A DNA stretch of 64,000 nucleotides from Capsicum annuum (lineage: Eukaryota > Streptophyta > Magnoliopsida > Solanales > Solanaceae): the NCBI RefSeq assembly GCF_002878395.1, contig NC_061118.1, forward strand, positions 127,084,010 to 127,148,009, written 5' to 3'. Every line of letters begins with the position of its first letter. Position 1 is the stretch's first letter. The position numbers were made by a program, and so were the translations under genes. This document shows, piece after piece, positions 1-64,000 of this stretch. Under the pieces are notes generated by a model that saw only the letters and a list, made by a program, of their open reading frames with translations, searched no databases and was not told the DNA's origin.

Positions 1-253
1 ACCTTAGTATAAGGTTACTTCATGATTTCATAACTTGCAATGATGTACGTTGAATTGTGTCTTTGGTTATGGCTATGACGCTCCTCTTAGATATGATGTT
101 GGCCTATAGAGATACTATTTTCTCTTTGAGATAATGTTGGCCTATAGAGATGTTATTTCCTCTTAGATGTGATTTTTGCCTACAGATGTGTTATTTTCTC
201 GTAGGTATGATTGTTAGGCCTATAGAGATGCTAATAATTACCATATTATTGAT

Positions 254-433
254 AACATAACACAACCCTTAGCCCAATAATATGTCTGAAATAATCACCA
301 TATTATAATCATGGCCTTAGGCTTGCAAATATGATTATTAATATGAGTTTTGGATACATATATAGGCCTAAGGCCATGATTATAATGTGGTGATTATTTC
401 GGACATTTTATTAGGCTAAGGGCTATGTTATGA
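254..433. repeat. Long imperfect inverted repeat (hairpin)
   Basis: Arms at about 254-323 and 365-433 are reverse complements over about 70 bases with only a handful of mismatches and small gaps, around a loop of about 40 bases. Both arms contain the block ataatcaccaYattataatc on one strand or its complement. It lies inside the G1 LTR. No target duplication is obvious. It could be a foldback or MITE-like insertion, or a local inverted duplication. Confidence 0.8.
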
Positions 434-1341
434 TATTTATTGAATATTTGAGAAATGTTTATATTATAAAGGATGCGATTATAGTTTATGAATATGCATA
501 TATATATGTTTGTATACACATCTCTCGTGTATAGGATGAAAGAAGATGCGATATGATGCTTATTGTTCCATTGATTGAATACTTATGATGACATTAATAG
601 ATTTTGTACATTCATGATTATTATATCGGTAATTGATGTAATTCTAGTTGAAATATGATCTTATATCTGTTATTCCTAATTAAGGGTTAAGCTACGTGGT
701 AGCTAGTTATCTATTAGGTTACTATAGCACTTGATGACTTGGTTTATGATGTTGATTAGTTGTTAAAAAATGTGTGTATCAATGAGGCTTGATAATAAGA
801 GATGTTAATAATAAGAGATGACTTGTTAATAATAAGGAATAGTTGGAAAATAAGGATTAGTTGGCAAATAAGGATTAGTTGGTAAATGATAGTTATTTAA
901 CAAATGGTGTTAGTTGATAAAAGATGGTTGAATGGTAAATGGTAATGTGTCGAATAATAATGATTAATGGATATGGAGTGATTAGTTGATAATGTTGATT
1001 AGTGGATAAATAGAATTATGGTCTAGTGATGAATCTTGACTAAATATTAGGTATTGACTACTTATTATATAGTGATTAGTTATTATCCCATGAATAAGGT
1101 TTAGGTGAAGGATATTATTTAGGCTAATAATTATAGATCATATGAAGACTTGTGAACTAGTGGTTTAATGATAATAAGTGTTGGTTAGCTAATATTGAAA
1201 AATTAGGAAGTATCGACAAGTTAGATGTTTTATGATGATATGGTCATGATTATGAATATGCTAATAAGCTTACAGATTGACCCCTCATTTTTCCACGGCT
1301 TGAGCCCGTGTATCAATTATATGTTTATAAGTAAATGTTTT

Positions 1342-1672
1342 GATGTTATGATATATTGATGCTCGGTAAGGCCGGAAGATACTGTGATGATATATTGATG
1401 CCCTGCAAGGACGAAGGATACTGTGATGATATATTGACGCCCGTCAAAGATGGAGGATACTGTGATGTTATATTGATGCCTAACAAGACCAAAGAATATT
1501 ATAATGATATATTGATGCTCAAAAAGACTGGAGGATATTGTGATGATATGATGATACCCGATAAGGCTAGAGGATATTGTGATGATATTATTGATACCCG
1601 ACATAGCTGAAAGATACTGGGATGATGTATTAATACCCAACAAGGCCAAAGGTTGATTATGTTGATGATGGG
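1342..1672 (+). repeat. 39-bp tandem repeat array, about 8 units
   Basis: Successive units are 39 bases long and follow the pattern gatgcccg-n-aaggc-n-gaggatactgtgatgatatatt, with roughly 75-85% identity between neighbours. As 39 is 13 codons, the frame stays open across much of the array (1356-1610 plus strand, repeated motif GYCDDILMP). I regard the ORF as a by-product of the repeat and not as a gene. The same 39-bp family recurs in the opposite orientation at 14737-15082. Confidence 0.9.
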
Positions 1673-2201
1673 CACGATGATGATAGTTATGATAGATATG
1701 GTTATGATGATGAGATTGTAATATTGATTGTGTACTTTGCATTCACTCCTGCATGCACATTGCCTATAACTAGTATACACCTATGTCTATCATCTGGAAT
1801 GGAATGGCTGCATAGAAATGGTGAAGAGTGTGCCTTATGTTGTTGTATGTTGATTGAACCTTTCGAGTCTGGGGTAGTGGAGTTATGTATATGCTAGTCT
1901 AGGTATTTAGTTGTCCAAAGTATCCAGTTATTCATGATGTTATTGATATTGTTGTTATCATTGTTATGATTATTATTATGGCTAACTAATGACAGATTGG
2001 CCATTAATTTGATATCAAGATATGAGATATGTCTACGACCTATGATATCTAATGATGGTGCTATTATATATGATTATTTTATGTCTAGTCATGTAGATTA
2101 GAAACCCTGAGAAGGATAACATTAAATCCCGATAGTATTATAATGAGGCCTTAACATGAAAATATGAAGATCTAGGTTTTTCTTTTAGATGACCTCGGGT
2201 T

Positions 2202-2208
<7 letters not shown>

Positions 2209-2242
<34 letters not shown>
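2209..2242. repeat. (TA)n microsatellite
   Basis: An uninterrupted alternation of T and A covers about 34 bases inside the G1 LTR. Confidence 0.95.
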
Positions 2243-2245
<3 letters not shown>

Positions 2246-3037
2246 TAGCTATATGAATCTATGGTACTACCATATATTCCTTCCTTTGTTGTTCATTTTG
2301 TATGGTCATTTCTTTGCCTTGTATACTACTGTGTGTCTTTCTTTGGGTCTTTATTTGTGTATTGACCTGGGATATATGGTATAACATTGACGTATATTGA
2401 ATGTAGATATAATAGGATAGTTTATCCTAATATTTCCTTAGTCTACTTATGCTAGACTCTTGGACATAAGCTAGATAGATGTTCCTTATTATTTTATTGA
2501 CTTGTCATATGATTTCTGGACTCTTGGGTGTAGTTTCCATTTTGTTTAGATATTGTATATATATGGCTCATCTTTGGAGCTTAGTTGGCAGTTGCCTATT
2601 GAGTACCATTCATTTGGTACTCATACTATACTTCTGCAGCTTATAGATCATACAATGAGTTATCTCTATTGATGTGTGCATCATGCGGAGCAACCATAGT
2701 TCAGAGACTTAGAGTGAGCTCCTGACATTCAGAGTATTACTTATCTCACTCTTGCGTATTAAATAAGTATCTAAGTTGTATTTAGAGATAAGTTGTATCA
2801 GTATATTTTCTCTTGATATCTCATTTTTGAACTCTTATTTTATTTAGAAATTCTTGTTTTGATACTACCAGGTTTTGAGATTCTATTGTGTATTTATCTT
2901 TATTCCACTTATTTTGCATTCTTTTCCTTGTATTATTGAGTAGTCTGTTACTAGTTATTCTAAACTACGGGTTGTCTTGCCTACTGAGGGGTTATGTTAG
3001 GCGCCATCATTAACTAAGAAATTAGGTAATGACAAAT

Positions 3038-3049
3038 TGGTATTAGAAC
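3038..3049 (+). other. Primer binding site of G1 (tRNA-iMet type)
   Basis: The sequence tggtattagaac matches the common plant primer site TGGTATCAGAGC at 10 of 12 positions. It sits 3 bases after the LTR end and is followed by ctaggtt, as in related gypsy elements. This is where reverse transcription would start in an active copy. Confidence 0.75.
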
Positions 3050-3239
3050 CTAGGTTTCACTGGTGTGTTAGTACAAGAGCTAAGTATTAGTAAAGTCTTA
3101 CGGATCAATACGGAGACATTCATAACCTATCTTTATGAGGCTATAAGGATATTTTAGGAAATTCACTTCTTGTCCCTTTATCGTGTGTCTATATTCCTAT
3201 GAACCTCAAACACATTATTTGGCTCTATACTATCCCCGA

Positions 3240-4000
3240 AGGATAATTTAGCATTATCGATAGATATGGATAAGACTTCAATATATGATTTAAGAGTTCC
3301 AGCACGACATCGGACTAGAGAGTTAAATATGGATATAAAAGATCTTCAGTAGCATCCAAAAAGGTTTAGGCCAACTTATACTCCAGTTGAGCTTGTGACT
3401 ACTTCAGCTTTCGAGGTTCAGCATTGGGAATTTGAGTTATGTTATAGATCCCTCTTATCCATGGATGACATTTGATTCATCGAGCATCCTTCAGAACAGA
3501 GTTGGGTCTATTGGTGTTCATCAGGGTTCTTTACAAATTTTGAGTACGAGATTGTATTTCTTGTATGGTCTAGGCATTTTCCTATGCTACATCCTTCTGA
3601 GTCGAAATTGGTGCATGGATGTGTTAGAGGGTGAGTATTGTCACTCTGTTTAGCATCGAAGCACTGGATAGGAACTGGATTTTCCTTTTTTAGGATGTTA
3701 ATTATGAGAAGACCATAGATAGTACAAGTATTAAGACCTATGGAAATGGCAGCAAGAGGCATGCCATTAGTATAGTGCTACAGGTATTTTATTTGAAAGT
3801 AAGGATTTTTTGGTGGAGTTCAGCTTCAGTTGCAGCCCATTAGCTCTACGCAGATAGTATTCCAAATTATGAGTAGTTTTCAGATTAGTCGTGATGATCA
3901 TAGTAGAAAGAGTCCCCATCAAACTTGCGGAGTGTGGTATGGTTCTTCGGGCCATGGCGACCATTCTGGGTTATGAGGGGGCAGTATCTCAAAGTATTCC
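3240..4000 (+). pseudogene. Decayed gag-like stretch of G1
   Basis: No intact ORF remains. It lies directly downstream of the primer site, where gag is expected. A start ATG is possible near 3266. Around 3927-3990 broken frames give Cys-Gly followed by Gly-His and then a Gly-Gly-rich tail, which could be the relic of a CCHC zinc knuckle of the nucleocapsid. Frame changes and stops (for example TAG at 3348) rule out function. Assignment to gag rests mainly on position and the possible knuckle, so it is tentative. No pol is recognisable after it. Confidence 0.4.
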
Positions 4001-5107
4001 AGGATCTTAGTTTAGTTGTGTCATGATGAGACACTAGTTTAGAGAATGCCTCAGGTATGAGATAGATGATTAAGCTAGAGTTAACATGTATTCCCTACCA
4101 GCCTAGGGTTCCTGAGATAGGTTATGATTATGAAAGTATGGATATAATTGTGGATTTCTCTCAAAATTAGTTGACTAGCAATTTGGCTTCAGTATATGTT
4201 CTCTCTTTATTAATACTTCAGGAGTTGCTATGAATATAGAAAGATCGATAATAGTCTAGAGAGTGTCCATGTTATGAGATTTTGAATCATTCAGCTTATT
4301 CAGATTAGCCTTGTGATGTTGTGGCATATTCAGATTAGCAAGAACCATGGATTCCCTATTTCTCAACAATCTCCCTCAACTAATGACTACCAACTATTTC
4401 ATTATTAGATTCAATTGGTCCTAAAATGATGCATAAGAAATGACCACATCATGTCCTAAGGAAAGCCACATTGGCCATCACTAGCATACACCATATTCCT
4501 CTCTTAATGACATTTCATCAAACACATAGTGGGCATGCCAACCAAGAACTTGGAGAAAGAGAATAAGAGCACTAGAGAGAAAGCTCATCCTACCAAATCA
4601 TCTCCACACATATTCAAGGTGTTCATACTATCGTACTTGAGCCACCCACCCCACAAAATAAGAAAAAAGGTTTTATGGGCATTTTGTCAAACACATCATG
4701 CACTAGATTCATTTATGAGAGTATTATGAGTTAAACTAGTGAAACAAGGCACCAATGACAATCTAATCATTCCAACAAGTATTAATCACCCTAATAAGCT
4801 CACAAAAACCAACTTTACATGACCAACTGTCATGAGGTATCAAGTATTATGTCCATTCCTTAAGAGAGAATTCAAAAGTGAAGTCATGAGAGAGCATACC
4901 TTTATTGATTTAAGAGAGGAGAAAAATTGAAGCACAAGTCCAAAAGAATTCTTTCACTTCTTGCTTAGCAATTGTTCTTCAAGAAAGAGATTATGTTGTG
5001 TTTGGGAGAAAGACACGTTGGAAAAGAGTTGTAATGAGAAAGTTTAAATGTTCACTATTTTTGGCTCATTTTAAGTGTTTTAAAAAGACTTTGGGCTGAC
5101 CGGGTCG
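4001..5107. other. No recognisable gene
   Basis: AT-rich sequence without a supported coding region. ORFs of up to 66 codons match nothing I know. It may hold the remaining G1 internal region on the left and, on the right, the 3' LTR of the minus-strand element A1, but I could find no TG...CA boundary with a duplication. Confidence 0.5.
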
Positions 5108-5221
5108 GGTCAGCCCCATAAAATCCGACCCATTTTAAACATCAGTGAATTTTTAAAAGACCTCGGTCAGCCCCATAAAATCCGATCCGTTTTAAACATC
5201 AGTGAATTTTTAAAAGACCTG
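5108..5221. repeat. 57-bp tandem duplication
   Basis: Two copies with the start cagccccataaaatccga at 5111 and 5168 differ at only a few positions. They lie between unclassified sequence and the 3' end of A1. Confidence 0.9.
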
Positions 5222-5680
5222 CATGCCATCTACATTCAACCCATGAATGGACTGCTTAAGCAGTTCCAGCACACAATGGGCTATTACCTATCAGCTAACC
5301 TGCTTCCAACAAGGTCCAGCGCAGGTCCAAGTAGTTTACCTGCAGTTTCTCGGCCTAAAACTCATGTGTTTTGCGTCCCTTCTGCATTGAATATGTGGCT
5401 GGTCTGCTTAAGCAGTTTTAGCGCATATAGTTGCAGTGAGTACAGCTTCTTGGCTTCAATTTCAGGCTACATGCATCCTAAGTGCGGCTGGCCTATGCCT
5501 GGACTGCTTAAGTAGTTCCAGTGCAGGTCTGGATAATATAGCTACTTCTCCTTGTCCTAAAACTTGGCTCCATCTGCGTCCAACATTTCTTTGACCTGTG
5601 GTTGACCTTCTCAAGCAGGTACAACACATGTTGTTCCAGCTTAGCCTATGAAATTTTTAAACCAAGTTCTTGGTTCGAAG
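5222..5680. other. Spacer 3' of A1 with a motif repeated three times
   Basis: The motif actgcttaagYagttYYagYgca occurs near 5250, 5402 and 5503, each copy containing the palindrome ctgcttaag(c/t)ag. A 90-codon plus-strand ORF covers part of the stretch but resembles no family. Given its place after the integrase region of A1, it is probably 3' untranslated or LTR sequence of that element. Confidence 0.45.
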
Positions 5681-5681
5681 C

Positions 5682-6165
5682 TCACTTTCGAGCCTCTGAA
5701 TCTATCATCTCGCACCCTAATTTTGTGATATTACCAGCACTAATCAAAACTAAGCTAAAATAAAACATTAAAAACATCAAAAATAAATCTTGGTTTGCCT
5801 CCCAAGAAGTGGAGTAGTTATAGTCGTGGCATGACATCACTTGATCATCATTTTGGATCTTTGAAGCAAAGCGACTCGACCTTAGTCGCTCTGGGTCCAC
5901 CCACATAATAGTTCTCAATCGTTGGCCATTTACCATAAATTTCTTCTTCTCATGATCTTCTAACTCAATAGCTCCACTGGGGTAAACATTTGAGATCACG
6001 AACATGCCCAACCACTTCGATCTAAGCATCCCCATAAAGAGTTTCAATCTTGAATTGAATAGGAGTATATCATCACCCACATGAAACTATCACTTTAAGA
6101 TTTTAGCATCATGCCACCTCTTCATCTTCTCTTTGTACAACATAGAACTTTCATAAGCTTTGAGT
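5682..6165 (-). pseudogene. A1 post-integrase region
   Basis: The minus-strand ORF 6080-5682 encodes MGDDILLFNSRLKLF near its start and VNGQRLR further on, matching the basic C-terminal domain that follows the integrase core in Athila-type polyproteins. It ends with the tail HDYNYSTSWEANQ, which in these elements marks the end of pol before the 3' ORF or untranslated region. Upstream it is separated from the integrase core by stops around 6090-6160. No env-position ORF follows. Confidence 0.75.
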
Positions 6166-7155
6166 CAAAACTCATCCAACTCATGAAGTTGATTCACTCT
6201 CGATTTTGAAGCATCCTCCCAATCCATATTAAACTTCTTCAAAACCCATAAAGCCTTATGTTCTAACACGACGGGTAAGTGACAAGCCTTCCCAAACACC
6301 AATTGGTAGGGGGACATACCGATAGGAGTTTTATTGGCCGTTCTATATGCCCAAAGAGCATCATTGAGTTGCCTTGCCCAATTCGTACGACCAACATTCA
6401 CAGTTTTCTCAAGGATGGACTTGATTTCACGATTCGAGACTTCAACTTAGCCACTATTTTGGGGATGATAAGGAGTATGAACCTTATACTTTACCCCATA
6501 CTTATCAAGCAAAGCATCGAAGACTCGATTACAAAAATAAGAGCCGCTATCACTAATATTGCCCTTGAAGTCGTGAACCTTGTAAAGATGTACTTCTTTA
6601 AGAAAAATGTGACACTTTCCTTCATTGTTCGGTAAAGCAATGGATTCCATCCTATTTGAGACATAATCGATGGCTACCAAGATATATTTATTACCATATG
6701 AGCTCACAAAGGGACCCATGAAGTTAATCCTCTACACATCAAATAGTTCAACCTTGAGATTGTACTTAAGAGGCATCTTATGCCTCATCGAAACACCATA
6801 TTGTATTTGGCATTGAGGGCATGTTTTGACCATTTCATAAGCATCTCTATGAAGGGTAGGACAATAATATCCACTTTAAAGGACCTTAGCGGTCGTTTGG
6901 ATCCCACCATGATGACCACCGAATGGAGAGGAGTGATAAGCCTCAAGAATATCTATCATTTCCGCTTCCATGACACACCTACGGATCACACCATCCATAC
7001 ACTCCCTAAACAAGAACGGTTCATCTAAAAAATATTTTTTCACATCAAATAGGAACCAATTTTTTTTTATAATGATTAAGCTCGTCGGGAAGCACACCGC
7101 TCACAATATAGTTAGCATAATCCACATACTTAAGTGTGATGCTTCCCAAAAGTGA
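6165..7155 (-). pseudogene. A1 integrase
   Basis: The fragment 7097-6876 carries the region just after the zinc-binding head (EAYHSSPFGGHHGGIQTT). The fragment 6719-6447 carries the catalytic core: Asp in AIDYVSNRME and the second Asp in SDSGSYFCN, where relatives have SDGGSHF. YHPQNSG precedes a TAG where a Gln is usual, then the core continues at 6401-6165 with [17 protein letters not shown]. Integrase joins the DNA copy to host DNA. The chain is broken by at least two frameshifts or stops, so it is inactive. Confidence 0.85.
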
Positions 7156-7159
7156 CATG

Positions 7160-7586
7160 ACTAGCTCATCGGGGAAGGTATCATCAATATCAATCTTGCC
7201 CCACTTTTCATGATTGGATTCAAGGCGGGAAGGTGGTCGGCTACTTGATTTTTGCACCCTTTTTGATCTTTTATTTCAAAATCGAACACTTGCAAGAGCA
7301 ATATCAACCTAGTCAATTGAGGTTTTGCCTCTTTCTTTGCCATAGGCTATCGAAGAGTGGTGTGGTGCGTGGGTACAACTACTTTTATTCCTAACAAATA
7401 AGGCCGAACCTTCTCAAAAGTATACGCCATAACTAATAACTCTTATTTTGTAACCGTATAATTACATTGGGCATCATTCAACGTCTTGCTTGCATAATAA
7501 ATTGGGTGGAACAACTTCTTTTTTCTTTGGTCCAAAACTGCACCTAGAGCAACACCACTTGCATCACACTTTAATTCAAAGGGAAA
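7160..7586 (-). pseudogene. A1 RNase H
   Basis: Reads as the C-terminal half of the RNase H that follows RT in gypsy elements. The recognisable end is [18 protein letters not shown] and [18 protein letters not shown] at 7343-7220, the usual RNase H-to-integrase tether. The N-terminal part (7350-7586) is out of frame with RT but retains family words such as the region around the ASD loop. RNase H removes the RNA template during reverse transcription. Dead by frameshift. Confidence 0.75.
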
Positions 7587-8660
7587 TTACCAATCCGGGC
7601 TAACTATGATAGGAGCCGACATAAGGAGTTCCTTGAGACAATTGAATGCTTTTACGGAATCATAATCAAACTCAAATTTTTCCTCCTTCTCAAGAAACTT
7701 GCACAAAGGGTGAGCAATCTTCAAAATTTTTTTAATGAAGCGCCGATAGAACCCAACATGACTAAGAAAACTTCTAATACCCTTCACAGAGATCGGTGGA
7801 GGTAACTTAGAGATCACCTCAACTTTTGCTTGATCCACTTGGATGCCCTTTCCCAAAATTTTGTGGCCTAGAACAATGCCTTCCTTGACCATAAAATGAC
7901 ATTTTTCCCAATTCAAAACAAGATTAGTCTCTATACATCTTTCAAGGACTTTACTTAAGTAAGCGAGGCAAGAATCAAATGAATCCTCAACCATGGAGAA
8001 TTTATCCATGAAAACCTCCATTGTATCGTCTACAATATCGGCAAAAATGGACAACTGTATCGTTGGAACGTAGATGACGCATCGTATAACCTAAAGGGTA
8101 TGCGCTTGAAAGAAAATGTGCCATAGGGACAAGTGAAAGTGGTCTTTTCTTGATCTTCTAGGGCGATACAAATTTGATTGTACCCCGAGTAACCATCAAG
8201 AAAGAAATACCAACCTTGACCGGTTATCCTATTCAATATTTGATCCATGAATGGCATGGGAAAGTGGTCTTTCTCGGTCTACTAATTTAATTAGCGATAA
8301 TCCATACACACTCTCCAACCTGTGACTGGGCACATAGGTACAATATTATTATTATTATTATTATTATTTGGGACCACCATTATGCCACCCTTCTTAGTAA
8401 CACATTGAATCAGACTCACCCACATACTATTTGAAATTAGCCAGACAACTCCTGTGTCAAGCGACTTAATAATTTCCTTCTTGACCACCTCTTGTATCGG
8501 TTGATTTAGTCTCCTTTGGTGTTTCACACTAGGAACATGATCAACATTTAGCTTTATTTTATGAGAACAAATTTCGGGAGGAATGACTATAATGTCCACG
8601 ATAGTCCATCTAATGGTACGAATGAACTTTTTCATAATTGATTTTACGGCATCCACTTGA
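7587..8660 (-). pseudogene. A1 reverse transcriptase
   Basis: Three overlapping frame fragments (8656-8291, 8257-8030, 8054-7587) together cover the RT fingers and palm. Seen are GWRVCMDYR, the segment FLDGYSGYNQICIALEDQ, and LNWEKCHFMVKEGIVLGHKI. The catalytic loop, which reads FMDD in relatives, reads FMDK here (about 8003-8014), so one metal-binding Asp is lost. An (ATT)n run inserts a string of Asn in the N-terminal part. Two frameshifts separate the pieces. RT copies the element RNA into DNA; this copy cannot. Confidence 0.9.
8344..8369. repeat. (ATT)n microsatellite inside RT
   Basis: About 26 bases of repeated ATT on the plus strand give eight consecutive Asn codons on the coding minus strand, between VVPN and IVPMCPVTGWR. 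Relatives have a short ordinary linker here, so the run is an expansion. Confidence 0.95.
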
Positions 8661-8699
8661 CAAGTTCAAGATAATCCGCTACAATGATTGACAATGTAT

Positions 8700-9507
8700 T
8701 ATCCTCACCTAAGAAAACATATTGGAGATGGGATGGTAATGACTTAAGTTTGAGTTGAGATGGTTCAGTAATAGATGGCTTGGCGGTGGAATCTCACGAT
8801 TTTTCAAATCAAGATCCAATTTGATCGGGTTCTTGGTGTAAGATCCAAGACCTATCAATGAAGCTACCACCTCATCATATTCTTCAACCACCTTACTTCC
8901 AAAGCTCCACAACACTCCCACCAAAGGTTTATTCACTAGATCTATTTCAATGCTGTTAGCTACCTCATCATCAACCATATCAATCACCGAAATAACTTAC
9001 AAGTCTATAGGTTGCTTCATGGACTTACACACATTGAAGGATACTTCTTCATTATTCACCCAAAATTTCATCTCCCCATATTCCATATCCACTAAGACCT
9101 TTCTGGTAGCTAAGAATGGTCTACCAAGAATGATTGGGACCTCATGATCAATCTCACAATCAATAATACGAAGTCGGCCCGAAAGATAAACCAGTCAACT
9201 TTCACCAAAATATCATACAACACACCCATGGGATTTTTGATTGAACGATCAGCAATTAGAAGCCTTATAGTGGTAGGTTTAGGAGAACCCAAGCCTAGCT
9301 TTTGAAACACGACAAATAGCATCAAATTAATACTTTCCCCAAGATCACACAATGCTTCACCACTATTATGCTAGACATTATAGCACTACAATTATGGGTT
9401 ACCTCAATTGTTTCAAAATCTATGACTCGCCTCTTTGTAACCAAGTCCTTCATAAATTTAGCATAACTGGGCATTTCTTGTAAGTCTTCTAGCAATGGAA
9501 TATTCAC
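8700..9507 (-). pseudogene. A1 protease and linker
   Basis: Fragment 9507-9322 contains the segment ahead of the protease (MPSYAKFMKDLVTKRR). Fragment 9352-9110 is the aspartic protease itself: CDLGESINLM in place of the usual CDLGASINLM, then KLGLGSPKPTTIRLLIADRS and GVLYDILVKVDWFIF. Fragment 8987-8709 is the linker to RT. The protease matures the gag-pol polyprotein. The active-site Asp of DLG is present, but Ala to Glu next to the site and frame breaks around 9350 and 9110 make activity unlikely. Confidence 0.85.
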
Positions 9508-9849
9508 CGATAAATTGCTAAACTTTGCAAGGAACTTCTTGAACTTGGTATCATCATCTTTCTTCTTGAGCCTTTGTGGGAATGGGGGAGGAATTTTTAT
9601 TTATGGCAATGGAACAATTGGAGTTTCATCCATTTTTGGAGTATCATTCTCAATCACCTTTAGAGTTTTCTCACTTTCAACATTTTCTTCAACTACCATT
9701 GACCGTTCAACACTTGTATCATTAGGCTCTGGATCATTATCAATTTGCTCTTCTAGCCGCTTTCTCTTTGCATTGGCTTGTTCTTCATTTGCATTGTCAT
9801 TGGGGTATTCACCAAGATCAACAACATATTTAACAAGAGTTTGACCACT

Positions 9850-11265
9850 CTAAGTGACAATAGCCATGATGTGAGCATTATTTTTAGGATTGACAATCAT
9901 GTCACTAGATAATCCACCCTTTGGTCTTGTATTAAGTTGTGTTGAGATTTGGCCCAATTGAGTTTTGAGTTGCTTGATAGAGGCCGAGTGAGATGTCACC
10001 ATTTGATTTAGATGTGAGAAGTCACCTTTTATTTCTCTCACTATCTTGTTGGTCCCCTCAACACCCATCAAGATCCGAGCAAGTACATCTTCACTTTTGA
10101 GTTTATCCGGGTCAATGGAACTTGACTCTTTACCCTTTGCCTGATCATGTGGAGGTATATACCAATCATAATCTCTCTCCTTATCTCTATAATCATGATC
10201 TCTATCATGCCAATCTCTATCATGATCTCTTTTTTTTCAACCTTGATTCCCACCTTGCCTTTGGTAGGTAGGGAGGGAACCCCCCGATTGGTTCGACAAG
10301 AACTGAGTTTCTTTATCAAGAAACTCTATTTCCTTATCATCATAATCTTTAGCACTCTGAGAAGCAACAACATTAACTTCTTTTGGAGGATCCCCCATCG
10401 CATGCTTGGTAAGACGATCAAGTTGTGTCATCGCTTTAGCCATATTTGCATTTTTTTTTTTTATCTTTTTTCTTTTTATCTTGCTTCATAAAAGATGTAG
10501 AGGGAGCCCCCAAGGCCACCTCAATATCTCTTGTGTGCCACCCTTTACTTTGCTTGATCAATTGATCTAATAAAGTTGACACAACACCATACGATAGTCT
10601 AACAAGAGAATCCCCAATTGCATTATCGACTACTATCTTGATCAATTGATCTAATACCCTATAGAAAATTTGTAGAAGCATCTTATTTGGAATCGTATGA
10701 TTTGGGCATTGAATTATCTTGTTGTTGAATTGTTGCCAAACCTCATAAAACGGTTCACCATTAAGTTGGCGAAAGTTGATGATTTCATCCCTTAGTTACA
10801 ATATTCGAGAAGGAGGAAAATATCTTTCCAAGAATGCCTTTCTGAGCTTACTCCATGTACTGATAGATCCCGCAGGCAAAGACCGTAACCATAAAACTGC
10901 TTCTCCCATCAAAGAGAATGGGAAAAGATGTAACCAGATTGACTATTGAGATATGTAGGCTATGTCAAATGGAGAACAGACATGAATAAAATTCTTCAAG
11001 TGTAGTTAGCATCCTCATGATCTTAGCCTCTAAATAACCCTTTCATTTGAAGCAAATAAAGCATCACGCTAGTAACGTGAAACACTCTATTTTCTTTCGT
11101 CGGTGGAATACAAATAGCACTAGCTCGGCCGGCATCACCGAGGTGATCTGCATCATCAAAATATCCATCAACCATCCTGACATTACTACCATGTTGACTC
11201 ATAGTATGTACTATTATACGTACCTGAGAAAGAACAAAAACATCAAACAATGTAAAATAAAACAC
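9850..11265 (-). pseudogene. A1 gag
   Basis: The N-terminal part starts near 11265 and includes DAGRASAICIPPT. The capsid region is spread over broken frames at 10690-11000 (words such as FPFSLMGEAV and RSLPAGSISTW). The fragment 10681-10436 has FYRVLDQLIKIVVDNAIGDS and the WHTRD motif, followed by a Lys-rich low-complexity run. The end (10071-9850) has ASIKQLKTQLGQISTQLNTR, the usual coil before the protease. Gag builds the virus-like particle. Multiple frameshifts and stops. The low-complexity Lys/Asp run at 10450-10500 comes from an A/T tract. Confidence 0.8.
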
Positions 11266-11289
11266 TACGGCTAACCCAAAGTAACTAAA

Positions 11290-12042
11290 AACACTACAAG
11301 ATCAACGAAATTTCAAGATACCCTCGAAATCAACGATGTGCCTCTCAGACTTACCATCCACCACCTGATCATGGAGGAAACACAGCTTGTTATCCTCATA
11401 CTGATGATCATGAATCTACTCAAATAGGGAGGACCTGGCATCCACACAATCCAAAATTCTTGCAAGATCCAAAATATCAAGGAGAACTATCAAATTAGCT
11501 AAGGATTGAATATCCCGTGCCATAGGCCTCTGAGAAACTAATATGCATGCCAAGCTACCTATACTCACTTCCTTGCAACTCAAGGCATCAACTACCACAT
11601 TTGCCTTACCTGGATGGTACAAGATAGAAACATCATTGCTTTAGAAACTTCATCCATCTACGCTGTCGAGCTTTCAGTTCTCGCTGGGTCATAAGATGCT
11701 GAAGGCTACGATGATTGGTGAAAATCACACAATGAACCCCATACAAATGATGCCTCCAAATTTTGAGTACAAAACTATCGCTGCCAACTCTAAATCATGA
11801 GTACGGGAATGGCGCTCATGCACTTTAAACTATCTATAAGCATAGGCGATGACATAACCCTGCTGCATCAAAACACAACCAAGACCAAAACCTGAAGCAT
11901 TACAAAACACGGTGAATCCCTCAACCTCAACAGGAAGAGCTAAGACTGGAGCTAAAGTAAGACAATCCTTGAGCATTCTAAATCTCAAATCACACTCTTC
12001 GGACCATCGGAAAGGAATTTTCTTCCAAGTCAATGTAGTCAT
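11290..12042 (-). pseudogene. T1 RNase H
   Basis: Fragment 12042-11830 opens with WKKIPFRWSEECDLRF and carries the RNase H start FTVFCNASGFGLGCVLMQ, where the first catalytic Asp of the usual CDAS motif is Asn. Fragment 11622-11416 has MYHPGKANVVVDALSC, the end of the domain, with the standard DALSR reading DALSC. Frames are broken between 11830 and 11622. The sequence after 11416 loses similarity to the tether and integrase. Confidence 0.85.
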
Positions 12043-12900
12043 AGAGCTAAAATAGTGGGAAAGCTCTCAACAAAGCACTTGTAATAATCAGCCAAACTAA
12101 TAAAACTGCAAACCTCAGTAGAAAACATAGGCCCAGTCCAATTACAAATCGCTGCAATCTTATTCGGGTCTACTATGATACCGGCTTTAGATACCACATG
12201 TCCAAGGAATGACACTGACTCAAGCAGAAACTCACACTTAGAGAACTTGGAAAAAAGCACATAATCTTGCAAGGTCTGGAGCAGAATCCTCAAATATTAT
12301 GCATGCTCAGAAAAATGTCATCAATAAACACAATAATGAAAGAGTCTATATAGGGACTGAACACACAGTTCATCAAATCCAAGAATGTGGTTGGGGTATT
12401 AGTCAGCCCGAAAGACATCACTAAGAACTCATAATGACCATAACGGGTACTGAAAGTTATCTTTGGGATATCCTAGGCCCAAATCCTCAGCTGATGATAA
12501 TGGATCTCAAATCAATCTTAGAAAACATGGCTGCACCCTGAAGCTGGTCAAACAAATTATTTATATGAGGCATAGGATAATCGGTCTGAACTGTCACCTT
12601 ATTAAGATGCCTATAATCAATACACATATGCATTGAGCCATATTTATTATTTATAAATAGTACAGAAGCTACCCAAGGGGATACACTCGATCTAATAAAA
12701 CCCTTACTAAGAAGATCCTGAAGTTGAGAATTCAGCTTCTTAAGCTCAGTAGGGGCAATATAGTAAGGCACCATAGAAGTAGATCCGGTAATAAGATCAA
12801 GGTCAATATCAAACTTAATCTTATGGTCAGAAGGAATACTAGGCAGGTCGGTAGGAAACACATTAGAGAAATAAAGTCAAGTGATTAACTCTCTATACAA
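12040..12900 (-). pseudogene. T1 reverse transcriptase
   Basis: Fragment 12861-12487 holds the N-terminal RT motifs: [39 protein letters not shown] and FSKIDLRS. After a frameshift near 12487 the palm continues with [15 protein letters not shown] and an intact FIDD catalytic loop (about 12316-12330, [11 protein letters not shown]). Fragment 12293-12039 is the thumb/connection ([18 protein letters not shown]). Chromovirus-like RT by these motifs. Broken by at least two frameshifts. Confidence 0.9.
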
Positions 12901-12959
12901 GTATCACATATATAAGTAAGATTGACTCTCAGCCTCTTAATATAAGTCTTCTAGAACAA

Positions 12960-13860
12960 ACATACAAAATAATCCCCGTCAGCTCATAGCTATCCCCGTC
13001 TTGGCAAAATAATGCATGACCACATGATAGTGGGATAACCAGTCCATGCTAAGAATTACATTAAAATCCAGCATATCCAAAATAATAAGATCAGCATAAG
13101 TATCAACATCACTAATGGTCACAACACATGATTTGAATACTCGATCCATTACTAAAGAATCGCCCATGAGAGTAGATACACATAATAACACAAATAATAA
13201 ATCACTAGTTATGTCCAATCGTGGTGCATAATAAGAAGATAAATAAGACTAAGTGGATCTGGGATCAGAAAAAGCAAGAACCAACTTGAGGCACACTAAA
13301 ATTATACCTATAATTATACCATCTGAAGTCTCAAACTCGGGTCTAGCGAGTATAGTATATAACTGACCACACCTAACACCTAGCTGGGAACCTAACTGAC
13401 CTCCTATCCTGCAACCTGTGTACCACCTCGAGCACCCTCATAACTACCCGTACGACCTTACAAACCACCTTTACCTGAGGGATAAATTGTCATAGAAGGG
13501 GTAGCACCCTGGGCTAAATCAACTATCACCACATGACTAAGGCACTCTCACTAAAAATGACTAGGAAGCCCATAACTAAAACAAGAGTCATGAGCAAAAC
13601 CAAAAATTATTAATCCAATTGAATAGAGTAACTATCACGTCTAGCACGGACCATATACCAACCTTTCAAAGAATGATCACCACTCTTACCAGGGTGACCA
13701 CTAGTACCAAGCTGACCTTCATTAGTAGTTTAAAGAGCTATCTAAACTGGTCGACTAGTCTGCTTCTGAGACTAAAAAAATAGACGCCAAGGATACCCAA
13801 CATGATAACTATCACCTCTAAATTGGGAACTGCTACGGCTCCTACCAAATCTACCTTGGT
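12960..13860 (-). pseudogene. T1 gag C-terminus and protease
   Basis: The region 13860-13300 is a stop-ridden stretch where the nucleocapsid should lie; no CCHC knuckle survives in one frame. The protease active site reads DPRST where relatives have DPGST (about 13262-13276), followed by YLSSYYAPRLDITSDLL and, at 13218-12979, VMDRVFKSCVVTI and LDMLDFNVILSMDWL. Gly to Arg in the active-site triad region would abolish activity even without the frame breaks. Confidence 0.8.
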
Positions 13861-13861
13861 A

Positions 13862-14735
13862 CTAGGGCCTCTTACAACCCTCATAATGCATATCCTCCAT
13901 CACTCTAGCATAACCCAAAACCTCAGCAAAGGTCCTTCCTATAATAACTAAACTCTGAGTAGTCATCAAAATAGGGAGTCTCAGTCCTCTCACAAAGAAG
14001 CAAATTCTCTTATACTCAATATCCAAAATAGAAGCTGCATGCCTGGCTAACTCATGAAAATGGGCCTCATACTCGACGACTGTTATAGAACCCTGCTCCA
14101 ATCTATTAAATTGATCCCTCAGTCGATCTCTAAGGTTGTGCAGCATATACTTATCCAAGAATATCTTAAAGAACTGAGTCCATGATAGGGGAGAAGATCC
14201 AGCTGGTTTAAAACTTATAAAACCTCTCCACCAGTGTCGAGCAGACAAATCCAACTGAAATATGGTATAATCCACACCATGAGTTTCAAAAAGGCCTAAT
14301 CCATGGAGCCTATCTTTGCAAGCAGTAAGAAACTTAAATGCATCCTCTCCAAGAGCACAAAAAAACTTAGGCAAAGCTAACCTAAAAAATCTACCCAGCA
14401 TCTTCTGCTCCTTAGCATACATAGCTGGCTGGGTTACAACAAGCTGAGTAGCCATCAATAAATAACTATCGGCATAGGATAAACCTCAATTATAGGAACT
14501 ATAGCTGCAGGATGTACTTCTACCCTAGTAGTCTATGCACCATTTGATGGAGCACCACCACCAATACCCAACAGCTGAATCAAGGCATCTCTGAGCAATG
14601 AAGAGGGAATATAACCTGTTGGATCCTAGGATAGTCCCTGGCCTACCGCTGGCTGTGGCAGAGAAATCTTTGGCTTAGGTGAACAAATGGGGTTTGGGGG
14701 AGGCGGGCCCATCTTGGTCCGTAACTGGGGTTTTT
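13862..14735 (-). pseudogene. T1 gag
   Basis: The longest open stretch of the element, 14458-13862 (198 codons), encodes the retrotransposon gag domain: LALPKFFCALGEDAFKF, CKDRLHGLGLFETHGVD, LDLSARHWWRGF, WTQFFKIFLDKYM, FNRLEQGSITVVEYEAHFHEL. Upstream to 14735 lies a Pro-rich N-terminal part in broken frames (GPPPPNPICSPKPKISLPQ, then DALIQLLGIGGGAPSNGA). The true gag start is missing because the repeat array of the adjacent LTR is joined directly to it. The Pro-rich frame is continuous with the repeat frame from 15018. Confidence 0.85.
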
Positions 14736-14736
14736 T

Positions 14737-15082
14737 GGGCATCATTATATCATCAATATATCCACTAGACTTGTCAAGCATCATTATATCATCAATATAT
14801 CCTACAGACTTGTTGGGTATCATCATATCATCAATACATCCTCCAGATTTACTGGGTATTATCATATCATCAATATGCCCTTTGGACATGCCGGGCATCG
14901 TCATATCATTAATATAACCTCTGGACTTGCCGAGTATCATTATATTATCTATATATCCTCTGGACTTGTTAGGTATCATTATATGATCAATATGTCCTTC
15001 GAACATGCCAGGCATCATTATATTATCAATACTCCTTCGAACTTATCTGGTATCATTATATCATCAATATTCATCATAACAT
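14737..15082 (-). repeat. 39-bp tandem repeat array, about 8-9 units
   Basis: Units of 39 bases of the form catcattatatcatcaata-n-atcctc-n-gacttgccgg on the plus strand, the complement of the array at 1342-1672. The minus-strand frame is open throughout (15018-14626) with a 13-residue repeat such as GYIDDIMMPDKSR. Neighbouring units are about 75-85% identical. Confidence 0.9.
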
Positions 15083-16736
15083 CAAAATATATGTATAATC
15101 AAATCAATACTAAATGCAAACTCCACAAGGGATAGAGTGAAAGATAAGTAAAGAAAGACATACCATTGTACCTCATCATTCATTATCAACATAATATATT
15201 AATAGGTGCATGAACATGTATATTTATATGGTATGAACACTCACTACATTACCGGGCTTAACATAATCAGTAGCATCATCAAATGCAAAGCTATAGTTAT
15301 ATCTTCTAGAGCCCCTTCTTATTAGAATGATTTGAATTATCAGCACACAAGAGGATTTTTAGCACAAACATTAGTTCGCCTCTAGGCTTAAACATAATAT
15401 TAGTAATAGCATAATCCAAGGCTCATATGGTAATTAACTCAATGACTTAAGTGGTACCATAGTCATGAGCTCAATCTATAAGACCTTTCATTGCTATCCA
15501 AGCATTATCAATAATTAGCAATCAATCATGCACATCATTTCTAATACCAACACCATGAATAAAACATTTATGAGGGTTAGCCATCACATTACCAAAGGTA
15601 CATCCTATGCATTTAACAAGTATGTAGGTCACTAATGAAACCACATAGTCCATGCTTAAGGCGGGTCAAGCTCTATTTCTAATACCCTAAATTCCTCTCA
15701 CAAATCTAAATACTACTTGGGACTAAGATAAGCCATCTATATCATGTCTTATAGGTTTATCAATCCACACTAGTTCTAGGAACAATTCTTCCTCAAGTAT
15801 TACTCTTAATTCATCCAAAGCAACTAGAGCAATTTCCACAACTATGCACAACTAAGGTCAAGTTACTCTTTAATATGAGTTACAACGTCCCTCCCGTCTA
15901 ACTAGAACAACTAGAGCATTCTCATGCAATTCATGAGGTAAGAAGTCCAACTAACCAAGGTTCTAGTCTATAAGTCAAATATAACACTTTATGAGTTCAA
16001 TAGCCTAAATAGTTCAACTAATCCCGAACTTTACCATCTACCTTTCCAACACCTAAAACCTTTCCCAATCCTTACAAAATATTAAAGTCATACTATAATA
16101 AAGCTCAATATAACAAGAAGTAAGCCTAACCTACCTTAAATTCAAATATAACTTACAAACCAACAATATTTGCTTTCCCTTTCCGCAAAGCTTCTTCAAG
16201 GAGCCAAGCTATCAAAACATAATCGATGTATTATTACAAGAATATCAATACCCATATTACACCCTTATGCTTCTGTCCAAAACTACAACAAAAATTCGTA
16301 AGTGGGTCCCACATATAAAAAAAGAATTTTTGAGACCAACCCATTATTTCAATACCATTAAGGAGTTATATCCCTTAAAAATTTGGTGCAAACCAAGAAT
16401 ATTTGGGCTAAAGTGAAGCCCTCATGCCATTTGGGGTTTGGGTCAAATAATAAAGAATTCTACATTATAAATGAAGGAGTCATACCTTAGATTTGTTGTT
16501 AATCACGAATATGAAAGTTATTCAAGCTCCCAATCAACATTCAAGACTCAATTTATGGACTACACACTCTATTAGGGTTTATGGTACTCAAAGTAATAGC
16601 AAAATATGCAATTCTCAACTAAAAGGGCATTTAAATACCTCTTCCTATGTCCTCAATTCACGTGGGTTGTGATCACAAAATTGCAATTGTGATAACCCCT
16701 CTATGATCACAGTACCTTATTCTGCACCAGATGACA

Positions 16737-16768
16737 GCTAAAACTTGGAATAAATTCCAAGTTTTAGC
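16737..16768. repeat. Perfect 15-bp inverted repeat
   Basis: gctaaaacttggaat at 16737-16751 is followed after 2 bases by its exact reverse complement at 16754-16768. It could form a tight hairpin. It lies inside the LTR fragment 14736-17241 and no T-run that would suggest a terminator follows it. Confidence 0.9.
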
Positions 16769-17275
16769 TTATTCCTCGAGATGCATCTAGAATCCAATAT
16801 AAGCAAACAAAATATGAAACCAAACTGATTTTGACATTTTGGATGCATCAAAAAAGTCATATTTTCCATTTGAGATTGTTTTGACCATATATGGGCCCCA
16901 CCCCTTAATTTCCAATTTATCAATATTCTGACCAATAGTCGAAATAAGTTTGGGTACAGCGGGACCTGAATCAAAGGTCTACCCAACCTAAAATTGATAT
17001 TTTGGAGTTGCTGGCATAGTCAAAATTCAAATTAAATATTTTTTCACTGAGGTGTTTGCCTGGTCTCCATTTGGATCCAACAATGACTTCTAAATAGGAA
17101 AATGGTTCTAAAATCTAAACGAACTGCTCGATAACCAAACTATCAGTTTCAGCCAGTCATAAATGACTTGGGAAAGCTATAGGAAAGCTCTAACAATGAA
17201 AATAAGTAGAGTCATGAGAAATGACCTAAAAGGTCATTACATATTGGCACCAAACCTAGGCTTTAATAATATCTT

Positions 17276-19462
17276 TGTCATGACCCAAACTAGGGCTTGG
17301 CTATGACTGGTACCTTAAGTCCACCGAGGACCAGAGACCACCCCTTTATCTTCTAGCCAAATACGATATAACACTTCTAGAAGTGATTGGAATCCAATCA
17401 TATGACAAGATAAAAAGATAATAAACTCAAAGAAATCTAATAAAGTAAACATCAATACTTAATCCCCAGTAACATCCTCAAAGCCTTTACAAATCCAAAA
17501 ATAATTTAAGTCTAGACATGACCCTGACCCTGACAATGACAATGATAATGTTAATGTGAACTCTTTAATTCTAGTTTATGAAAGGAAACCAATAGAATAA
17601 TCAACTCTTCAAAAGAATGGAAGCTCACTACAAATGACTAACGAACCGAGTTGATCCACCTAACACTGCATAGAAAAAGTAGGATTGCCTTTGTACCCTG
17701 TATCTCATAGGGATACAATATCAAAATATGGTTAGTAGGTTGATCACTAGCACACTCAGGGATAAGGATAAAGTAATGACAATTCAAAAATCTAGTTCAA
17801 CTCAATGTACGTGTTCACATACATATGTGCATACATATATACTTATATAAAATGATGGGATAGGGAATAAGTCTTAACATGCACTTTAACACTTTATATT
17901 GGATTGTCTAGCTTAATCGTCATATATCTATACCCATGGGCTACATGGTTACCAGCTCTTACCCCCTAGTCGGTCCCTAGTACATGTAGCCGCATACGTG
18001 TAGCCGCATACGTGTAGCCGCACGAACTAGAGAATAATCTTACATATATACACGCAGGACTCAAACCTCCCAACTATATACTAAGGTGACTTAAGCACCC
18101 AATTATATAATGTATTATGGGGGACTTGAACCTCCTAATCATATAATAAAGTGGACTCAAACCACTCGATCATAAGCAAGGTGACTCGAACCCCAAGCTA
18201 TTTAGACATCTGTGTCGGCAAATCTGGTTTCTAGTATTGATCCCTTAGGATCTCCACTTTAACAACCCAGTTACACAACCCTCTTTTATGCCCCATTAAT
18301 ACAGTTATCATATATTCCCATTCATTGAACCATAATACATATTTAGGCATACACTGTTGGTATCGTCACACCAACTATACTTACAAGGTAACATCAACGT
18401 CCCATCACATTTCTATTGACTTAGGAAAATGACTCTCTTTGTTCATTAAATCAAACCATCATGTTTTAATAACCTCTTTATATTATGTGATTGTTCCAAA
18501 AATAGTTCAATGCAATTTTACTCATACTTAAAACCATTTTCATGAAATTAGGTTGGGTTATTACCAATTCAATTGTAAATATTAACAAAATTTAGGGAAA
18601 CCACAATGCCCTAGTTTATTGACCATACCCATGCATTAAATTGATTTCAAAACTGCCATTTAAAACCTAAACAATGCACATGTAAACATGAAACATCACA
18701 TAAACAATAATCATTTGAAACCCTCATCCCATGTTCCAAAACCAATATCAAAACCACATGGAGAACTAATTTAAAACACATGCTTTTACAAAGTAATAGT
18801 TGGGGAAGAGTAACATGCTTGAAATATCAAAAGTTATAGACAGAATTTGCCCTAGGGAGCTCTAATTGATCAGCTTCTTGGAAACCCTAAGTATCTTGCT
18901 TGAGAGAATTTGAGTGAGATTGGGAAGTTATTTCAATTTGTTTTAGAGTAATAATAACACCCTAAAGGAATTTTAAGTCGTAGGTCATGATTTGGGAAAA
19001 AGGAGAAATATCCAAAGTGTCATTAATTAAAAGCTAAAAAATTATCTCATGTGACTATAAGTCACTATATGACTTATAAGGACACATTACGACTCATCAC
19101 CATGAGTCCCACTCAAGATAGTAGCTGAAGGACCCTTCTCTAGTGACCCTACAATTCACACCGTATGACTCATCATGTGACCCTATGACTCATAGCGTTC
19201 AAGACATAGTCAAGATAGAAACACTAGGGGTACACATTTGTGTGGATACGGATGGGACCTTATGAATCATTTGGAGTCTTTATGACCCATTAGGAGCCAC
19301 TCATATTCAGGATAAGGACTTGGCTTACCTTTACTGGACAACCTATGATTGGGTTCCTATGACCCACAATGATACACTATGACTCATAGCGTGAGTTGTA
19401 GTCAGGACAGTGAGTTCAAAAACTCAAAGTTTCTTAGTGGCCAGCACTTGCAACGTAATACA
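17276..19462 (-). mobile_element. LTR of chromovirus-like family (minus), with primer site
   Basis: On the minus strand it begins TGTATTACGTTGC at 19462 and ends gggtcatgaca at 17276 (2187 bp). Just beyond, at about 17258-17270, the minus strand reads attattaaagcc, a decayed tRNA-Met-type primer site, so this is a 5' LTR whose internal region pointed left and was then replaced by the LTR fragment 14736-17241. It matches the T3 LTR (59203-61427) in several blocks, including the region of repeated 'gggtttgagtcc'-like lines. It interrupts the T2 protease at 19463. Confidence 0.8.
17970..18025. repeat. 16-bp direct repeat, three copies
   Basis: catgtagccg or catacgtgtagccg occurs three times in a row between about 17983 and 18022 (tgtagccgcatacg units). 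A short local duplication inside the LTR. Confidence 0.7.
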
Positions 19463-19949
19463 ACTCCAACAGTGGTGCATAATAAGCATAAATATAAGAA
19501 TAAGTAGATCCCAGATCAAATAAAGCAAGGGCTGACTGGCTGCATACCAAAATCGTACTTGTAACTACAACATTCGAAGTCTCAACTTTGAGTCTAGTAG
19601 GTACTGTATATAATTGACCATGCCCTCTACCTAGCTGGCTACTTAACTGACCTTTTATCCTGCCTATTTGAGAATCTCCTTGAGTACCCTGGAAACTACC
19701 TCTGTGACATAAGAACCACCTTTAGCTGAGGGATGAACTGATCTAATAGGGGAAATACCCTGAGAAGAAACAACAATCACTCTATTATTAGGTCACTCAC
19801 GCACCAAATAATATAAAATACCCACAGCTAAAACATACTCCTGGAGCTGAACCAAAACTAATTTATTTGAGTGACCCAGAAAAACCCCCATATCTAGAAG
19901 ACAAACCCATAGAAAACTGATCACTACCCTAACCAAGGTAATCACTAGC
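19463..19949 (-). pseudogene. T2 protease / gag C-terminus fragment
   Basis: The minus strand from 19949 down reads through a stop-ridden nucleocapsid region into a protease active site DLGSTYSY near 19520-19490, followed by AYYAPLL, where the LTR at 17276-19462 cuts it off. Side by side with T1 13260-13800 the two stretches are clearly homologous. RT, RNase H and integrase of T2 are not found in the window. Confidence 0.75.
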
Positions 19950-22613
19950 TATCACGCCTCAAATTCCATTGGGGTGGACAGGCACCCATTTTGGGAGAAC
20001 CAACTCTTAACCATGTACTTTTCATGCATATAATTATGGCATTCAAAGCTTCTGCTAGTATGGATAAGATTCATTGATAAAACAAACCACGTAAGTAAGC
20101 CCAAACCTACATATACAAGACTTTGCCGTTGGGGCCACAACATCAAAAGAACACAATACTACCACACTTTCCACATAGTCTGCAAAGCCTCTAAAAGACA
20201 CTTGGACACTTAGTTAAGGTCAGGAAAAACCCCCACCTTGCTCATAACTACTACACAATACCAAAATATATTATAGACTCAGAAAGCTCTGAATCAACTT
20301 GGAGCTCACCAATAGCAGCTGGATGTCCTGTGCTTCTACTGGGGTTGTCTACTAGCTAGAGTACTTGTACCTGCGGCATAAAACAAAGTGTCCCCTACGA
20401 AGGGTGTAAATACAAAGAGTGTACTGAGTATGTACGGCATGAAATAACTATAAATAAGACAGGATCTCAACAAAATCAGTTATCAATATATAACTATAAA
20501 GATATGGATAGAATACCAACTTTGCTTATGCTTATGGGATCATGTACATTACATCCTTTACATTGCTTTATTCTTCTTTACTTTATAAGATTATATGGCA
20601 TAATACAAATGACCAGCTGAATATTGGGATCGACCCATGCTAGGTGTTTCTTCCACCCCTGGGATACCACCTAAAAGATATAGACTCACTTCAGATCATT
20701 ATTTTATCTTTAAAGTTGTTTTGGTGGTCATGTATTAGATTTGGAACTTTAGACCAGTAGCAAAAGGTGTGCAAGTATGCACTAGATGCAGTAGCAATGA
20801 GGTCGAATGCAACAATAATAGAAATATAACACATAGGAGCTTAGCTATCATCATGGGTCATGTTAACTAAGAGAACAACTCGTAAGGCTTATTTCTAAAG
20901 GCACCCATATCATACTAGTATTTAGAAAGGAAATGGACAGATCTAGTAACAAACACATCTTTAGGTACTTTAACAACTCGACAAGTTAGAATAAGGTTGT
21001 TAACCACCTTGGGGCTTGTACACTGTAGTTATGTATAACTTGAAAGGAAGAATGCTTAGTTAGCTTACTTTGTAACAAAGGAGTTAGATTCATGCCAAAT
21101 AGTAGGATCGATGAACCATACATACCTTGCTGCACAACTGATCACACTTTCACTTAACGTCTTTCCTTTTAGATTACTAATCTACAATACCATAAGACTA
21201 GTATTAGTAGCTAATTGACATATTCACTCCATTTAAACATACTAAAAAAGTAACCGAGAAGTAATCCACAATCAACTAATCCAAGGGTGTTCTCTCAACC
21301 TCGTTCTTCTCCAATTACATTCACATATGATGTAACTTCTTATAAGATCCCCTTAACAGTTTCATCATTATTGTACTCTTAAAACAGTATATCAAGTGAT
21401 GTGGGTAGTAAACTTAAGCGACATTCCATTTGATGGTGTACCATTATACTCTTCTTTTACCTTTCAATGGAAATTATTCACACCATTCCTCTAACGTCAA
21501 CCAAGAATCCCCCAACATACATACATAAAAACGATCCAAAACAGCCCCAAATACCCCTTAATATGGCAATGAGAAATTGAACTCACCATTCCTTGAGTTC
21601 TTAACAACAGCATATACACAATCCTCAACCAACACACGTACATAGGAAAAAGAAAAAAATGGACAGTAGCCATACCTTAATTTCAGTGGTAGTTTATTCC
21701 CTTAATGTATCAATATCTTGATCCCTTTACTCACAAACCAAAAGTGAAGAGAAAAATCTCTTAATGATCAAGGATAAAGGGACTGCCAAACTTAAAAAGG
21801 GATATCTTCAAGTTTAATAATGGAGAACATAATCCCTATAGTATTCTTAAGATGTGCTCATGATTTTTTCACTTACCTTTAACTTGGAAGGAAGGTTTCA
21901 AAATAACCCTAGTGGAATTTTAGGGCTGCTGCATAGCTAAGAGAGAACAAGAGAGAAAATCTTGAAAGCTGTTTTTTTTTTTGGCTAGTTAAAATGAGCT
22001 ATAAGGGCTGGTTTTAATCCCTTTAAAAAGAGCTGCTCTTGGCCGAATTTCTTGGTCATTTTTGGGCCATAATTTATCAAGTAGGTGATGCACCTACTTT
22101 CCCATTATATTGGGCCTTTGTGGATTAAAAACTATTGGGCCTTGGCTACCCATTCTCCTTCCTTTCTCTTATTTAATTTGGGCCAGAATTAACATAAGTA
22201 GGTGGTAGTGTATTTGGACCAATAAGCTGGTCAAGGGATCCTTAATAGGTGATTCACCTTCTTAGTTTTTAAGTTGGTCAAAATTTCAAAGTAGGTGATT
22301 CATCTACTAGCTTAAAATAAGTCAAGCAAGCACCTCAATATTTTGTTCCATTTTAAGATCAAAATGCTTATAGTTAAACTTAAAACTTGGTCACTTCATC
22401 CTTTAGATTCAAATACCTATTTAAGGGCCCAAGTTTATATCCTCTCATTAAAGGTAACTTAATTATACCACGTTTCAGTACATGTGGGAACTCCTCCAAA
22501 CCTATCTTACTGCCACCAATCACATAGGATATCCGAGCCCATTACCTACCCCATAAGTCCATATCAAGTGCCACATAAGTAGAACTAGTACACACAAAAT
22601 ATAGGGTGTTACA
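19950..22613 (-). mobile_element. Solo LTR S3 inserted in T2 gag
   Basis: On the minus strand it starts TGTAACACCC at 22613 and ends ...gcgtgata at 19950 (the expected CA end appears as TA). The flanks are ctagc (19945-19949) and ctaga (22614-22618), a 4-of-5 target duplication. T2 gag similarity resumes directly on both sides. No primer site, coding region or second LTR is present, so it is a solo LTR left by LTR-LTR recombination. 2664 bp. Confidence 0.8.
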
Positions 22614-22618
22614 CTAGA

Positions 22619-23400
22619 CCTCTATCAGAAATTTAGAGAGCTGCCTAAATCACTAGGCTGACTCTAAGGCTGATAGGATAGACGAGGAGAATACCCATCA
22701 TGATAACCACTACCTCTAAATAGGGAACTACTATGGCTCCCACTAAAACTTTCTTGATATCTAGCCCTCTTATCATTGCCTTCTTAGGCCTCTTAATACA
22801 CCTCCTTCATCAATCGAGCATAATCTAAAACCTCAGCAAAAGATCTACCTACAACAACTAAACTCTGAGTAGACATATGAATAGGGAGCCTTAACCCTCT
22901 AACAAAGCAATAAACTTGAACATACTTAGTATCTAAAATAGAAGTCTCTTGCTTTGCCAACTCATGAAAATGAGCCTCATACTCTATAACTGTCATGGAG
23001 CCCTGCTCTAATTTAGAGAATTGATCCCTCAAACAATCTCTAAGGCTGTGAGGCATATAATTCTCCAAGAACATCTCGAAAAACTGAGTCCATGCTAAGG
23101 AAGAATATCCAGCTAGTCTAGAATCTATATAACCTTTCCACCAATGACGAGCAGACAAGTCCAATAGAAATATAGTGTAATCCACACCATGAGTCTCAAC
23201 AAGGCCCAAACCACAAAGCCTATCCTCCCAAGCAATTAGAAACTCATATGCATCATCTCTTAGAGCACCAAAAAATCTAGGCGGAACCAATCTCAAAATA
23301 TACTCAACATCTTATGCTTCTCAGGTGGGGGTATATCTAGTAACGGAGGTGGGGTGGTGGCGGCGTAATACAAGAGGATGCATCCACTGCTATCTTAGTA
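22619..23400 (-). pseudogene. T2 gag
   Basis: The open stretch 23296-22793 (167 codons) encodes the gypsy gag domain: VPPRFFGALRDDAYEF, EDRLCGLGLVETHGVDY, LDLSARHWWKGY, FLENYMPHSLRDC, FSKLEQGSMTVIEYEAHFHEL. Ahead of it a Pro-rich stretch (TPPPLLDIPPPEKHKML) lies in the same frame, ending with a TGA shortly before the domain. It is close to T1 gag. The N-terminus merges without clear boundary into the A2 3' ORF around 23400. Confidence 0.85.
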
Positions 23401-24736
23401 CGCCTCTACCTCTCAACAGCTATAGACTCAACCAACTCATGTCTGGCCCTTTTTAGGGCTTGATCATATGGAATATTAGGATCCTACAGGTCCCCCACAT
23501 ATTCTCTCTTAGTCCTAATAATGGGAACCATATCATTATCAATCGCAAATAGGTCAAACTATCTGGGTCTAGGTAGGGGTACGAACTGTACAATTAGGGG
23601 TATGAATAGAGGTATGGTTGATGTATGACTCTTAGTCGATGAGCGCACCTCGACTCTAAGTATATCCATCTCCTTTCTCAAAGCTCCTAGATATGGCATC
23701 TCAATTATTGTGAACCTGTCTACTATAATCCATTTCCTTTCTTAAATCTCCCAGATATGGCATCTCAATCGTTGTGAACCTGTCTTTTATACATCTCTCA
23801 AAAAAATCAATACGTGCATGTATATTAGCATGTAACTGTGATATAGCACTTGTGTATGTAGACTCCCATCGATTCTCGACCATCTCTAGTCTGTTTCGAA
23901 CCCATGGCCAGATCTGCTCATACAAAGTAGCCACCTTTGTCTTTATATTCTCTAGTAGTCTAGTAGTGGGTTTCTGACTATCCACTAAGGTCTGCAGATA
24001 TGCATGAGAAACTAACACCATATTTGATGCAGCAGTTGAAGTAAATGTGTGAGTGGTCCCTAAAGATATGCCAACTGGCTCTGAGGTTGAAGTCAGGGGC
24101 GATTTGGATGTTGCTGGGTTCCCTTCACCTTGTATAATATCCTCGAGGGTTTCTCTCTTCTCCCCTATCACAAATCCATACCTACTCCCAATCTTCTCTT
24201 TATACATTGCTATGGTCTGCAGGTACTGATGGGCCCTCAGACTAGGATGGAGGTACTGTAGCAGCACCATTAGGTCTTCTAGGAAGGGTTGGGCCTGTAG
24301 GATCCTCCATTTTTTTTATTTGCATAGTGGCTATAATTTATACTCTCGGTATCTTTGGTACACCAACATCGTCACAAAACTTCTGAATAAGGCAAGAAAA
24401 TGGCAAATTTGTCTTCTCCCAAAAGGTTCTATCATGAATCTCATGCCGAAGAATGGCAACAAAGTTGATATCATACCTAACCATCATACTAAAATTAGGA
24501 ACGCTCTCTTCTAAGTTAATAAATTATTTGAAGTAGTTAAGAACAATCTGTATCTGATGATCAACAACTAAAACTAAGCAGAAAAAGTAAATAACGCGTT
24601 ACTTATCATGCACTGTCCTTCGATCCAAGAGTTCTCATTTCCCATAGATGAAATATAGTCGGCGATCTACCTAGCCATCTAAACTCTCTCATGTCTATGC
24701 TTAACCACCCTCATAATCTATATCTCATGTGCGACT
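23400..24736 (-). pseudogene. A2 env-position ORF, C-terminal part
   Basis: The 189-codon ORF 24270-23701 and stop-broken sequence around it resemble the C-terminal half of the large ORF found after pol in nightshade Athila-like elements (plant transposon-type domain). Seen: a Thr/Ser-rich linker, then WVRNRLEMVENRWEST and ARIDFFERCIKDRF, a probable coiled coil. Function in plants is unknown. The upstream half continues beyond the solo LTR at 24742-27962. A 64-bp duplication at 23665-23792 shifts the frame and ends the ORF at 23701. Confidence 0.6.
23665..23792. repeat. 64-bp tandem duplication in the A2 3' ORF
   Basis: tccatctcctttctcaaag at 23665 recurs as tccatttcctttcttaaat at 23729, and both copies go on with agatatggcatctcaat and tgtgaacctgtc. 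The copy length is not a multiple of three, so it shifts the minus-strand frame. Confidence 0.9.
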
Positions 24737-24741
24737 CTCAA

Positions 24742-27700
24742 TGTAATGCCTCGATTTTCTGAACCAAAATGCTACACGGTGCTCATGACCTCGAAGGACC
24801 ACAATCTAACCCATGACTGATATTTTTACCTATAAACTGCATAATATCTCATAAAATATGCGAAAACATAAACTGTAAGGCCATAAGGTTCAATACTAAT
24901 ACATATTTGAAAAATATGGTATAGCAATACCAAAAAAGAACATAAATATTGAAGTCTGAACATCTAATCTGACATCTAGTCTGAAAGCCTATAACTAAAC
25001 TGAATAAGGAGTTAATGGGATATGTCCACAACTAACTCCAACTACTGAAATAAACTGAAAACTGAAATAAAAATGAAATCATCATGTCCACAAAGGATGA
25101 GGATTCACGTCTAGCTCTGACTACTGATCTTGGAATCTACTGCTAATTTGGAGCTCATGCCTCTGAACCTATGGTATAACATTAGAGAAAGCACCATAGC
25201 GCAAATGCGTCAGTACATCTGAATGTACTGAGTATACGAGTGAGGTAGGCTAAATGCAAAGGGTTATATGCATGAAAAATAATGACCGATATGGACGTGA
25301 GAGTACATACATGCATACATAACTGTAACTGAACTCGTTGAGATACTGACTACTGAGTCTGAATACTGACAATATGAGTGTACTGATAATGAGATTCTGA
25401 AAGACTGAGTTTACTAATATTGATATGTAAATCACTAATAAGTGATAGATCTGATACTGTATTACTGAATACTGGGAGACTGATACTATATTACTGATAA
25501 AAGAATGATTGTTTCTGACAGTTTGAATTATGAAGAACTGGTCTGATTGGCTGTATCTATCAGTCCTGAAGCTGAGTACTGATAGCATGAGTTCTGATAA
25601 CTCTTGTGATTGATAGCATAAGTGACTATATTTGACAGAGCATAAATCTAAAGAAAACTATCTGAGTTCAATTTTATTTCTGAGTTGATTGTATCTGATA
25701 GTCTTGATATACTGAAATCTGAAGAACTATCTGAGTTTTTACTAAGGCTGGGTCACTATAGCTGACAGTCCTGAAATCTATAACTAAAACTATGGGAAGT
25801 AGTTATCTAACTGACATGCCCTAAATACGATATAATAGCTAAGTTGGGGTCCAATCTCTTCCCCGACTAGAGGGGTGTCAATACCGTGACATGGGTAAGG
25901 ACAGCCTATTAGTGACCCTTATCTGGCGGTTACTCAATGAGAATGGTGGGAACCCTAAACTGACGGGTTAAGCTACCTCATCAACCCTAATCTAACGGGT
26001 TAAGATTTCTCAACCTACACTGGCTATGTAGTTCTTGAACACAAGGATAACTACTAAGAATCACACCCTGAACTGGCGGTTGAGTTCCCATCCTTGGGTT
26101 TACTCGGTGCTAACTTCTACTCCCATCTGAAGGACACTGAACTGAATAACTAAGCTAAATTGAATTATTGAACTGAACTGATTAGCTAAATTGATACTGA
26201 TTAACCAAACTGATACTAGTGGTATTGTTTAGTTGAGCTAAACTAAGTTTACTGGATTCCAACGACTGATGGAATGTATTGAGTTTTGAGGACTGGTCGA
26301 GAGTACCGAAGTTACTGAGATTGACTACGAATACTAAGGTTGCTGAGGTTACTGAGCACTGAGATTACTGAGATTACTGGACTACTAAAATTACTGAGAT
26401 TTCTGAGTTTTCCTGGTCACATGACTGACTGAATTCTATAGATCATGGCTTGACTGAGAGTATCGTGAAAACATGACATGGCTCTAGGCACATAGCTTTA
26501 TTTTTTAGGCACAAGTACCCCCAGGACTCGATGGAAGGAAACTGACACAACTTGAATTTCTTGAGTACACGACCATCAATAAAAATCCATAATACATGAG
26601 TGGGGGATTTCATGAAGTACATGGTCATCATAATATCTATTATGAATAGGAATTCTTATAATCAAGTGATAAATCTCATATTCTAATATCATGGGCATTC
26701 CAACAATATATAATATTCATAGCAATCGCATGGAAACCATTCAAGCGTAAGGGAACGGCAACATATAATGTTTAGTTCATATTGTAATGATTTGGGGATA
26801 TTATACTTCATGTATTTATTCAACATCTCAAACATGGATATATTTTGTGTACATAATTTATATCTCCATTATCATACATACTTTATACCACAATAATAAC
26901 AACACATAATTTGCATGGAAATTCATATTGGAGTGTATGACTAACATGAACTTGTTATTTAGATATCATGAAATCATGTAAATATGAAGTTCTAACATAC
27001 TAGGCATTTTATCGAACACCTTGCAGGCATTCTTTAAGGCATAGGTGAATTTCATACTTGCATTCTATCAATCTATCTGAAGATCATGTTTTTCAACTAA
27101 CAACATAACTTTCATGAGATATATAGTCACAATACTATTATATAGCAAAACAAACAAGCATCAACATGGGTATAATCATATCACCACAATCAACCAAGCT
27201 TTTGTATTTTAAAGATTGATTCGTGAACTCCACAAACGAAAGGAATCTGTAGATGAACACTACGCATACCTTGGAAGGGAGGTTCTTGATGATTGACGGA
27301 GGAATTTCCTTGAAATTGGATCTTCAATGCTTAATTATGCAAACCTAGTTGTTTTTCTCTTTTAGTGCTCTTGGATGATGAGCTTTGAGATGTTAATAGG
27401 GTTGTAATGTGTTCAGAAGCTATATATTTTATAGGGTTAAGTTTAGGGATGTGTAAGGAGTGTTAGAAGACTTAATTACCCTCAAAATAACTCAAAACGG
27501 AGTGTTTATGGCATTGGAACTGACTTAGGTGGTGCCTAAACAATCGCCAAAGTTTGGTTGGGTGGAGCCTAACCAATCGCCTATCCTTACTGTCTCTCAC
27601 AAAAATGGGCATAAAATTTTGCTCGGGTATTGGATTAAGGCAAAATTGATATCGTTGGAAAGACAATTCAATTATCTAAAATTTGGTGGGTATAAATATG

Positions 27701-27962
27701 CAAAAATACCACATTAACATTGAGTTATACTCATTCAAATAGGACCCTTGCAAAATCGAACACTAAAACTTGATGGATTCAAAAACTTTTAGCTTGTATT
27801 ACCTTAAGTGACTCATATGAACATGCTTAATGTATCATAATCTATCTTATCTCTAGGATACTCATTGTAAGTCATGCACTAAAATGCTACTCACAGGATA
27901 GGTGGTTTCATACGTAGGAAAAATGGTTCGTCTCCTAGCTTAGAAACATACGGGGTATTACA
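24742..27962 (-). mobile_element. Solo LTR S2 (3.2 kb)
   Basis: On the minus strand it starts TGTAATACCCCGTATG at 27962 and ends ...gaggcattaca at 24742, with perfect 5-bp target duplications CTCAA at 24737-24741 and 27963-27967. It shares its start and several internal blocks with the LTRs of element C (TGTAATACC start; the segment around 27230-27400 matches 46420-46560 in complement). No primer site or coding sequence lies inside. A stretch at 25330-26420 is rich in repeated actga/ttactga words. The target was the A2 3' ORF. Confidence 0.9.
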
Positions 27963-27967
27963 CTCAA

Positions 27968-28983
27968 TCTGTATTCACACTTTATTATGGATGTTGGGGC
28001 AATATATTCTTGACCAAAAAGAATTCGATAGATAGATGTCACTAAAATATCAATCCTGACCCCTCTCATAAGGGTCTGCTTAAGTTGTGGCTTCTCTATA
28101 TCTCTCATTAAACCTATTGATTTGTGCATCGTAATAAATACTATGGCATGTTAAGATGTATAAAACTCTCATACCAAAGTCGAGTTCTAAGAATCAAGTG
28201 GTATAGTCATCCACTCTAACTAGTAATGATCAAAGGCTACCCATAAATGTGGTACTCTACTCAACCCAGATTTCTCAATCCTGCGCTCATAAAAAATTAG
28301 CCTCTTAGGCTAGCCGATTTCTAAAATATGACTATCTATATCAAATAATATTTTCATTCCCTCCACACACCACCTTAGGTTATCCACCTCAAGAGGTACC
28401 TCTAAAGCATGTGTAGGGGAGGAGCTTTATCCCTACTGTGCTGGCGCCTCTGCATCTAGGGCTAGAACCTTATGCGAAGCCTGCCTTGTACCCTTCACAG
28501 ACTAGGGTACTTTTGATGACTTCTCCTTATCTGATGTATTAGATTTATCCTGGGACCCTTTCTTAGACTGAGGGTCCTGTGTATTTACTACTGGTGCTGA
28601 CTCATATTTGCCTTATCCTCATCATCATCATCACTTGGTAGAGAAGAGTGTGGGGGTAATCTCCAGGCCGACTTTATCCTTTATTGGGCGAGACCTGCTT
28701 GGGTAGCCTAGATAGCATAAATAGCCTCGGTCTGAGACCTATGCTGGGTAAAGAATGACCTTCTTCCCTACTATATATTCTCAGGCAGTGGCTCTTCCAT
28801 AGTTCTCAACATAATAGTCTCAGCTAACTGGCGCACCTGGCCTCTAGTCACTCTACGTGTTACTCTAGTTGTAGCTGATCTAATCTATGTAATAGAGTAC
28901 TCTTTCACTAAGCTACTGGGCTCGGGTGACTCATCCCATCTCCTTGATGCAACAACCTTCTGCTTTAAAGCATTAGGTGCCAT
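27968..28983 (-). pseudogene. A2 env-position ORF, N-terminal part
   Basis: A possible start ATG at 28983 opens MAPNALKQKVVASRRWDE. The broken reading then gives a basic stretch (TTRVTRRVTRGQVRQL), an acidic run SLPSDDDDDEDKA near 28640 and, at 28129-27968, a piece (TLMRGVRIDILVTSIYRILF) that matches the conserved core of the plant transposon-type domain in the 3' ORF of nightshade Athila-like elements. In-frame stops are frequent. The ORF resumes after solo LTR S2 at 24736. Role unknown; position equals that of env in retroviruses, but I see no signal peptide or membrane helix. Confidence 0.6.
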
Positions 28984-29340
28984 GTGTACGTAGCACGAGT
29001 GGGACTTGTGACCTTGATTAGTTGGTCACAAAGTCCCTTTTCCTGGAGAATTATAAATGTAGAAATCCTACTGTATTCTGGGTAAGTCCATAAGCTATAC
29101 ACCTACAAAAGAAAAAAAACAACTGAATAATAAAACAGAGGGTTGCCTCCCACCCAACTCTTAATTTAATATCGCAATATGATATAGCTGTGTTGGTTAC
29201 TTAGAATTGACAAACAATCCCATGGGTTGACTCTCATACAATGCTTAATTTAACATTGCAGCATGATGTAGGTATCTTGATTACTCAGAATTTATCAAGA
29301 TACCCATAGGAATATCCTCCTAGGTTATCAATAGAATCTA
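28984..29340 (-). other. Spacer between A2 protease and 3' ORF; RT to integrase missing
   Basis: No coding similarity. It includes a gttgcctcccaccc stretch, which on the minus strand resembles the gggtgggaggcaac end-of-pol motif of Athila elements, so the deletion of RT, RNase H and integrase probably runs from about 29340 to just before this motif. It also holds an 84-bp tandem duplication (29142-29309). Confidence 0.6.
29142..29309. repeat. 84-bp tandem duplication
   Basis: gttgcctcccacccaactcttaattt at 29142 recurs as gttgactctcatacaatgcttaattt at 29226 (only the first bases quoted), and both copies end with aagatacccatagg-like or acaatcccatggg-like sequence. Identity is roughly 75%. Confidence 0.8.
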
Positions 29341-30007
29341 TTATCGAAACCACCCTCATGTCGGTTGGTTGCTTTATTATTTTTCAAAAGTTGAATGTGA
29401 ATTCCTAGCCATTGACTTTGAACTTTAGCTCCCCCTTCTCTATATCACCCATCACTCTATCTGTGTCCATAAATGGTCTCTCCAATATAATAGGCATCTC
29501 GATTGAACCTTACAATGCAGAATGACAAAGTCAGTTGGAAAAATAAAGTTATTAACTCTCACAATGACATCAAAAAAAATGCCCACGGGTCTCTTCTCAG
29601 TGCGGTCAGGCATCAATAGCTGCATTATAGTCAATTCATGAGGGCTCAATCCTAATTTATTGAATACAGCCAACGACATCAAATTTATGTTGGCTCCTAA
29701 GCCACATAAGGCTCTCGCAAATTGGGATGACCCAATAGTGCATGGTATAGTGAATGCTCCGGGATCACCCTTTTTTGGGTAAAAGATTTAGTCATGACTA
29801 CACTATAGTGGTGCAATCCACCAATATCCTTAAGAGTAGCCCCTTTCTTCTTTGTAATCAGTTGCTTCATAAACCTGGCATATCCAGGCATTTGCTCCAA
29901 TCTTTAAGAATAGGGATTTTCAAGCTCAACTCTTTTAGTATCTCAATGAATCTCTTGAACTTTTCTTCCACTCTCTTCTACTTTAGTCTCTAAGGAAAAT
30001 ATAGGGG
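29340..30007 (-). pseudogene. A2 protease region
   Basis: Fragment 29900-29697 has EQMPGYARFMKQLITKKK, the segment ahead of the Athila protease; fragment 29682-29452 has VFNKLGLSPHELTIMQL and VIVRVNNFIFPTDFVIL of the protease; the linker continues to 29340 with KGELKFKVNG and MKQPTDMRVVS. The DLGA active-site loop falls at the frame break near 29690. At 30007 the sequence is cut by the 5' LTR of element R; the same frame resumes at 45527 on the other side of R. Confidence 0.85.
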
Positions 30008-30012
30008 TTGCC

Positions 30013-32606
30013 CATAACACCCTGTATTTTTTGGCTAGACATTGAACCATCGTTCCTACATGTGTAAACTCTAAACCCACAATTTTTATTTCAACACATG
30101 TGTCATTATTATTATACTAGTATGAAGAGTGCTTATTAGGTTAAAAATGTTAATAGGAATCACTTAGCACAAAGTTGAGCTAAGAGCCTTTTAATTGGCC
30201 AAATTTTGGTATTTGATTCTCAAGGGTTAAGTTTGAATGCATATAACATTTTATATATGTGTAATTTTGCATATCAACATACACCAAATTATAGATAATT
30301 GAATTAGCTTTCCAATGATATTAATTTTGCCTTAATCTGATATCCGAGCAAAAAGTTATGACTATGCTAAGGCCGTACGTCGCATGGCAATTGTAAATAG
30401 CCATTGGATGAGTTGTGCTATTGATGTGCGCTTCCCAACCTCAGGTGTGCTATTAGAGTACATTGTACAACCTCAGGTGTACTTTTGGCGTGCGCTGCAC
30501 AGCAATAGCAAAGTGCTAAAAGTTGCTTCATTTTTTACTTAAATTAAGGGTGTTGATGTCTTTTCACACCCCTAAACCATCCCTAAGCATTATTAAATGA
30601 ATTAAGGGGTTTTAAAACACATTATTTCCACTCTCTTAACCCCAAAATGCCCAGTATATGACTCAACACCCTTCACCACTTCCCAAGAACCAATGTTAAG
30701 TTTCATCTCTCAAGAACTCAAGGATTCAAGTTCTAATTTCAAATTTTTCTTTAAGAATTCATCTAATTGAGGTATGTGGGGTATTCATCAATGGATTCCT
30801 TTTACCTATTGAGCCAAAAACCTTATTTTTGATTAAAGTATTAATTTTTCTCTAATTATGATCAACTTCCATATAAACTATGAATTTTATCCATGTTTTC
30901 TTGTTACTTTTAAGTTCAAGCCAAGATAATAGTTTTATCCCATATGAATCATTCTCCTACATGTTTAAAGTTTTAAAACCCTAAGTCATGTTCAGTTGGC
31001 ATCACGTCAAATTCTCGAGTTATGATTTAAACTGTATAAACATGATATTTTCCTAAGGTTAACTCATTCCCATGTTTACATTTATGAAATTTATTAGACT
31101 ATTGAAATATCTCATGTTTCAGGTCTTTGAATTATGACATTATGTCATAGTTTTTAAGTATTTCAATTAAATTCTGTAATCATTACACTAGTAGGTTATG
31201 AACACCTGATACCTACTTGGTTACTTACGTTCCAAACTATTTAAGTAATGTTTCACTCAACTCATGATTTTATTATTAAAGTTAGTTTGTTATGATCATT
31301 TTGGGAACTATCAGTTTACATGTTTATAATTATGTCATAATTTGTATGTATTGTTATTTTCAAAAATACCATGACCTGAGCTTACCAGTTATCAATGCAT
31401 GCACCAGTTAGTATTTTAGTATCTTTCAATTGGGAGTAGGATTTAGCAGTGAGTGGTAAGTGTGGGTTTAGCACATCCTACTTCCCTACGTTCCACCATA
31501 GTTTTAGGGGCCTCTCTAGAGAGTGTTTCCCCTTGGCCAATATGGGCTCAGTTTTGTGATCACTCTAGTTTAGGTTCTACTTCAATGTCAAGGATAGAAA
31601 TCCCTCCTCAATGTGGGTTAGACATTGGATTCCATGATAGATCACATGGTTTATGTTGGTTACATGATAGCTCCCATAGTTTCAGTTAGTATTCCATTTA
31701 TCTCAGTTCATGTTTTCTTAACCATGTAATCAGATTTTAGTAATTATACAGTTAGTTTTGCAAATTATTCATGTTATTTAGATCATGTCAGTACACTATA
31801 CTTGGTCTTGCATTCTCAGTTTTACATATTTATGGTTTCATTCTCTGTATTTATACATGATCCTTAGCTTAATTTTATAGCATATTAATCTTTACATGAG
31901 ATTTGTATAAAGTATTCATGTTTCTACTGCTTCCCGGCATATAGAATTATCTTCAGCTCATGATTTATAAATCTCACTATGAATTACAATTTTCATATGC
32001 AACCATGATTTAAATGAATATTTCAGCAAATAACATATGTCCTCAGTCTTAAAGCACGTGTTAAATATTTCCATGATTTAGTACATGTCTCCATATACTA
32101 GTACATTCCAATGTACTTACCATATATATGCATTTGTGACTATATCCTTCGTAATATAGGTGCCAGTTATAGCTCATACACTAGGGTTAGACAGTTCTTA
32201 GCTTTTAGCCAATAAGTGATGAGGTCTCTTATTTTGGGAACTCTAGACAGTTGTAGTTCATATACTGTAGTTCATATACTGTAATGTTATCATTCTTATG
32301 TATTATTTATGGTAGTTGGTGACATGTCCCATTTATTTATAGTCAGTATAGTAGAGGCTTCATAGATAGTTAGTCAGAGTCATGATATGTAATTCAAGTT
32401 TCTTTCTTTAGTTTTATTATGCTGTAAACTATATAAGTATTACATTTATTCAGACATTATCATGATTATGTTTCCACTCAGTAAATTTAGTTTTTATATA
32501 ATTTAAATCTGTTGCTCAAGTATCATTCTGGTACATGGCTTATCTTGGGATCACTTGTGGTTCTAAGCACTGTGTTATGACTAGTGGGTAGCCTTGAGTT
32601 GTGACA
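30013..32606 (+). mobile_element. 5' LTR of R
   Basis: Begins cataacaccctg, aligned to the tgtaacaaccca start of the 3' LTR, and ends gagttgtgaca. Blocks shared with the 3' LTR include the regions around 30340-30520, 31440-31680 and 32100-32330. 2594 bp. An ORF of 78 codons at 31453-31689 is not conserved in the 3' LTR and is not a gene. Confidence 0.85.
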
Positions 32607-32610
32607 AACT

Positions 32611-32622
32611 TGGTATCAAAGC
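32611..32622 (+). other. Primer binding site of R (tRNA-iMet type)
   Basis: tggtatcaaagc matches TGGTATCAGAGC at 11 of 12 positions and starts 5 bases after the LTR end. Confidence 0.9.
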
Positions 32623-33000
32623 AGAAGGTTCAAATGTCTTAGAGTTTCTATAAAGCTGTGACTAGTAGAGTCCTACAAAATGGTACAGAGACATCTGTAC
32701 TTTTCTTTGAGAAGTTATAGGGAATTTAGTAAATATTTCCATTCTTTCATGTCTTAGATCGTGCTGTAGAAATTTTCTCAAATAAACTTATACAGATTCT
32801 CATCATGCTCCATTCATGTCAACTCTGTCTTATTTTTAAGATAAAAAAGAGTAAGACTTAAATTTCTATCGATAGAGTTTTCTCATACAATCTCTATATA
32901 TAACTATAGGATTGCATGTTGGCTCAAAAAGTATCCAATCAGTTCCTCTATTTTCAAAGTATGAAGGATTTCATTCATGATGATACAAAAAAATGTACAT

Positions 33001-33360
33001 CACTACGATAAAAAGGGCTATTAGGGACGAGAAAAATGATCCCTAAAAGTCTATTTCTGGTCCTTAAAAGTCAATAAGGACGGGTAAAATCTGGTCGCCA
33101 CTCGTCCCTAAAGGCTCCATCGCTAAAGATCAATTGCGACGACATTAAATTCTCGATCATTAACGATTATTCGCGACCAGAAAAATTCTGGTCCTTAGAA
33201 TGCTTTTAAGGACCATATTTCTGGTCCCTAAACATAAAAATTGATTGGGGTGTACAATATTCAGGGACAAGATTAACTGGCCCTTAGAGGTCTAATGCGA
33301 CCAAAAATTTAGTCCTTAAAGAAAGAAACAAATTCTGCTCCCTAAAGCTCTGTTTACAAT
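33001..33360. repeat. Left subterminal repeat region of the CACTA element
   Basis: Short words built on gggac(g/c)ag, ctggtcctta and tcgtccctaaa recur in both orientations at intervals of 30-50 bases, as is usual for transposase-binding subterminal regions of CACTA elements. Confidence 0.75.
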
Positions 33361-34650
33361 TTAAGCAAATGTACAGTAGTTTTAAAGAATGTTTTGCTAA
33401 GATATTATACCATTTCAAAGATAGATAATCTCAAATGCACATATAAATAGAGTTATCACTTGTATTGATTATAAAATATGTATTAACATCACAAAGAACC
33501 AATGCTACAAACAAATATTTAAGGAATAGTACTATAACATAGGTCATTTGCCCACAAAGGCTAACATCCTTCGTACATATTCTAATGTTTTGTTCAATAA
33601 TCCTAGAAAAATGACCAATAATTTGTCAACTTGTTTGAAATCATCATAATTCATAGCAATTGAACCTTTAAATCTTGTGTGAAGCTAGTTCAGGCCTTTT
33701 CTCTTGTACCTACAGTAAATGTAAATAGTAGCAATTGAATCATTTCAAGCATAAAAGAAATCACTAGTTTTATCAATATCCAGCTGACACTCGAACACCA
33801 CGAATCAAGATAAATTCTATATATGCAGCAGCTATTCATACACTACAACATAATCTAATCAAACTGGATTTGCTATCTATTACTATATTTCATGACTATC
33901 CATATACAGAGATTAAGGTGAAAGGTAGAGAAAAACTGACATTATCATACTGCAGTTCAGTTCAGTTCAATAGTAAAGAGATTTTTTTTGGTTGAGTATA
34001 CGGCATAAAAGAGATACAATTTATTCTCATTAAAATAGAATAAGCTTTGCAGGTGTTAACAATTAGATTTAAATTGGTGATGGCACTATTCATTAGCTGA
34101 AGGACACAACTTGAGAGATTTTTTTTTTTTGGTTACAGACTGAGCGATATTGATGTGACTCTAGGGCTAAATACAAATATTTGTTAAATGATCTAACAAG
34201 ATACACTATCGTGTGGTATTAAAAGTTTTCAAGTCTTGCAAAGATTGCAGATGAGGGAAAACAAACCTGCATCATTTCCAGTAGCTGAATAATCTAGATC
34301 CTGCCAAGAATACAATAAATGAGGAAAGCACAAATCAGCAGAGCACATAAAATCTCTCATCAAAGTAAAGAAATGTATAAATATTCAAGCCCATTTTAAC
34401 AAAAACAACTAGCAGATAAAGAATCTAGTAGTTTGGAAAACGAAGAAAAATGGGATAGAAGGTAACCTCCAATGTCCATGTTCATCTACATGAAGTCAAG
34501 ATCTACACTCATACGTATTGCTACTTGCTAGAACTTTTTAGATAGAAGTTATTCAATCAGGCATTAATACGTTGAGACCTAACATAAGGCAACAACCTTG
34601 ACAAAACCAAGATAGATATAGATACTCAACTTTGATAAAATAGAGAGGTA
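33361..34650. other. CACTA interior without recognised gene
   Basis: AT-rich sequence. No ORF or splice-bounded exon that I recognise. It could be the 3' untranslated part and introns of the minus-strand chimeric unit. Confidence 0.5.
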
Positions 34651-34654
34651 CTTA

Positions 34655-34784
34655 ATTAATGACAGGTATCGATCTTGAGGCTTGTCATCGGAGAAGTATC
34701 CTATCCACTGTACAACCATCCTTTTATTGTATCGCCTTCATATGTATAACCATCCACTACTATATGTGGATCTTCCATGACATC
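34655..34784 (-). pseudogene. Captured U-box exon (PUB-type E3 ligase)
   Basis: On the minus strand a splice acceptor (ttgaacactttcag) is followed at 34784 by DVMEDPHIVVDGYTYEGD, then TIKGWLYSG, a stop, and DTSPMTSLKI. This is the core of the U-box domain of plant U-box/kinase proteins, in which an intron commonly precedes this very position. The U-box binds E2 enzymes in ubiquitin transfer. The in-frame stop and loss of the sequence after LKI make this a fragment. Not preceded here by the first half of the U-box. Confidence 0.8.
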
Positions 34785-34919
34785 CTGAAAGTGTTCAAGT
34801 CAAAGATAAAAGCATCAATCATATAGGATACACAAAGTACACTAGATACGAAGTATCAGCTACCACAAATTAGCATCTCAAGGTTCTAAGTGATTCACCT
34901 TATTTTGATAATATTAATC

Positions 34920-35169
34920 ACTTAAAGAACCAAAGGCTGGCAACATCTTTATAGCTATTTTTACGTGGTGAATAATCCCCTTGTAAGGAGGATCCAATTA
35001 TTTGACTTTCTAGTACAAGCTTCTTCTCCTTGATCTTTTGAAGTTCTTTTAGGCACAGTTCGTGCTGAATCCTCAATGCTTCTATCTCTTCTTTTTGCTT
35101 TGCAAAAATCTCCTCCTGTTCTTTCCTTTGATCATTCTTTTTCTTGGATAATTTATATGACACTTCAGC
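34920..35169 (-). pseudogene. Captured coiled-coil exon
   Basis: Preceded on the minus strand by an acceptor-like tgtcctag at 35170. The 83-codon stretch is dominated by Lys, Glu and Gln with heptad spacing (KKKNDQRKEQEEIFAKQKEE, then ELCLKELQKIKEKKLVLESQ) and ends at a stop at 34918. The pattern resembles the coil between the N-terminal domain and the kinase in plant U-box kinases of the PUB33 type, which fits the U-box exon just downstream. A transposase tail is an alternative. Confidence 0.6.
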
Positions 35170-35685
35170 CTAGGACAATATAACATCAGTGACAAGAATG
35201 TATTAAAAAAATATGAAATTCTATCATAAAGTATTAGTGGGGAGAAAGGCATATGATCCTAATTAAGGTCATGTCCTCGGTAAGCTGAAACTTACCAAGT
35301 CATTTTATTGTTGAGGCTTCAGTTTCCATTGAAGCAAGAAATAAATGTTAAGAAGGGAGTATAATTAAAGTTAGTATTGAAGAGTTTCCAGAAAAGGAAA
35401 GATTCTTTTTTTAAACACACTAAAAAGGAAAGTAAGATAAGCAAATCAAAAAGAAGGGAGTATAATATAGCTGAAAAGCAGGCTATTGAAATAAGCTTTT
35501 GGTTTGTGAAACCTAACCTTTTCATATTTTTTGAGGATTTTGGAGAATGCAAACAGGTTCATATAGTTGGTATCAGTTCATCCAAGGATTAACAAGCCAA
35601 ATGCAGAGAGCCATTAAAGGAAGAAAATAATTAAATTGAAAGAATTATTTTGGAAGGAAAGTAAGTGAAACTTAAGCTTCACTAC
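35170..35685 (-). other. Probable intron of the captured unit
   Basis: Bounded on the minus strand by a gtagtg donor at 35685 and a cctag acceptor at 35170. Plus-strand ORF 35377-35592 lies within it and is AT-rich, with no family resemblance. Confidence 0.5.
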
Positions 35686-35775
35686 CTGAAGTGTTTTAGA
35701 TGGCTAAGTTTTTGATAAAACTCAATGAAAACAAGCTTCAGCCTATGCTCAACCTGCTTTAGTTCCTCTTTCTTA
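35686..35775 (-). pseudogene. Captured SPX/PHO1-like segment
   Basis: On the minus strand the reading EELKQVEHRLKLVFIEFYQK then LSHLKHF matches the helix of the SPX domain of PHO1-type phosphate exporters (pattern RLK-AFIEFYQKLRLLK). It ends at a good donor (cttcag|gtagtg). It stands in the same exon as, and directly downstream of, the kinase piece, separated from it by about 30 bases and a stop. SPX domains sense inositol pyrophosphates. Short, so identification is moderate. Confidence 0.6.
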
Positions 35776-35945
35776 ATGGAACACTTTGCTGGTTATCGAA
35801 AAAGGATGCCACAACCCAAATCTTCAATATTTAAAATGCCATGATTGTCAATGAGAAGATTAGAACCCTTGATGTCCTGATGCAAAACACCCCGACTATG
35901 GCAATGATCAAGTCCACTTAAAAGCAACCACATGTAACATTTGAC
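35776..35945 (-). pseudogene. Captured CDK-like kinase exon (catalytic loop)
   Basis: Minus strand from acceptor ttcttatag at 35946: QVKCYMWLLLSGLDHCHSRG, then VLHQDIKGSNLLIDNHGIL and NIEDLG. This is the catalytic loop and start of the activation segment of plant CDK-like kinases of the At1g54610/CRK9 type. The HRD motif reads HQD and DFG reads DLG. The similarity ends soon after, at about 35830, followed by a stop. A catalytically dead and truncated kinase piece. Confidence 0.85.
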
Positions 35946-36064
35946 CTATAAGAAACAAAATAAGATTCAAACTTAGTTATTAGACTTAAATTATGCTGTG
36001 CGAAAGAAGAAATTATTATATTAAGAAAAGACTAACGTCCAACAAACAATGCATTGAAAATAAC

Positions 36065-36346
36065 CTGCGGCTCTGTAAATTTAATGCTAGAAAGAGCTGC
36101 TAGATCGGTGAGATCATGTTCCATGTACTCAAATAAGAGGTACAAACTACAAGATGTTCTTGATACAACCAAGCCTTCCAATTTGATGTATTTGGATGAT
36201 CAAGCCTTCTCAGAATAATAATCTCCCTTCCCATAAATTTGATACTTTTAGGATCCATTTTTCGAACCTCACTTTTTTAAGCACAACGAGTTTATCATTA
36301 ACCAGGTCACGAGCTTGTATACACTACTATAAGTCCCTTGGCCAAT
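36065..36346 (-). pseudogene. Captured CDK-like kinase exon (N-lobe)
   Basis: Minus strand between acceptor ttcttccag (36347) and donor ccgcag|gttatt (36064). It encodes the Gly loop IGQGTYSSVYKARDL, then the Lys region LVVLKKVRFEKMDPKS, MGREIIILRRLDHPN, and after a one-base frameshift IKLEGLVVSRTSCSLYL and FEYMEHDLTDLAALSS. Closest in kind to CDK-like kinases with an MGC start. The VAIK-type Lys is present. One frameshift only, so capture or decay is fairly recent. Confidence 0.9.
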
Positions 36347-36798
36347 CTGGAAGAACAATATGCTATTACACAACCAATAAACCATTAATTGACAACACTA
36401 GCGCACGTTGACAAGGAAACTAGATAACAAAGGATAAAATATTAAATGCCACAACCATTGAAATGCAATAGATGGAATAAATGCTGAATCAGCTAAATCA
36501 AATTCTAGTTATGATCGTGGCTGTTCTATAATTTGTTGGATGGTTATCCATCAACTTTCACTATAATTATAGTAATATAAATCTATGAACTACAGAACTA
36601 GTATGTTCCAATCTGCACCTAGCCTTCCTTAGTTAAATCGATAATAGGCACGAGACTATTCTCCCTCAATGGGTGTATAGAACAAAGGGGACAAAAGTAC
36701 AAGGTTCTAATTTAAAAAAAATAGAGAAGCGGAAGAAGGTATCTAGAGTTAATTGTATAGTTAAGTGCATCAGTATGACTATTTGACAATCAGCTTAC

Positions 36799-37021
36799 CG
36801 TTAACTTTCTCATAGTGATCGTCCCCAACCTTTTTAGATCTATTAGGCTTCCTATCAAATGAACCAACTCTTATATCACCATTCTTCAATTTCTCTTTTA
36901 CCCTAAAACTCTTTTCTCTCTTTGAACCCACAACTGATGCCCCTTTATCTAACTCTCTCTTTTTTTAGCCGTCCCACCAATCCTTGACTGATCGAGAAGG
37001 TTTGCCACAAATACAACCCAT
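36799..37021 (-). pseudogene. Captured first exon with MGC start
   Basis: ATG at 37021-37019. Reads MGCICGKPSRSVKDWWDG, a TAA, then KKRELDKGASVVGSKREKSF and a Lys/Arg-rich stretch up to donor aacg|gtaagctg at 36798. An MGC start (N-myristoylation at Gly2, palmitoylation at Cys3) and a basic low-complexity lead are usual for the plant CDK-like kinases whose N-lobe follows at 36346. The in-frame stop breaks it. Confidence 0.8.
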
Positions 37022-37179
37022 TATCAACAAATGATAGCCAATCAAAGACCCTTCTCCGCAGTTGCAAGTTACTGCCTCACAATACCTGCTTAGCAAAAAA
37101 ACCATCTTTCTAAGAATTAATCGAACAATGACAACTTAGAATTCCAATAAAAAGCTCTCGCACATTAGAACTTTAAAAA

Positions 37180-37600
37180 GAACACTATGAAATACCAAGA
37201 ACTCGAATCATATAAAATGCATCGAGAAACAAGATAATAACCCAAAAAATCTCAACTTTTTCACAAAATTTGACTACAAGTGAATACAAATTCCAGAATA
37301 CCTAAAACTAGAATCATATAAACCACATAACGCCACTACCTATAACCCAAAAAAGCAAAACCTTTTCACATAATTCAATTGTAAGTAAAAGATTCCAGAA
37401 TACAGAAACCTAAATCATATAAAATGCATAGAGGGACTAGCTATAACCCCAAAAATGTCAACTTATTCACAATTCAATGGCAAGTGAAAATCAAGATTCC
37501 AGAATACCCAAAACTGAAATCATATAAACTTCATAGAAAAAGAACCTCAAAAAAGCTCAACTTTTTGGCAAAATTGAGTGAAAACGGAGATTAGTGAAAT
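37180..37600. repeat. About 102-bp tandem repeat, roughly 4 copies
   Basis: attccagaatac occurs at about 37290, 37392 and 37496, with the flanking blocks aatcatataaa-n-ca-tag and cccaaaaa-n-ctcaac repeated in the same order; a weaker copy lies just before. It sits upstream of the MGC start, where the promoter or 5' untranslated region of the captured unit would be. Confidence 0.8.
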
Positions 37601-37989
37601 CAAACAAATGAAATTGAGAAGAATTAAAATTAAACAAGCAATAGAAACAAAATCGAAAATAGAAGAAATTGAGAAAGCATAGAGATTATTAGATGAATGA
37701 AAAATAGACGAAAATTGAGAAAGCAATAGAACGAAATTGAAAAGATCAATACGAACAAAGTTTTGCATCCAAACAAACAAAATTTAAGATAAAACTTACC
37801 TGCACAGCTCTTAAAAAACCAAGATTATGCGGCAAAATCCAAAGGGAAAGCACGCAAAGAAGATCGTGTAATAGAGAGAATTTCTTCGATAGTGCAAAAA
37901 TAATAGGGCAAATTGTTGATTGAATAAGAACACGTTTAAGCTATTGGTATATTTTCAAGAGAATTAATTGTAATTAGATTTTTGAAAAG

Positions 37990-38213
37990 GCAAAAAAATT
38001 GGCATTTTTGCGCCTATGTATTATTTTCCCGCTGAAGGATCTATTACCAATAGGGATGAGTTAAAAAAAATTAGGACCATATTTTATGCTTTTGCAAAAA
38101 AATACATAATTAAGGACCAAAATATAATCTCATCGCAATTGATATACTTTTAGAGACCAAATTATTAACTCATCCCTAAATGTTGGTCTTAAATAAACCT
38201 TTTTATTGTAGTG
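37990..38213. repeat. Right subterminal region of the CACTA element
   Basis: Words such as gggatgag, ttaggacca, aaggacca and agagaccaaatt recur, in complement to those at the left end. Confidence 0.7.
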
Positions 38214-38216
38214 CAT

Positions 38217-41200
38217 TGAGCCCAAGTCATATGTGCCCTCAGATCCCTTCTCATAATTCTATGACAACATATGATCTAGAGTTAAAAGCATGAACCTAAT
38301 AGTTTAACAGTAGTAAAGTGGGGATATTGTTTATTTGGATTTAGTAAATTATGTATCCATGGGGCTAGTTGTATGAAAGGTGAATCAGTAGGCTTGAAAT
38401 AGTGTATGTAATAATTTAAGTCTATTGATGCAAAGTTAAGTATGGTGGTATGGTTATGATCTAGAGGTGTACCCATGGTGATATGGGATTGTATTATTTC
38501 TAAGTTTTTAATGTGTGTGCTTAGATATTAACCTTGAGTTGCTGGTGCGTATGAGGCCAGTAATGTAGTATATGATGTTCTTACCTTCTAACTTATGGGT
38601 TATAAGTTGTTGATGTTGGGTATGTCGGTGTAATGATAATTCTTATAGTTTATGAAAAAATATGAGTTTAGAGATGTGGTATTAGTAGGCTGTAAAGGGA
38701 AAAATGCAGATTATGTGTTTAGTAAGGTAAGTATGTTGTCAAGAAGGGTGTAAGTATGTGATGACTGCTAAAGCTAAGGAAAGTTAAGGATGGTATAGAT
38801 TAAAGGAGTGTTCAAGAATAAAGTTAGTATGTTTATTAAAAAGTTTGGGAATATACATGTTAAGTGTTAGAATTTAAGTCTAAATCTTGGTTGATTGAGC
38901 TAATAAAAGGAAGAGTTGAAAATCTAGATGGTGTTAACTCAGGGTATGGTGATACTCAAGAAGATTCTAAGTTAGTAAGTATTCAAGTTCTTATATGATA
39001 ACTAGTGGTGCTATAAAAAGTTAAGAATTATATCTCAGAAGTAAGTACTAGCAGTGGGTTTTACACTTTTAGGTGTAGTCTTTCAAGGTGATTATCTATA
39101 TGTATTATTATATATCAAACTCTAGAGTAAAATGGCTACAGTTTAGTTTAGAGTCTATTAAAGGGGTCCATAGACTTAGAATGATGGCTTAAACCTAAGG
39201 GTGAGGCGATAGAACAAAGAACGAAGTCAGGCTCTTAGAATCTAGTAGTGATGCCAAGGTACTTTAGAACATTAGTAAGGGAGGAAAATGCCTGACTCAT
39301 TCTTATCTTAGTGCAAATTTTTGTACTTCAGTCATCATGAAATCTACTCAAGCCTCACAAGTTATCTCCATGATCATAGCTCATATTTATACATTTTTCA
39401 TAGAATCATATATGCTTCAAGTTCCGAGTATAAGGATTTCTAGTTCACTTAGCAGTACGAATCTTATTCTATGAACTCATGAACTTCAAACTCATGACTC
39501 ATGTATTCATGCTTTGCAGTCTGTGCAGTTCTAGGAGCTCGTGATACACTCTTAATGATTAGCAAAATTAGATTATGTCATTTAGGTCCTTAGGTTAGAT
39601 CTCTTTAATGAATTTATTATATTGATATTGTATTCCTCAGGCCTCAATTAAGGTTCCAAGTTATGCATAGTATCCTTCCATGATTCAAGATCGCGTGTTC
39701 TAACCTTTCAGTGACCTCTCCTTATGAAATAATAGTGGTGATGTGAAATTGCTTAGATAGGAGAGAGCAAACGTTTCATGTTAAGGAAAGATTGTTGTAT
39801 GCTTGATTTATCTAAGGCTATAAGTATGAAGAAAGAATGAGGCAAAACTTTTTAGTATATGTCATGGTTAGTTGAAATTTCGTGTGTGATTTCTTGGGAA
39901 TATTACATGAATGTTGTTATTGATAGAGGTATTAGAGAATATAGGAAATATGCTTTGGTGGATTTTTTTGCCTAGAAGTTTATATGTGGTTATAACGATA
40001 GGCTTGAATGTTATGTTGGTGTATAATTGGATGGATGCATTATGACCTAGTGAATTCCTAGTAAGAGGTTGAATTAGTTATTGAAATGGTAAGAAGAATT
40101 ATTCTTGAGATGGGAGCTGCGAAACATGCATGAGGTATTAAATTCATGGCTTAGACTGGTAGTACGGTGTTGTGTATGACACCGTACTTAAACATGGTAG
40201 GAGTATGTAGTTTAACTTAGACTTGGGCTAAAGTAGTTATCAATACCCATATAAAAATTATAAATTGAATCAAATAACCATGGTATTTAAGGGGACAAGT
40301 ATGATTGAGAAAAGATTTAAGAAGTATGGCTAAGTTTGAAAGTTAGAAGTTGCCTTACCTAAGGCATTGTAATTCTATTCTAGCTTATGTTTCATAGGCC
40401 TATATTACATGCTATCGAGTTGTAGTTATGTTGCGATTCCTTATTCAGATAACTTACTTAGATCATGCCTAAATATTGTTTTGCTCCCAAATTTTGATAG
40501 AACTTTTTCGAAAGTGTATTAAAGGTAATACTCCAGTTGAGTATAAACTTTTAGTATGATTTAGTCTGTATAGACCACAATTCATTCTAGCAGTCAAACA
40601 GATAAGCTCCTATAGTTATCCAACTTTCCATCGTGTCTTACTATCTGAAGTTTCATGAGTATGACTATTCTATGAGGTAAAATATTTGCATCCATGCAAA
40701 TTGTGTATTCAGTTCAGTCCATGCAGCATGTCTATCATCTAGATACTTAGTCATGATTCAGTTCATAAGTGCTCAGTTAATGATCTCATTGCATTCCATC
40801 TCAAACATGGTAATACCTATTATACGACCTTGGTCCGTTATCTCAGGATTTGTGCCTACATAATGTACTTGGCGATGCCATGAAGCCCTTGCTTCATTGA
40901 TTCCTATATGTGTATTGTTGAGGGATAATTCCTAATGAGAAGTTACATAATTTATTCCATCCTCAGTAACTCTTGGGATTTTGTTACATCAGTTATCACT
41001 TTGCAGTTCTATATGTATGATCATATCATGAACATTTCAAGTGAGTTCTAAACTATCAGCATGAATCAGCTCCTTATAGTTAATAAAGTCAAATTAGCTC
41101 AAAAATCAGTTTCATGATGAAACTTATAATGTTCCAGCTAAGATACATCCTTTATTATGTCTATATTATTCCACACTTCTAAGTCTTCAACAAGTTTCTA

Positions 41201-41223
41201 TCCATCATTCAAAGATGAATGAT
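38217..41223 (+). other. R internal region, right part: no recognisable gene
   Basis: No ORF above about 64 codons and no gag, protease, RT, RNase H or integrase motif in any frame that I can recognise. A short hairpin (gtacggtgt ... acaccgtac) lies at about 40153-40178. The purine tract ccctggggagata at 41224-41237 directly precedes the 3' LTR. Confidence 0.6.
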
Positions 41224-41238
41224 TCCCTGGGGAGATAA

Positions 41239-44200
41239 TGTAACAACCCACATTTTTAGGCTAGATATTGAACCCTCATTCCTATATGTGTAAACTTGAA
41301 TCCCATGATTCTTATTTTCATACATGTGTCATGATCATTATCCTAGGGTGAAGAGTTCTTATTAGGTGAAAAATGTTCATAGGAATTACTTAGAGCAAAG
41401 TTGAGCTAAGAGCCTTTGATTCAGTCAAATTTTGTTATTTGATTCTACAATAGTAAACTATGAACGTGTATAACATTTTTCAAATGTGGAATTTTGTATC
41501 TTATTACCTACTAAATTATAGATAATTGAATTAGCTTTCCAATAATACCAATTTCGCCTTAATCCGATATCCGAGCGAAAAGTTATGACCATGCTAAGGT
41601 CGTGTATCGCATGGCAATCACAAATAGCCACTGAATGAGGTGTAATATTGGTGTGTGCCGCACAACCTTAGGTTTTCTATTGGCGGTCACCTTACAACCT
41701 CAGGTGTACTTTTGGCATGTGCCGTATAGCAATAGCAAAGTGCCAAAGTTGCTTCATTTTGACTTAAATAAGGGCATTGCAATCTTGTCACACTCCTAAA
41801 CCATTCCTAAGCATTATTAAACAAATTAAGGGGTTTGAAAATATATTGTTTACACTCTCTTAACCCCCAAAATGTCCAGTATATGACTCAAAACCCTTCC
41901 CCTCTTCCCAAACCAAATTCAAGTTTCATCTTTCAAGAACTCAAGGCTTCAAGTTCCAATTTAAAATTTTCCTTCAAGAATTCATCCAATTGAGGTATGT
42001 GGGGTATTCATTAATTGATTCATTTCACCCATTGAGCCCAAAAACCCTCTTTTTAATTTAAGTATGAATTTGCTCTAATTATGATCAACTTCCATGTAAA
42101 CTATGAATTATTTCCATGTTTTCTCATTAATTTTATGTTTAAGTCAAGCTAATAGTTTTATTCCATGTGAATCATTCCCCTACATGTTTAAATTTTCAAA
42201 ACCCTAAGTCATGTTCTGTTGGCATCATGTCAAATTCTTGAGTTATGATTTAAACTATATAAACATGATATTTTCCCAAGGTTAACTCATTCCCATGTTT
42301 ACATTCATGAAATTTATCAGACTATTGAAATATATCATGCTTTGGGTCTTTGAATTATGACATAATGTCACTATTTTTAGGTATTTCTATCAAATTTTGT
42401 AATCATTCAGTGCTGGCAGGTTATGAACACCCGATACCTACAAGTTTACTTATGTTTCAGACTTTTTACGTAATGAGTCAGTCAACTCATAATTTATTTA
42501 TTAAACTCGGATTGTTATGATTATGTTGGGCACTATCAATTTACATGTTTATGATTAATTCAGAATCTGTATGCACTATTATTTTCAAAAATACCATGAC
42601 CTGAGCTTACCAGTTAGCAGTGCATGCACCAATTATTATTTCAGCGTCTTTTAGTTGGGAGTAGGATTTAGCACCGAGTGGGAAGTGTGGGTTTAGTATA
42701 TCCTACTTCCCCAAAAACTTTGTGCCACCGTAGGTTTAGGGTCCTCGCCAGAGAGTGTTTCTCATTGGCCAATATGGGCTCATTTTTATGACCACTCCAA
42801 TTTAGGTTCTTCTCCAATTGCAAGGATAGAACAACCCTTCTCAAGGTGGGTTAGACCTTGGACTCCATGATAGCTCACATGACTTATGTCGGTTACATGA
42901 TTGCTCTCATAGTTTCAGTCAGTATTCAGTTTATCTCAATTCTGGTTTTCTTGACCAAGTAATCAAATTTCAGTAATTATACAGTTGGTTTTACAATTTA
43001 TTTATGTTATTCAGATCATGTCAGTACACAATACTTGGTCTTGCATTCTCAATTTTATATGTTCATGGTTTCATTCTCAGTATCCATACATGATCCTCAC
43101 TTCAGTTTTACAGCATGTTAAGCTTTAAAAAGCTTTGTATGCATTGTTAATGTTTCTAATGCTTCCCACCTTATAGAATTGTGTTGACCTCATGATTTAT
43201 AAATCTCACTTTGACATATATTAATCACTTACAACCATGTTTTAAATGCATGTTTGAGCAAATAACGTATGTCCTCAGTTTTAAAGCATGTTTTAAATAT
43301 TTCTATGATTTAGTGCATGTCTCCATATACTCAGTACATTCCAATGTACTGCCCACATATATGCGTTTGTGTCTATATAATTCATAAAATAGGTGCCAGA
43401 TGTAGCTCATACACCAAGGTCATACAGTTCTCAACTTTCAGCCAACAAAGTTCTCCTATTTTATGAACTCCAGACAATTGTAGTTCATGTATTGTAATGT
43501 TATCATTCTTATGTATTTATTTGTGGTAGTTGGTGGCATGTCCCAGCTATCTATAGTCAGTATAGTAAAGGTGACAGCACCCAAGCACACACACAAGTGT
43601 ACGTGGTCTTATCAAGTAGTAAAGTGGCTTCAAGAAAGCCCAAGTATCGATCTCACAGGGACTTGCGTTCGCTGCCTATCCAATTCTAGTTAAATAATTG
43701 AGAAAAAGTAAATAAAGAGGTTTAAGAATTGTAAACTAAAAAGAAACTAAACTAATGAAGAAAAGTAAATGACTTAGGACAATCAATGGATAGAAGCCCA
43801 GGGTTAAGGCTTACGACCAATCATACTACGTTGTTGAACTTTATTCGTTAAATTTCTTATCGTGGTTGTTGATACATAGGGTCAGTTGCATAATTATGGT
43901 TTCCCAACCTCTAATACTTTACCTCAGTTGAACCTTACAACTACATCATTGAGAGAGGATGTAATGATCCAATTAGGTTATTTAAGCTATCTTCCTACGT
44001 GTGAATCAAGTAAGGCATCTAAGTACACCCTGTCCTAGATGCTAATTCAACTCACTTATTTTATAAAGAAACAAGAACCCTACTTTGCTTATTCCATTAT
44101 TTTATCTCCCTATTCCCTCTCCTGAGATGACAAGGTAGCTAATCCATAAAATAGTTAAAACAAAAATAAACAAGCAACCAATAATGATAAGCAAATCAAC

Positions 44201-45521
44201 TAACTTAATTCAAAAAGACATAATCATGATCTTGGCCTTAACCCTGAAAAGGTAGTTTTAGCCTTTAATGGAAATATTCATCATCCAATCCCTTGGATAG
44301 ATTATACAAACCATAAAGAAACTAAATTAAAGAATGATAAAACCTTAAAGGAAGTTGTGGTAGCCTCCAATGCTCCAAGATGTCCAGAAGTATGTAAAAA
44401 ATGCGATATAACATGTATTTATAGTATAGAGAAAGCCCAATCCATGTTGGAGTTGAAAACCTTCAGTTATTGAGCCCAGGAGTGGGTAGGGTTGTGCCTC
44501 TATATCGCCCTACCTCTCTGGATTCTCAGAAATTTTTCTAAGGCAAAGGGGGTACAGAAATGAGTCCGCATCGTGGACTATTCGCCTTTAGGACCACCAC
44601 ACACCATGTGGTTGTAATTTTGGGCATATTATGAATCCATTTATGTTTTTCAAAATTCCATTCGGCACTTCTACAAGCAACATGTGCCTTAGAAATTCAA
44701 GGGGTTCAAAAGTGCATCAATCTGCATATTGTGCCTTTATTGAGCGATTTTGAGCCTTTTTGAGTTGTTTCCACTTGATTTGTAGCCTTTATATACTTCA
44801 TATAACATCATAATCCATATACAAATCATCATATATCATTAAACACAAAAATTTAAAGCTTAAAACAACACAACATCCAATACGATGAACTAGAAATATG
44901 ATCTAAGCCTAGGCTAATTTCACTTTGATCCTTAACTCATTGTTTTGATCCTTGTGCATTATAAACAAGTTTTTTCACATATAAATACATAATAAAAACA
45001 TTAGGAACTCATTAAACACATTATAACCCAACATGACTAGACAAACACCTAGCTCAAGCTAGTAACGCTAGTTTTTCGGGTTGAACTCTAAATGAATCTT
45101 TAAAGCACAAACTTGTTTGGAACTCACTCATAAAATCATAAACACATGCTTTAACATTTTGATACATATTTATATCATTATCAATTCATATATAACATGA
45201 ATAATCCTCAAAACAAGGCTAAAAAGGCTAGAATAGTGACACTAGAATGCATAAATACACCCAACATCAAAAGGCTTCATAGATAGTTGTTAGACTCATG
45301 ATATGTAATTCAAGTTTCTTTATTTAGTTTTATCGTATTGTAAACTTTATAAGTATTACATTTATTCAGATATTCTCATGATAATTTTTCCATTCAGTAA
45401 ATTTACTTTTTATACAACTTAAATCTGATGCTCAAGTATCATGCCAGTACATAGGTTAGCTTGGGATCACTTGTGGTTCTAAGCATCATATTACGACTAG
45501 GGGTTGCCTCAAGTTGTAAAA
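41239..45521 (+). mobile_element. 3' LTR of R, interrupted by solo LTR S1
   Basis: Begins tgtaacaaccca right after a purine tract and ends gagttgt-type sequence (agttgtaaaa, with the CA end lost). Its two parts, 41239-43571 and 45270-45521, match the 5' LTR in order. Confidence 0.85.
43572..45269 (-). mobile_element. Solo LTR S1 in the R 3' LTR
   Basis: TGACAGCACCC at the left, ...CCAACATCA at the right, with 5-bp duplications AAAGG at 43567-43571 and 45270-45274. The uninterrupted R 5' LTR reads straight across this site. 1698 bp, no coding region and no second LTR. The minus-strand end (gggatcgata-like sequence before cttgggtgctgtca) resembles the ends of Athila-type LTRs such as 57338-58870, so I read it on the minus strand. 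Confidence 0.85.
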
Positions 45522-45526
45522 TGGTC

Positions 45527-45771
45527 ATAGAATTTGTCTCACTTTTGGCTCAATGACCAAACTATTACCTTTGTTCTATCCAACTTTATCATTACCACTT
45601 GTTGCCTTTTCTGAGTCCGCAACAGGTGTCTCATCAATAGAAACTTCATTATGCCTTGACTCTTTTACACCAGGTAGTGGAGGATCCATAGCATCTATAC
45701 CACTCCTTATGGTAATAGCAAGAACATAACCATTATTTTTTAGATTTTGATTAGTGTTGCTCGGAAGGGTA
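45527..45771 (-). pseudogene. A2 gag C-terminus
   Basis: The minus-strand reading holds TLPSNTNQNLKNNGYVLAI and TIRSG, the end-of-gag motif of Athila elements (usually ...NPKN..VLAVTTRSGK). It is the continuation of the gag at 55656-57194 across element C, and leads on the other side into 30007 across element R. Confidence 0.85.
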
Positions 45772-45776
45772 CTTGA

Positions 45777-48200
45777 TGTAATACCTCGTATATTCATAAG
45801 CTAGAAAATAAACCATTGTTCCAACGTGTAAAACCTCTAATCTTGTAATTTATATTTTAGTACATGACTTACAATGATTATCCTAGTGAGAAGAGAGCTT
45901 ATGATATGTTAAACGTGTTCATAAAAGTCACTTAAAGTAATGGAAGATAAGAGCTTTTGAATCCATCAAGTTTTAGTGTTTCATTTCACAAGGGTCATCT
46001 TTGAATGAGAATAACTTAATTTATATGTGGTATTTTCATATATTTAGACCAACCAAACTGTAGAGAATCGAATTAACTTTCGAAAGATACCAATTTTGCC
46101 AAAATCTGGCAACCGAGAAAAAATTTATGGCTTTGCAAAGTGGAGTACGTCGCCTAACAAATCACCTAAGGCTACTGAAATGGTTATGCCATAAGTGCCT
46201 CATAACATAGCTTATGCGATAAGTTGAGTGTTGCCTAGCCTAACTTAGGCGATGGGCAATGCGCCGCCTAACCTAGCTTAGGCAATAGGCAATGTGGCAC
46301 ATACCTTATGGCCTAAGTGACGTAAACACTCAATTTTTGAGTTATTTTGAGGGAAACTAAGTCTTTTGACACTCCTTAAATGTCCCTAAACTTAACCTAC
46401 CAAAATTAATAGCTCCTAATCATATTATAACCCTATTAACATCCTAAGTTCATCATCTAAAAGCACTATAGGAGAAAAATAACTAGGGTTGTACAATCAA
46501 GCTTGAAGGTCCAATATTTCAACGATTTCGTCACAATAAAGGTATGTGGAGTTTGAACAAGAGCAATTCTTTTGCTCTTGTACCCAAAAATTAAGTTTCT
46601 AATGGATTTCTTATGATTTTGAATATAAGGTTTACACCCAAAGTATCTTGTTGATGAATTTTAAGCATGATGTGATTGATTTATGAAATTTTATGGTTTC
46701 CTTGAGTTAAAGAAGGCTCTTTTGTGACTTTGAATACCATGAGCATGATTGGAGACATTGTTTATAGTTTTTTTCATTGAATTGAACATGATATTGTGAT
46801 TTGAAGCTATTACTTTTATATTATTAAACTATTTTAAGAAAAGTTTTTGAAGCATAATGATTTATCATGCATTTACATGAGTTGGATATATTGATACTCA
46901 ATTATATAAGCAGTATATGATCTTTGATCCTCATATGAGTTTTGATATCCACTTCACAGAGTTATTCATATAATGATTGACTGCATAACTGGTTTTCCAA
47001 TAAACCCTTATATGAGTTTTAATATAGATTTCTATGAGAGGAGCATAGCTAATAAAAGGGAGTAGTATTTAGCACCGATTTGGGTAAGTTACTACGGTTT
47101 CATACCCCAGAACTACGTGCCGCCATAGGATTGAGACTTTTGGGCCTAAGGTCGAGATAGTGATCACTAAGTTGAGGTTATACTCTCTGGAAAAAGTATG
47201 ACACCTTCCCAGCATAAAGTTTCTTCCTTATGAGGACAAAAATATTGGACTTCATGTAGATCACATGATTTATGTCAGTTAAGAGAACCTCCCTAATAGT
47301 AATATTTTCAGATTAGTTTGTTAAAGTATTTTTCCCTCAAAGAAAGTATTTTTCCCTGCTAGTAAAATTAAATGAACAGCTTTTGAGTATTTTTCTCCAA
47401 AGATTTTGGGAGCTAAGTGCAAAGGGTCACAACTTAATCAAATATTACTTTACTTAAAATTTCATTTTCAAAGCTACAAGTCTTAGCTTTCAAATGTAGA
47501 GTTGAGCTCTTTCTCGCTTATTCTATATGTTTTGAGAAGGTAATAAAACTACAGATTTTTGAACTAAGTATAATGACTCGCAAGATTTATGTTACAAGTT
47601 TTACTATTCATGACTTATCAAATTTATTCAAGCTATGTGAGTCATTTATATTTCACATGCATTTGTTTTATAAAATAATGATGTTGTTTATGCATACACC
47701 CCCATATAAACAGTATATCCTTAAAGTACTGATTCACATATACGTCTGTGTGCTATATTGTCTTATAAAGTAGGTTCAAGTGCTCAGTCTCAGCAGCGAT
47801 AGTTATCTCCGAGTACCTTGATCCACTCTTCCACAGTTGGTTAATCCTCATGGTCTGAGGACCTATTTTCCCTGATTTCAATCGTCATAGTAGTTGGTTT
47901 AATTCTTTTCAGTTGAGTATGAGTAAATTGGGGATCTTTCCTAATGGATCTCTAGTTCTTTAGTAGTAGAGGCTTTGTTAGACTAGACTATTAGTTGTGT
48001 TTAGACTTTTTGGTATTTTGCATTTGAAAACAATATTTATTCATATTTTTGTATGGACATGATATGACAGTACCATTGCTTTGCCCTATTTGTCTTAAAG
48101 TAAGATCTAGATTCAGTAATAAGCTCAAAGGGTTAGCTTGGGGATACTTGTAGCCTTGAGCACCGTGTGTTGCTTCGAGATAAGATTTTGGGGCATTACA
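45777..48200 (+). mobile_element. 5' LTR of C
   Basis: Starts TGTAATACCTCGTATATTC, ends GGGGCATTACA. Contains ORF 47573-47773, which is not conserved as an ORF in the 3' LTR. Confidence 0.95.
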
Positions 48201-48204
48201 AACT

Positions 48205-48216
48205 TAGTTTCAAAGT
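48205..48216 (+). other. Primer binding site of C (decayed)
   Basis: tagtttcaaagt stands for TGGTATCAGAGC, 8 of 12 matches, at 5 bases after the LTR end. Confidence 0.7.
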
Positions 48217-48471
48217 CTAAGGTTTAGAGAGTCTTAGGGGGTCTGACAAGCCGCATTACATAGAGTCTTGATCATCAGTATAAAGTGTGCCATATCTATA
48301 AGCAAGAGGCTATGAAGCATTTTAGAAAAAAAGTCATCTCTTTTTTTTAGAATCTATCGTGCTCATATCTATCTCTATCTACTATTGACTCATGCTCTTT
48401 TATAATAGATAATACCTCCCTGTAGAGCCTACGCTCATAGGAATAATAAGCCACCTCAACCTATAGATCCT

Positions 48472-49560
48472 ATGAGTAAGAATATGTCAGCCCAAGCTAT
48501 GACTGCTATTGTGCAAGCTAATAATCAGGCTGCTGTTTTGTGTCAGCAAGGGGGTGATGCAGCCGCAGCCAGACTTTGTGATTTTATGAGGATGAATTCG
48601 CCCAAATTCTTTGGGTCAAAGGTAGGTGAGGACCCACAGTTATATCTAGATGAGGTGAAAAAGATCACCCAAGTTATGTATATAATTGAAGAGAAGAGTG
48701 TATAACTGGCCTCTTATTATTTGAAAGATATTGCTTATGATTGGGTGGTAAAGTGGAGAAAGAGTAGAGGGGAGAATGAAGCTTCTGTGACGTGACAGGT
48801 ATTCCAGGATACATTCTTGGATAAGTTCTTTCTGTTAGAGATAAGGAAAGCAAAGGTAGAGGAGTTTATAAACCTGAGGCAAAGCTCCATGACAGTAAAG
48901 GAGTATTACCTTAAGTTCAACCAGTTAGCTAAGTATGTTATTGAGTTGATAGCTGACACCTGATCAAGTATGAGTAAGTTTGTGACTGGTGTATCTAGAT
49001 TAGTGTTGAAGGAATATAGGACTGCCATGCTCAATAAAGACATGGACCTTTCTAGGCTGATGATGCATGCTCAATAGATTAAAGTAGATAAGATAAGGAA
49101 GAGAGATAGAGTAAGAGATAATAAGAGGGCTAGATTAGAGTAGCTTAGGTATGGTCAAGCTAGATCCCATGGATGGAACTATCCACAGTTTTAGAATCAT
49201 TCGTCTATGCCTTCACCTTCTTCAGCCAGTGCTCCTACACCCAAAAATAGGTAAGAGTAGTGGGGTAAGTCTTCGATGTCCAGATCTCAGAATAGTGTAA
49301 GCAGAAGACCTCGTTATCCACCATGTGCTAAGTGTGGTAAGGACCATTCCGGTGAGTTCTTGGCTAGGAAAAGGGGTTGTTTTGGCTGTGGTAAAGTGGG
49401 TTATATTATTATAGATTGCCCGCATGCTAGGTAGAGAAATGGAGATATTCGTTCTCAGACTTAGGATAACAGTGTACCAGCTTCTCCAGGTCGTCCATCC
49501 TCTCCTCAGGGCGCTTCATCCAGTACTGCTGGCGGTCGCACCAAACCGCTTCTATGCCTT
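48472..49560 (+). pseudogene. C gag
   Basis: The first 77 codons (48472-48705) are open and end in RMNSPKFFGSKVGEDPQLYL, LDEVKKITQVM. After a TAA the domain goes on with ASYYLKDIAYDWVVKW, FLDKFFLLEIRKAKVEEF, INLRQSSMTVKEYYLKFNQL, and a CCHC zinc knuckle near 49378-49430 reading CFGCGKVGYIIIDC, in which the His is Tyr. Start upstream of 48472 is possible. Gag forms the particle and binds RNA. Stops at several CAG-like sites. Confidence 0.9.
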
Positions 49561-50060
49561 TCCATCCCACTATAAGTAGAAGGATTCACCAGATGTTGTT
49601 ACTAGTATGCTTCATGTTTTTTACTTTAATATGTATGTATTATTGAACCCTGTTAAGTTTTTCTTATGTGACACCATTGGTTGCTGTGAATTTTGAGATA
49701 AACTCAGAAAAGATCCTTGAGCCTATTCTGGTTTCTACTCTAGTAGATGAGTCAGTTGTTGCTAAGTAAGTGTATAAGAAGTGTCCTATTACCGTGCTTC
49801 ATAAGGTCATATTTGTAGACTTGATAGAGTTAGATATGGTTAATTTTGACCTTATTCTGGGGATGGACTGGCTTTATTCTTGTTATGCATTAATAGATTG
49901 TCGCACCCGTGTAGTCAAGTTTTAGTTTCCTGATGAGCCAGTTTTTAAGTGGTCTGGAAATTTTGTATCTCCTTAGAGTCACTTCATATCCTACCTTAAA
50001 GCCAGGAAGTTGATATCTAAAGGTTGCATCTATCATTTGGTTTGAGTTAAAGACACTAAG
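49561..50060 (+). pseudogene. C protease
   Basis: The aspartic protease active-site loop itself is broken around 49650. The downstream part is clear: FVDLIELDMVNFDLILGMDW, LYSCYALIDCRTRVVKF, then YLKARKLISKGCIYHLV leading into RT. TAG/TAA stops interrupt it. Confidence 0.8.
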
Positions 50061-50945
50061 TTTGAAACTCTAACTATCCAATCAGTCAGTATAGTTAATG
50101 AGTTTCCTAATGTTTTTCTAGAAGATCTCCCAGGGGTACCTCCTGATAGTGAGATAGAATTCGAGATTGACCTTCTTCCTGATACGCAGCCTATTTCTAT
50201 CCCTCCATATTGCATGGCTTCTATAGAACTTAAGAAGTTGAAAGAGCAACTCAAAGATCTTTTAGATAAAGGTTTCATAAGGCCTAGTATTTCTCTATGG
50301 GGTACACCTGTCTTATTCGTCTGAAAGAAAGATGGTTCTTTGCGTATGTGCATTGACTATCGTTAGCTTAATAAAGTCACTGTCAAGAATAAATACCCTC
50401 TTCTTAGAATTAATGACTTATTTGATCAGTTTCAAGGTGCAAGTTACTTTTCAAAGACAGACCTTTGATCCAGCTATCATCATCTTAAAGTAAGGGAATG
50501 TGATATTCCAAAGACAGCCTTCAAAACCTGTTACGGTCATTTTGAGTTTCTAGTCATGTCTTTCGGGCTAGCCAATGCTTCAGTAGCTTTCATGGACCTC
50601 ATGAATTGAGTGTTCAAACAGTATCTTGATATATTTTTCATAGCGTTCATAGATGATATCCGTGTTTACTCCCATAGTGAGGATGGCAATGCAGATCATC
50701 TCTGCAATATTTTCCAAACTCTTAGAGATCATTAATTGTTTGCCAAATTCAGCAAGTGTGAATTTTGGTTAGGGTTTGTAGCCTTTCTAGGTCTATTATT
50801 TTAGCCGAAGGCATTAGAGTTGATCCCCAAAAGCTAAAACTATAAAGAATTATCCTAGACCTATCTCTCTGTCAGACATTAGAAGTTTCTTAGGTCTAGT
50901 TGGCTATTACTGCTATTTTGTTAAAGGTTTGTCATTACGTCTCCC
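50061..50945 (+). pseudogene. C reverse transcriptase
   Basis: In one frame save for stops: [32 protein letters not shown] then TAG where a Gln is usual, [39 protein letters not shown], and the catalytic loop FIAFIDDIRVY near 50640-50670 with both Asp intact. Stops stand at positions where relatives have Gln or Arg (CAG, CAA, CGA). The thumb after 50790 has a frameshift. Confidence 0.9.
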
Positions 50946-51400
50946 ATGACCCAACTGACCCAAAAGAAAGTTAAGCTCCTATGGTCAGATTCCTGCGAGA
51001 AGAGTTTTCAGGAGTTGAAGACTCAACTCACTTCAGCCCTTGTGTTAACTTTACCCAATGGTACAGATGGTTTTATGGGGTATTGTGATACCTCTAGAGT
51101 TGGTTTGGATTGTGTGTTGATGCAGAGAGATAAGGTTATAGCCTATGCCTCTAGAAAGTTGAAACCGTATGAAAAGAGTTACCCAACCCATGATCTTGAA
51201 TTAGTTCTTGTGGGTTTTCCTTTGAAAATCCTGAGACACTATCTATATGGTGTTTATGTTGATGTGTTCATGGATCACAAAAGTTTGCAGTACGTGTTTA
51301 CTAAGAGGGAGTTGAATCTTTGCTAGAGGAGATGGTTAGAGTTGCTAAAAGATAATGATATTAGTGTGTTGTATCATCCGGGTAAGGCCAAGTGGCAGAT
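50946..51400 (+). pseudogene. C RNase H
   Basis: The 126-codon stretch 50946-51326 covers most of the domain: [38 protein letters not shown] with the first catalytic Asp present, [38 protein letters not shown]. The tail LYHPGKA at 51369 is then thrown out of frame by one base. Confidence 0.9.
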
Positions 51401-52533
51401 GCCATTAGAAAGTTGTCTTTGGATAGTGTTGCTCATATAGGGAAGGGTAAGAAAGAGTTAGCTCATGAAGTGCACCGTTCAGCTAGATTAGTTGTTAGGT
51501 TTCTTGATTCAGCTGAGGGGAATGTATGGGTTCAGAGTAGTTTTGAATCTTCTCTAGTTTTGGTAGTAAAGGAGAAGCAAGACATAGATTCTAGTTTGGT
51601 CAAACTAAAGGAGTCAGTTAAAGACCAAAAGGTAGAGATTTTCTCCCAAGGGGAGATAGTGTGTTAAGGTTTCAGGATAGATTGTGTTTTCCTTGCGTTG
51701 ATGATTTAAGGTAGAGAATTATCACTGAAGCACATGGCGCGTGATATTCTATCCATCCTGGTGCTACCAAGATATACCGCAACTTGCAAAAAATTTATTG
51801 GTGGAGTGACATAAAGAAAGATATAGCAGAGTTTGTGGTGAAGTGTGCAACGTGCCAATAGGTTAAGGTAGAGCACCAAAGACCTGGTGGTAAGATACAA
51901 GAGTTTGGTATCCCCACTTAGAAGTGGGAAGAGGTAAACATGGATTTTATGACTGGTTTACCTCTTTTGCACGATCATCATGATTCGATTTTGGTTATTG
52001 TAGACAGGTTGACTAAGTCAGCGTATTTCCTGCCAGTGCATACATCTTATACAGCTGAGGATTATGCAAAGTTATATATCTAAGAGTTAGTCAGACTGCA
52101 TGGAGTTCCCTTGTCTATCAGATCAGATAGGGGTACTTAGTTTACTTCTCAGTTTTGGAGAGCTTTCCAGAAGGGTCTTGGTACCCAAGTTTATTTGAGT
52201 TCTGCTTTTCACCAGTAGACAGATGGTCAGGCTGAGAGGACTATCCAGACTCTAGAGGATATGTTGAGAGTGTGTACTATTGATTTCAAGGGTAGTTGTG
52301 ATAAGCATTTTCCATTGATTGAGTTTGTGTATAACAACAATTATGACTCTACCATCTAGATGGCTCCGTTTGAGGCTCTTTATGAGAGAAGATGTAGATC
52401 ACCCATAGATTGGTTTGAAGTGAGTGAGGCCTCTTTGATTGGACTAGATGCAGTATTTAAGGCTATGGAGAAAGTTGAGTTGATTAGAGAAAGGTTGAAG
52501 ACAGCTGAGAGTCGCTAGAAGTCATATACAGAT
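51401..52533 (+). pseudogene. C integrase
   Basis: Tether 51392-51660, then the zinc-binding head (HPGATKIYRNLQKIYWW, CATC followed by TAG) and the catalytic core: VNMDFMTGLPLL with the first Asp, RSDRGT with the second Asp followed by TAG, and TDGQAERTIQTLEDMLRVC with the Glu. All three catalytic acids are seen, but at least six stops (TAG for CAG or TGG, TAA for CAA) break the chain. Confidence 0.9.
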
Positions 52534-52985
52534 GTGAGGAGAAGGGACCTTGAGTTTAAAGTTAATGATTTGGTGTACCTAAAAATTTCACCCATGAAAG
52601 GGGTGAAAAGATTTGGTAAGAAGGGAAAGCTTAGTCCCCATTATGTTGGCCCTTATAAGGTTCTAATCCATGTTGGGAAAGTAGCCTATGAGATTAAGTT
52701 GCCCGCAGAATTATCAGCTGTTCATCTGGTATTCCATGTGTCTATGCTTAAGAAGTGCATTGGTGACACCACTGCTGTAGTTCCTTTAGAAAACTCAGAT
52801 GTTCAGAACTGCCTGTCTTATGAAGAAATTCCAGTTGTGATCTTAGATTATCAAATCTGTAGAGTAAGGAACAAAGAAGTTCCTTTGGTCAAAGTTCTTT
52901 GGCGGAACTAGTCAGTTCAGGGTGCTACTTTGAAAGAGAAAGCAGATATACAAGCCCAGTACCCCCATTTCTTTTCCGCAAATGC
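52534..52985 (+). pseudogene. C integrase C-terminus and chromodomain
   Basis: Open for 125 codons to 52911. GPYKVLIHVGKVAYEIKLP and VHLVFHVSMLKKCIGD are the GPF/Y-like module; YEEIPVVILDYQICRVRNKE and VPLVKVLWRN form a chromodomain, interrupted at the end by TAG and continued by GATLKEKADIQAQYPHFF. Chromodomains steer chromovirus integration to chromatin. This identifies C as a chromovirus. Confidence 0.85.
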
Positions 52986-53205
52986 AGATTCAGCCAAAGG
53001 TAATACTTATCCTTAATTCAGCCCCTTTTTAATCAATGATTCAGCTATATAGCTATTCTTATTATAGGTTCATGCATTCTTTGAAGTACCCAAAGGTTTA
53101 GAATAAAGTACAGTCAGTTTAGCAAGTTATTTGAGCTGTGCATCCCCTGTTTCTGTCTGTGTTCTTAGCCTAACTAGCGAATCTCATATGAGGATGAATG
53201 TCCCC

Positions 53206-53217
53206 AAGGGGGAGATA
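53206..53217 (+). other. Polypurine tract of C
   Basis: aagggggagata directly ahead of the 3' LTR; second-strand synthesis starts here in active elements. Confidence 0.9.
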
Positions 53218-53218
53218 C

Positions 53219-55650
53219 TGAATACCCCATATATTCCTAAGCTACAAAACAAACCATTGTTCCTACGTGTGAAACCTTTAATCTTGTAATTTATATTTGA
53301 GTACATGACTTACAACGAGTATCTTAGAGAGAAGAGAGCTTATAATGTGTTAAACGTGTTCATAAGAGTCACTTAAGTAATGCAAGCTAAGAGCTTTTGA
53401 ATACATTAAGTTTTAGTGTTTGATTTCACAAAGGTCATCTTTAAATGAGCATAACTTGATGTATATATGATATTTTGGTAGATTTAGACCCACCAAATTT
53501 TAGAAAATTGAATTATCTTTCAAACGATACCAATTTTGCCAAAATTCGGCAACCGAGCAAAAAGTTATGGCTTTGCAAAATGGAGTGCATCGCTTAACAA
53601 ATCACCTAAGGTTACTGGAATGGTTATGCCATAAGTTAAGCTCCTCCCAACTAAGCTTAGGCTATAAGTTGAGCACTTCTTATCCTAACTTAGGCGATGG
53701 TCAATATGCCGCCTAACCTAACTTAGGTGATGGGCAATGCGGCATATACCTTATGGACCAAGTGACGTAAACACTCTGTTTTTGAGTTATTTTGAGGGAA
53801 ACTAAGTCTTTTGACACTCCTTAAACGTCCATAAACTTAGCCTTATGAAATTAATAGCCCCTAATAACATTATAACCCTATTAATATCCTAAGTTAATTA
53901 TCTAAGACCACTATAGGAGAAAAATAACTAGGGTTGCACAATCAAGCTTGAAGGTCCAATATTTCAACGATTTCGTCACAATAAAGGTATGTGGAGTTTG
54001 AACAAGAGCAATTCTTTTGCTCTTGTGCCCAAAAATTATATTTCTAATGGATTTCTTATGATTTTGAATATAAGGTTTACACCCAAAGTATCTTGTGATG
54101 AATTTTAAGCATGATGTGATTGAATTAAGAAATTTTATGGTTTCCTTGAGTTAAATAAGGCTTTTTTGTGACTTTGAATACCATGAGCATGATTTTGAGA
54201 CATTGTTTATAGGTTTTTTCATTGAATTGAATATGAGATTGTGATTAGAAGCTATTACTTTTACATTATTGAAGGATTTTGAGAAAATCTTGCGAAGCAT
54301 GATGATTTGCTATGCATTTACATGAGTTTGATTTATTGATACTCAATTATATAAGCAGTATATGATCTTTGATCCTCGTATGAGTTTTGAAATCCACTTC
54401 ACAGAGTTATTCATATATTCATTGAGTGCATAACTGGTTTCCTAATAAACCCTTAAGCGAGTTTTAAAGTAGATTTTCATGAGATGAGCATAGCTAATAA
54501 AAGGTAGTAGTATTTAGAACCAAGTTGGGTAAGTTACTATGGTTTCATACCCCAAAACTATGTGCCACCATAGGATTGAGAATTTTGGGCCTAAGGCTGA
54601 GATAGTAATCACTAAGTTGAGGTTATACTCTCTGGAAAGATTATGACACCTTCCCCAGCATGAGGTTTCTTCCTTTGAAGGACAAAAACATTGAAATCTA
54701 TGTAGCTCGCAGGGTTTAGGTCGGTTAAGAGAACCTCCTTAATAGTAATATTTTTAGAGTAGTTTCTTAAAGTATTTTTCCCTTAAAAAATGTATTTTCC
54801 CTGCTTGTAAAAGTAAATGAACAACTTTTAAGTAATTTTCTCCAAAGATTTTGGGAGCTAAGGGTAAAGGCTCACAACTTAACCAGATATTACTTTACTT
54901 GAAATTTCAATTTCAAAGCTACAAGTCTTATCTTTCAAATGCAGAGTTGAGCTCTTTATCACTTATTCTATATGTTTTGAGAAGGGAATAGAACTACAGA
55001 TTTTTGAACTAAGTATAATGACTCGCGAGATTCATGTTACAAGTTTCACTATTCATGACTTATCAAATTTATTCAAGCTATGTGAGTCATTTATATTTAG
55101 CATGCATTTGTTTTATAAAGTAATGATGTTGTTTACTATATTCATACACCCCCATATACTCAGTACATAGTCAAAGTACTGATTCACATATACATCTGTG
55201 TGCTATATTTTGTTATAATGTAGGTTTAGGTGCTCAGTCTCAGCAGCGACAGTGATCTCTGAGTACCTTGGTCTACTCTTCCACCATTGGTGAGTCCTCA
55301 TGGTTTGAGGACCTATTTTCCCTAATTTCAGTCGTCATAGTAGTTAGTTTAATTCTTTTTAGTTGAGTATGAGCCAGTTGGGGATCTGTCCTAACGACTC
55401 TCTAGTTCTTGAGTAGTATAGGATTTGTCAGACTAGACTATCAGTTGTGTTAAGACTTTTTAGTATTTTGCATATGAAAACATTATTTCTTCATATTTTA
55501 TTATGGACATGATATGACAATACCATTGTTTTTCCCTATTTGTCTTAAAGTAAGCTCTAGATTTAGTAATAGGCTCAAAGGGTTAGCTTGGGGATACTCA
55601 TAGCCTTGAGCACCATGTGATGCTTCCAGATGAGATTTCGTGGCGTTACA
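53219..55650 (+). mobile_element. 3' LTR of C
   Basis: Starts TGAATACCCCATATATTC, ends TGGCGTTACA, directly before the target duplication CTTGA. Confidence 0.95.
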
Positions 55651-55655
55651 CTTGA

Positions 55656-57194
55656 CTGCTTTTGATTCAGTATTTCTAACATCTGCCTGAACTGGCGCTC
55701 CAAGTGCTTGATAGCAGTGGCCTGAGACTCAACCTTCTAGGTCAACCCTGAAATGCCAGCGTTAATTTCCTTAAGGTTGTTCTCCTAATTTCCCCCTTTA
55801 CCAACTTAGTCAATATCTCTTCCATTCTTAATTTTGTATCTTATCTGCCAGGTGAAATATATAGGTCTCCCTTCTCTCTATAGTCATTCTTCTTTCTCTA
55901 GTCTCCATCTTTCTCCCTACTATGGTTTTTGTATCTATCATAATAGTTTTAAGTTTGGTTTCCTTGCCCTTGTGCTTGTAAACCCTCCAACTTACGATCC
56001 ATATATTTTTCATCCTCCTTTAGCTCTAACTCATAAGCTTTGTAAGCTGACCCTTGTGTTTCTACTACGTTCACTCTCTCAGAACTTTTTGCCATAAACT
56101 GCTTTTCCAATGACCTTAGATCAATTCCTAACACATAATTTCTTAAGCTATTAAATCATCAACTACTTTCTGGTCGCAGGAGGCACTAATAGCATATATG
56201 CCAGATCCCCTGTCATCTTTCAGAGTTTTCCACCCTGGGTTAGTGAGTGAGATTTGATGTAGGATATCTAAATCTGTCTTCCAGTGCAGTCTCATAAAAG
56301 CTCCTCCAGAGATAGTGTCTGCCATAGCTCTGGAACTGATGGTCAGAGCTCTGTAGAAGATCTTTAATAAGTTTGTCCCTAAAATCCAATGGTTGGGTAC
56401 CATACTTAGCTTCTTCTTGAACGTAAACCAAGCCTCATACATAGATTGTGACTACAGCTACCCAAAATTATAAATCTTATCCTTAAGCTATAACTTCTTG
56501 GATAAAGGAAAGAACTGTTTCAAAAATTATCTGCGCAACTCATTTCATATAGTGATAGATCCTTTTGGAAGTTTCCTTACCCATAAAGATGCTTCTCCAT
56601 TAAACGAGAAAGGGAACAACCTTAATATATAAACTTCCTAATTCACTCCTAGATTTTAGTATGAGTTGTAGATCCTAATGAAATTTATAAAGTACATGTT
56701 TGAGTCATTTGTAAGTAAACCCGCAAATACACCATTCAGATTTAATAGCTGAATCATTGCACTCGTTATGTCAAACTTAATGCCTGGGTAAAAATAAGAG
56801 GAAAAATAGCCCCAGTCTCTGTTAGCTCGACGTACCCTAGATCCTCTTCATGATCCTCATAGGGCAACAAATACTGATATATTGGGATCACTTGAGAATG
56901 GCCACTTCTAACTCTATTCTAATTACCACCTAGTGCTACTCAATGGTCTTCTACCTGCCTCTGTATAGCTAACTCTGCCTCCTAAGCTATGTGATGAGCA
57001 TCTTCTTCCCACCTCTGATTAGCAGCTTGTGCTAACATCTTATTATTTTGTCAATCAACAATGTATAAACTTCTTTAGAAGGAGAGGGAGGTACCTAGTG
57101 TGGATCATCACCAACCCCTTTATGAATATCATCTCTTTTTGGATCTATAATCCTTTTCGATATTTGTAGGATCCTCTCTAGATTTTGATTCCAT
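55656..57194 (-). pseudogene. A2 gag
   Basis: Minus strand from a possible ATG at 57194 (MESKSREDP). The reading is stop-rich but shows the Athila capsid words: LFPFSFNGEASLWVRKLPKG, SITIWNELRR, FKKKLSMVPNHW, FYRALTISSRAMADTISGGA at 56442-56240. Toward 55656 a coil (SQATAIKHLERQFRQMLEIL) resembles that of A1 at 9960. It is cut by element C and continues at 45771. Gag forms the particle; this copy is dead. Confidence 0.8.
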
Positions 57195-57313
57195 GGAAGT
57201 AAGGGACCGCCTCTACTTTATGTTCTAGGCATACACTAGTGTATACCCAACTAAGAACAAATAGAAAAAGACCCATAAACTGCAATAACTTTAATTCACG
57301 ACTCAACACCGTA

Positions 57314-57335
57314 CTCCCTGACAATGGTGGAAAGA
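57314..57335 (-). other. Probable A2 primer binding site
   Basis: On the minus strand ccaccattgtcagggagta resembles the Athila-type primer site TGGCGCCGTTGCCGGGGA (given from memory as tRNA-Asp type) with five or more changes. It lies just inside the LTR at 57338. Confidence 0.5.
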
Positions 57336-57337
57336 TA

Positions 57338-58870
57338 TGATCATGCCCAAGCTACACCTTCAATCTAAAGATTATCCAGTCACTATTAAATACAATAACC
57401 CAATAAAATTTGGGGTCAAATCCTATGAGAATACGTGGACTTGTGGATCTTAACTATTGTAGTCCACAGGAAGAATTAGAAAGTAAATGGGGGTTTGAAG
57501 TGATTATATCGAACAAGTAGTAAATATTCACTCTGGTTGTAATTTAGTCATAGACGATCGCTAGGGTGGTGTATCCCCTGGATTCTAACTCAGTCAGCTT
57601 CTTGTGTTCAATCCAACAATATAACTAGTGTGCATGTAGAGTCTGGTAAGATAGGTATCACGAACGGCCTCTCGAAACTATTTAGTAACTTTACTCATCT
57701 TCTCTCAATCTCAAAGTGTCACATTACTAACCCTTACTTTGGACCCCAGTTACAACTATCTCCTTTCAGTATCAAGTTGATTAGATGGGAGTTAATTGGC
57801 TTAAGAAGAATGTTTAATTAAGCTTGTATCAACAATTAAACCCAAATCCCCATTGTGATTCTCTTTTCCCAATTTCTACCTCTCTCTCAGGTTCGTAGTG
57901 ATTACAGGCAGGATCCTAATGTTTGCAACCATTAAGAAATCAATCAAAGTAAAGGAAACCTCAATACATGCAACAATAATACTATAGAAGGACTGAACAC
58001 TTACCCTACTTCATTATGTAGCCAAGGTTCCCACAACCCTATCTAAGGGATATTAGCCACTCATACTTGTGTAACGATTAAACAAATTCATATTTGAAGA
58101 CATTAAATAATCACACAATAATTAACAGCTGAAAAACCTAAAATGTTAAGTTAATTATGAACAAAAATAAAACAGAATAATTCCAAGACCAAAGATGGAT
58201 CTCAAAGTAAAATATATGTTTGTGAGTATCAAGAATGTGTAACTTCTACTAAAAAAACATAAAGGGTATTTATAGTACATGAGGAAACCCTGAAAATCAA
58301 AGCCAGGATAAAGAAGGACAAAAATAGTGCCACTTACTTGGTTCATATGCGGTCAATCAGTAGGCACAAGTACCATATGCAGTCCACATATAGACCCAGG
58401 TAAGTTCCAGAAAATCTTCCTAAACTATTTTCTCTTGGGACTTTATTATTCTAGCACTTACCTTTCCGATATGTGGTTTGCATGTACTACATATGGTTAA
58501 CATTTAGATATAGCTAAGTGTTGGAACTTTTTCTTCAGATTTTGGACTCTCAAGATCTTCAATTCTGGTACTTACCATAGTCACATACGAACCACATGTG
58601 CTACATACGGTCCACATATGGACAAAGTTAAGTTCCATGCCTTCAAATTCTTGCTTTGGTCACGTACTCTGGTAAGCACCACAAATGCCAAAAAATGATC
58701 AAGTAAGTTGCCAAAAACTCCATATTTCATCTTTTTCTTAAACCTAGCATCCAAAACTTATTTTTCTGCAAAACATACCCAAAACATATCATATCTAACA
58801 AAACATCCTAAGAAACTTGCATATTTTATCATTTTAAGCGTTGAAAGTGCTATATTTTTATAGCACATCA
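57338..58870 (-). mobile_element. 5' LTR of A2 (Athila-like)
   Basis: On the minus strand it starts TGATGTGCTATAAAAATA at 58870 and is read to a CA at 57338, just before the probable primer site. 1533 bp. The start is clear; the end is inferred. It contains several copies of catatg(t/g)ggtccacatatgg-like words around 58330-58620. The matching 3' LTR was not found in the window, so no target duplication can be checked; the 5 bases outside are attgg. Confidence 0.65.
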
Positions 58871-59202
58871 ATTGGTTCATGTGGAAATTGAATGCAAAAT
58901 TTATAAATGGAATTTGTGTTACTTATTTGAGTTGATCTTGTTTTAAAGTTGGATTCATCAATAAAATTTGGAAAAGAGATAAATGTTGCCTCTTGATGCT
59001 TTTTTCCTTGTTAATGATCCTTATCCTAAAAGTGATTGGAAAGAACTAGATCTTTTACTTATGGAAATATAATAAGACTCACATTTTTATTTTAGTTTAT
59101 TCTTGTACTTCAAATGTATCTTTTAGGCAGCTAAGATCTATCGATGAGTTAGAAGTGAAGAAGTACATACCTATTCTAGGACTTTGGGCTTGTTGAGTCA
59201 AG
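58871..59202. other. Short flank between A2 and T3; nothing recognised
   Basis: About 330 bases of AT-rich sequence without similarity to the elements on either side. It may be original target sequence. Confidence 0.5.
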
Positions 59203-61427
59203 CATATTATATTGCCCTAGGTTTTTGTTCCTTGAAAATTTATAGAATTTATATCCTCACTTCTTGACTATGACTCAGCTGATAAGTCATAGGGAGTCTT
59301 TACAAGTTGTTGAACCAAATCATAACCAAATCAGAAAGTATGTGGTTGAGTTTTTCTATGAGTACGAGTTGCTCGCTATGTAAGGACTTATTACGTGTTT
59401 TTGGGTATAAATTTTTGGGTGTCTAGTGTATATACCAAATGGTTATTGGGTTGACTAAGATTGAACCCTACGAATTGTAGGGTCCCATTATGAGTCATAT
59501 AGATTGAGTCACAGGGTCAACAGATTGTGAGTTCCTTTGAAACTGTCTTGGCTACTACTTATAGTGACGAGTTGTTATAAGTCTATACGAGTCATATATA
59601 GACTCGTAATAACTGATGACTAATTTTTGGTTTTAAATTATGGGCACTTTGGACAATTCCCTTCTCACTCAATTAAACCCCACGTTGATAAACCACTTAA
59701 GAAGGGTTATTTCACATACATAATGTACTCAAACACTTCTAAAGATCTCTTAAATTCTCTGAAGAAGCCATACTTAGGGTTTCCAAGAAGTAGGTTATCC
59801 AAGGGCTTAAGGGTTGAATTCTTTCTATGAAACTTGATATTTTAGGCATGTTACTCTTTCAAATTATTAATTTTCTAAAAGCATAAGTTTTAAAGTGTTG
59901 TTCATATGGTGTTAAGGTTGGTTTGAAAAGATTGGTTAAGGGTTTTGAATAACTGTTGTTTATGTGATATTTCATGTATGTACCTATATGGGTTATGTTT
60001 ATATAGTGGTTTTAAAAATCAAATTGATGCATAGGAATGGTGAATAAACTAGGGATTGTGATTTTCAAAACTTGTGACTTTTGAAGTGGTTATGACCCTA
60101 ACCCCATATAGTGAAATTAGTTTTGAATATGAAAAGTATGCATATTAAACTACTCATGAACTATTGCACAATGTGAAAAGTCCATGAAGAATAATGATAT
60201 TTGAATTGAACCTTAAGGGGTTGTGTGATTTACCAAGCTAATGTATAATTAAACCAAGGGGTTGTTAATTTCCCTCAAATAATGGTAATTGGTTTCGCAT
60301 GTTGATGTTACCTTGCAAGTGTAGTTGGTATTGATACCAAAAATGTATGTCTAAGTGTATATCATGGTTCAATACATAGTAATATATGTGCTAAATATTT
60401 TAATTGGTCTTTAATAAAGGTTTTGTAGCTTAGTCGTGAAAGTAAAGGTCTTGAAGGACCAATTCATGAAATCGTGATTGCTGACACAGGGTCTATATAT
60501 CGGGTGGTTTGAGTCCCTCTTATTATTATCATATGATTAAGAAGTTTGAGTCCCCCATATTATAATACATGATTTGGTGATGGTGTTACCTTGATATATC
60601 AGGAGGTTTGAGTCTCCCATAATGCATAAGTATACCCTCTGGTTCATGCGGCCACACACACTAGGGCCCTACCAACTGAGGAAGAGCTAGGCCCATAGAG
60701 CTTGTGGGTTCCTTCTTATGTTATGATGGTTGAGCTACACAATCTAGGCTAAATTTTTAAAGTACATGTTAAGCCTTGTTCCATATCCCGACATGTGATA
60801 TATATATATATATATATATGTACGCATTTTATTGCGTATATTGATTTTAAATAATTTTGACCTATTGAATGCATTATGTTATCCTTATCCCCAATTAGAT
60901 GCTAGTGTTCACCCCCACTAACCATCTCCGAACGTTGTATCCCTATTCGATGTAGGCACCGAAGATACCTCTACTTTTCCAGAACAGAGTTAGGTAGATC
61001 AACTTGGTTCGTCAGCTCGTTCTGATAAAGTGGTGAGCTTTCATTCTTCAAAAGACTTAGATGCTTCATTTGTTATTATCATAGACTAGAATTAAGAGTT
61101 TTCATTATCATTAACATTGTTATTATCATTTGCATTGTCATTTGTCAGAGTTGGGGACATGCTCTGACAATGATTGGTTTTGGTTCTAGTGTTAGAAATC
61201 TTTGTTTGATTACTCTGGACTTGGGTGATCTTGCTCAATTATTTTGGTAGGTTGATGGTTATCAGTTATAGACATACCCTTTATTATTTAAACATATCTT
61301 GTTATATGTTCAAAATTCAACCGACATTGGAAATATTGTGTTGTTTGGTTAGTGCACAAGGATGGTCTCCAATCCCTAGTGGACTTAAGATACCCAGCAC
61401 GGTCAGGCCTTGGTTTGGGTCATGACA
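59203..61427 (+). mobile_element. 5' LTR of T3
   Basis: Ends gggtcatgaca at 61427, just before a primer site. The start, catattatattgcc near 59203, is placed by alignment with the LTR 17276-19462 and lacks the usual TG. About 2225 bp, against 2187 bp for the relative. ORFs at 59627 and 61225 are not genes. Confidence 0.75.
60798..60819. repeat. (TA)n microsatellite
   Basis: About 22 bases of alternating T and A in the T3 LTR. Confidence 0.95.
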
Positions 61428-61431
61428 AAGA

Positions 61432-61442
61432 TAGATTAGAGC
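61432..61442 (+). other. Primer binding site of T3 (decayed)
   Basis: tagattagagc followed by ctag, against TGGTATCAGAGC-ctagg in relatives, a few bases after the LTR end. Confidence 0.7.
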
Positions 61443-61638
61443 CTAGCTTTGGTGTCATTAGGTTTCTTACAAAGTCGTGTCAAGTAGAGTCTCGATTATG
61501 GGTGTGCACCACACCACACTTTTAAAGGAGAGGCTACGAGACATTTAGGAATATTTTCCTTTCTTATTGTTCTATTTCAAGATATAAGGCCTAAGGTATT
61601 GAATCTCCTCTAATTTTTGTATGTTCGCTTTCAAGATC

Positions 61639-62870
61639 ATGCCTCCTAGATGATCTAATGTTTGTGGATACTTTTTTGTCCCATCTGAGGACAATGTGGA
61701 ATAGCTCATCCTACTCCCGAAGTTCAGACAGAGTTGAGGGATACTACTTCTGATTTCCCTAAAAATGCTCCACCGATTCGCCCGATCCCTCCTTAGGCAC
61801 CTTAGGTTGGTGTGTCTAAAGTTGAGATTTGCTAGTCGATTAATATGCTTACCCAGTTGATAGCCTCCCAGACTAAGTGTGTTGTTTCTATTGCTCTATC
61901 TTCTAAAGCCATTAGTGTTGGTCAATTTATGAGGTTGAGTCATCATATTTTCACTGGTTCTAAAGTTGAGAAAGATCCTCATAATTTTATTGACAAGATA
62001 GAAAATATCTTTTGTATGATCCATTCTACTGATGAGAGGGTGTAGAGTTCACAACTTATCAATTAAAGTATGTAGCATACTAATGGTATGGAGAGCGGGA
62101 GCAACTTAGTGGTGATGGTGCCAATTTTGCTTTGTGGAATAATTTCTCTAGTGCTTTCCTTCGTTGCTTATTTGCTCAGGAGTTGAGGGAGGTGATGGCT
62201 TAGGAATTCATGAATTTATAGCAAGGCAAGATGACAGTAAAGGAGTATTCCTTGAAGTTTCATTAGTTTTCACGTTATACTCCTGTAATGGTATCTATCA
62301 TGAGGGATAAAATGTGGAAGTTTACCTCTGGGTTGTCCCGTGATTTGGATCTTGGAGAGCAAGGTAGTCTTGTTGAAAAAAGATATGGAAATCTCTAGAC
62401 TTGTGGTGTATAGAGGAGAAGAAGAAGCAAGTGGAGATGAGTGAAAGATGGAATAAGAATTTTTACTATTTGAATCAGGGTAGAGGTCAGTAGCAAATAG
62501 GTAGAAAATTATCTAAGAAAAAGTGGGGCAATTCTGGTTCCTACTCTATGGCTAGTGCTCCTTATCCTAAGCCATCAAGTGATTGTCATTCTCAATATAA
62601 TAAGGGGTTTAGAGCACCAAGATCCTAGTTCTTAGGCTAGTGGGGCTCATTCAGCTCTATTGTACCCTCCTTATAGATTCGATGGTCAGGTGCACTATGA
62701 TATTTGTAAAGAGGGGGGAACAAGTACTTTAAATATAGTCATATGGGTCATATGCATAGGGATTGTCCTTCTAAGGTTTCTTTTGGGGAAAATAAGATTT
62801 TTATTTCTACATCATTAGCTCCTACACCAAAAAGTATTGCGTATGCTTCGAGTTCTGGCATTGGTTAAGA
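61639..62870 (+). pseudogene. T3 gag
   Basis: Possible start at 61639 (MPPR then TGA, where relatives have MPPRR). Fragment 61845-62045 holds FMRLSHHIFTGSKVEKDPHN, FIDKIENIFCMIHSTDERV. Further pieces follow in broken frames (MTVKEYSLKFHQF-like at 62230). The zinc knuckle at 62725-62769 reads YFKYSHMGHMHRDCP, with the first two Cys replaced by Tyr. Confidence 0.8.
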
Positions 62871-63279
62871 CTGTCTATATGCTTCTCTCATAATGTATAT
62901 TGTCTACTTGATCCCGGGTCTACCCTCTTTTATGTGACCCCTCATGTGGATATCCATTTTGGTTTTGATATGAATGTATTTCGGATCGCTTTTCTGTGTC
63001 CACCCTAGTGGGTGACTTTTATTATGGCAAGAAGAGTCTATAGAGGTTGTGTGATGTCGCTCTATGGTAGAAAGACCTTGGTGAACCTGATAGAGTTGGA
63101 CATGTTAGACTTTGATATGATTTTGGGAATTGATTGATTGTATTCGTGTTATGTACCTCTTGATTATCAGACCCAAAAGGTCAGTTTTTGTTTCCCAAAT
63201 GAGCTGGTGATTGAATGGGAAGGTAGTTAGTTCCTTAGTACCCAAGGAAAGGTTCATTCCTTATCTAAGAGCCTAGAAA
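62871..63279 (+). pseudogene. T3 protease
   Basis: Around 62900-62950 broken frames resemble a DPGSTLFYVTPHV-like active-site segment, and 63085-63130 gives IELDMLDFDMILGID. Stops and frameshifts interrupt it. Confidence 0.7.
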
Positions 63280-64000
63280 TTGGTTTCTAAAGGGTGCCTA
63301 TATCACTTAGTGCATGTTAAGGATTCAAGATCTGAAGATCCTTTCTTGCAGACTAACCCCGTGGTCTGTGAATTTCCAGAGGTGTTCCCTAATAATCTTT
63401 CTAGCATTCCTCCCTATAGGAAAATTGATTTTAGGATTGATCTTCTTCCTAACACTCATCCTATTCTATCCCTCTTTATAGAATGGCTCCACCTGAGTTA
63501 AAAGAACTCAAGGAGCAGTTGAGAGATCTTCTTGATATGGGTTTTATCCACCCTAGGTGTCTCCATGGTGTGCTTATATTTTATTTATGCATAAGAAGAA
63601 TGGGTCCCTTCGGATGTGTATTGATTATGACCAAATAATAAGGCGATGATTAAGATTAAGTATCCTCTTCTGAGGATTGATGATCTATTCAATCAGCTTT
63701 AGGATGCTAAGTTCTTTTGTAAGATTGATCTTCAGTCAGATTCCTATCAGTTGAAGATTAGGGAGATGGATATCCCTAAGACTTCTTTTCAAACCTGGTA
63801 TGGTCATTTTGAGTTTTTAGTGATGTCCTTCGATTTGACTAATACCCCGACAGCATTTATGGACCTTATGATTCTGGTTTTCCGTTAGTTCTTATATTTA
63901 TTCATGATTATATTTATTGATAATATTGTAGTGTATTCAAAGAGTAAGGCAAATCATACCAATCACCTCCGCCTTGTGTTGCAGACTCTTAAGGAGTAGC
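63280..64000 (+). pseudogene. T3 reverse transcriptase (partial)
   Basis: Fragment 63280-63501 has SKGCLYHLVHVKDSRSE and VFPNNLSSIPPYRKIDF; after frameshifts follow [51 protein letters not shown] and the catalytic loop FIDNIVVYSKS near 63915-63945, where the second Asp is Asn. The window ends in the region after the palm. Confidence 0.85.

What the first reader, a model, noticed from the sequence alone, without database searches (positions are those of the whole stretch)
33001..38213. CACTA transposon carrying pieces of several host genes as one chimeric unit
Terminal repeats, the 3-bp duplication CAT and subterminal repeats define the element exactly. Inside, on one strand and with donor/acceptor sites, lie an MGC first exon, CDK-like kinase exons, an SPX/PHO1-like segment, a coiled-coil exon and a U-box exon. 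These come from at least two, probably three, different gene families. Such transduplication is known for CACTA and Pack-MULE elements, but this combination is not one I know. A transcript could join kinase N-lobe, SPX and U-box parts.
Basis: partly seen in the sequence, partly recalled or inferred. Interest (0 to 1): 0.85.

Follow-up and report, generated by a model that had tools for sequence, protein, structure and literature searches.

The report
Jumping gene carrying host gene pieces
This is a non-autonomous plant DNA transposon, almost certainly from pepper, that picked up pieces of three host genes and then spread as one unit; such elements are known in other plants, and the carried pieces look like decaying passengers rather than a working new gene.

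Summary
Confirmed and resolved. 33001-38213 is a CACTA transposon (TIRs agree at 19 of 22 places, CAT/CAT duplication, subterminal repeats), inserted in an LTR retroelement; 39 other copies of that retroelement lack it. It carries pieces of three genes whose likely donors lie elsewhere in the same genome: a CDK-like kinase (C10:8.66 Mb), a PHO1-like SPX gene (C11:17.62 Mb), and a U-box receptor-like kinase gene (C3:214.40 Mb or a paralogue) that supplied both coiled coil and U-box. Six distinct full-length insertions share the donor breakpoints, so the chimera formed once and multiplied. Relatives share an arm but have other middles; one carries a KH-domain piece.

Function is unlikely: all six copies have stops or frameshifts, carried coding pieces vary as much as non-coding parts, and kinase and SPX join out of frame. 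RNA could not be tested. One copy was annotated as a pepper protein (P0001), joining kinase exon 1 to the U-box across a later insertion.

Verdict: a Pack-CACTA, new member of a known kind; soybean Tgm-Express1, with five gene fragments including a CDC2, is a close precedent. Its value is that one genome holds donors, empty sites, daughter copies and relatives with other cargo.

The parts
32998..33000 (.). left copy of 3-bp target duplication CAT
33001..33022 (+). left terminal inverted repeat
33001..33350 (.). left subterminal repeat region (GGTCC/GGGAC motifs)
33001..34663 (.). left arm, shared with other-cargo relatives L012, L013, L014, L021, L022 (88.6-93.9% by piece; they have about 110 extra bases near 34584)
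34658..34865 (-). U-box exon piece (exon 34659-34784) plus upstream intron of a U-box receptor-like kinase gene
34863..34986 (-). piece of the same gene: start of its kinase domain
34986..35262 (-). coiled-coil exon (to 35169) plus upstream intron of the same gene
35263..35365 (.). 103 bases not assigned to a donor
   Evidence: no match in the donor stretches examined
35366..35775 (-). SPX piece of a PHO1-like gene with its intron (exon parts about 35686-35773 and 35517-35565; acceptor AG reads AA in this copy)
35770..36739 (-). CDK-like kinase piece: catalytic-loop exon (to 35945) and N-lobe exon (36065-36347) with introns
36740..36791 (.). scar where about 1.2 kb of the donor kinase gene is missing; 36761-36790 is a 30-base donor remnant
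36792..37566 (-). CDK-like kinase first coding exon (MGC..., 36801-37021) and 5' region of the donor gene, with the 105-bp tandem array
37567..38213 (.). right arm (left limit approximate); 37600-38213 also occurs whole, at 77-81%, in six relatives without a listed matching left end
38192..38213 (-). right terminal inverted repeat
38214..38216 (.). right copy of target duplication CAT
30015..45517 (.). host LTR retroelement that the transposon entered (LTRs 30015-32602 and 41241-43571 + 45272-45517)

Best explanation
The element is a non-autonomous CACTA transposon of the Pack-CACTA type. An ancestor of the present copies took up genomic pieces, introns included, of three host genes, and the resulting unit has since been moved as a whole by a CACTA transposase supplied from elsewhere in the genome. 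Shown: ends, duplication, target sites without the element, donor genes or close paralogues, common breakpoints, six separate insertions, other-cargo relatives, decay of the frames. Inferred: movement in trans by a TNP2-type transposase; capture by error-prone joining, probably when neighbouring CACTA copies were mobilised or repaired together; the cargo is carried passively and has no protein function.
For: TIR, duplication and subterminal repeats. Target without element: all 39 matches other than the window's own run across the joined flanks (40 of 2905 candidates were scored; these are other copies of the retroelement, not the same locus in another plant). Chimeric copies at 8 places = 6 distinct insertions, since L009, L019 and L020 have the same flanks; pairwise identity 91.5-94.4%. 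Of the 6, 4 have a perfect 3-bp duplication (window CAT, L009 TAG, L010 TAT, L017 ATT), L018 has one mismatch, L011 has a damaged right end. Likely donors for the window copy: CDK-like C10 (91.1, 92.1 and, over the tandem-array part, 84.5%), PHO1-like C11 (91.5%), U-box RLCK C3 (88.0, 93.5, 89.9%); families by Pfam. Donor breakpoints agree in 6 of 6 copies to within 13 bases, except the left edge of the kinase deletion, which varies by 30 bases. Left-arm tree of 13 sequences puts the 6 chimeric copies on one side of a split with support 0.981. No transposase family in 20 stretches of the element (not every frame was scanned), while Transposase_21 is abundant in the genome (150 matches scored of 3748 candidates). 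No overall constraint: variable columns 116 of 620 in four carried coding pieces, 410 of 2403 in non-coding parts.
Against: Codon position 2 varies less (27 of 207) than positions 1 and 3 (46 of 208, 43 of 205), which could be read as weak constraint. The N-lobe, catalytic-loop and second SPX pieces were not in that count. The first SPX part is the least divergent (0.034, only 88 bases). One copy was annotated as a gene (P0001). Junction overlaps of 1-3 bases, read by eye, are no more than chance allows, so the joining mechanism is not shown. 103 bases (35263-35365) have no assigned donor, and which paralogue gave the U-box gene piece is open.
Confidence: 0.95

Rival explanations
1. The chimera is a new working gene, spliced from kinase, SPX and U-box exons and carried by the transposon.
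For: All pieces lie on one strand; acceptors of the catalytic-loop, coil and U-box exons are kept in 6 of 6 copies, N-lobe acceptor and donor in 5 of 6 each; all six copies have a GGTAAGC donor after the MGC exon that the C10 gene lacks; annotation pipelines predicted proteins like this cargo (P0001-P0004).
Against: 6 of 6 copies have stops or frameshifts in the kinase pieces; carried coding pieces vary as much as non-coding parts; the kinase frame meets a stop after four codons beyond the joint with SPX; P0001 needs 12 residues from a 3.4-kb later insertion.
Confidence: 0.03
2. The cargo acts through RNA: transcripts or small RNAs from the host pieces tune the three donor gene families in trans.
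For: Cargo is about 84-94% identical to living donors over 124 to 970 bases each, long enough for small RNAs to match in places.
Against: No RNA or small-RNA data were available; perfect 21-24-nt matches to donors were not counted.
Confidence: 0.08
3. The pieces are remnants of a degraded local gene or of successive unrelated insertions, and the CACTA ends merely bracket them.
For: The region is repeat-rich and nested in an LTR retroelement.
Against: The same 5.2-kb order with the same donor breakpoints occurs at six sites with different flanks, and other copies of the target lack it.
Confidence: 0.01

Closest known systems
Tgm-Express1 of soybean (Zabala and Vodkin 2007; PMC1947982, abstract and passages seen)
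   Same: 5.7-kb CACTA element carrying exon and intron pieces of five unrelated genes, one of them a CDC2 kinase with its introns; pieces spliced into chimeric transcripts
   Different: Sits in a flower-colour gene and was shown by cDNA; the other donors differ (UP, FPK, malate dehydrogenase, cysteine synthase); the passages I saw give no set of daughter copies
Pack-TYPE / Pack-CACTA elements (Gisby and Catoni 2022, PMC8903248, abstract and sections 9-10 read; Catoni 2019 known only through these and through passages of PMC13317346)
   Same: Non-autonomous, TIR-bounded, host coding pieces from several loci inside, multiplied as families, terminal parts shared and interiors different
   Different: Described there in rice, maize and Arabidopsis; here almost certainly pepper, with PHO1-like, CDK-like and U-box RLCK donors
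CACTA elements with captured fragments in Chenopodium (PMC8978399, passages seen)
   Same: CACTA elements with host gene fragments, and tandem repeats inside some elements
   Different: Those in the passages seen have transposase domains; none was found in this one

Membership tests
CACTA (En/Spm) superfamily | TIRs beginning CACTA | tested here: met
   19 of 22 matches, CACTAC at both ends
CACTA (En/Spm) superfamily | 3-bp target duplication | tested here: met
   CAT/CAT; perfect in 4 of 6 chimeric insertions
CACTA (En/Spm) superfamily | repeated subterminal motifs | tested here: met
   clear at the left end (8 motifs in 350 bases), weak at the right (2 in 184 bases)
CACTA (En/Spm) superfamily | mobilised by a TNP2-type transposase | tested here: inconclusive
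   None found inside; PF02992 abundant in the genome; one listed match, C3:27768682-27769284, lies 4.2 kb from a right-arm match at C3:27773516 (71%), noticed by eye. Movement itself not testable
Pack-CACTA (Pack-TYPE) | no transposase of its own | tested here: met
   0 of 20 stretches of the element hit a transposase family; not every frame was scanned
Pack-CACTA (Pack-TYPE) | contains host gene pieces whose donors lie elsewhere | tested here: met
   donors or close paralogues on C10, C11, C3
Pack-CACTA (Pack-TYPE) | several copies with the same cargo | tested here: met
   8 places, 6 distinct insertions
Pack-CACTA (Pack-TYPE) | capture by mobilisation of neighbouring insertions | tested here: inconclusive
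   left and right arms have different nearest relatives, but lists were capped, right-arm relatives are only 77-81% alike, and 4 other places have both ends listed
functional chimeric gene | open frame kept by selection | tested here: not met
functional chimeric gene | spliced transcript | not testable with these tools
   no RNA data

The most novel reading that the evidence does not exclude
The element is a mosaic of two CACTA subfamilies (left arm of the L012/L014 type, right arm of the C7:136.77 Mb type) fused around cargo taken from three genes in several joining events, and the genome still holds relatives of both arms. Pepper would then hold, in one assembly, most stages of how a Pack-CACTA grows, so that the neighbour-fusion model could be tested base by base.
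Probability: 0.35. Interest if true: 0.5.

Novelty: new member of a known kind. Interest (0 to 1): 0.36.

Why it matters
It gives a well resolved case of gene capture in a 3.2-Gb plant genome: donors, target sites without the element, six daughter insertions and relatives with other cargo. It also shows how such cargo enters public databases as proteins: FXO38_16413 (P0001) is a gene model over one of these copies, and P0002-P0004 look like the same kind; counts of U-box and kinase genes in pepper should be cleaned of them.

Tried and rejected
Single-gene origin was rejected: the donors are on three contigs. A working gene was rejected on frames and divergence. C10:8.665 Mb was at first taken for a further copy with an insertion; its exons examined are open and include the part missing from the element, so it is the donor. 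C7:206.036 Mb (L054, 79-82%) was rejected as donor in favour of C10. The kinase-SPX search (P0006 region 1-87) gave 94 proteins of 97 candidates, all listed with kinase domains and none with SPX, so it shows no annotated kinase-SPX fusion in the length range searched; 7 of the 94 were read. The 36-aa SPX piece alone found nothing in the PDB; the two parts together matched SLC53A1/XPR1 (best E 0.00056) and PHO1 homolog 1 (0.0018), among 29 matches at a limit of 10. The coil alone matched only MAD1 (8.5e-04) and polybromo-1 (0.42) in the PDB and Pfam MAD below its cut-off, so it was not recognised until the donor gene was seen. NCBIfam gave generic bacterial kinases for P0006 and P0002 and nothing for P0001 and the coil. 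Rfam at gathering scores and the tRNA search found nothing in the window. Seven paper searches (capped listings read, apart from the papers named) showed no report of this element in pepper; subscription journals are mostly not held. Passages of PMC4938662 were seen and not used.
Full report
What was checked. The window lies in a 3.21-Gb assembly (G000:C8:127084010-127148009). The four named proteins nearest to the cargo are from Capsicum annuum or C. baccatum, and P0001 (C. annuum FXO38_16413) is encoded letter for letter, in three pieces, by another copy in the same assembly. I therefore infer that the window is from pepper, probably C. annuum; no call names the assembly.

Ends. TIRs 33001-33022 and 38192-38213 agree at 19 of 22 places and are flanked by CAT. 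Among 32 CACTA...TAGTG pairs with equal 3-bp flanks in the window the next best has 13 of 22, and the best in 100 first-order Markov windows was 16. Subterminal motifs are concentrated at the left end (8 in 350 bases) and less so at the right (2 in 184 bases). Joining the flanks and searching the genome gave 40 matches, one being the window's own left flank; the 39 others all run through the joint, at 80-84% identity (40 of 2905 candidates scored). They are other copies of the target, not the same locus in another plant. The target is the internal region of an LTR retroelement whose LTRs (30015-32602; 41241-43571 plus 45272-45517) are 85% identical, K2P 0.170. The transposon entered after that element; with recalled substitution rates of 0.7 to 1.3 x 10^-8 per site and year the LTR pair dates to very roughly 6-12 million years.

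Cargo and donors. With element position n = window position minus 33000: 1658-1865, 1863-1986 and 1986-2262 match, in this order, one gene at C3:214400700-214403500 (L056) at 88.0, 93.5 and 89.9%, with 1773 and 256 bases of the gene missing between them. That gene codes for a coiled-coil stretch that runs into a receptor-like kinase domain (PF07714 1.4e-28) and a U-box (PF04564 4e-13). Matches of similar quality lie at C75578 and C6, so which paralogue gave the piece is not settled. That this is the PUB32/33/50 type is my recollection. Element 2366-2775 matches L053 (C11) at 91.5%: two SPX exon parts (PF03105; the first above, the second below Pfam's cut-off) and the intron between them; the intron's AG acceptor is kept in 4 of 6 copies and reads AA in the window copy and L017. 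Element 2770-3739 and 3792-4045 match L041 (C10) at 91.1 and 92.1%, and 3792-4566, with the tandem array, matches L042 at 84.5%: a CDK-like kinase whose exons examined are open. Sources name similar proteins At1g54610-like (P0031, P0098). About 1.2 kb of that gene, 1,159 bases of it in one block and including the stretch WPSSLAAVAGEAINGW, is missing in the element. Junction overlaps are 1-3 bases, read by eye, too short to prove a joining mechanism. All pieces lie on the minus strand.

Copies. The left kilobase gave 41 matches from 40 scored of 139 candidates. I fetched stretches for 19 of the 40 matches other than the window, and 5 extensions. Full chimeric copies: window, L009, L010, L011, L017, L018, L019, L020; L009, L019 and L020 share flanks and count as one, leaving 6 insertions. 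The kinase query found the same 8 places plus two rows of the C10 donor and 12 weaker rows (22 rows); the SPX query the same 8 plus C11, C10 and 7 kinase-like rows (17 rows); the coil/U-box query the same 8 in 9 rows plus 26 rows elsewhere (35 rows). Breakpoints against the donors agree in 6 of 6 copies to within 13 bases, except the left edge of the kinase deletion, which varies by 30 bases. L012, L013, L014, L021 and L022 share the left arm to about element 1653-1663, with about 110 extra bases near 1584, and the last 140 or so bases, with other middles; L013 and L022 are alike (88%) over 6.4 kb, and L022 has a KH-domain stretch (PF00013 5.7e-10). L015 and L016 share 2-1220 and L023-L027 shorter left stretches. 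In a left-arm tree of 13 sequences the split between the 6 chimeric copies and 7 relatives has support 0.981. The right arm has 6 further full-length relatives at 77-81% (49 rows, 40 of 417 candidates scored). Comparing 40 of the 41 left rows with 40 of the 49 right rows, none of these 6 has a listed left end within 20 kb, whereas the 8 chimeric places and 4 others (C8:68.00, C3:215.25, C3:134.51, C4:19.96 Mb; left ends 71-75% alike) have both ends listed. The caps on both lists, and those 4 places, leave the two-subfamily mosaic a lead.

Does it do anything? In 6 of 6 copies the kinase pieces contain stops or frameshifts. Mean pairwise difference is 0.034-0.090 in carried exon pieces, 0.061-0.080 in the stretches between them, 0.064 in the left arm. 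Variable columns are 116 of 620 in four coding pieces (MGC, coil, U-box, first SPX part; the N-lobe, catalytic-loop and second SPX pieces were left out) and 410 of 2403 in non-coding stretches; by codon position 46 of 208, 27 of 207 and 43 of 205. The low value at position 2 is a result that leans the other way. At the kinase-SPX joint the kinase frame runs four codons on and stops, and SPX lies in another frame; three copies (L009, L011, L018) keep the donor's length of 171 bases for the kinase piece up to this joint, two of them with stops inside it. All six copies have a GGTAAGC donor after the MGC exon where the C10 gene reads on, so splicing of this exon to later pieces is possible. P0001 joins that exon to the U-box through 12 residues coded inside a 3.4-kb insertion in copy L010; it is a gene model, not evidence of a protein. 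P0002-P0004 (C. annuum, C. baccatum, C. annuum) also lack the WPSS stretch, which suggests that they too come from copies of the cargo and that the kinase capture is older than the split of these species; this rests on gene models that hold the kinase part only.

Against what is known. Pack-CACTA elements with pieces of several loci are described (PMC8903248, abstract and sections 9-10; review PMC13317346, passages). Tgm-Express1 (PMC1947982, abstract and passages) is a 5.7-kb CACTA with five gene pieces, introns included, one of them a CDC2, and its pieces are spliced into chimeric mRNAs. The present element meets the anatomical features of that kind that I tested; movement and mode of capture stay untested or inconclusive. 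Its combination of donors was not seen in the capped listings of seven paper searches. I rate it a new member of a known kind.

Noticed in passing
window 30015-32602, 41241-43571, 45272-45517: Old LTR retroelement (LTRs 85% identical) that the transposon entered; its right LTR is split by 1.7 kb at 43572-45271. The empty-site query had 2905 candidate places, so the family is probably very large.
   Followed up: partly
window 45780-48200 and 53221-55650: Second long direct repeat pair, 88.9% over 2.4 kb, probably LTRs of another element.
   Followed up: no
window 37191-37541: 105-bp tandem array, 3.4 copies, inside the element; the donor kinase gene has matching repeats upstream of its MGC exon, so it was probably captured with it.
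   Followed up: partly
L022:4427-4672: Relative with the same left arm carries a KH-domain piece: a different captured host gene; L013 has the same overall structure.
   Followed up: partly
G000:C3:27768682-27769284 and 27773516-27773969: A Transposase_21 match 4.2 kb from a right-arm match: candidate autonomous relative.
   Followed up: no
window 34658-34865: The U-box piece alone has many further matches (83-93%) in the genome, so this gene piece is itself widely dispersed.
   Followed up: no
L027:3904-6442: Caulimovirid-like frames beside a short left-end relative; described only.
   Followed up: no
L010/L028: Chimeric copy with a 3404-bp later insertion; pepper gene model FXO38_16413 (P0001) runs across it.
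   Followed up: yes
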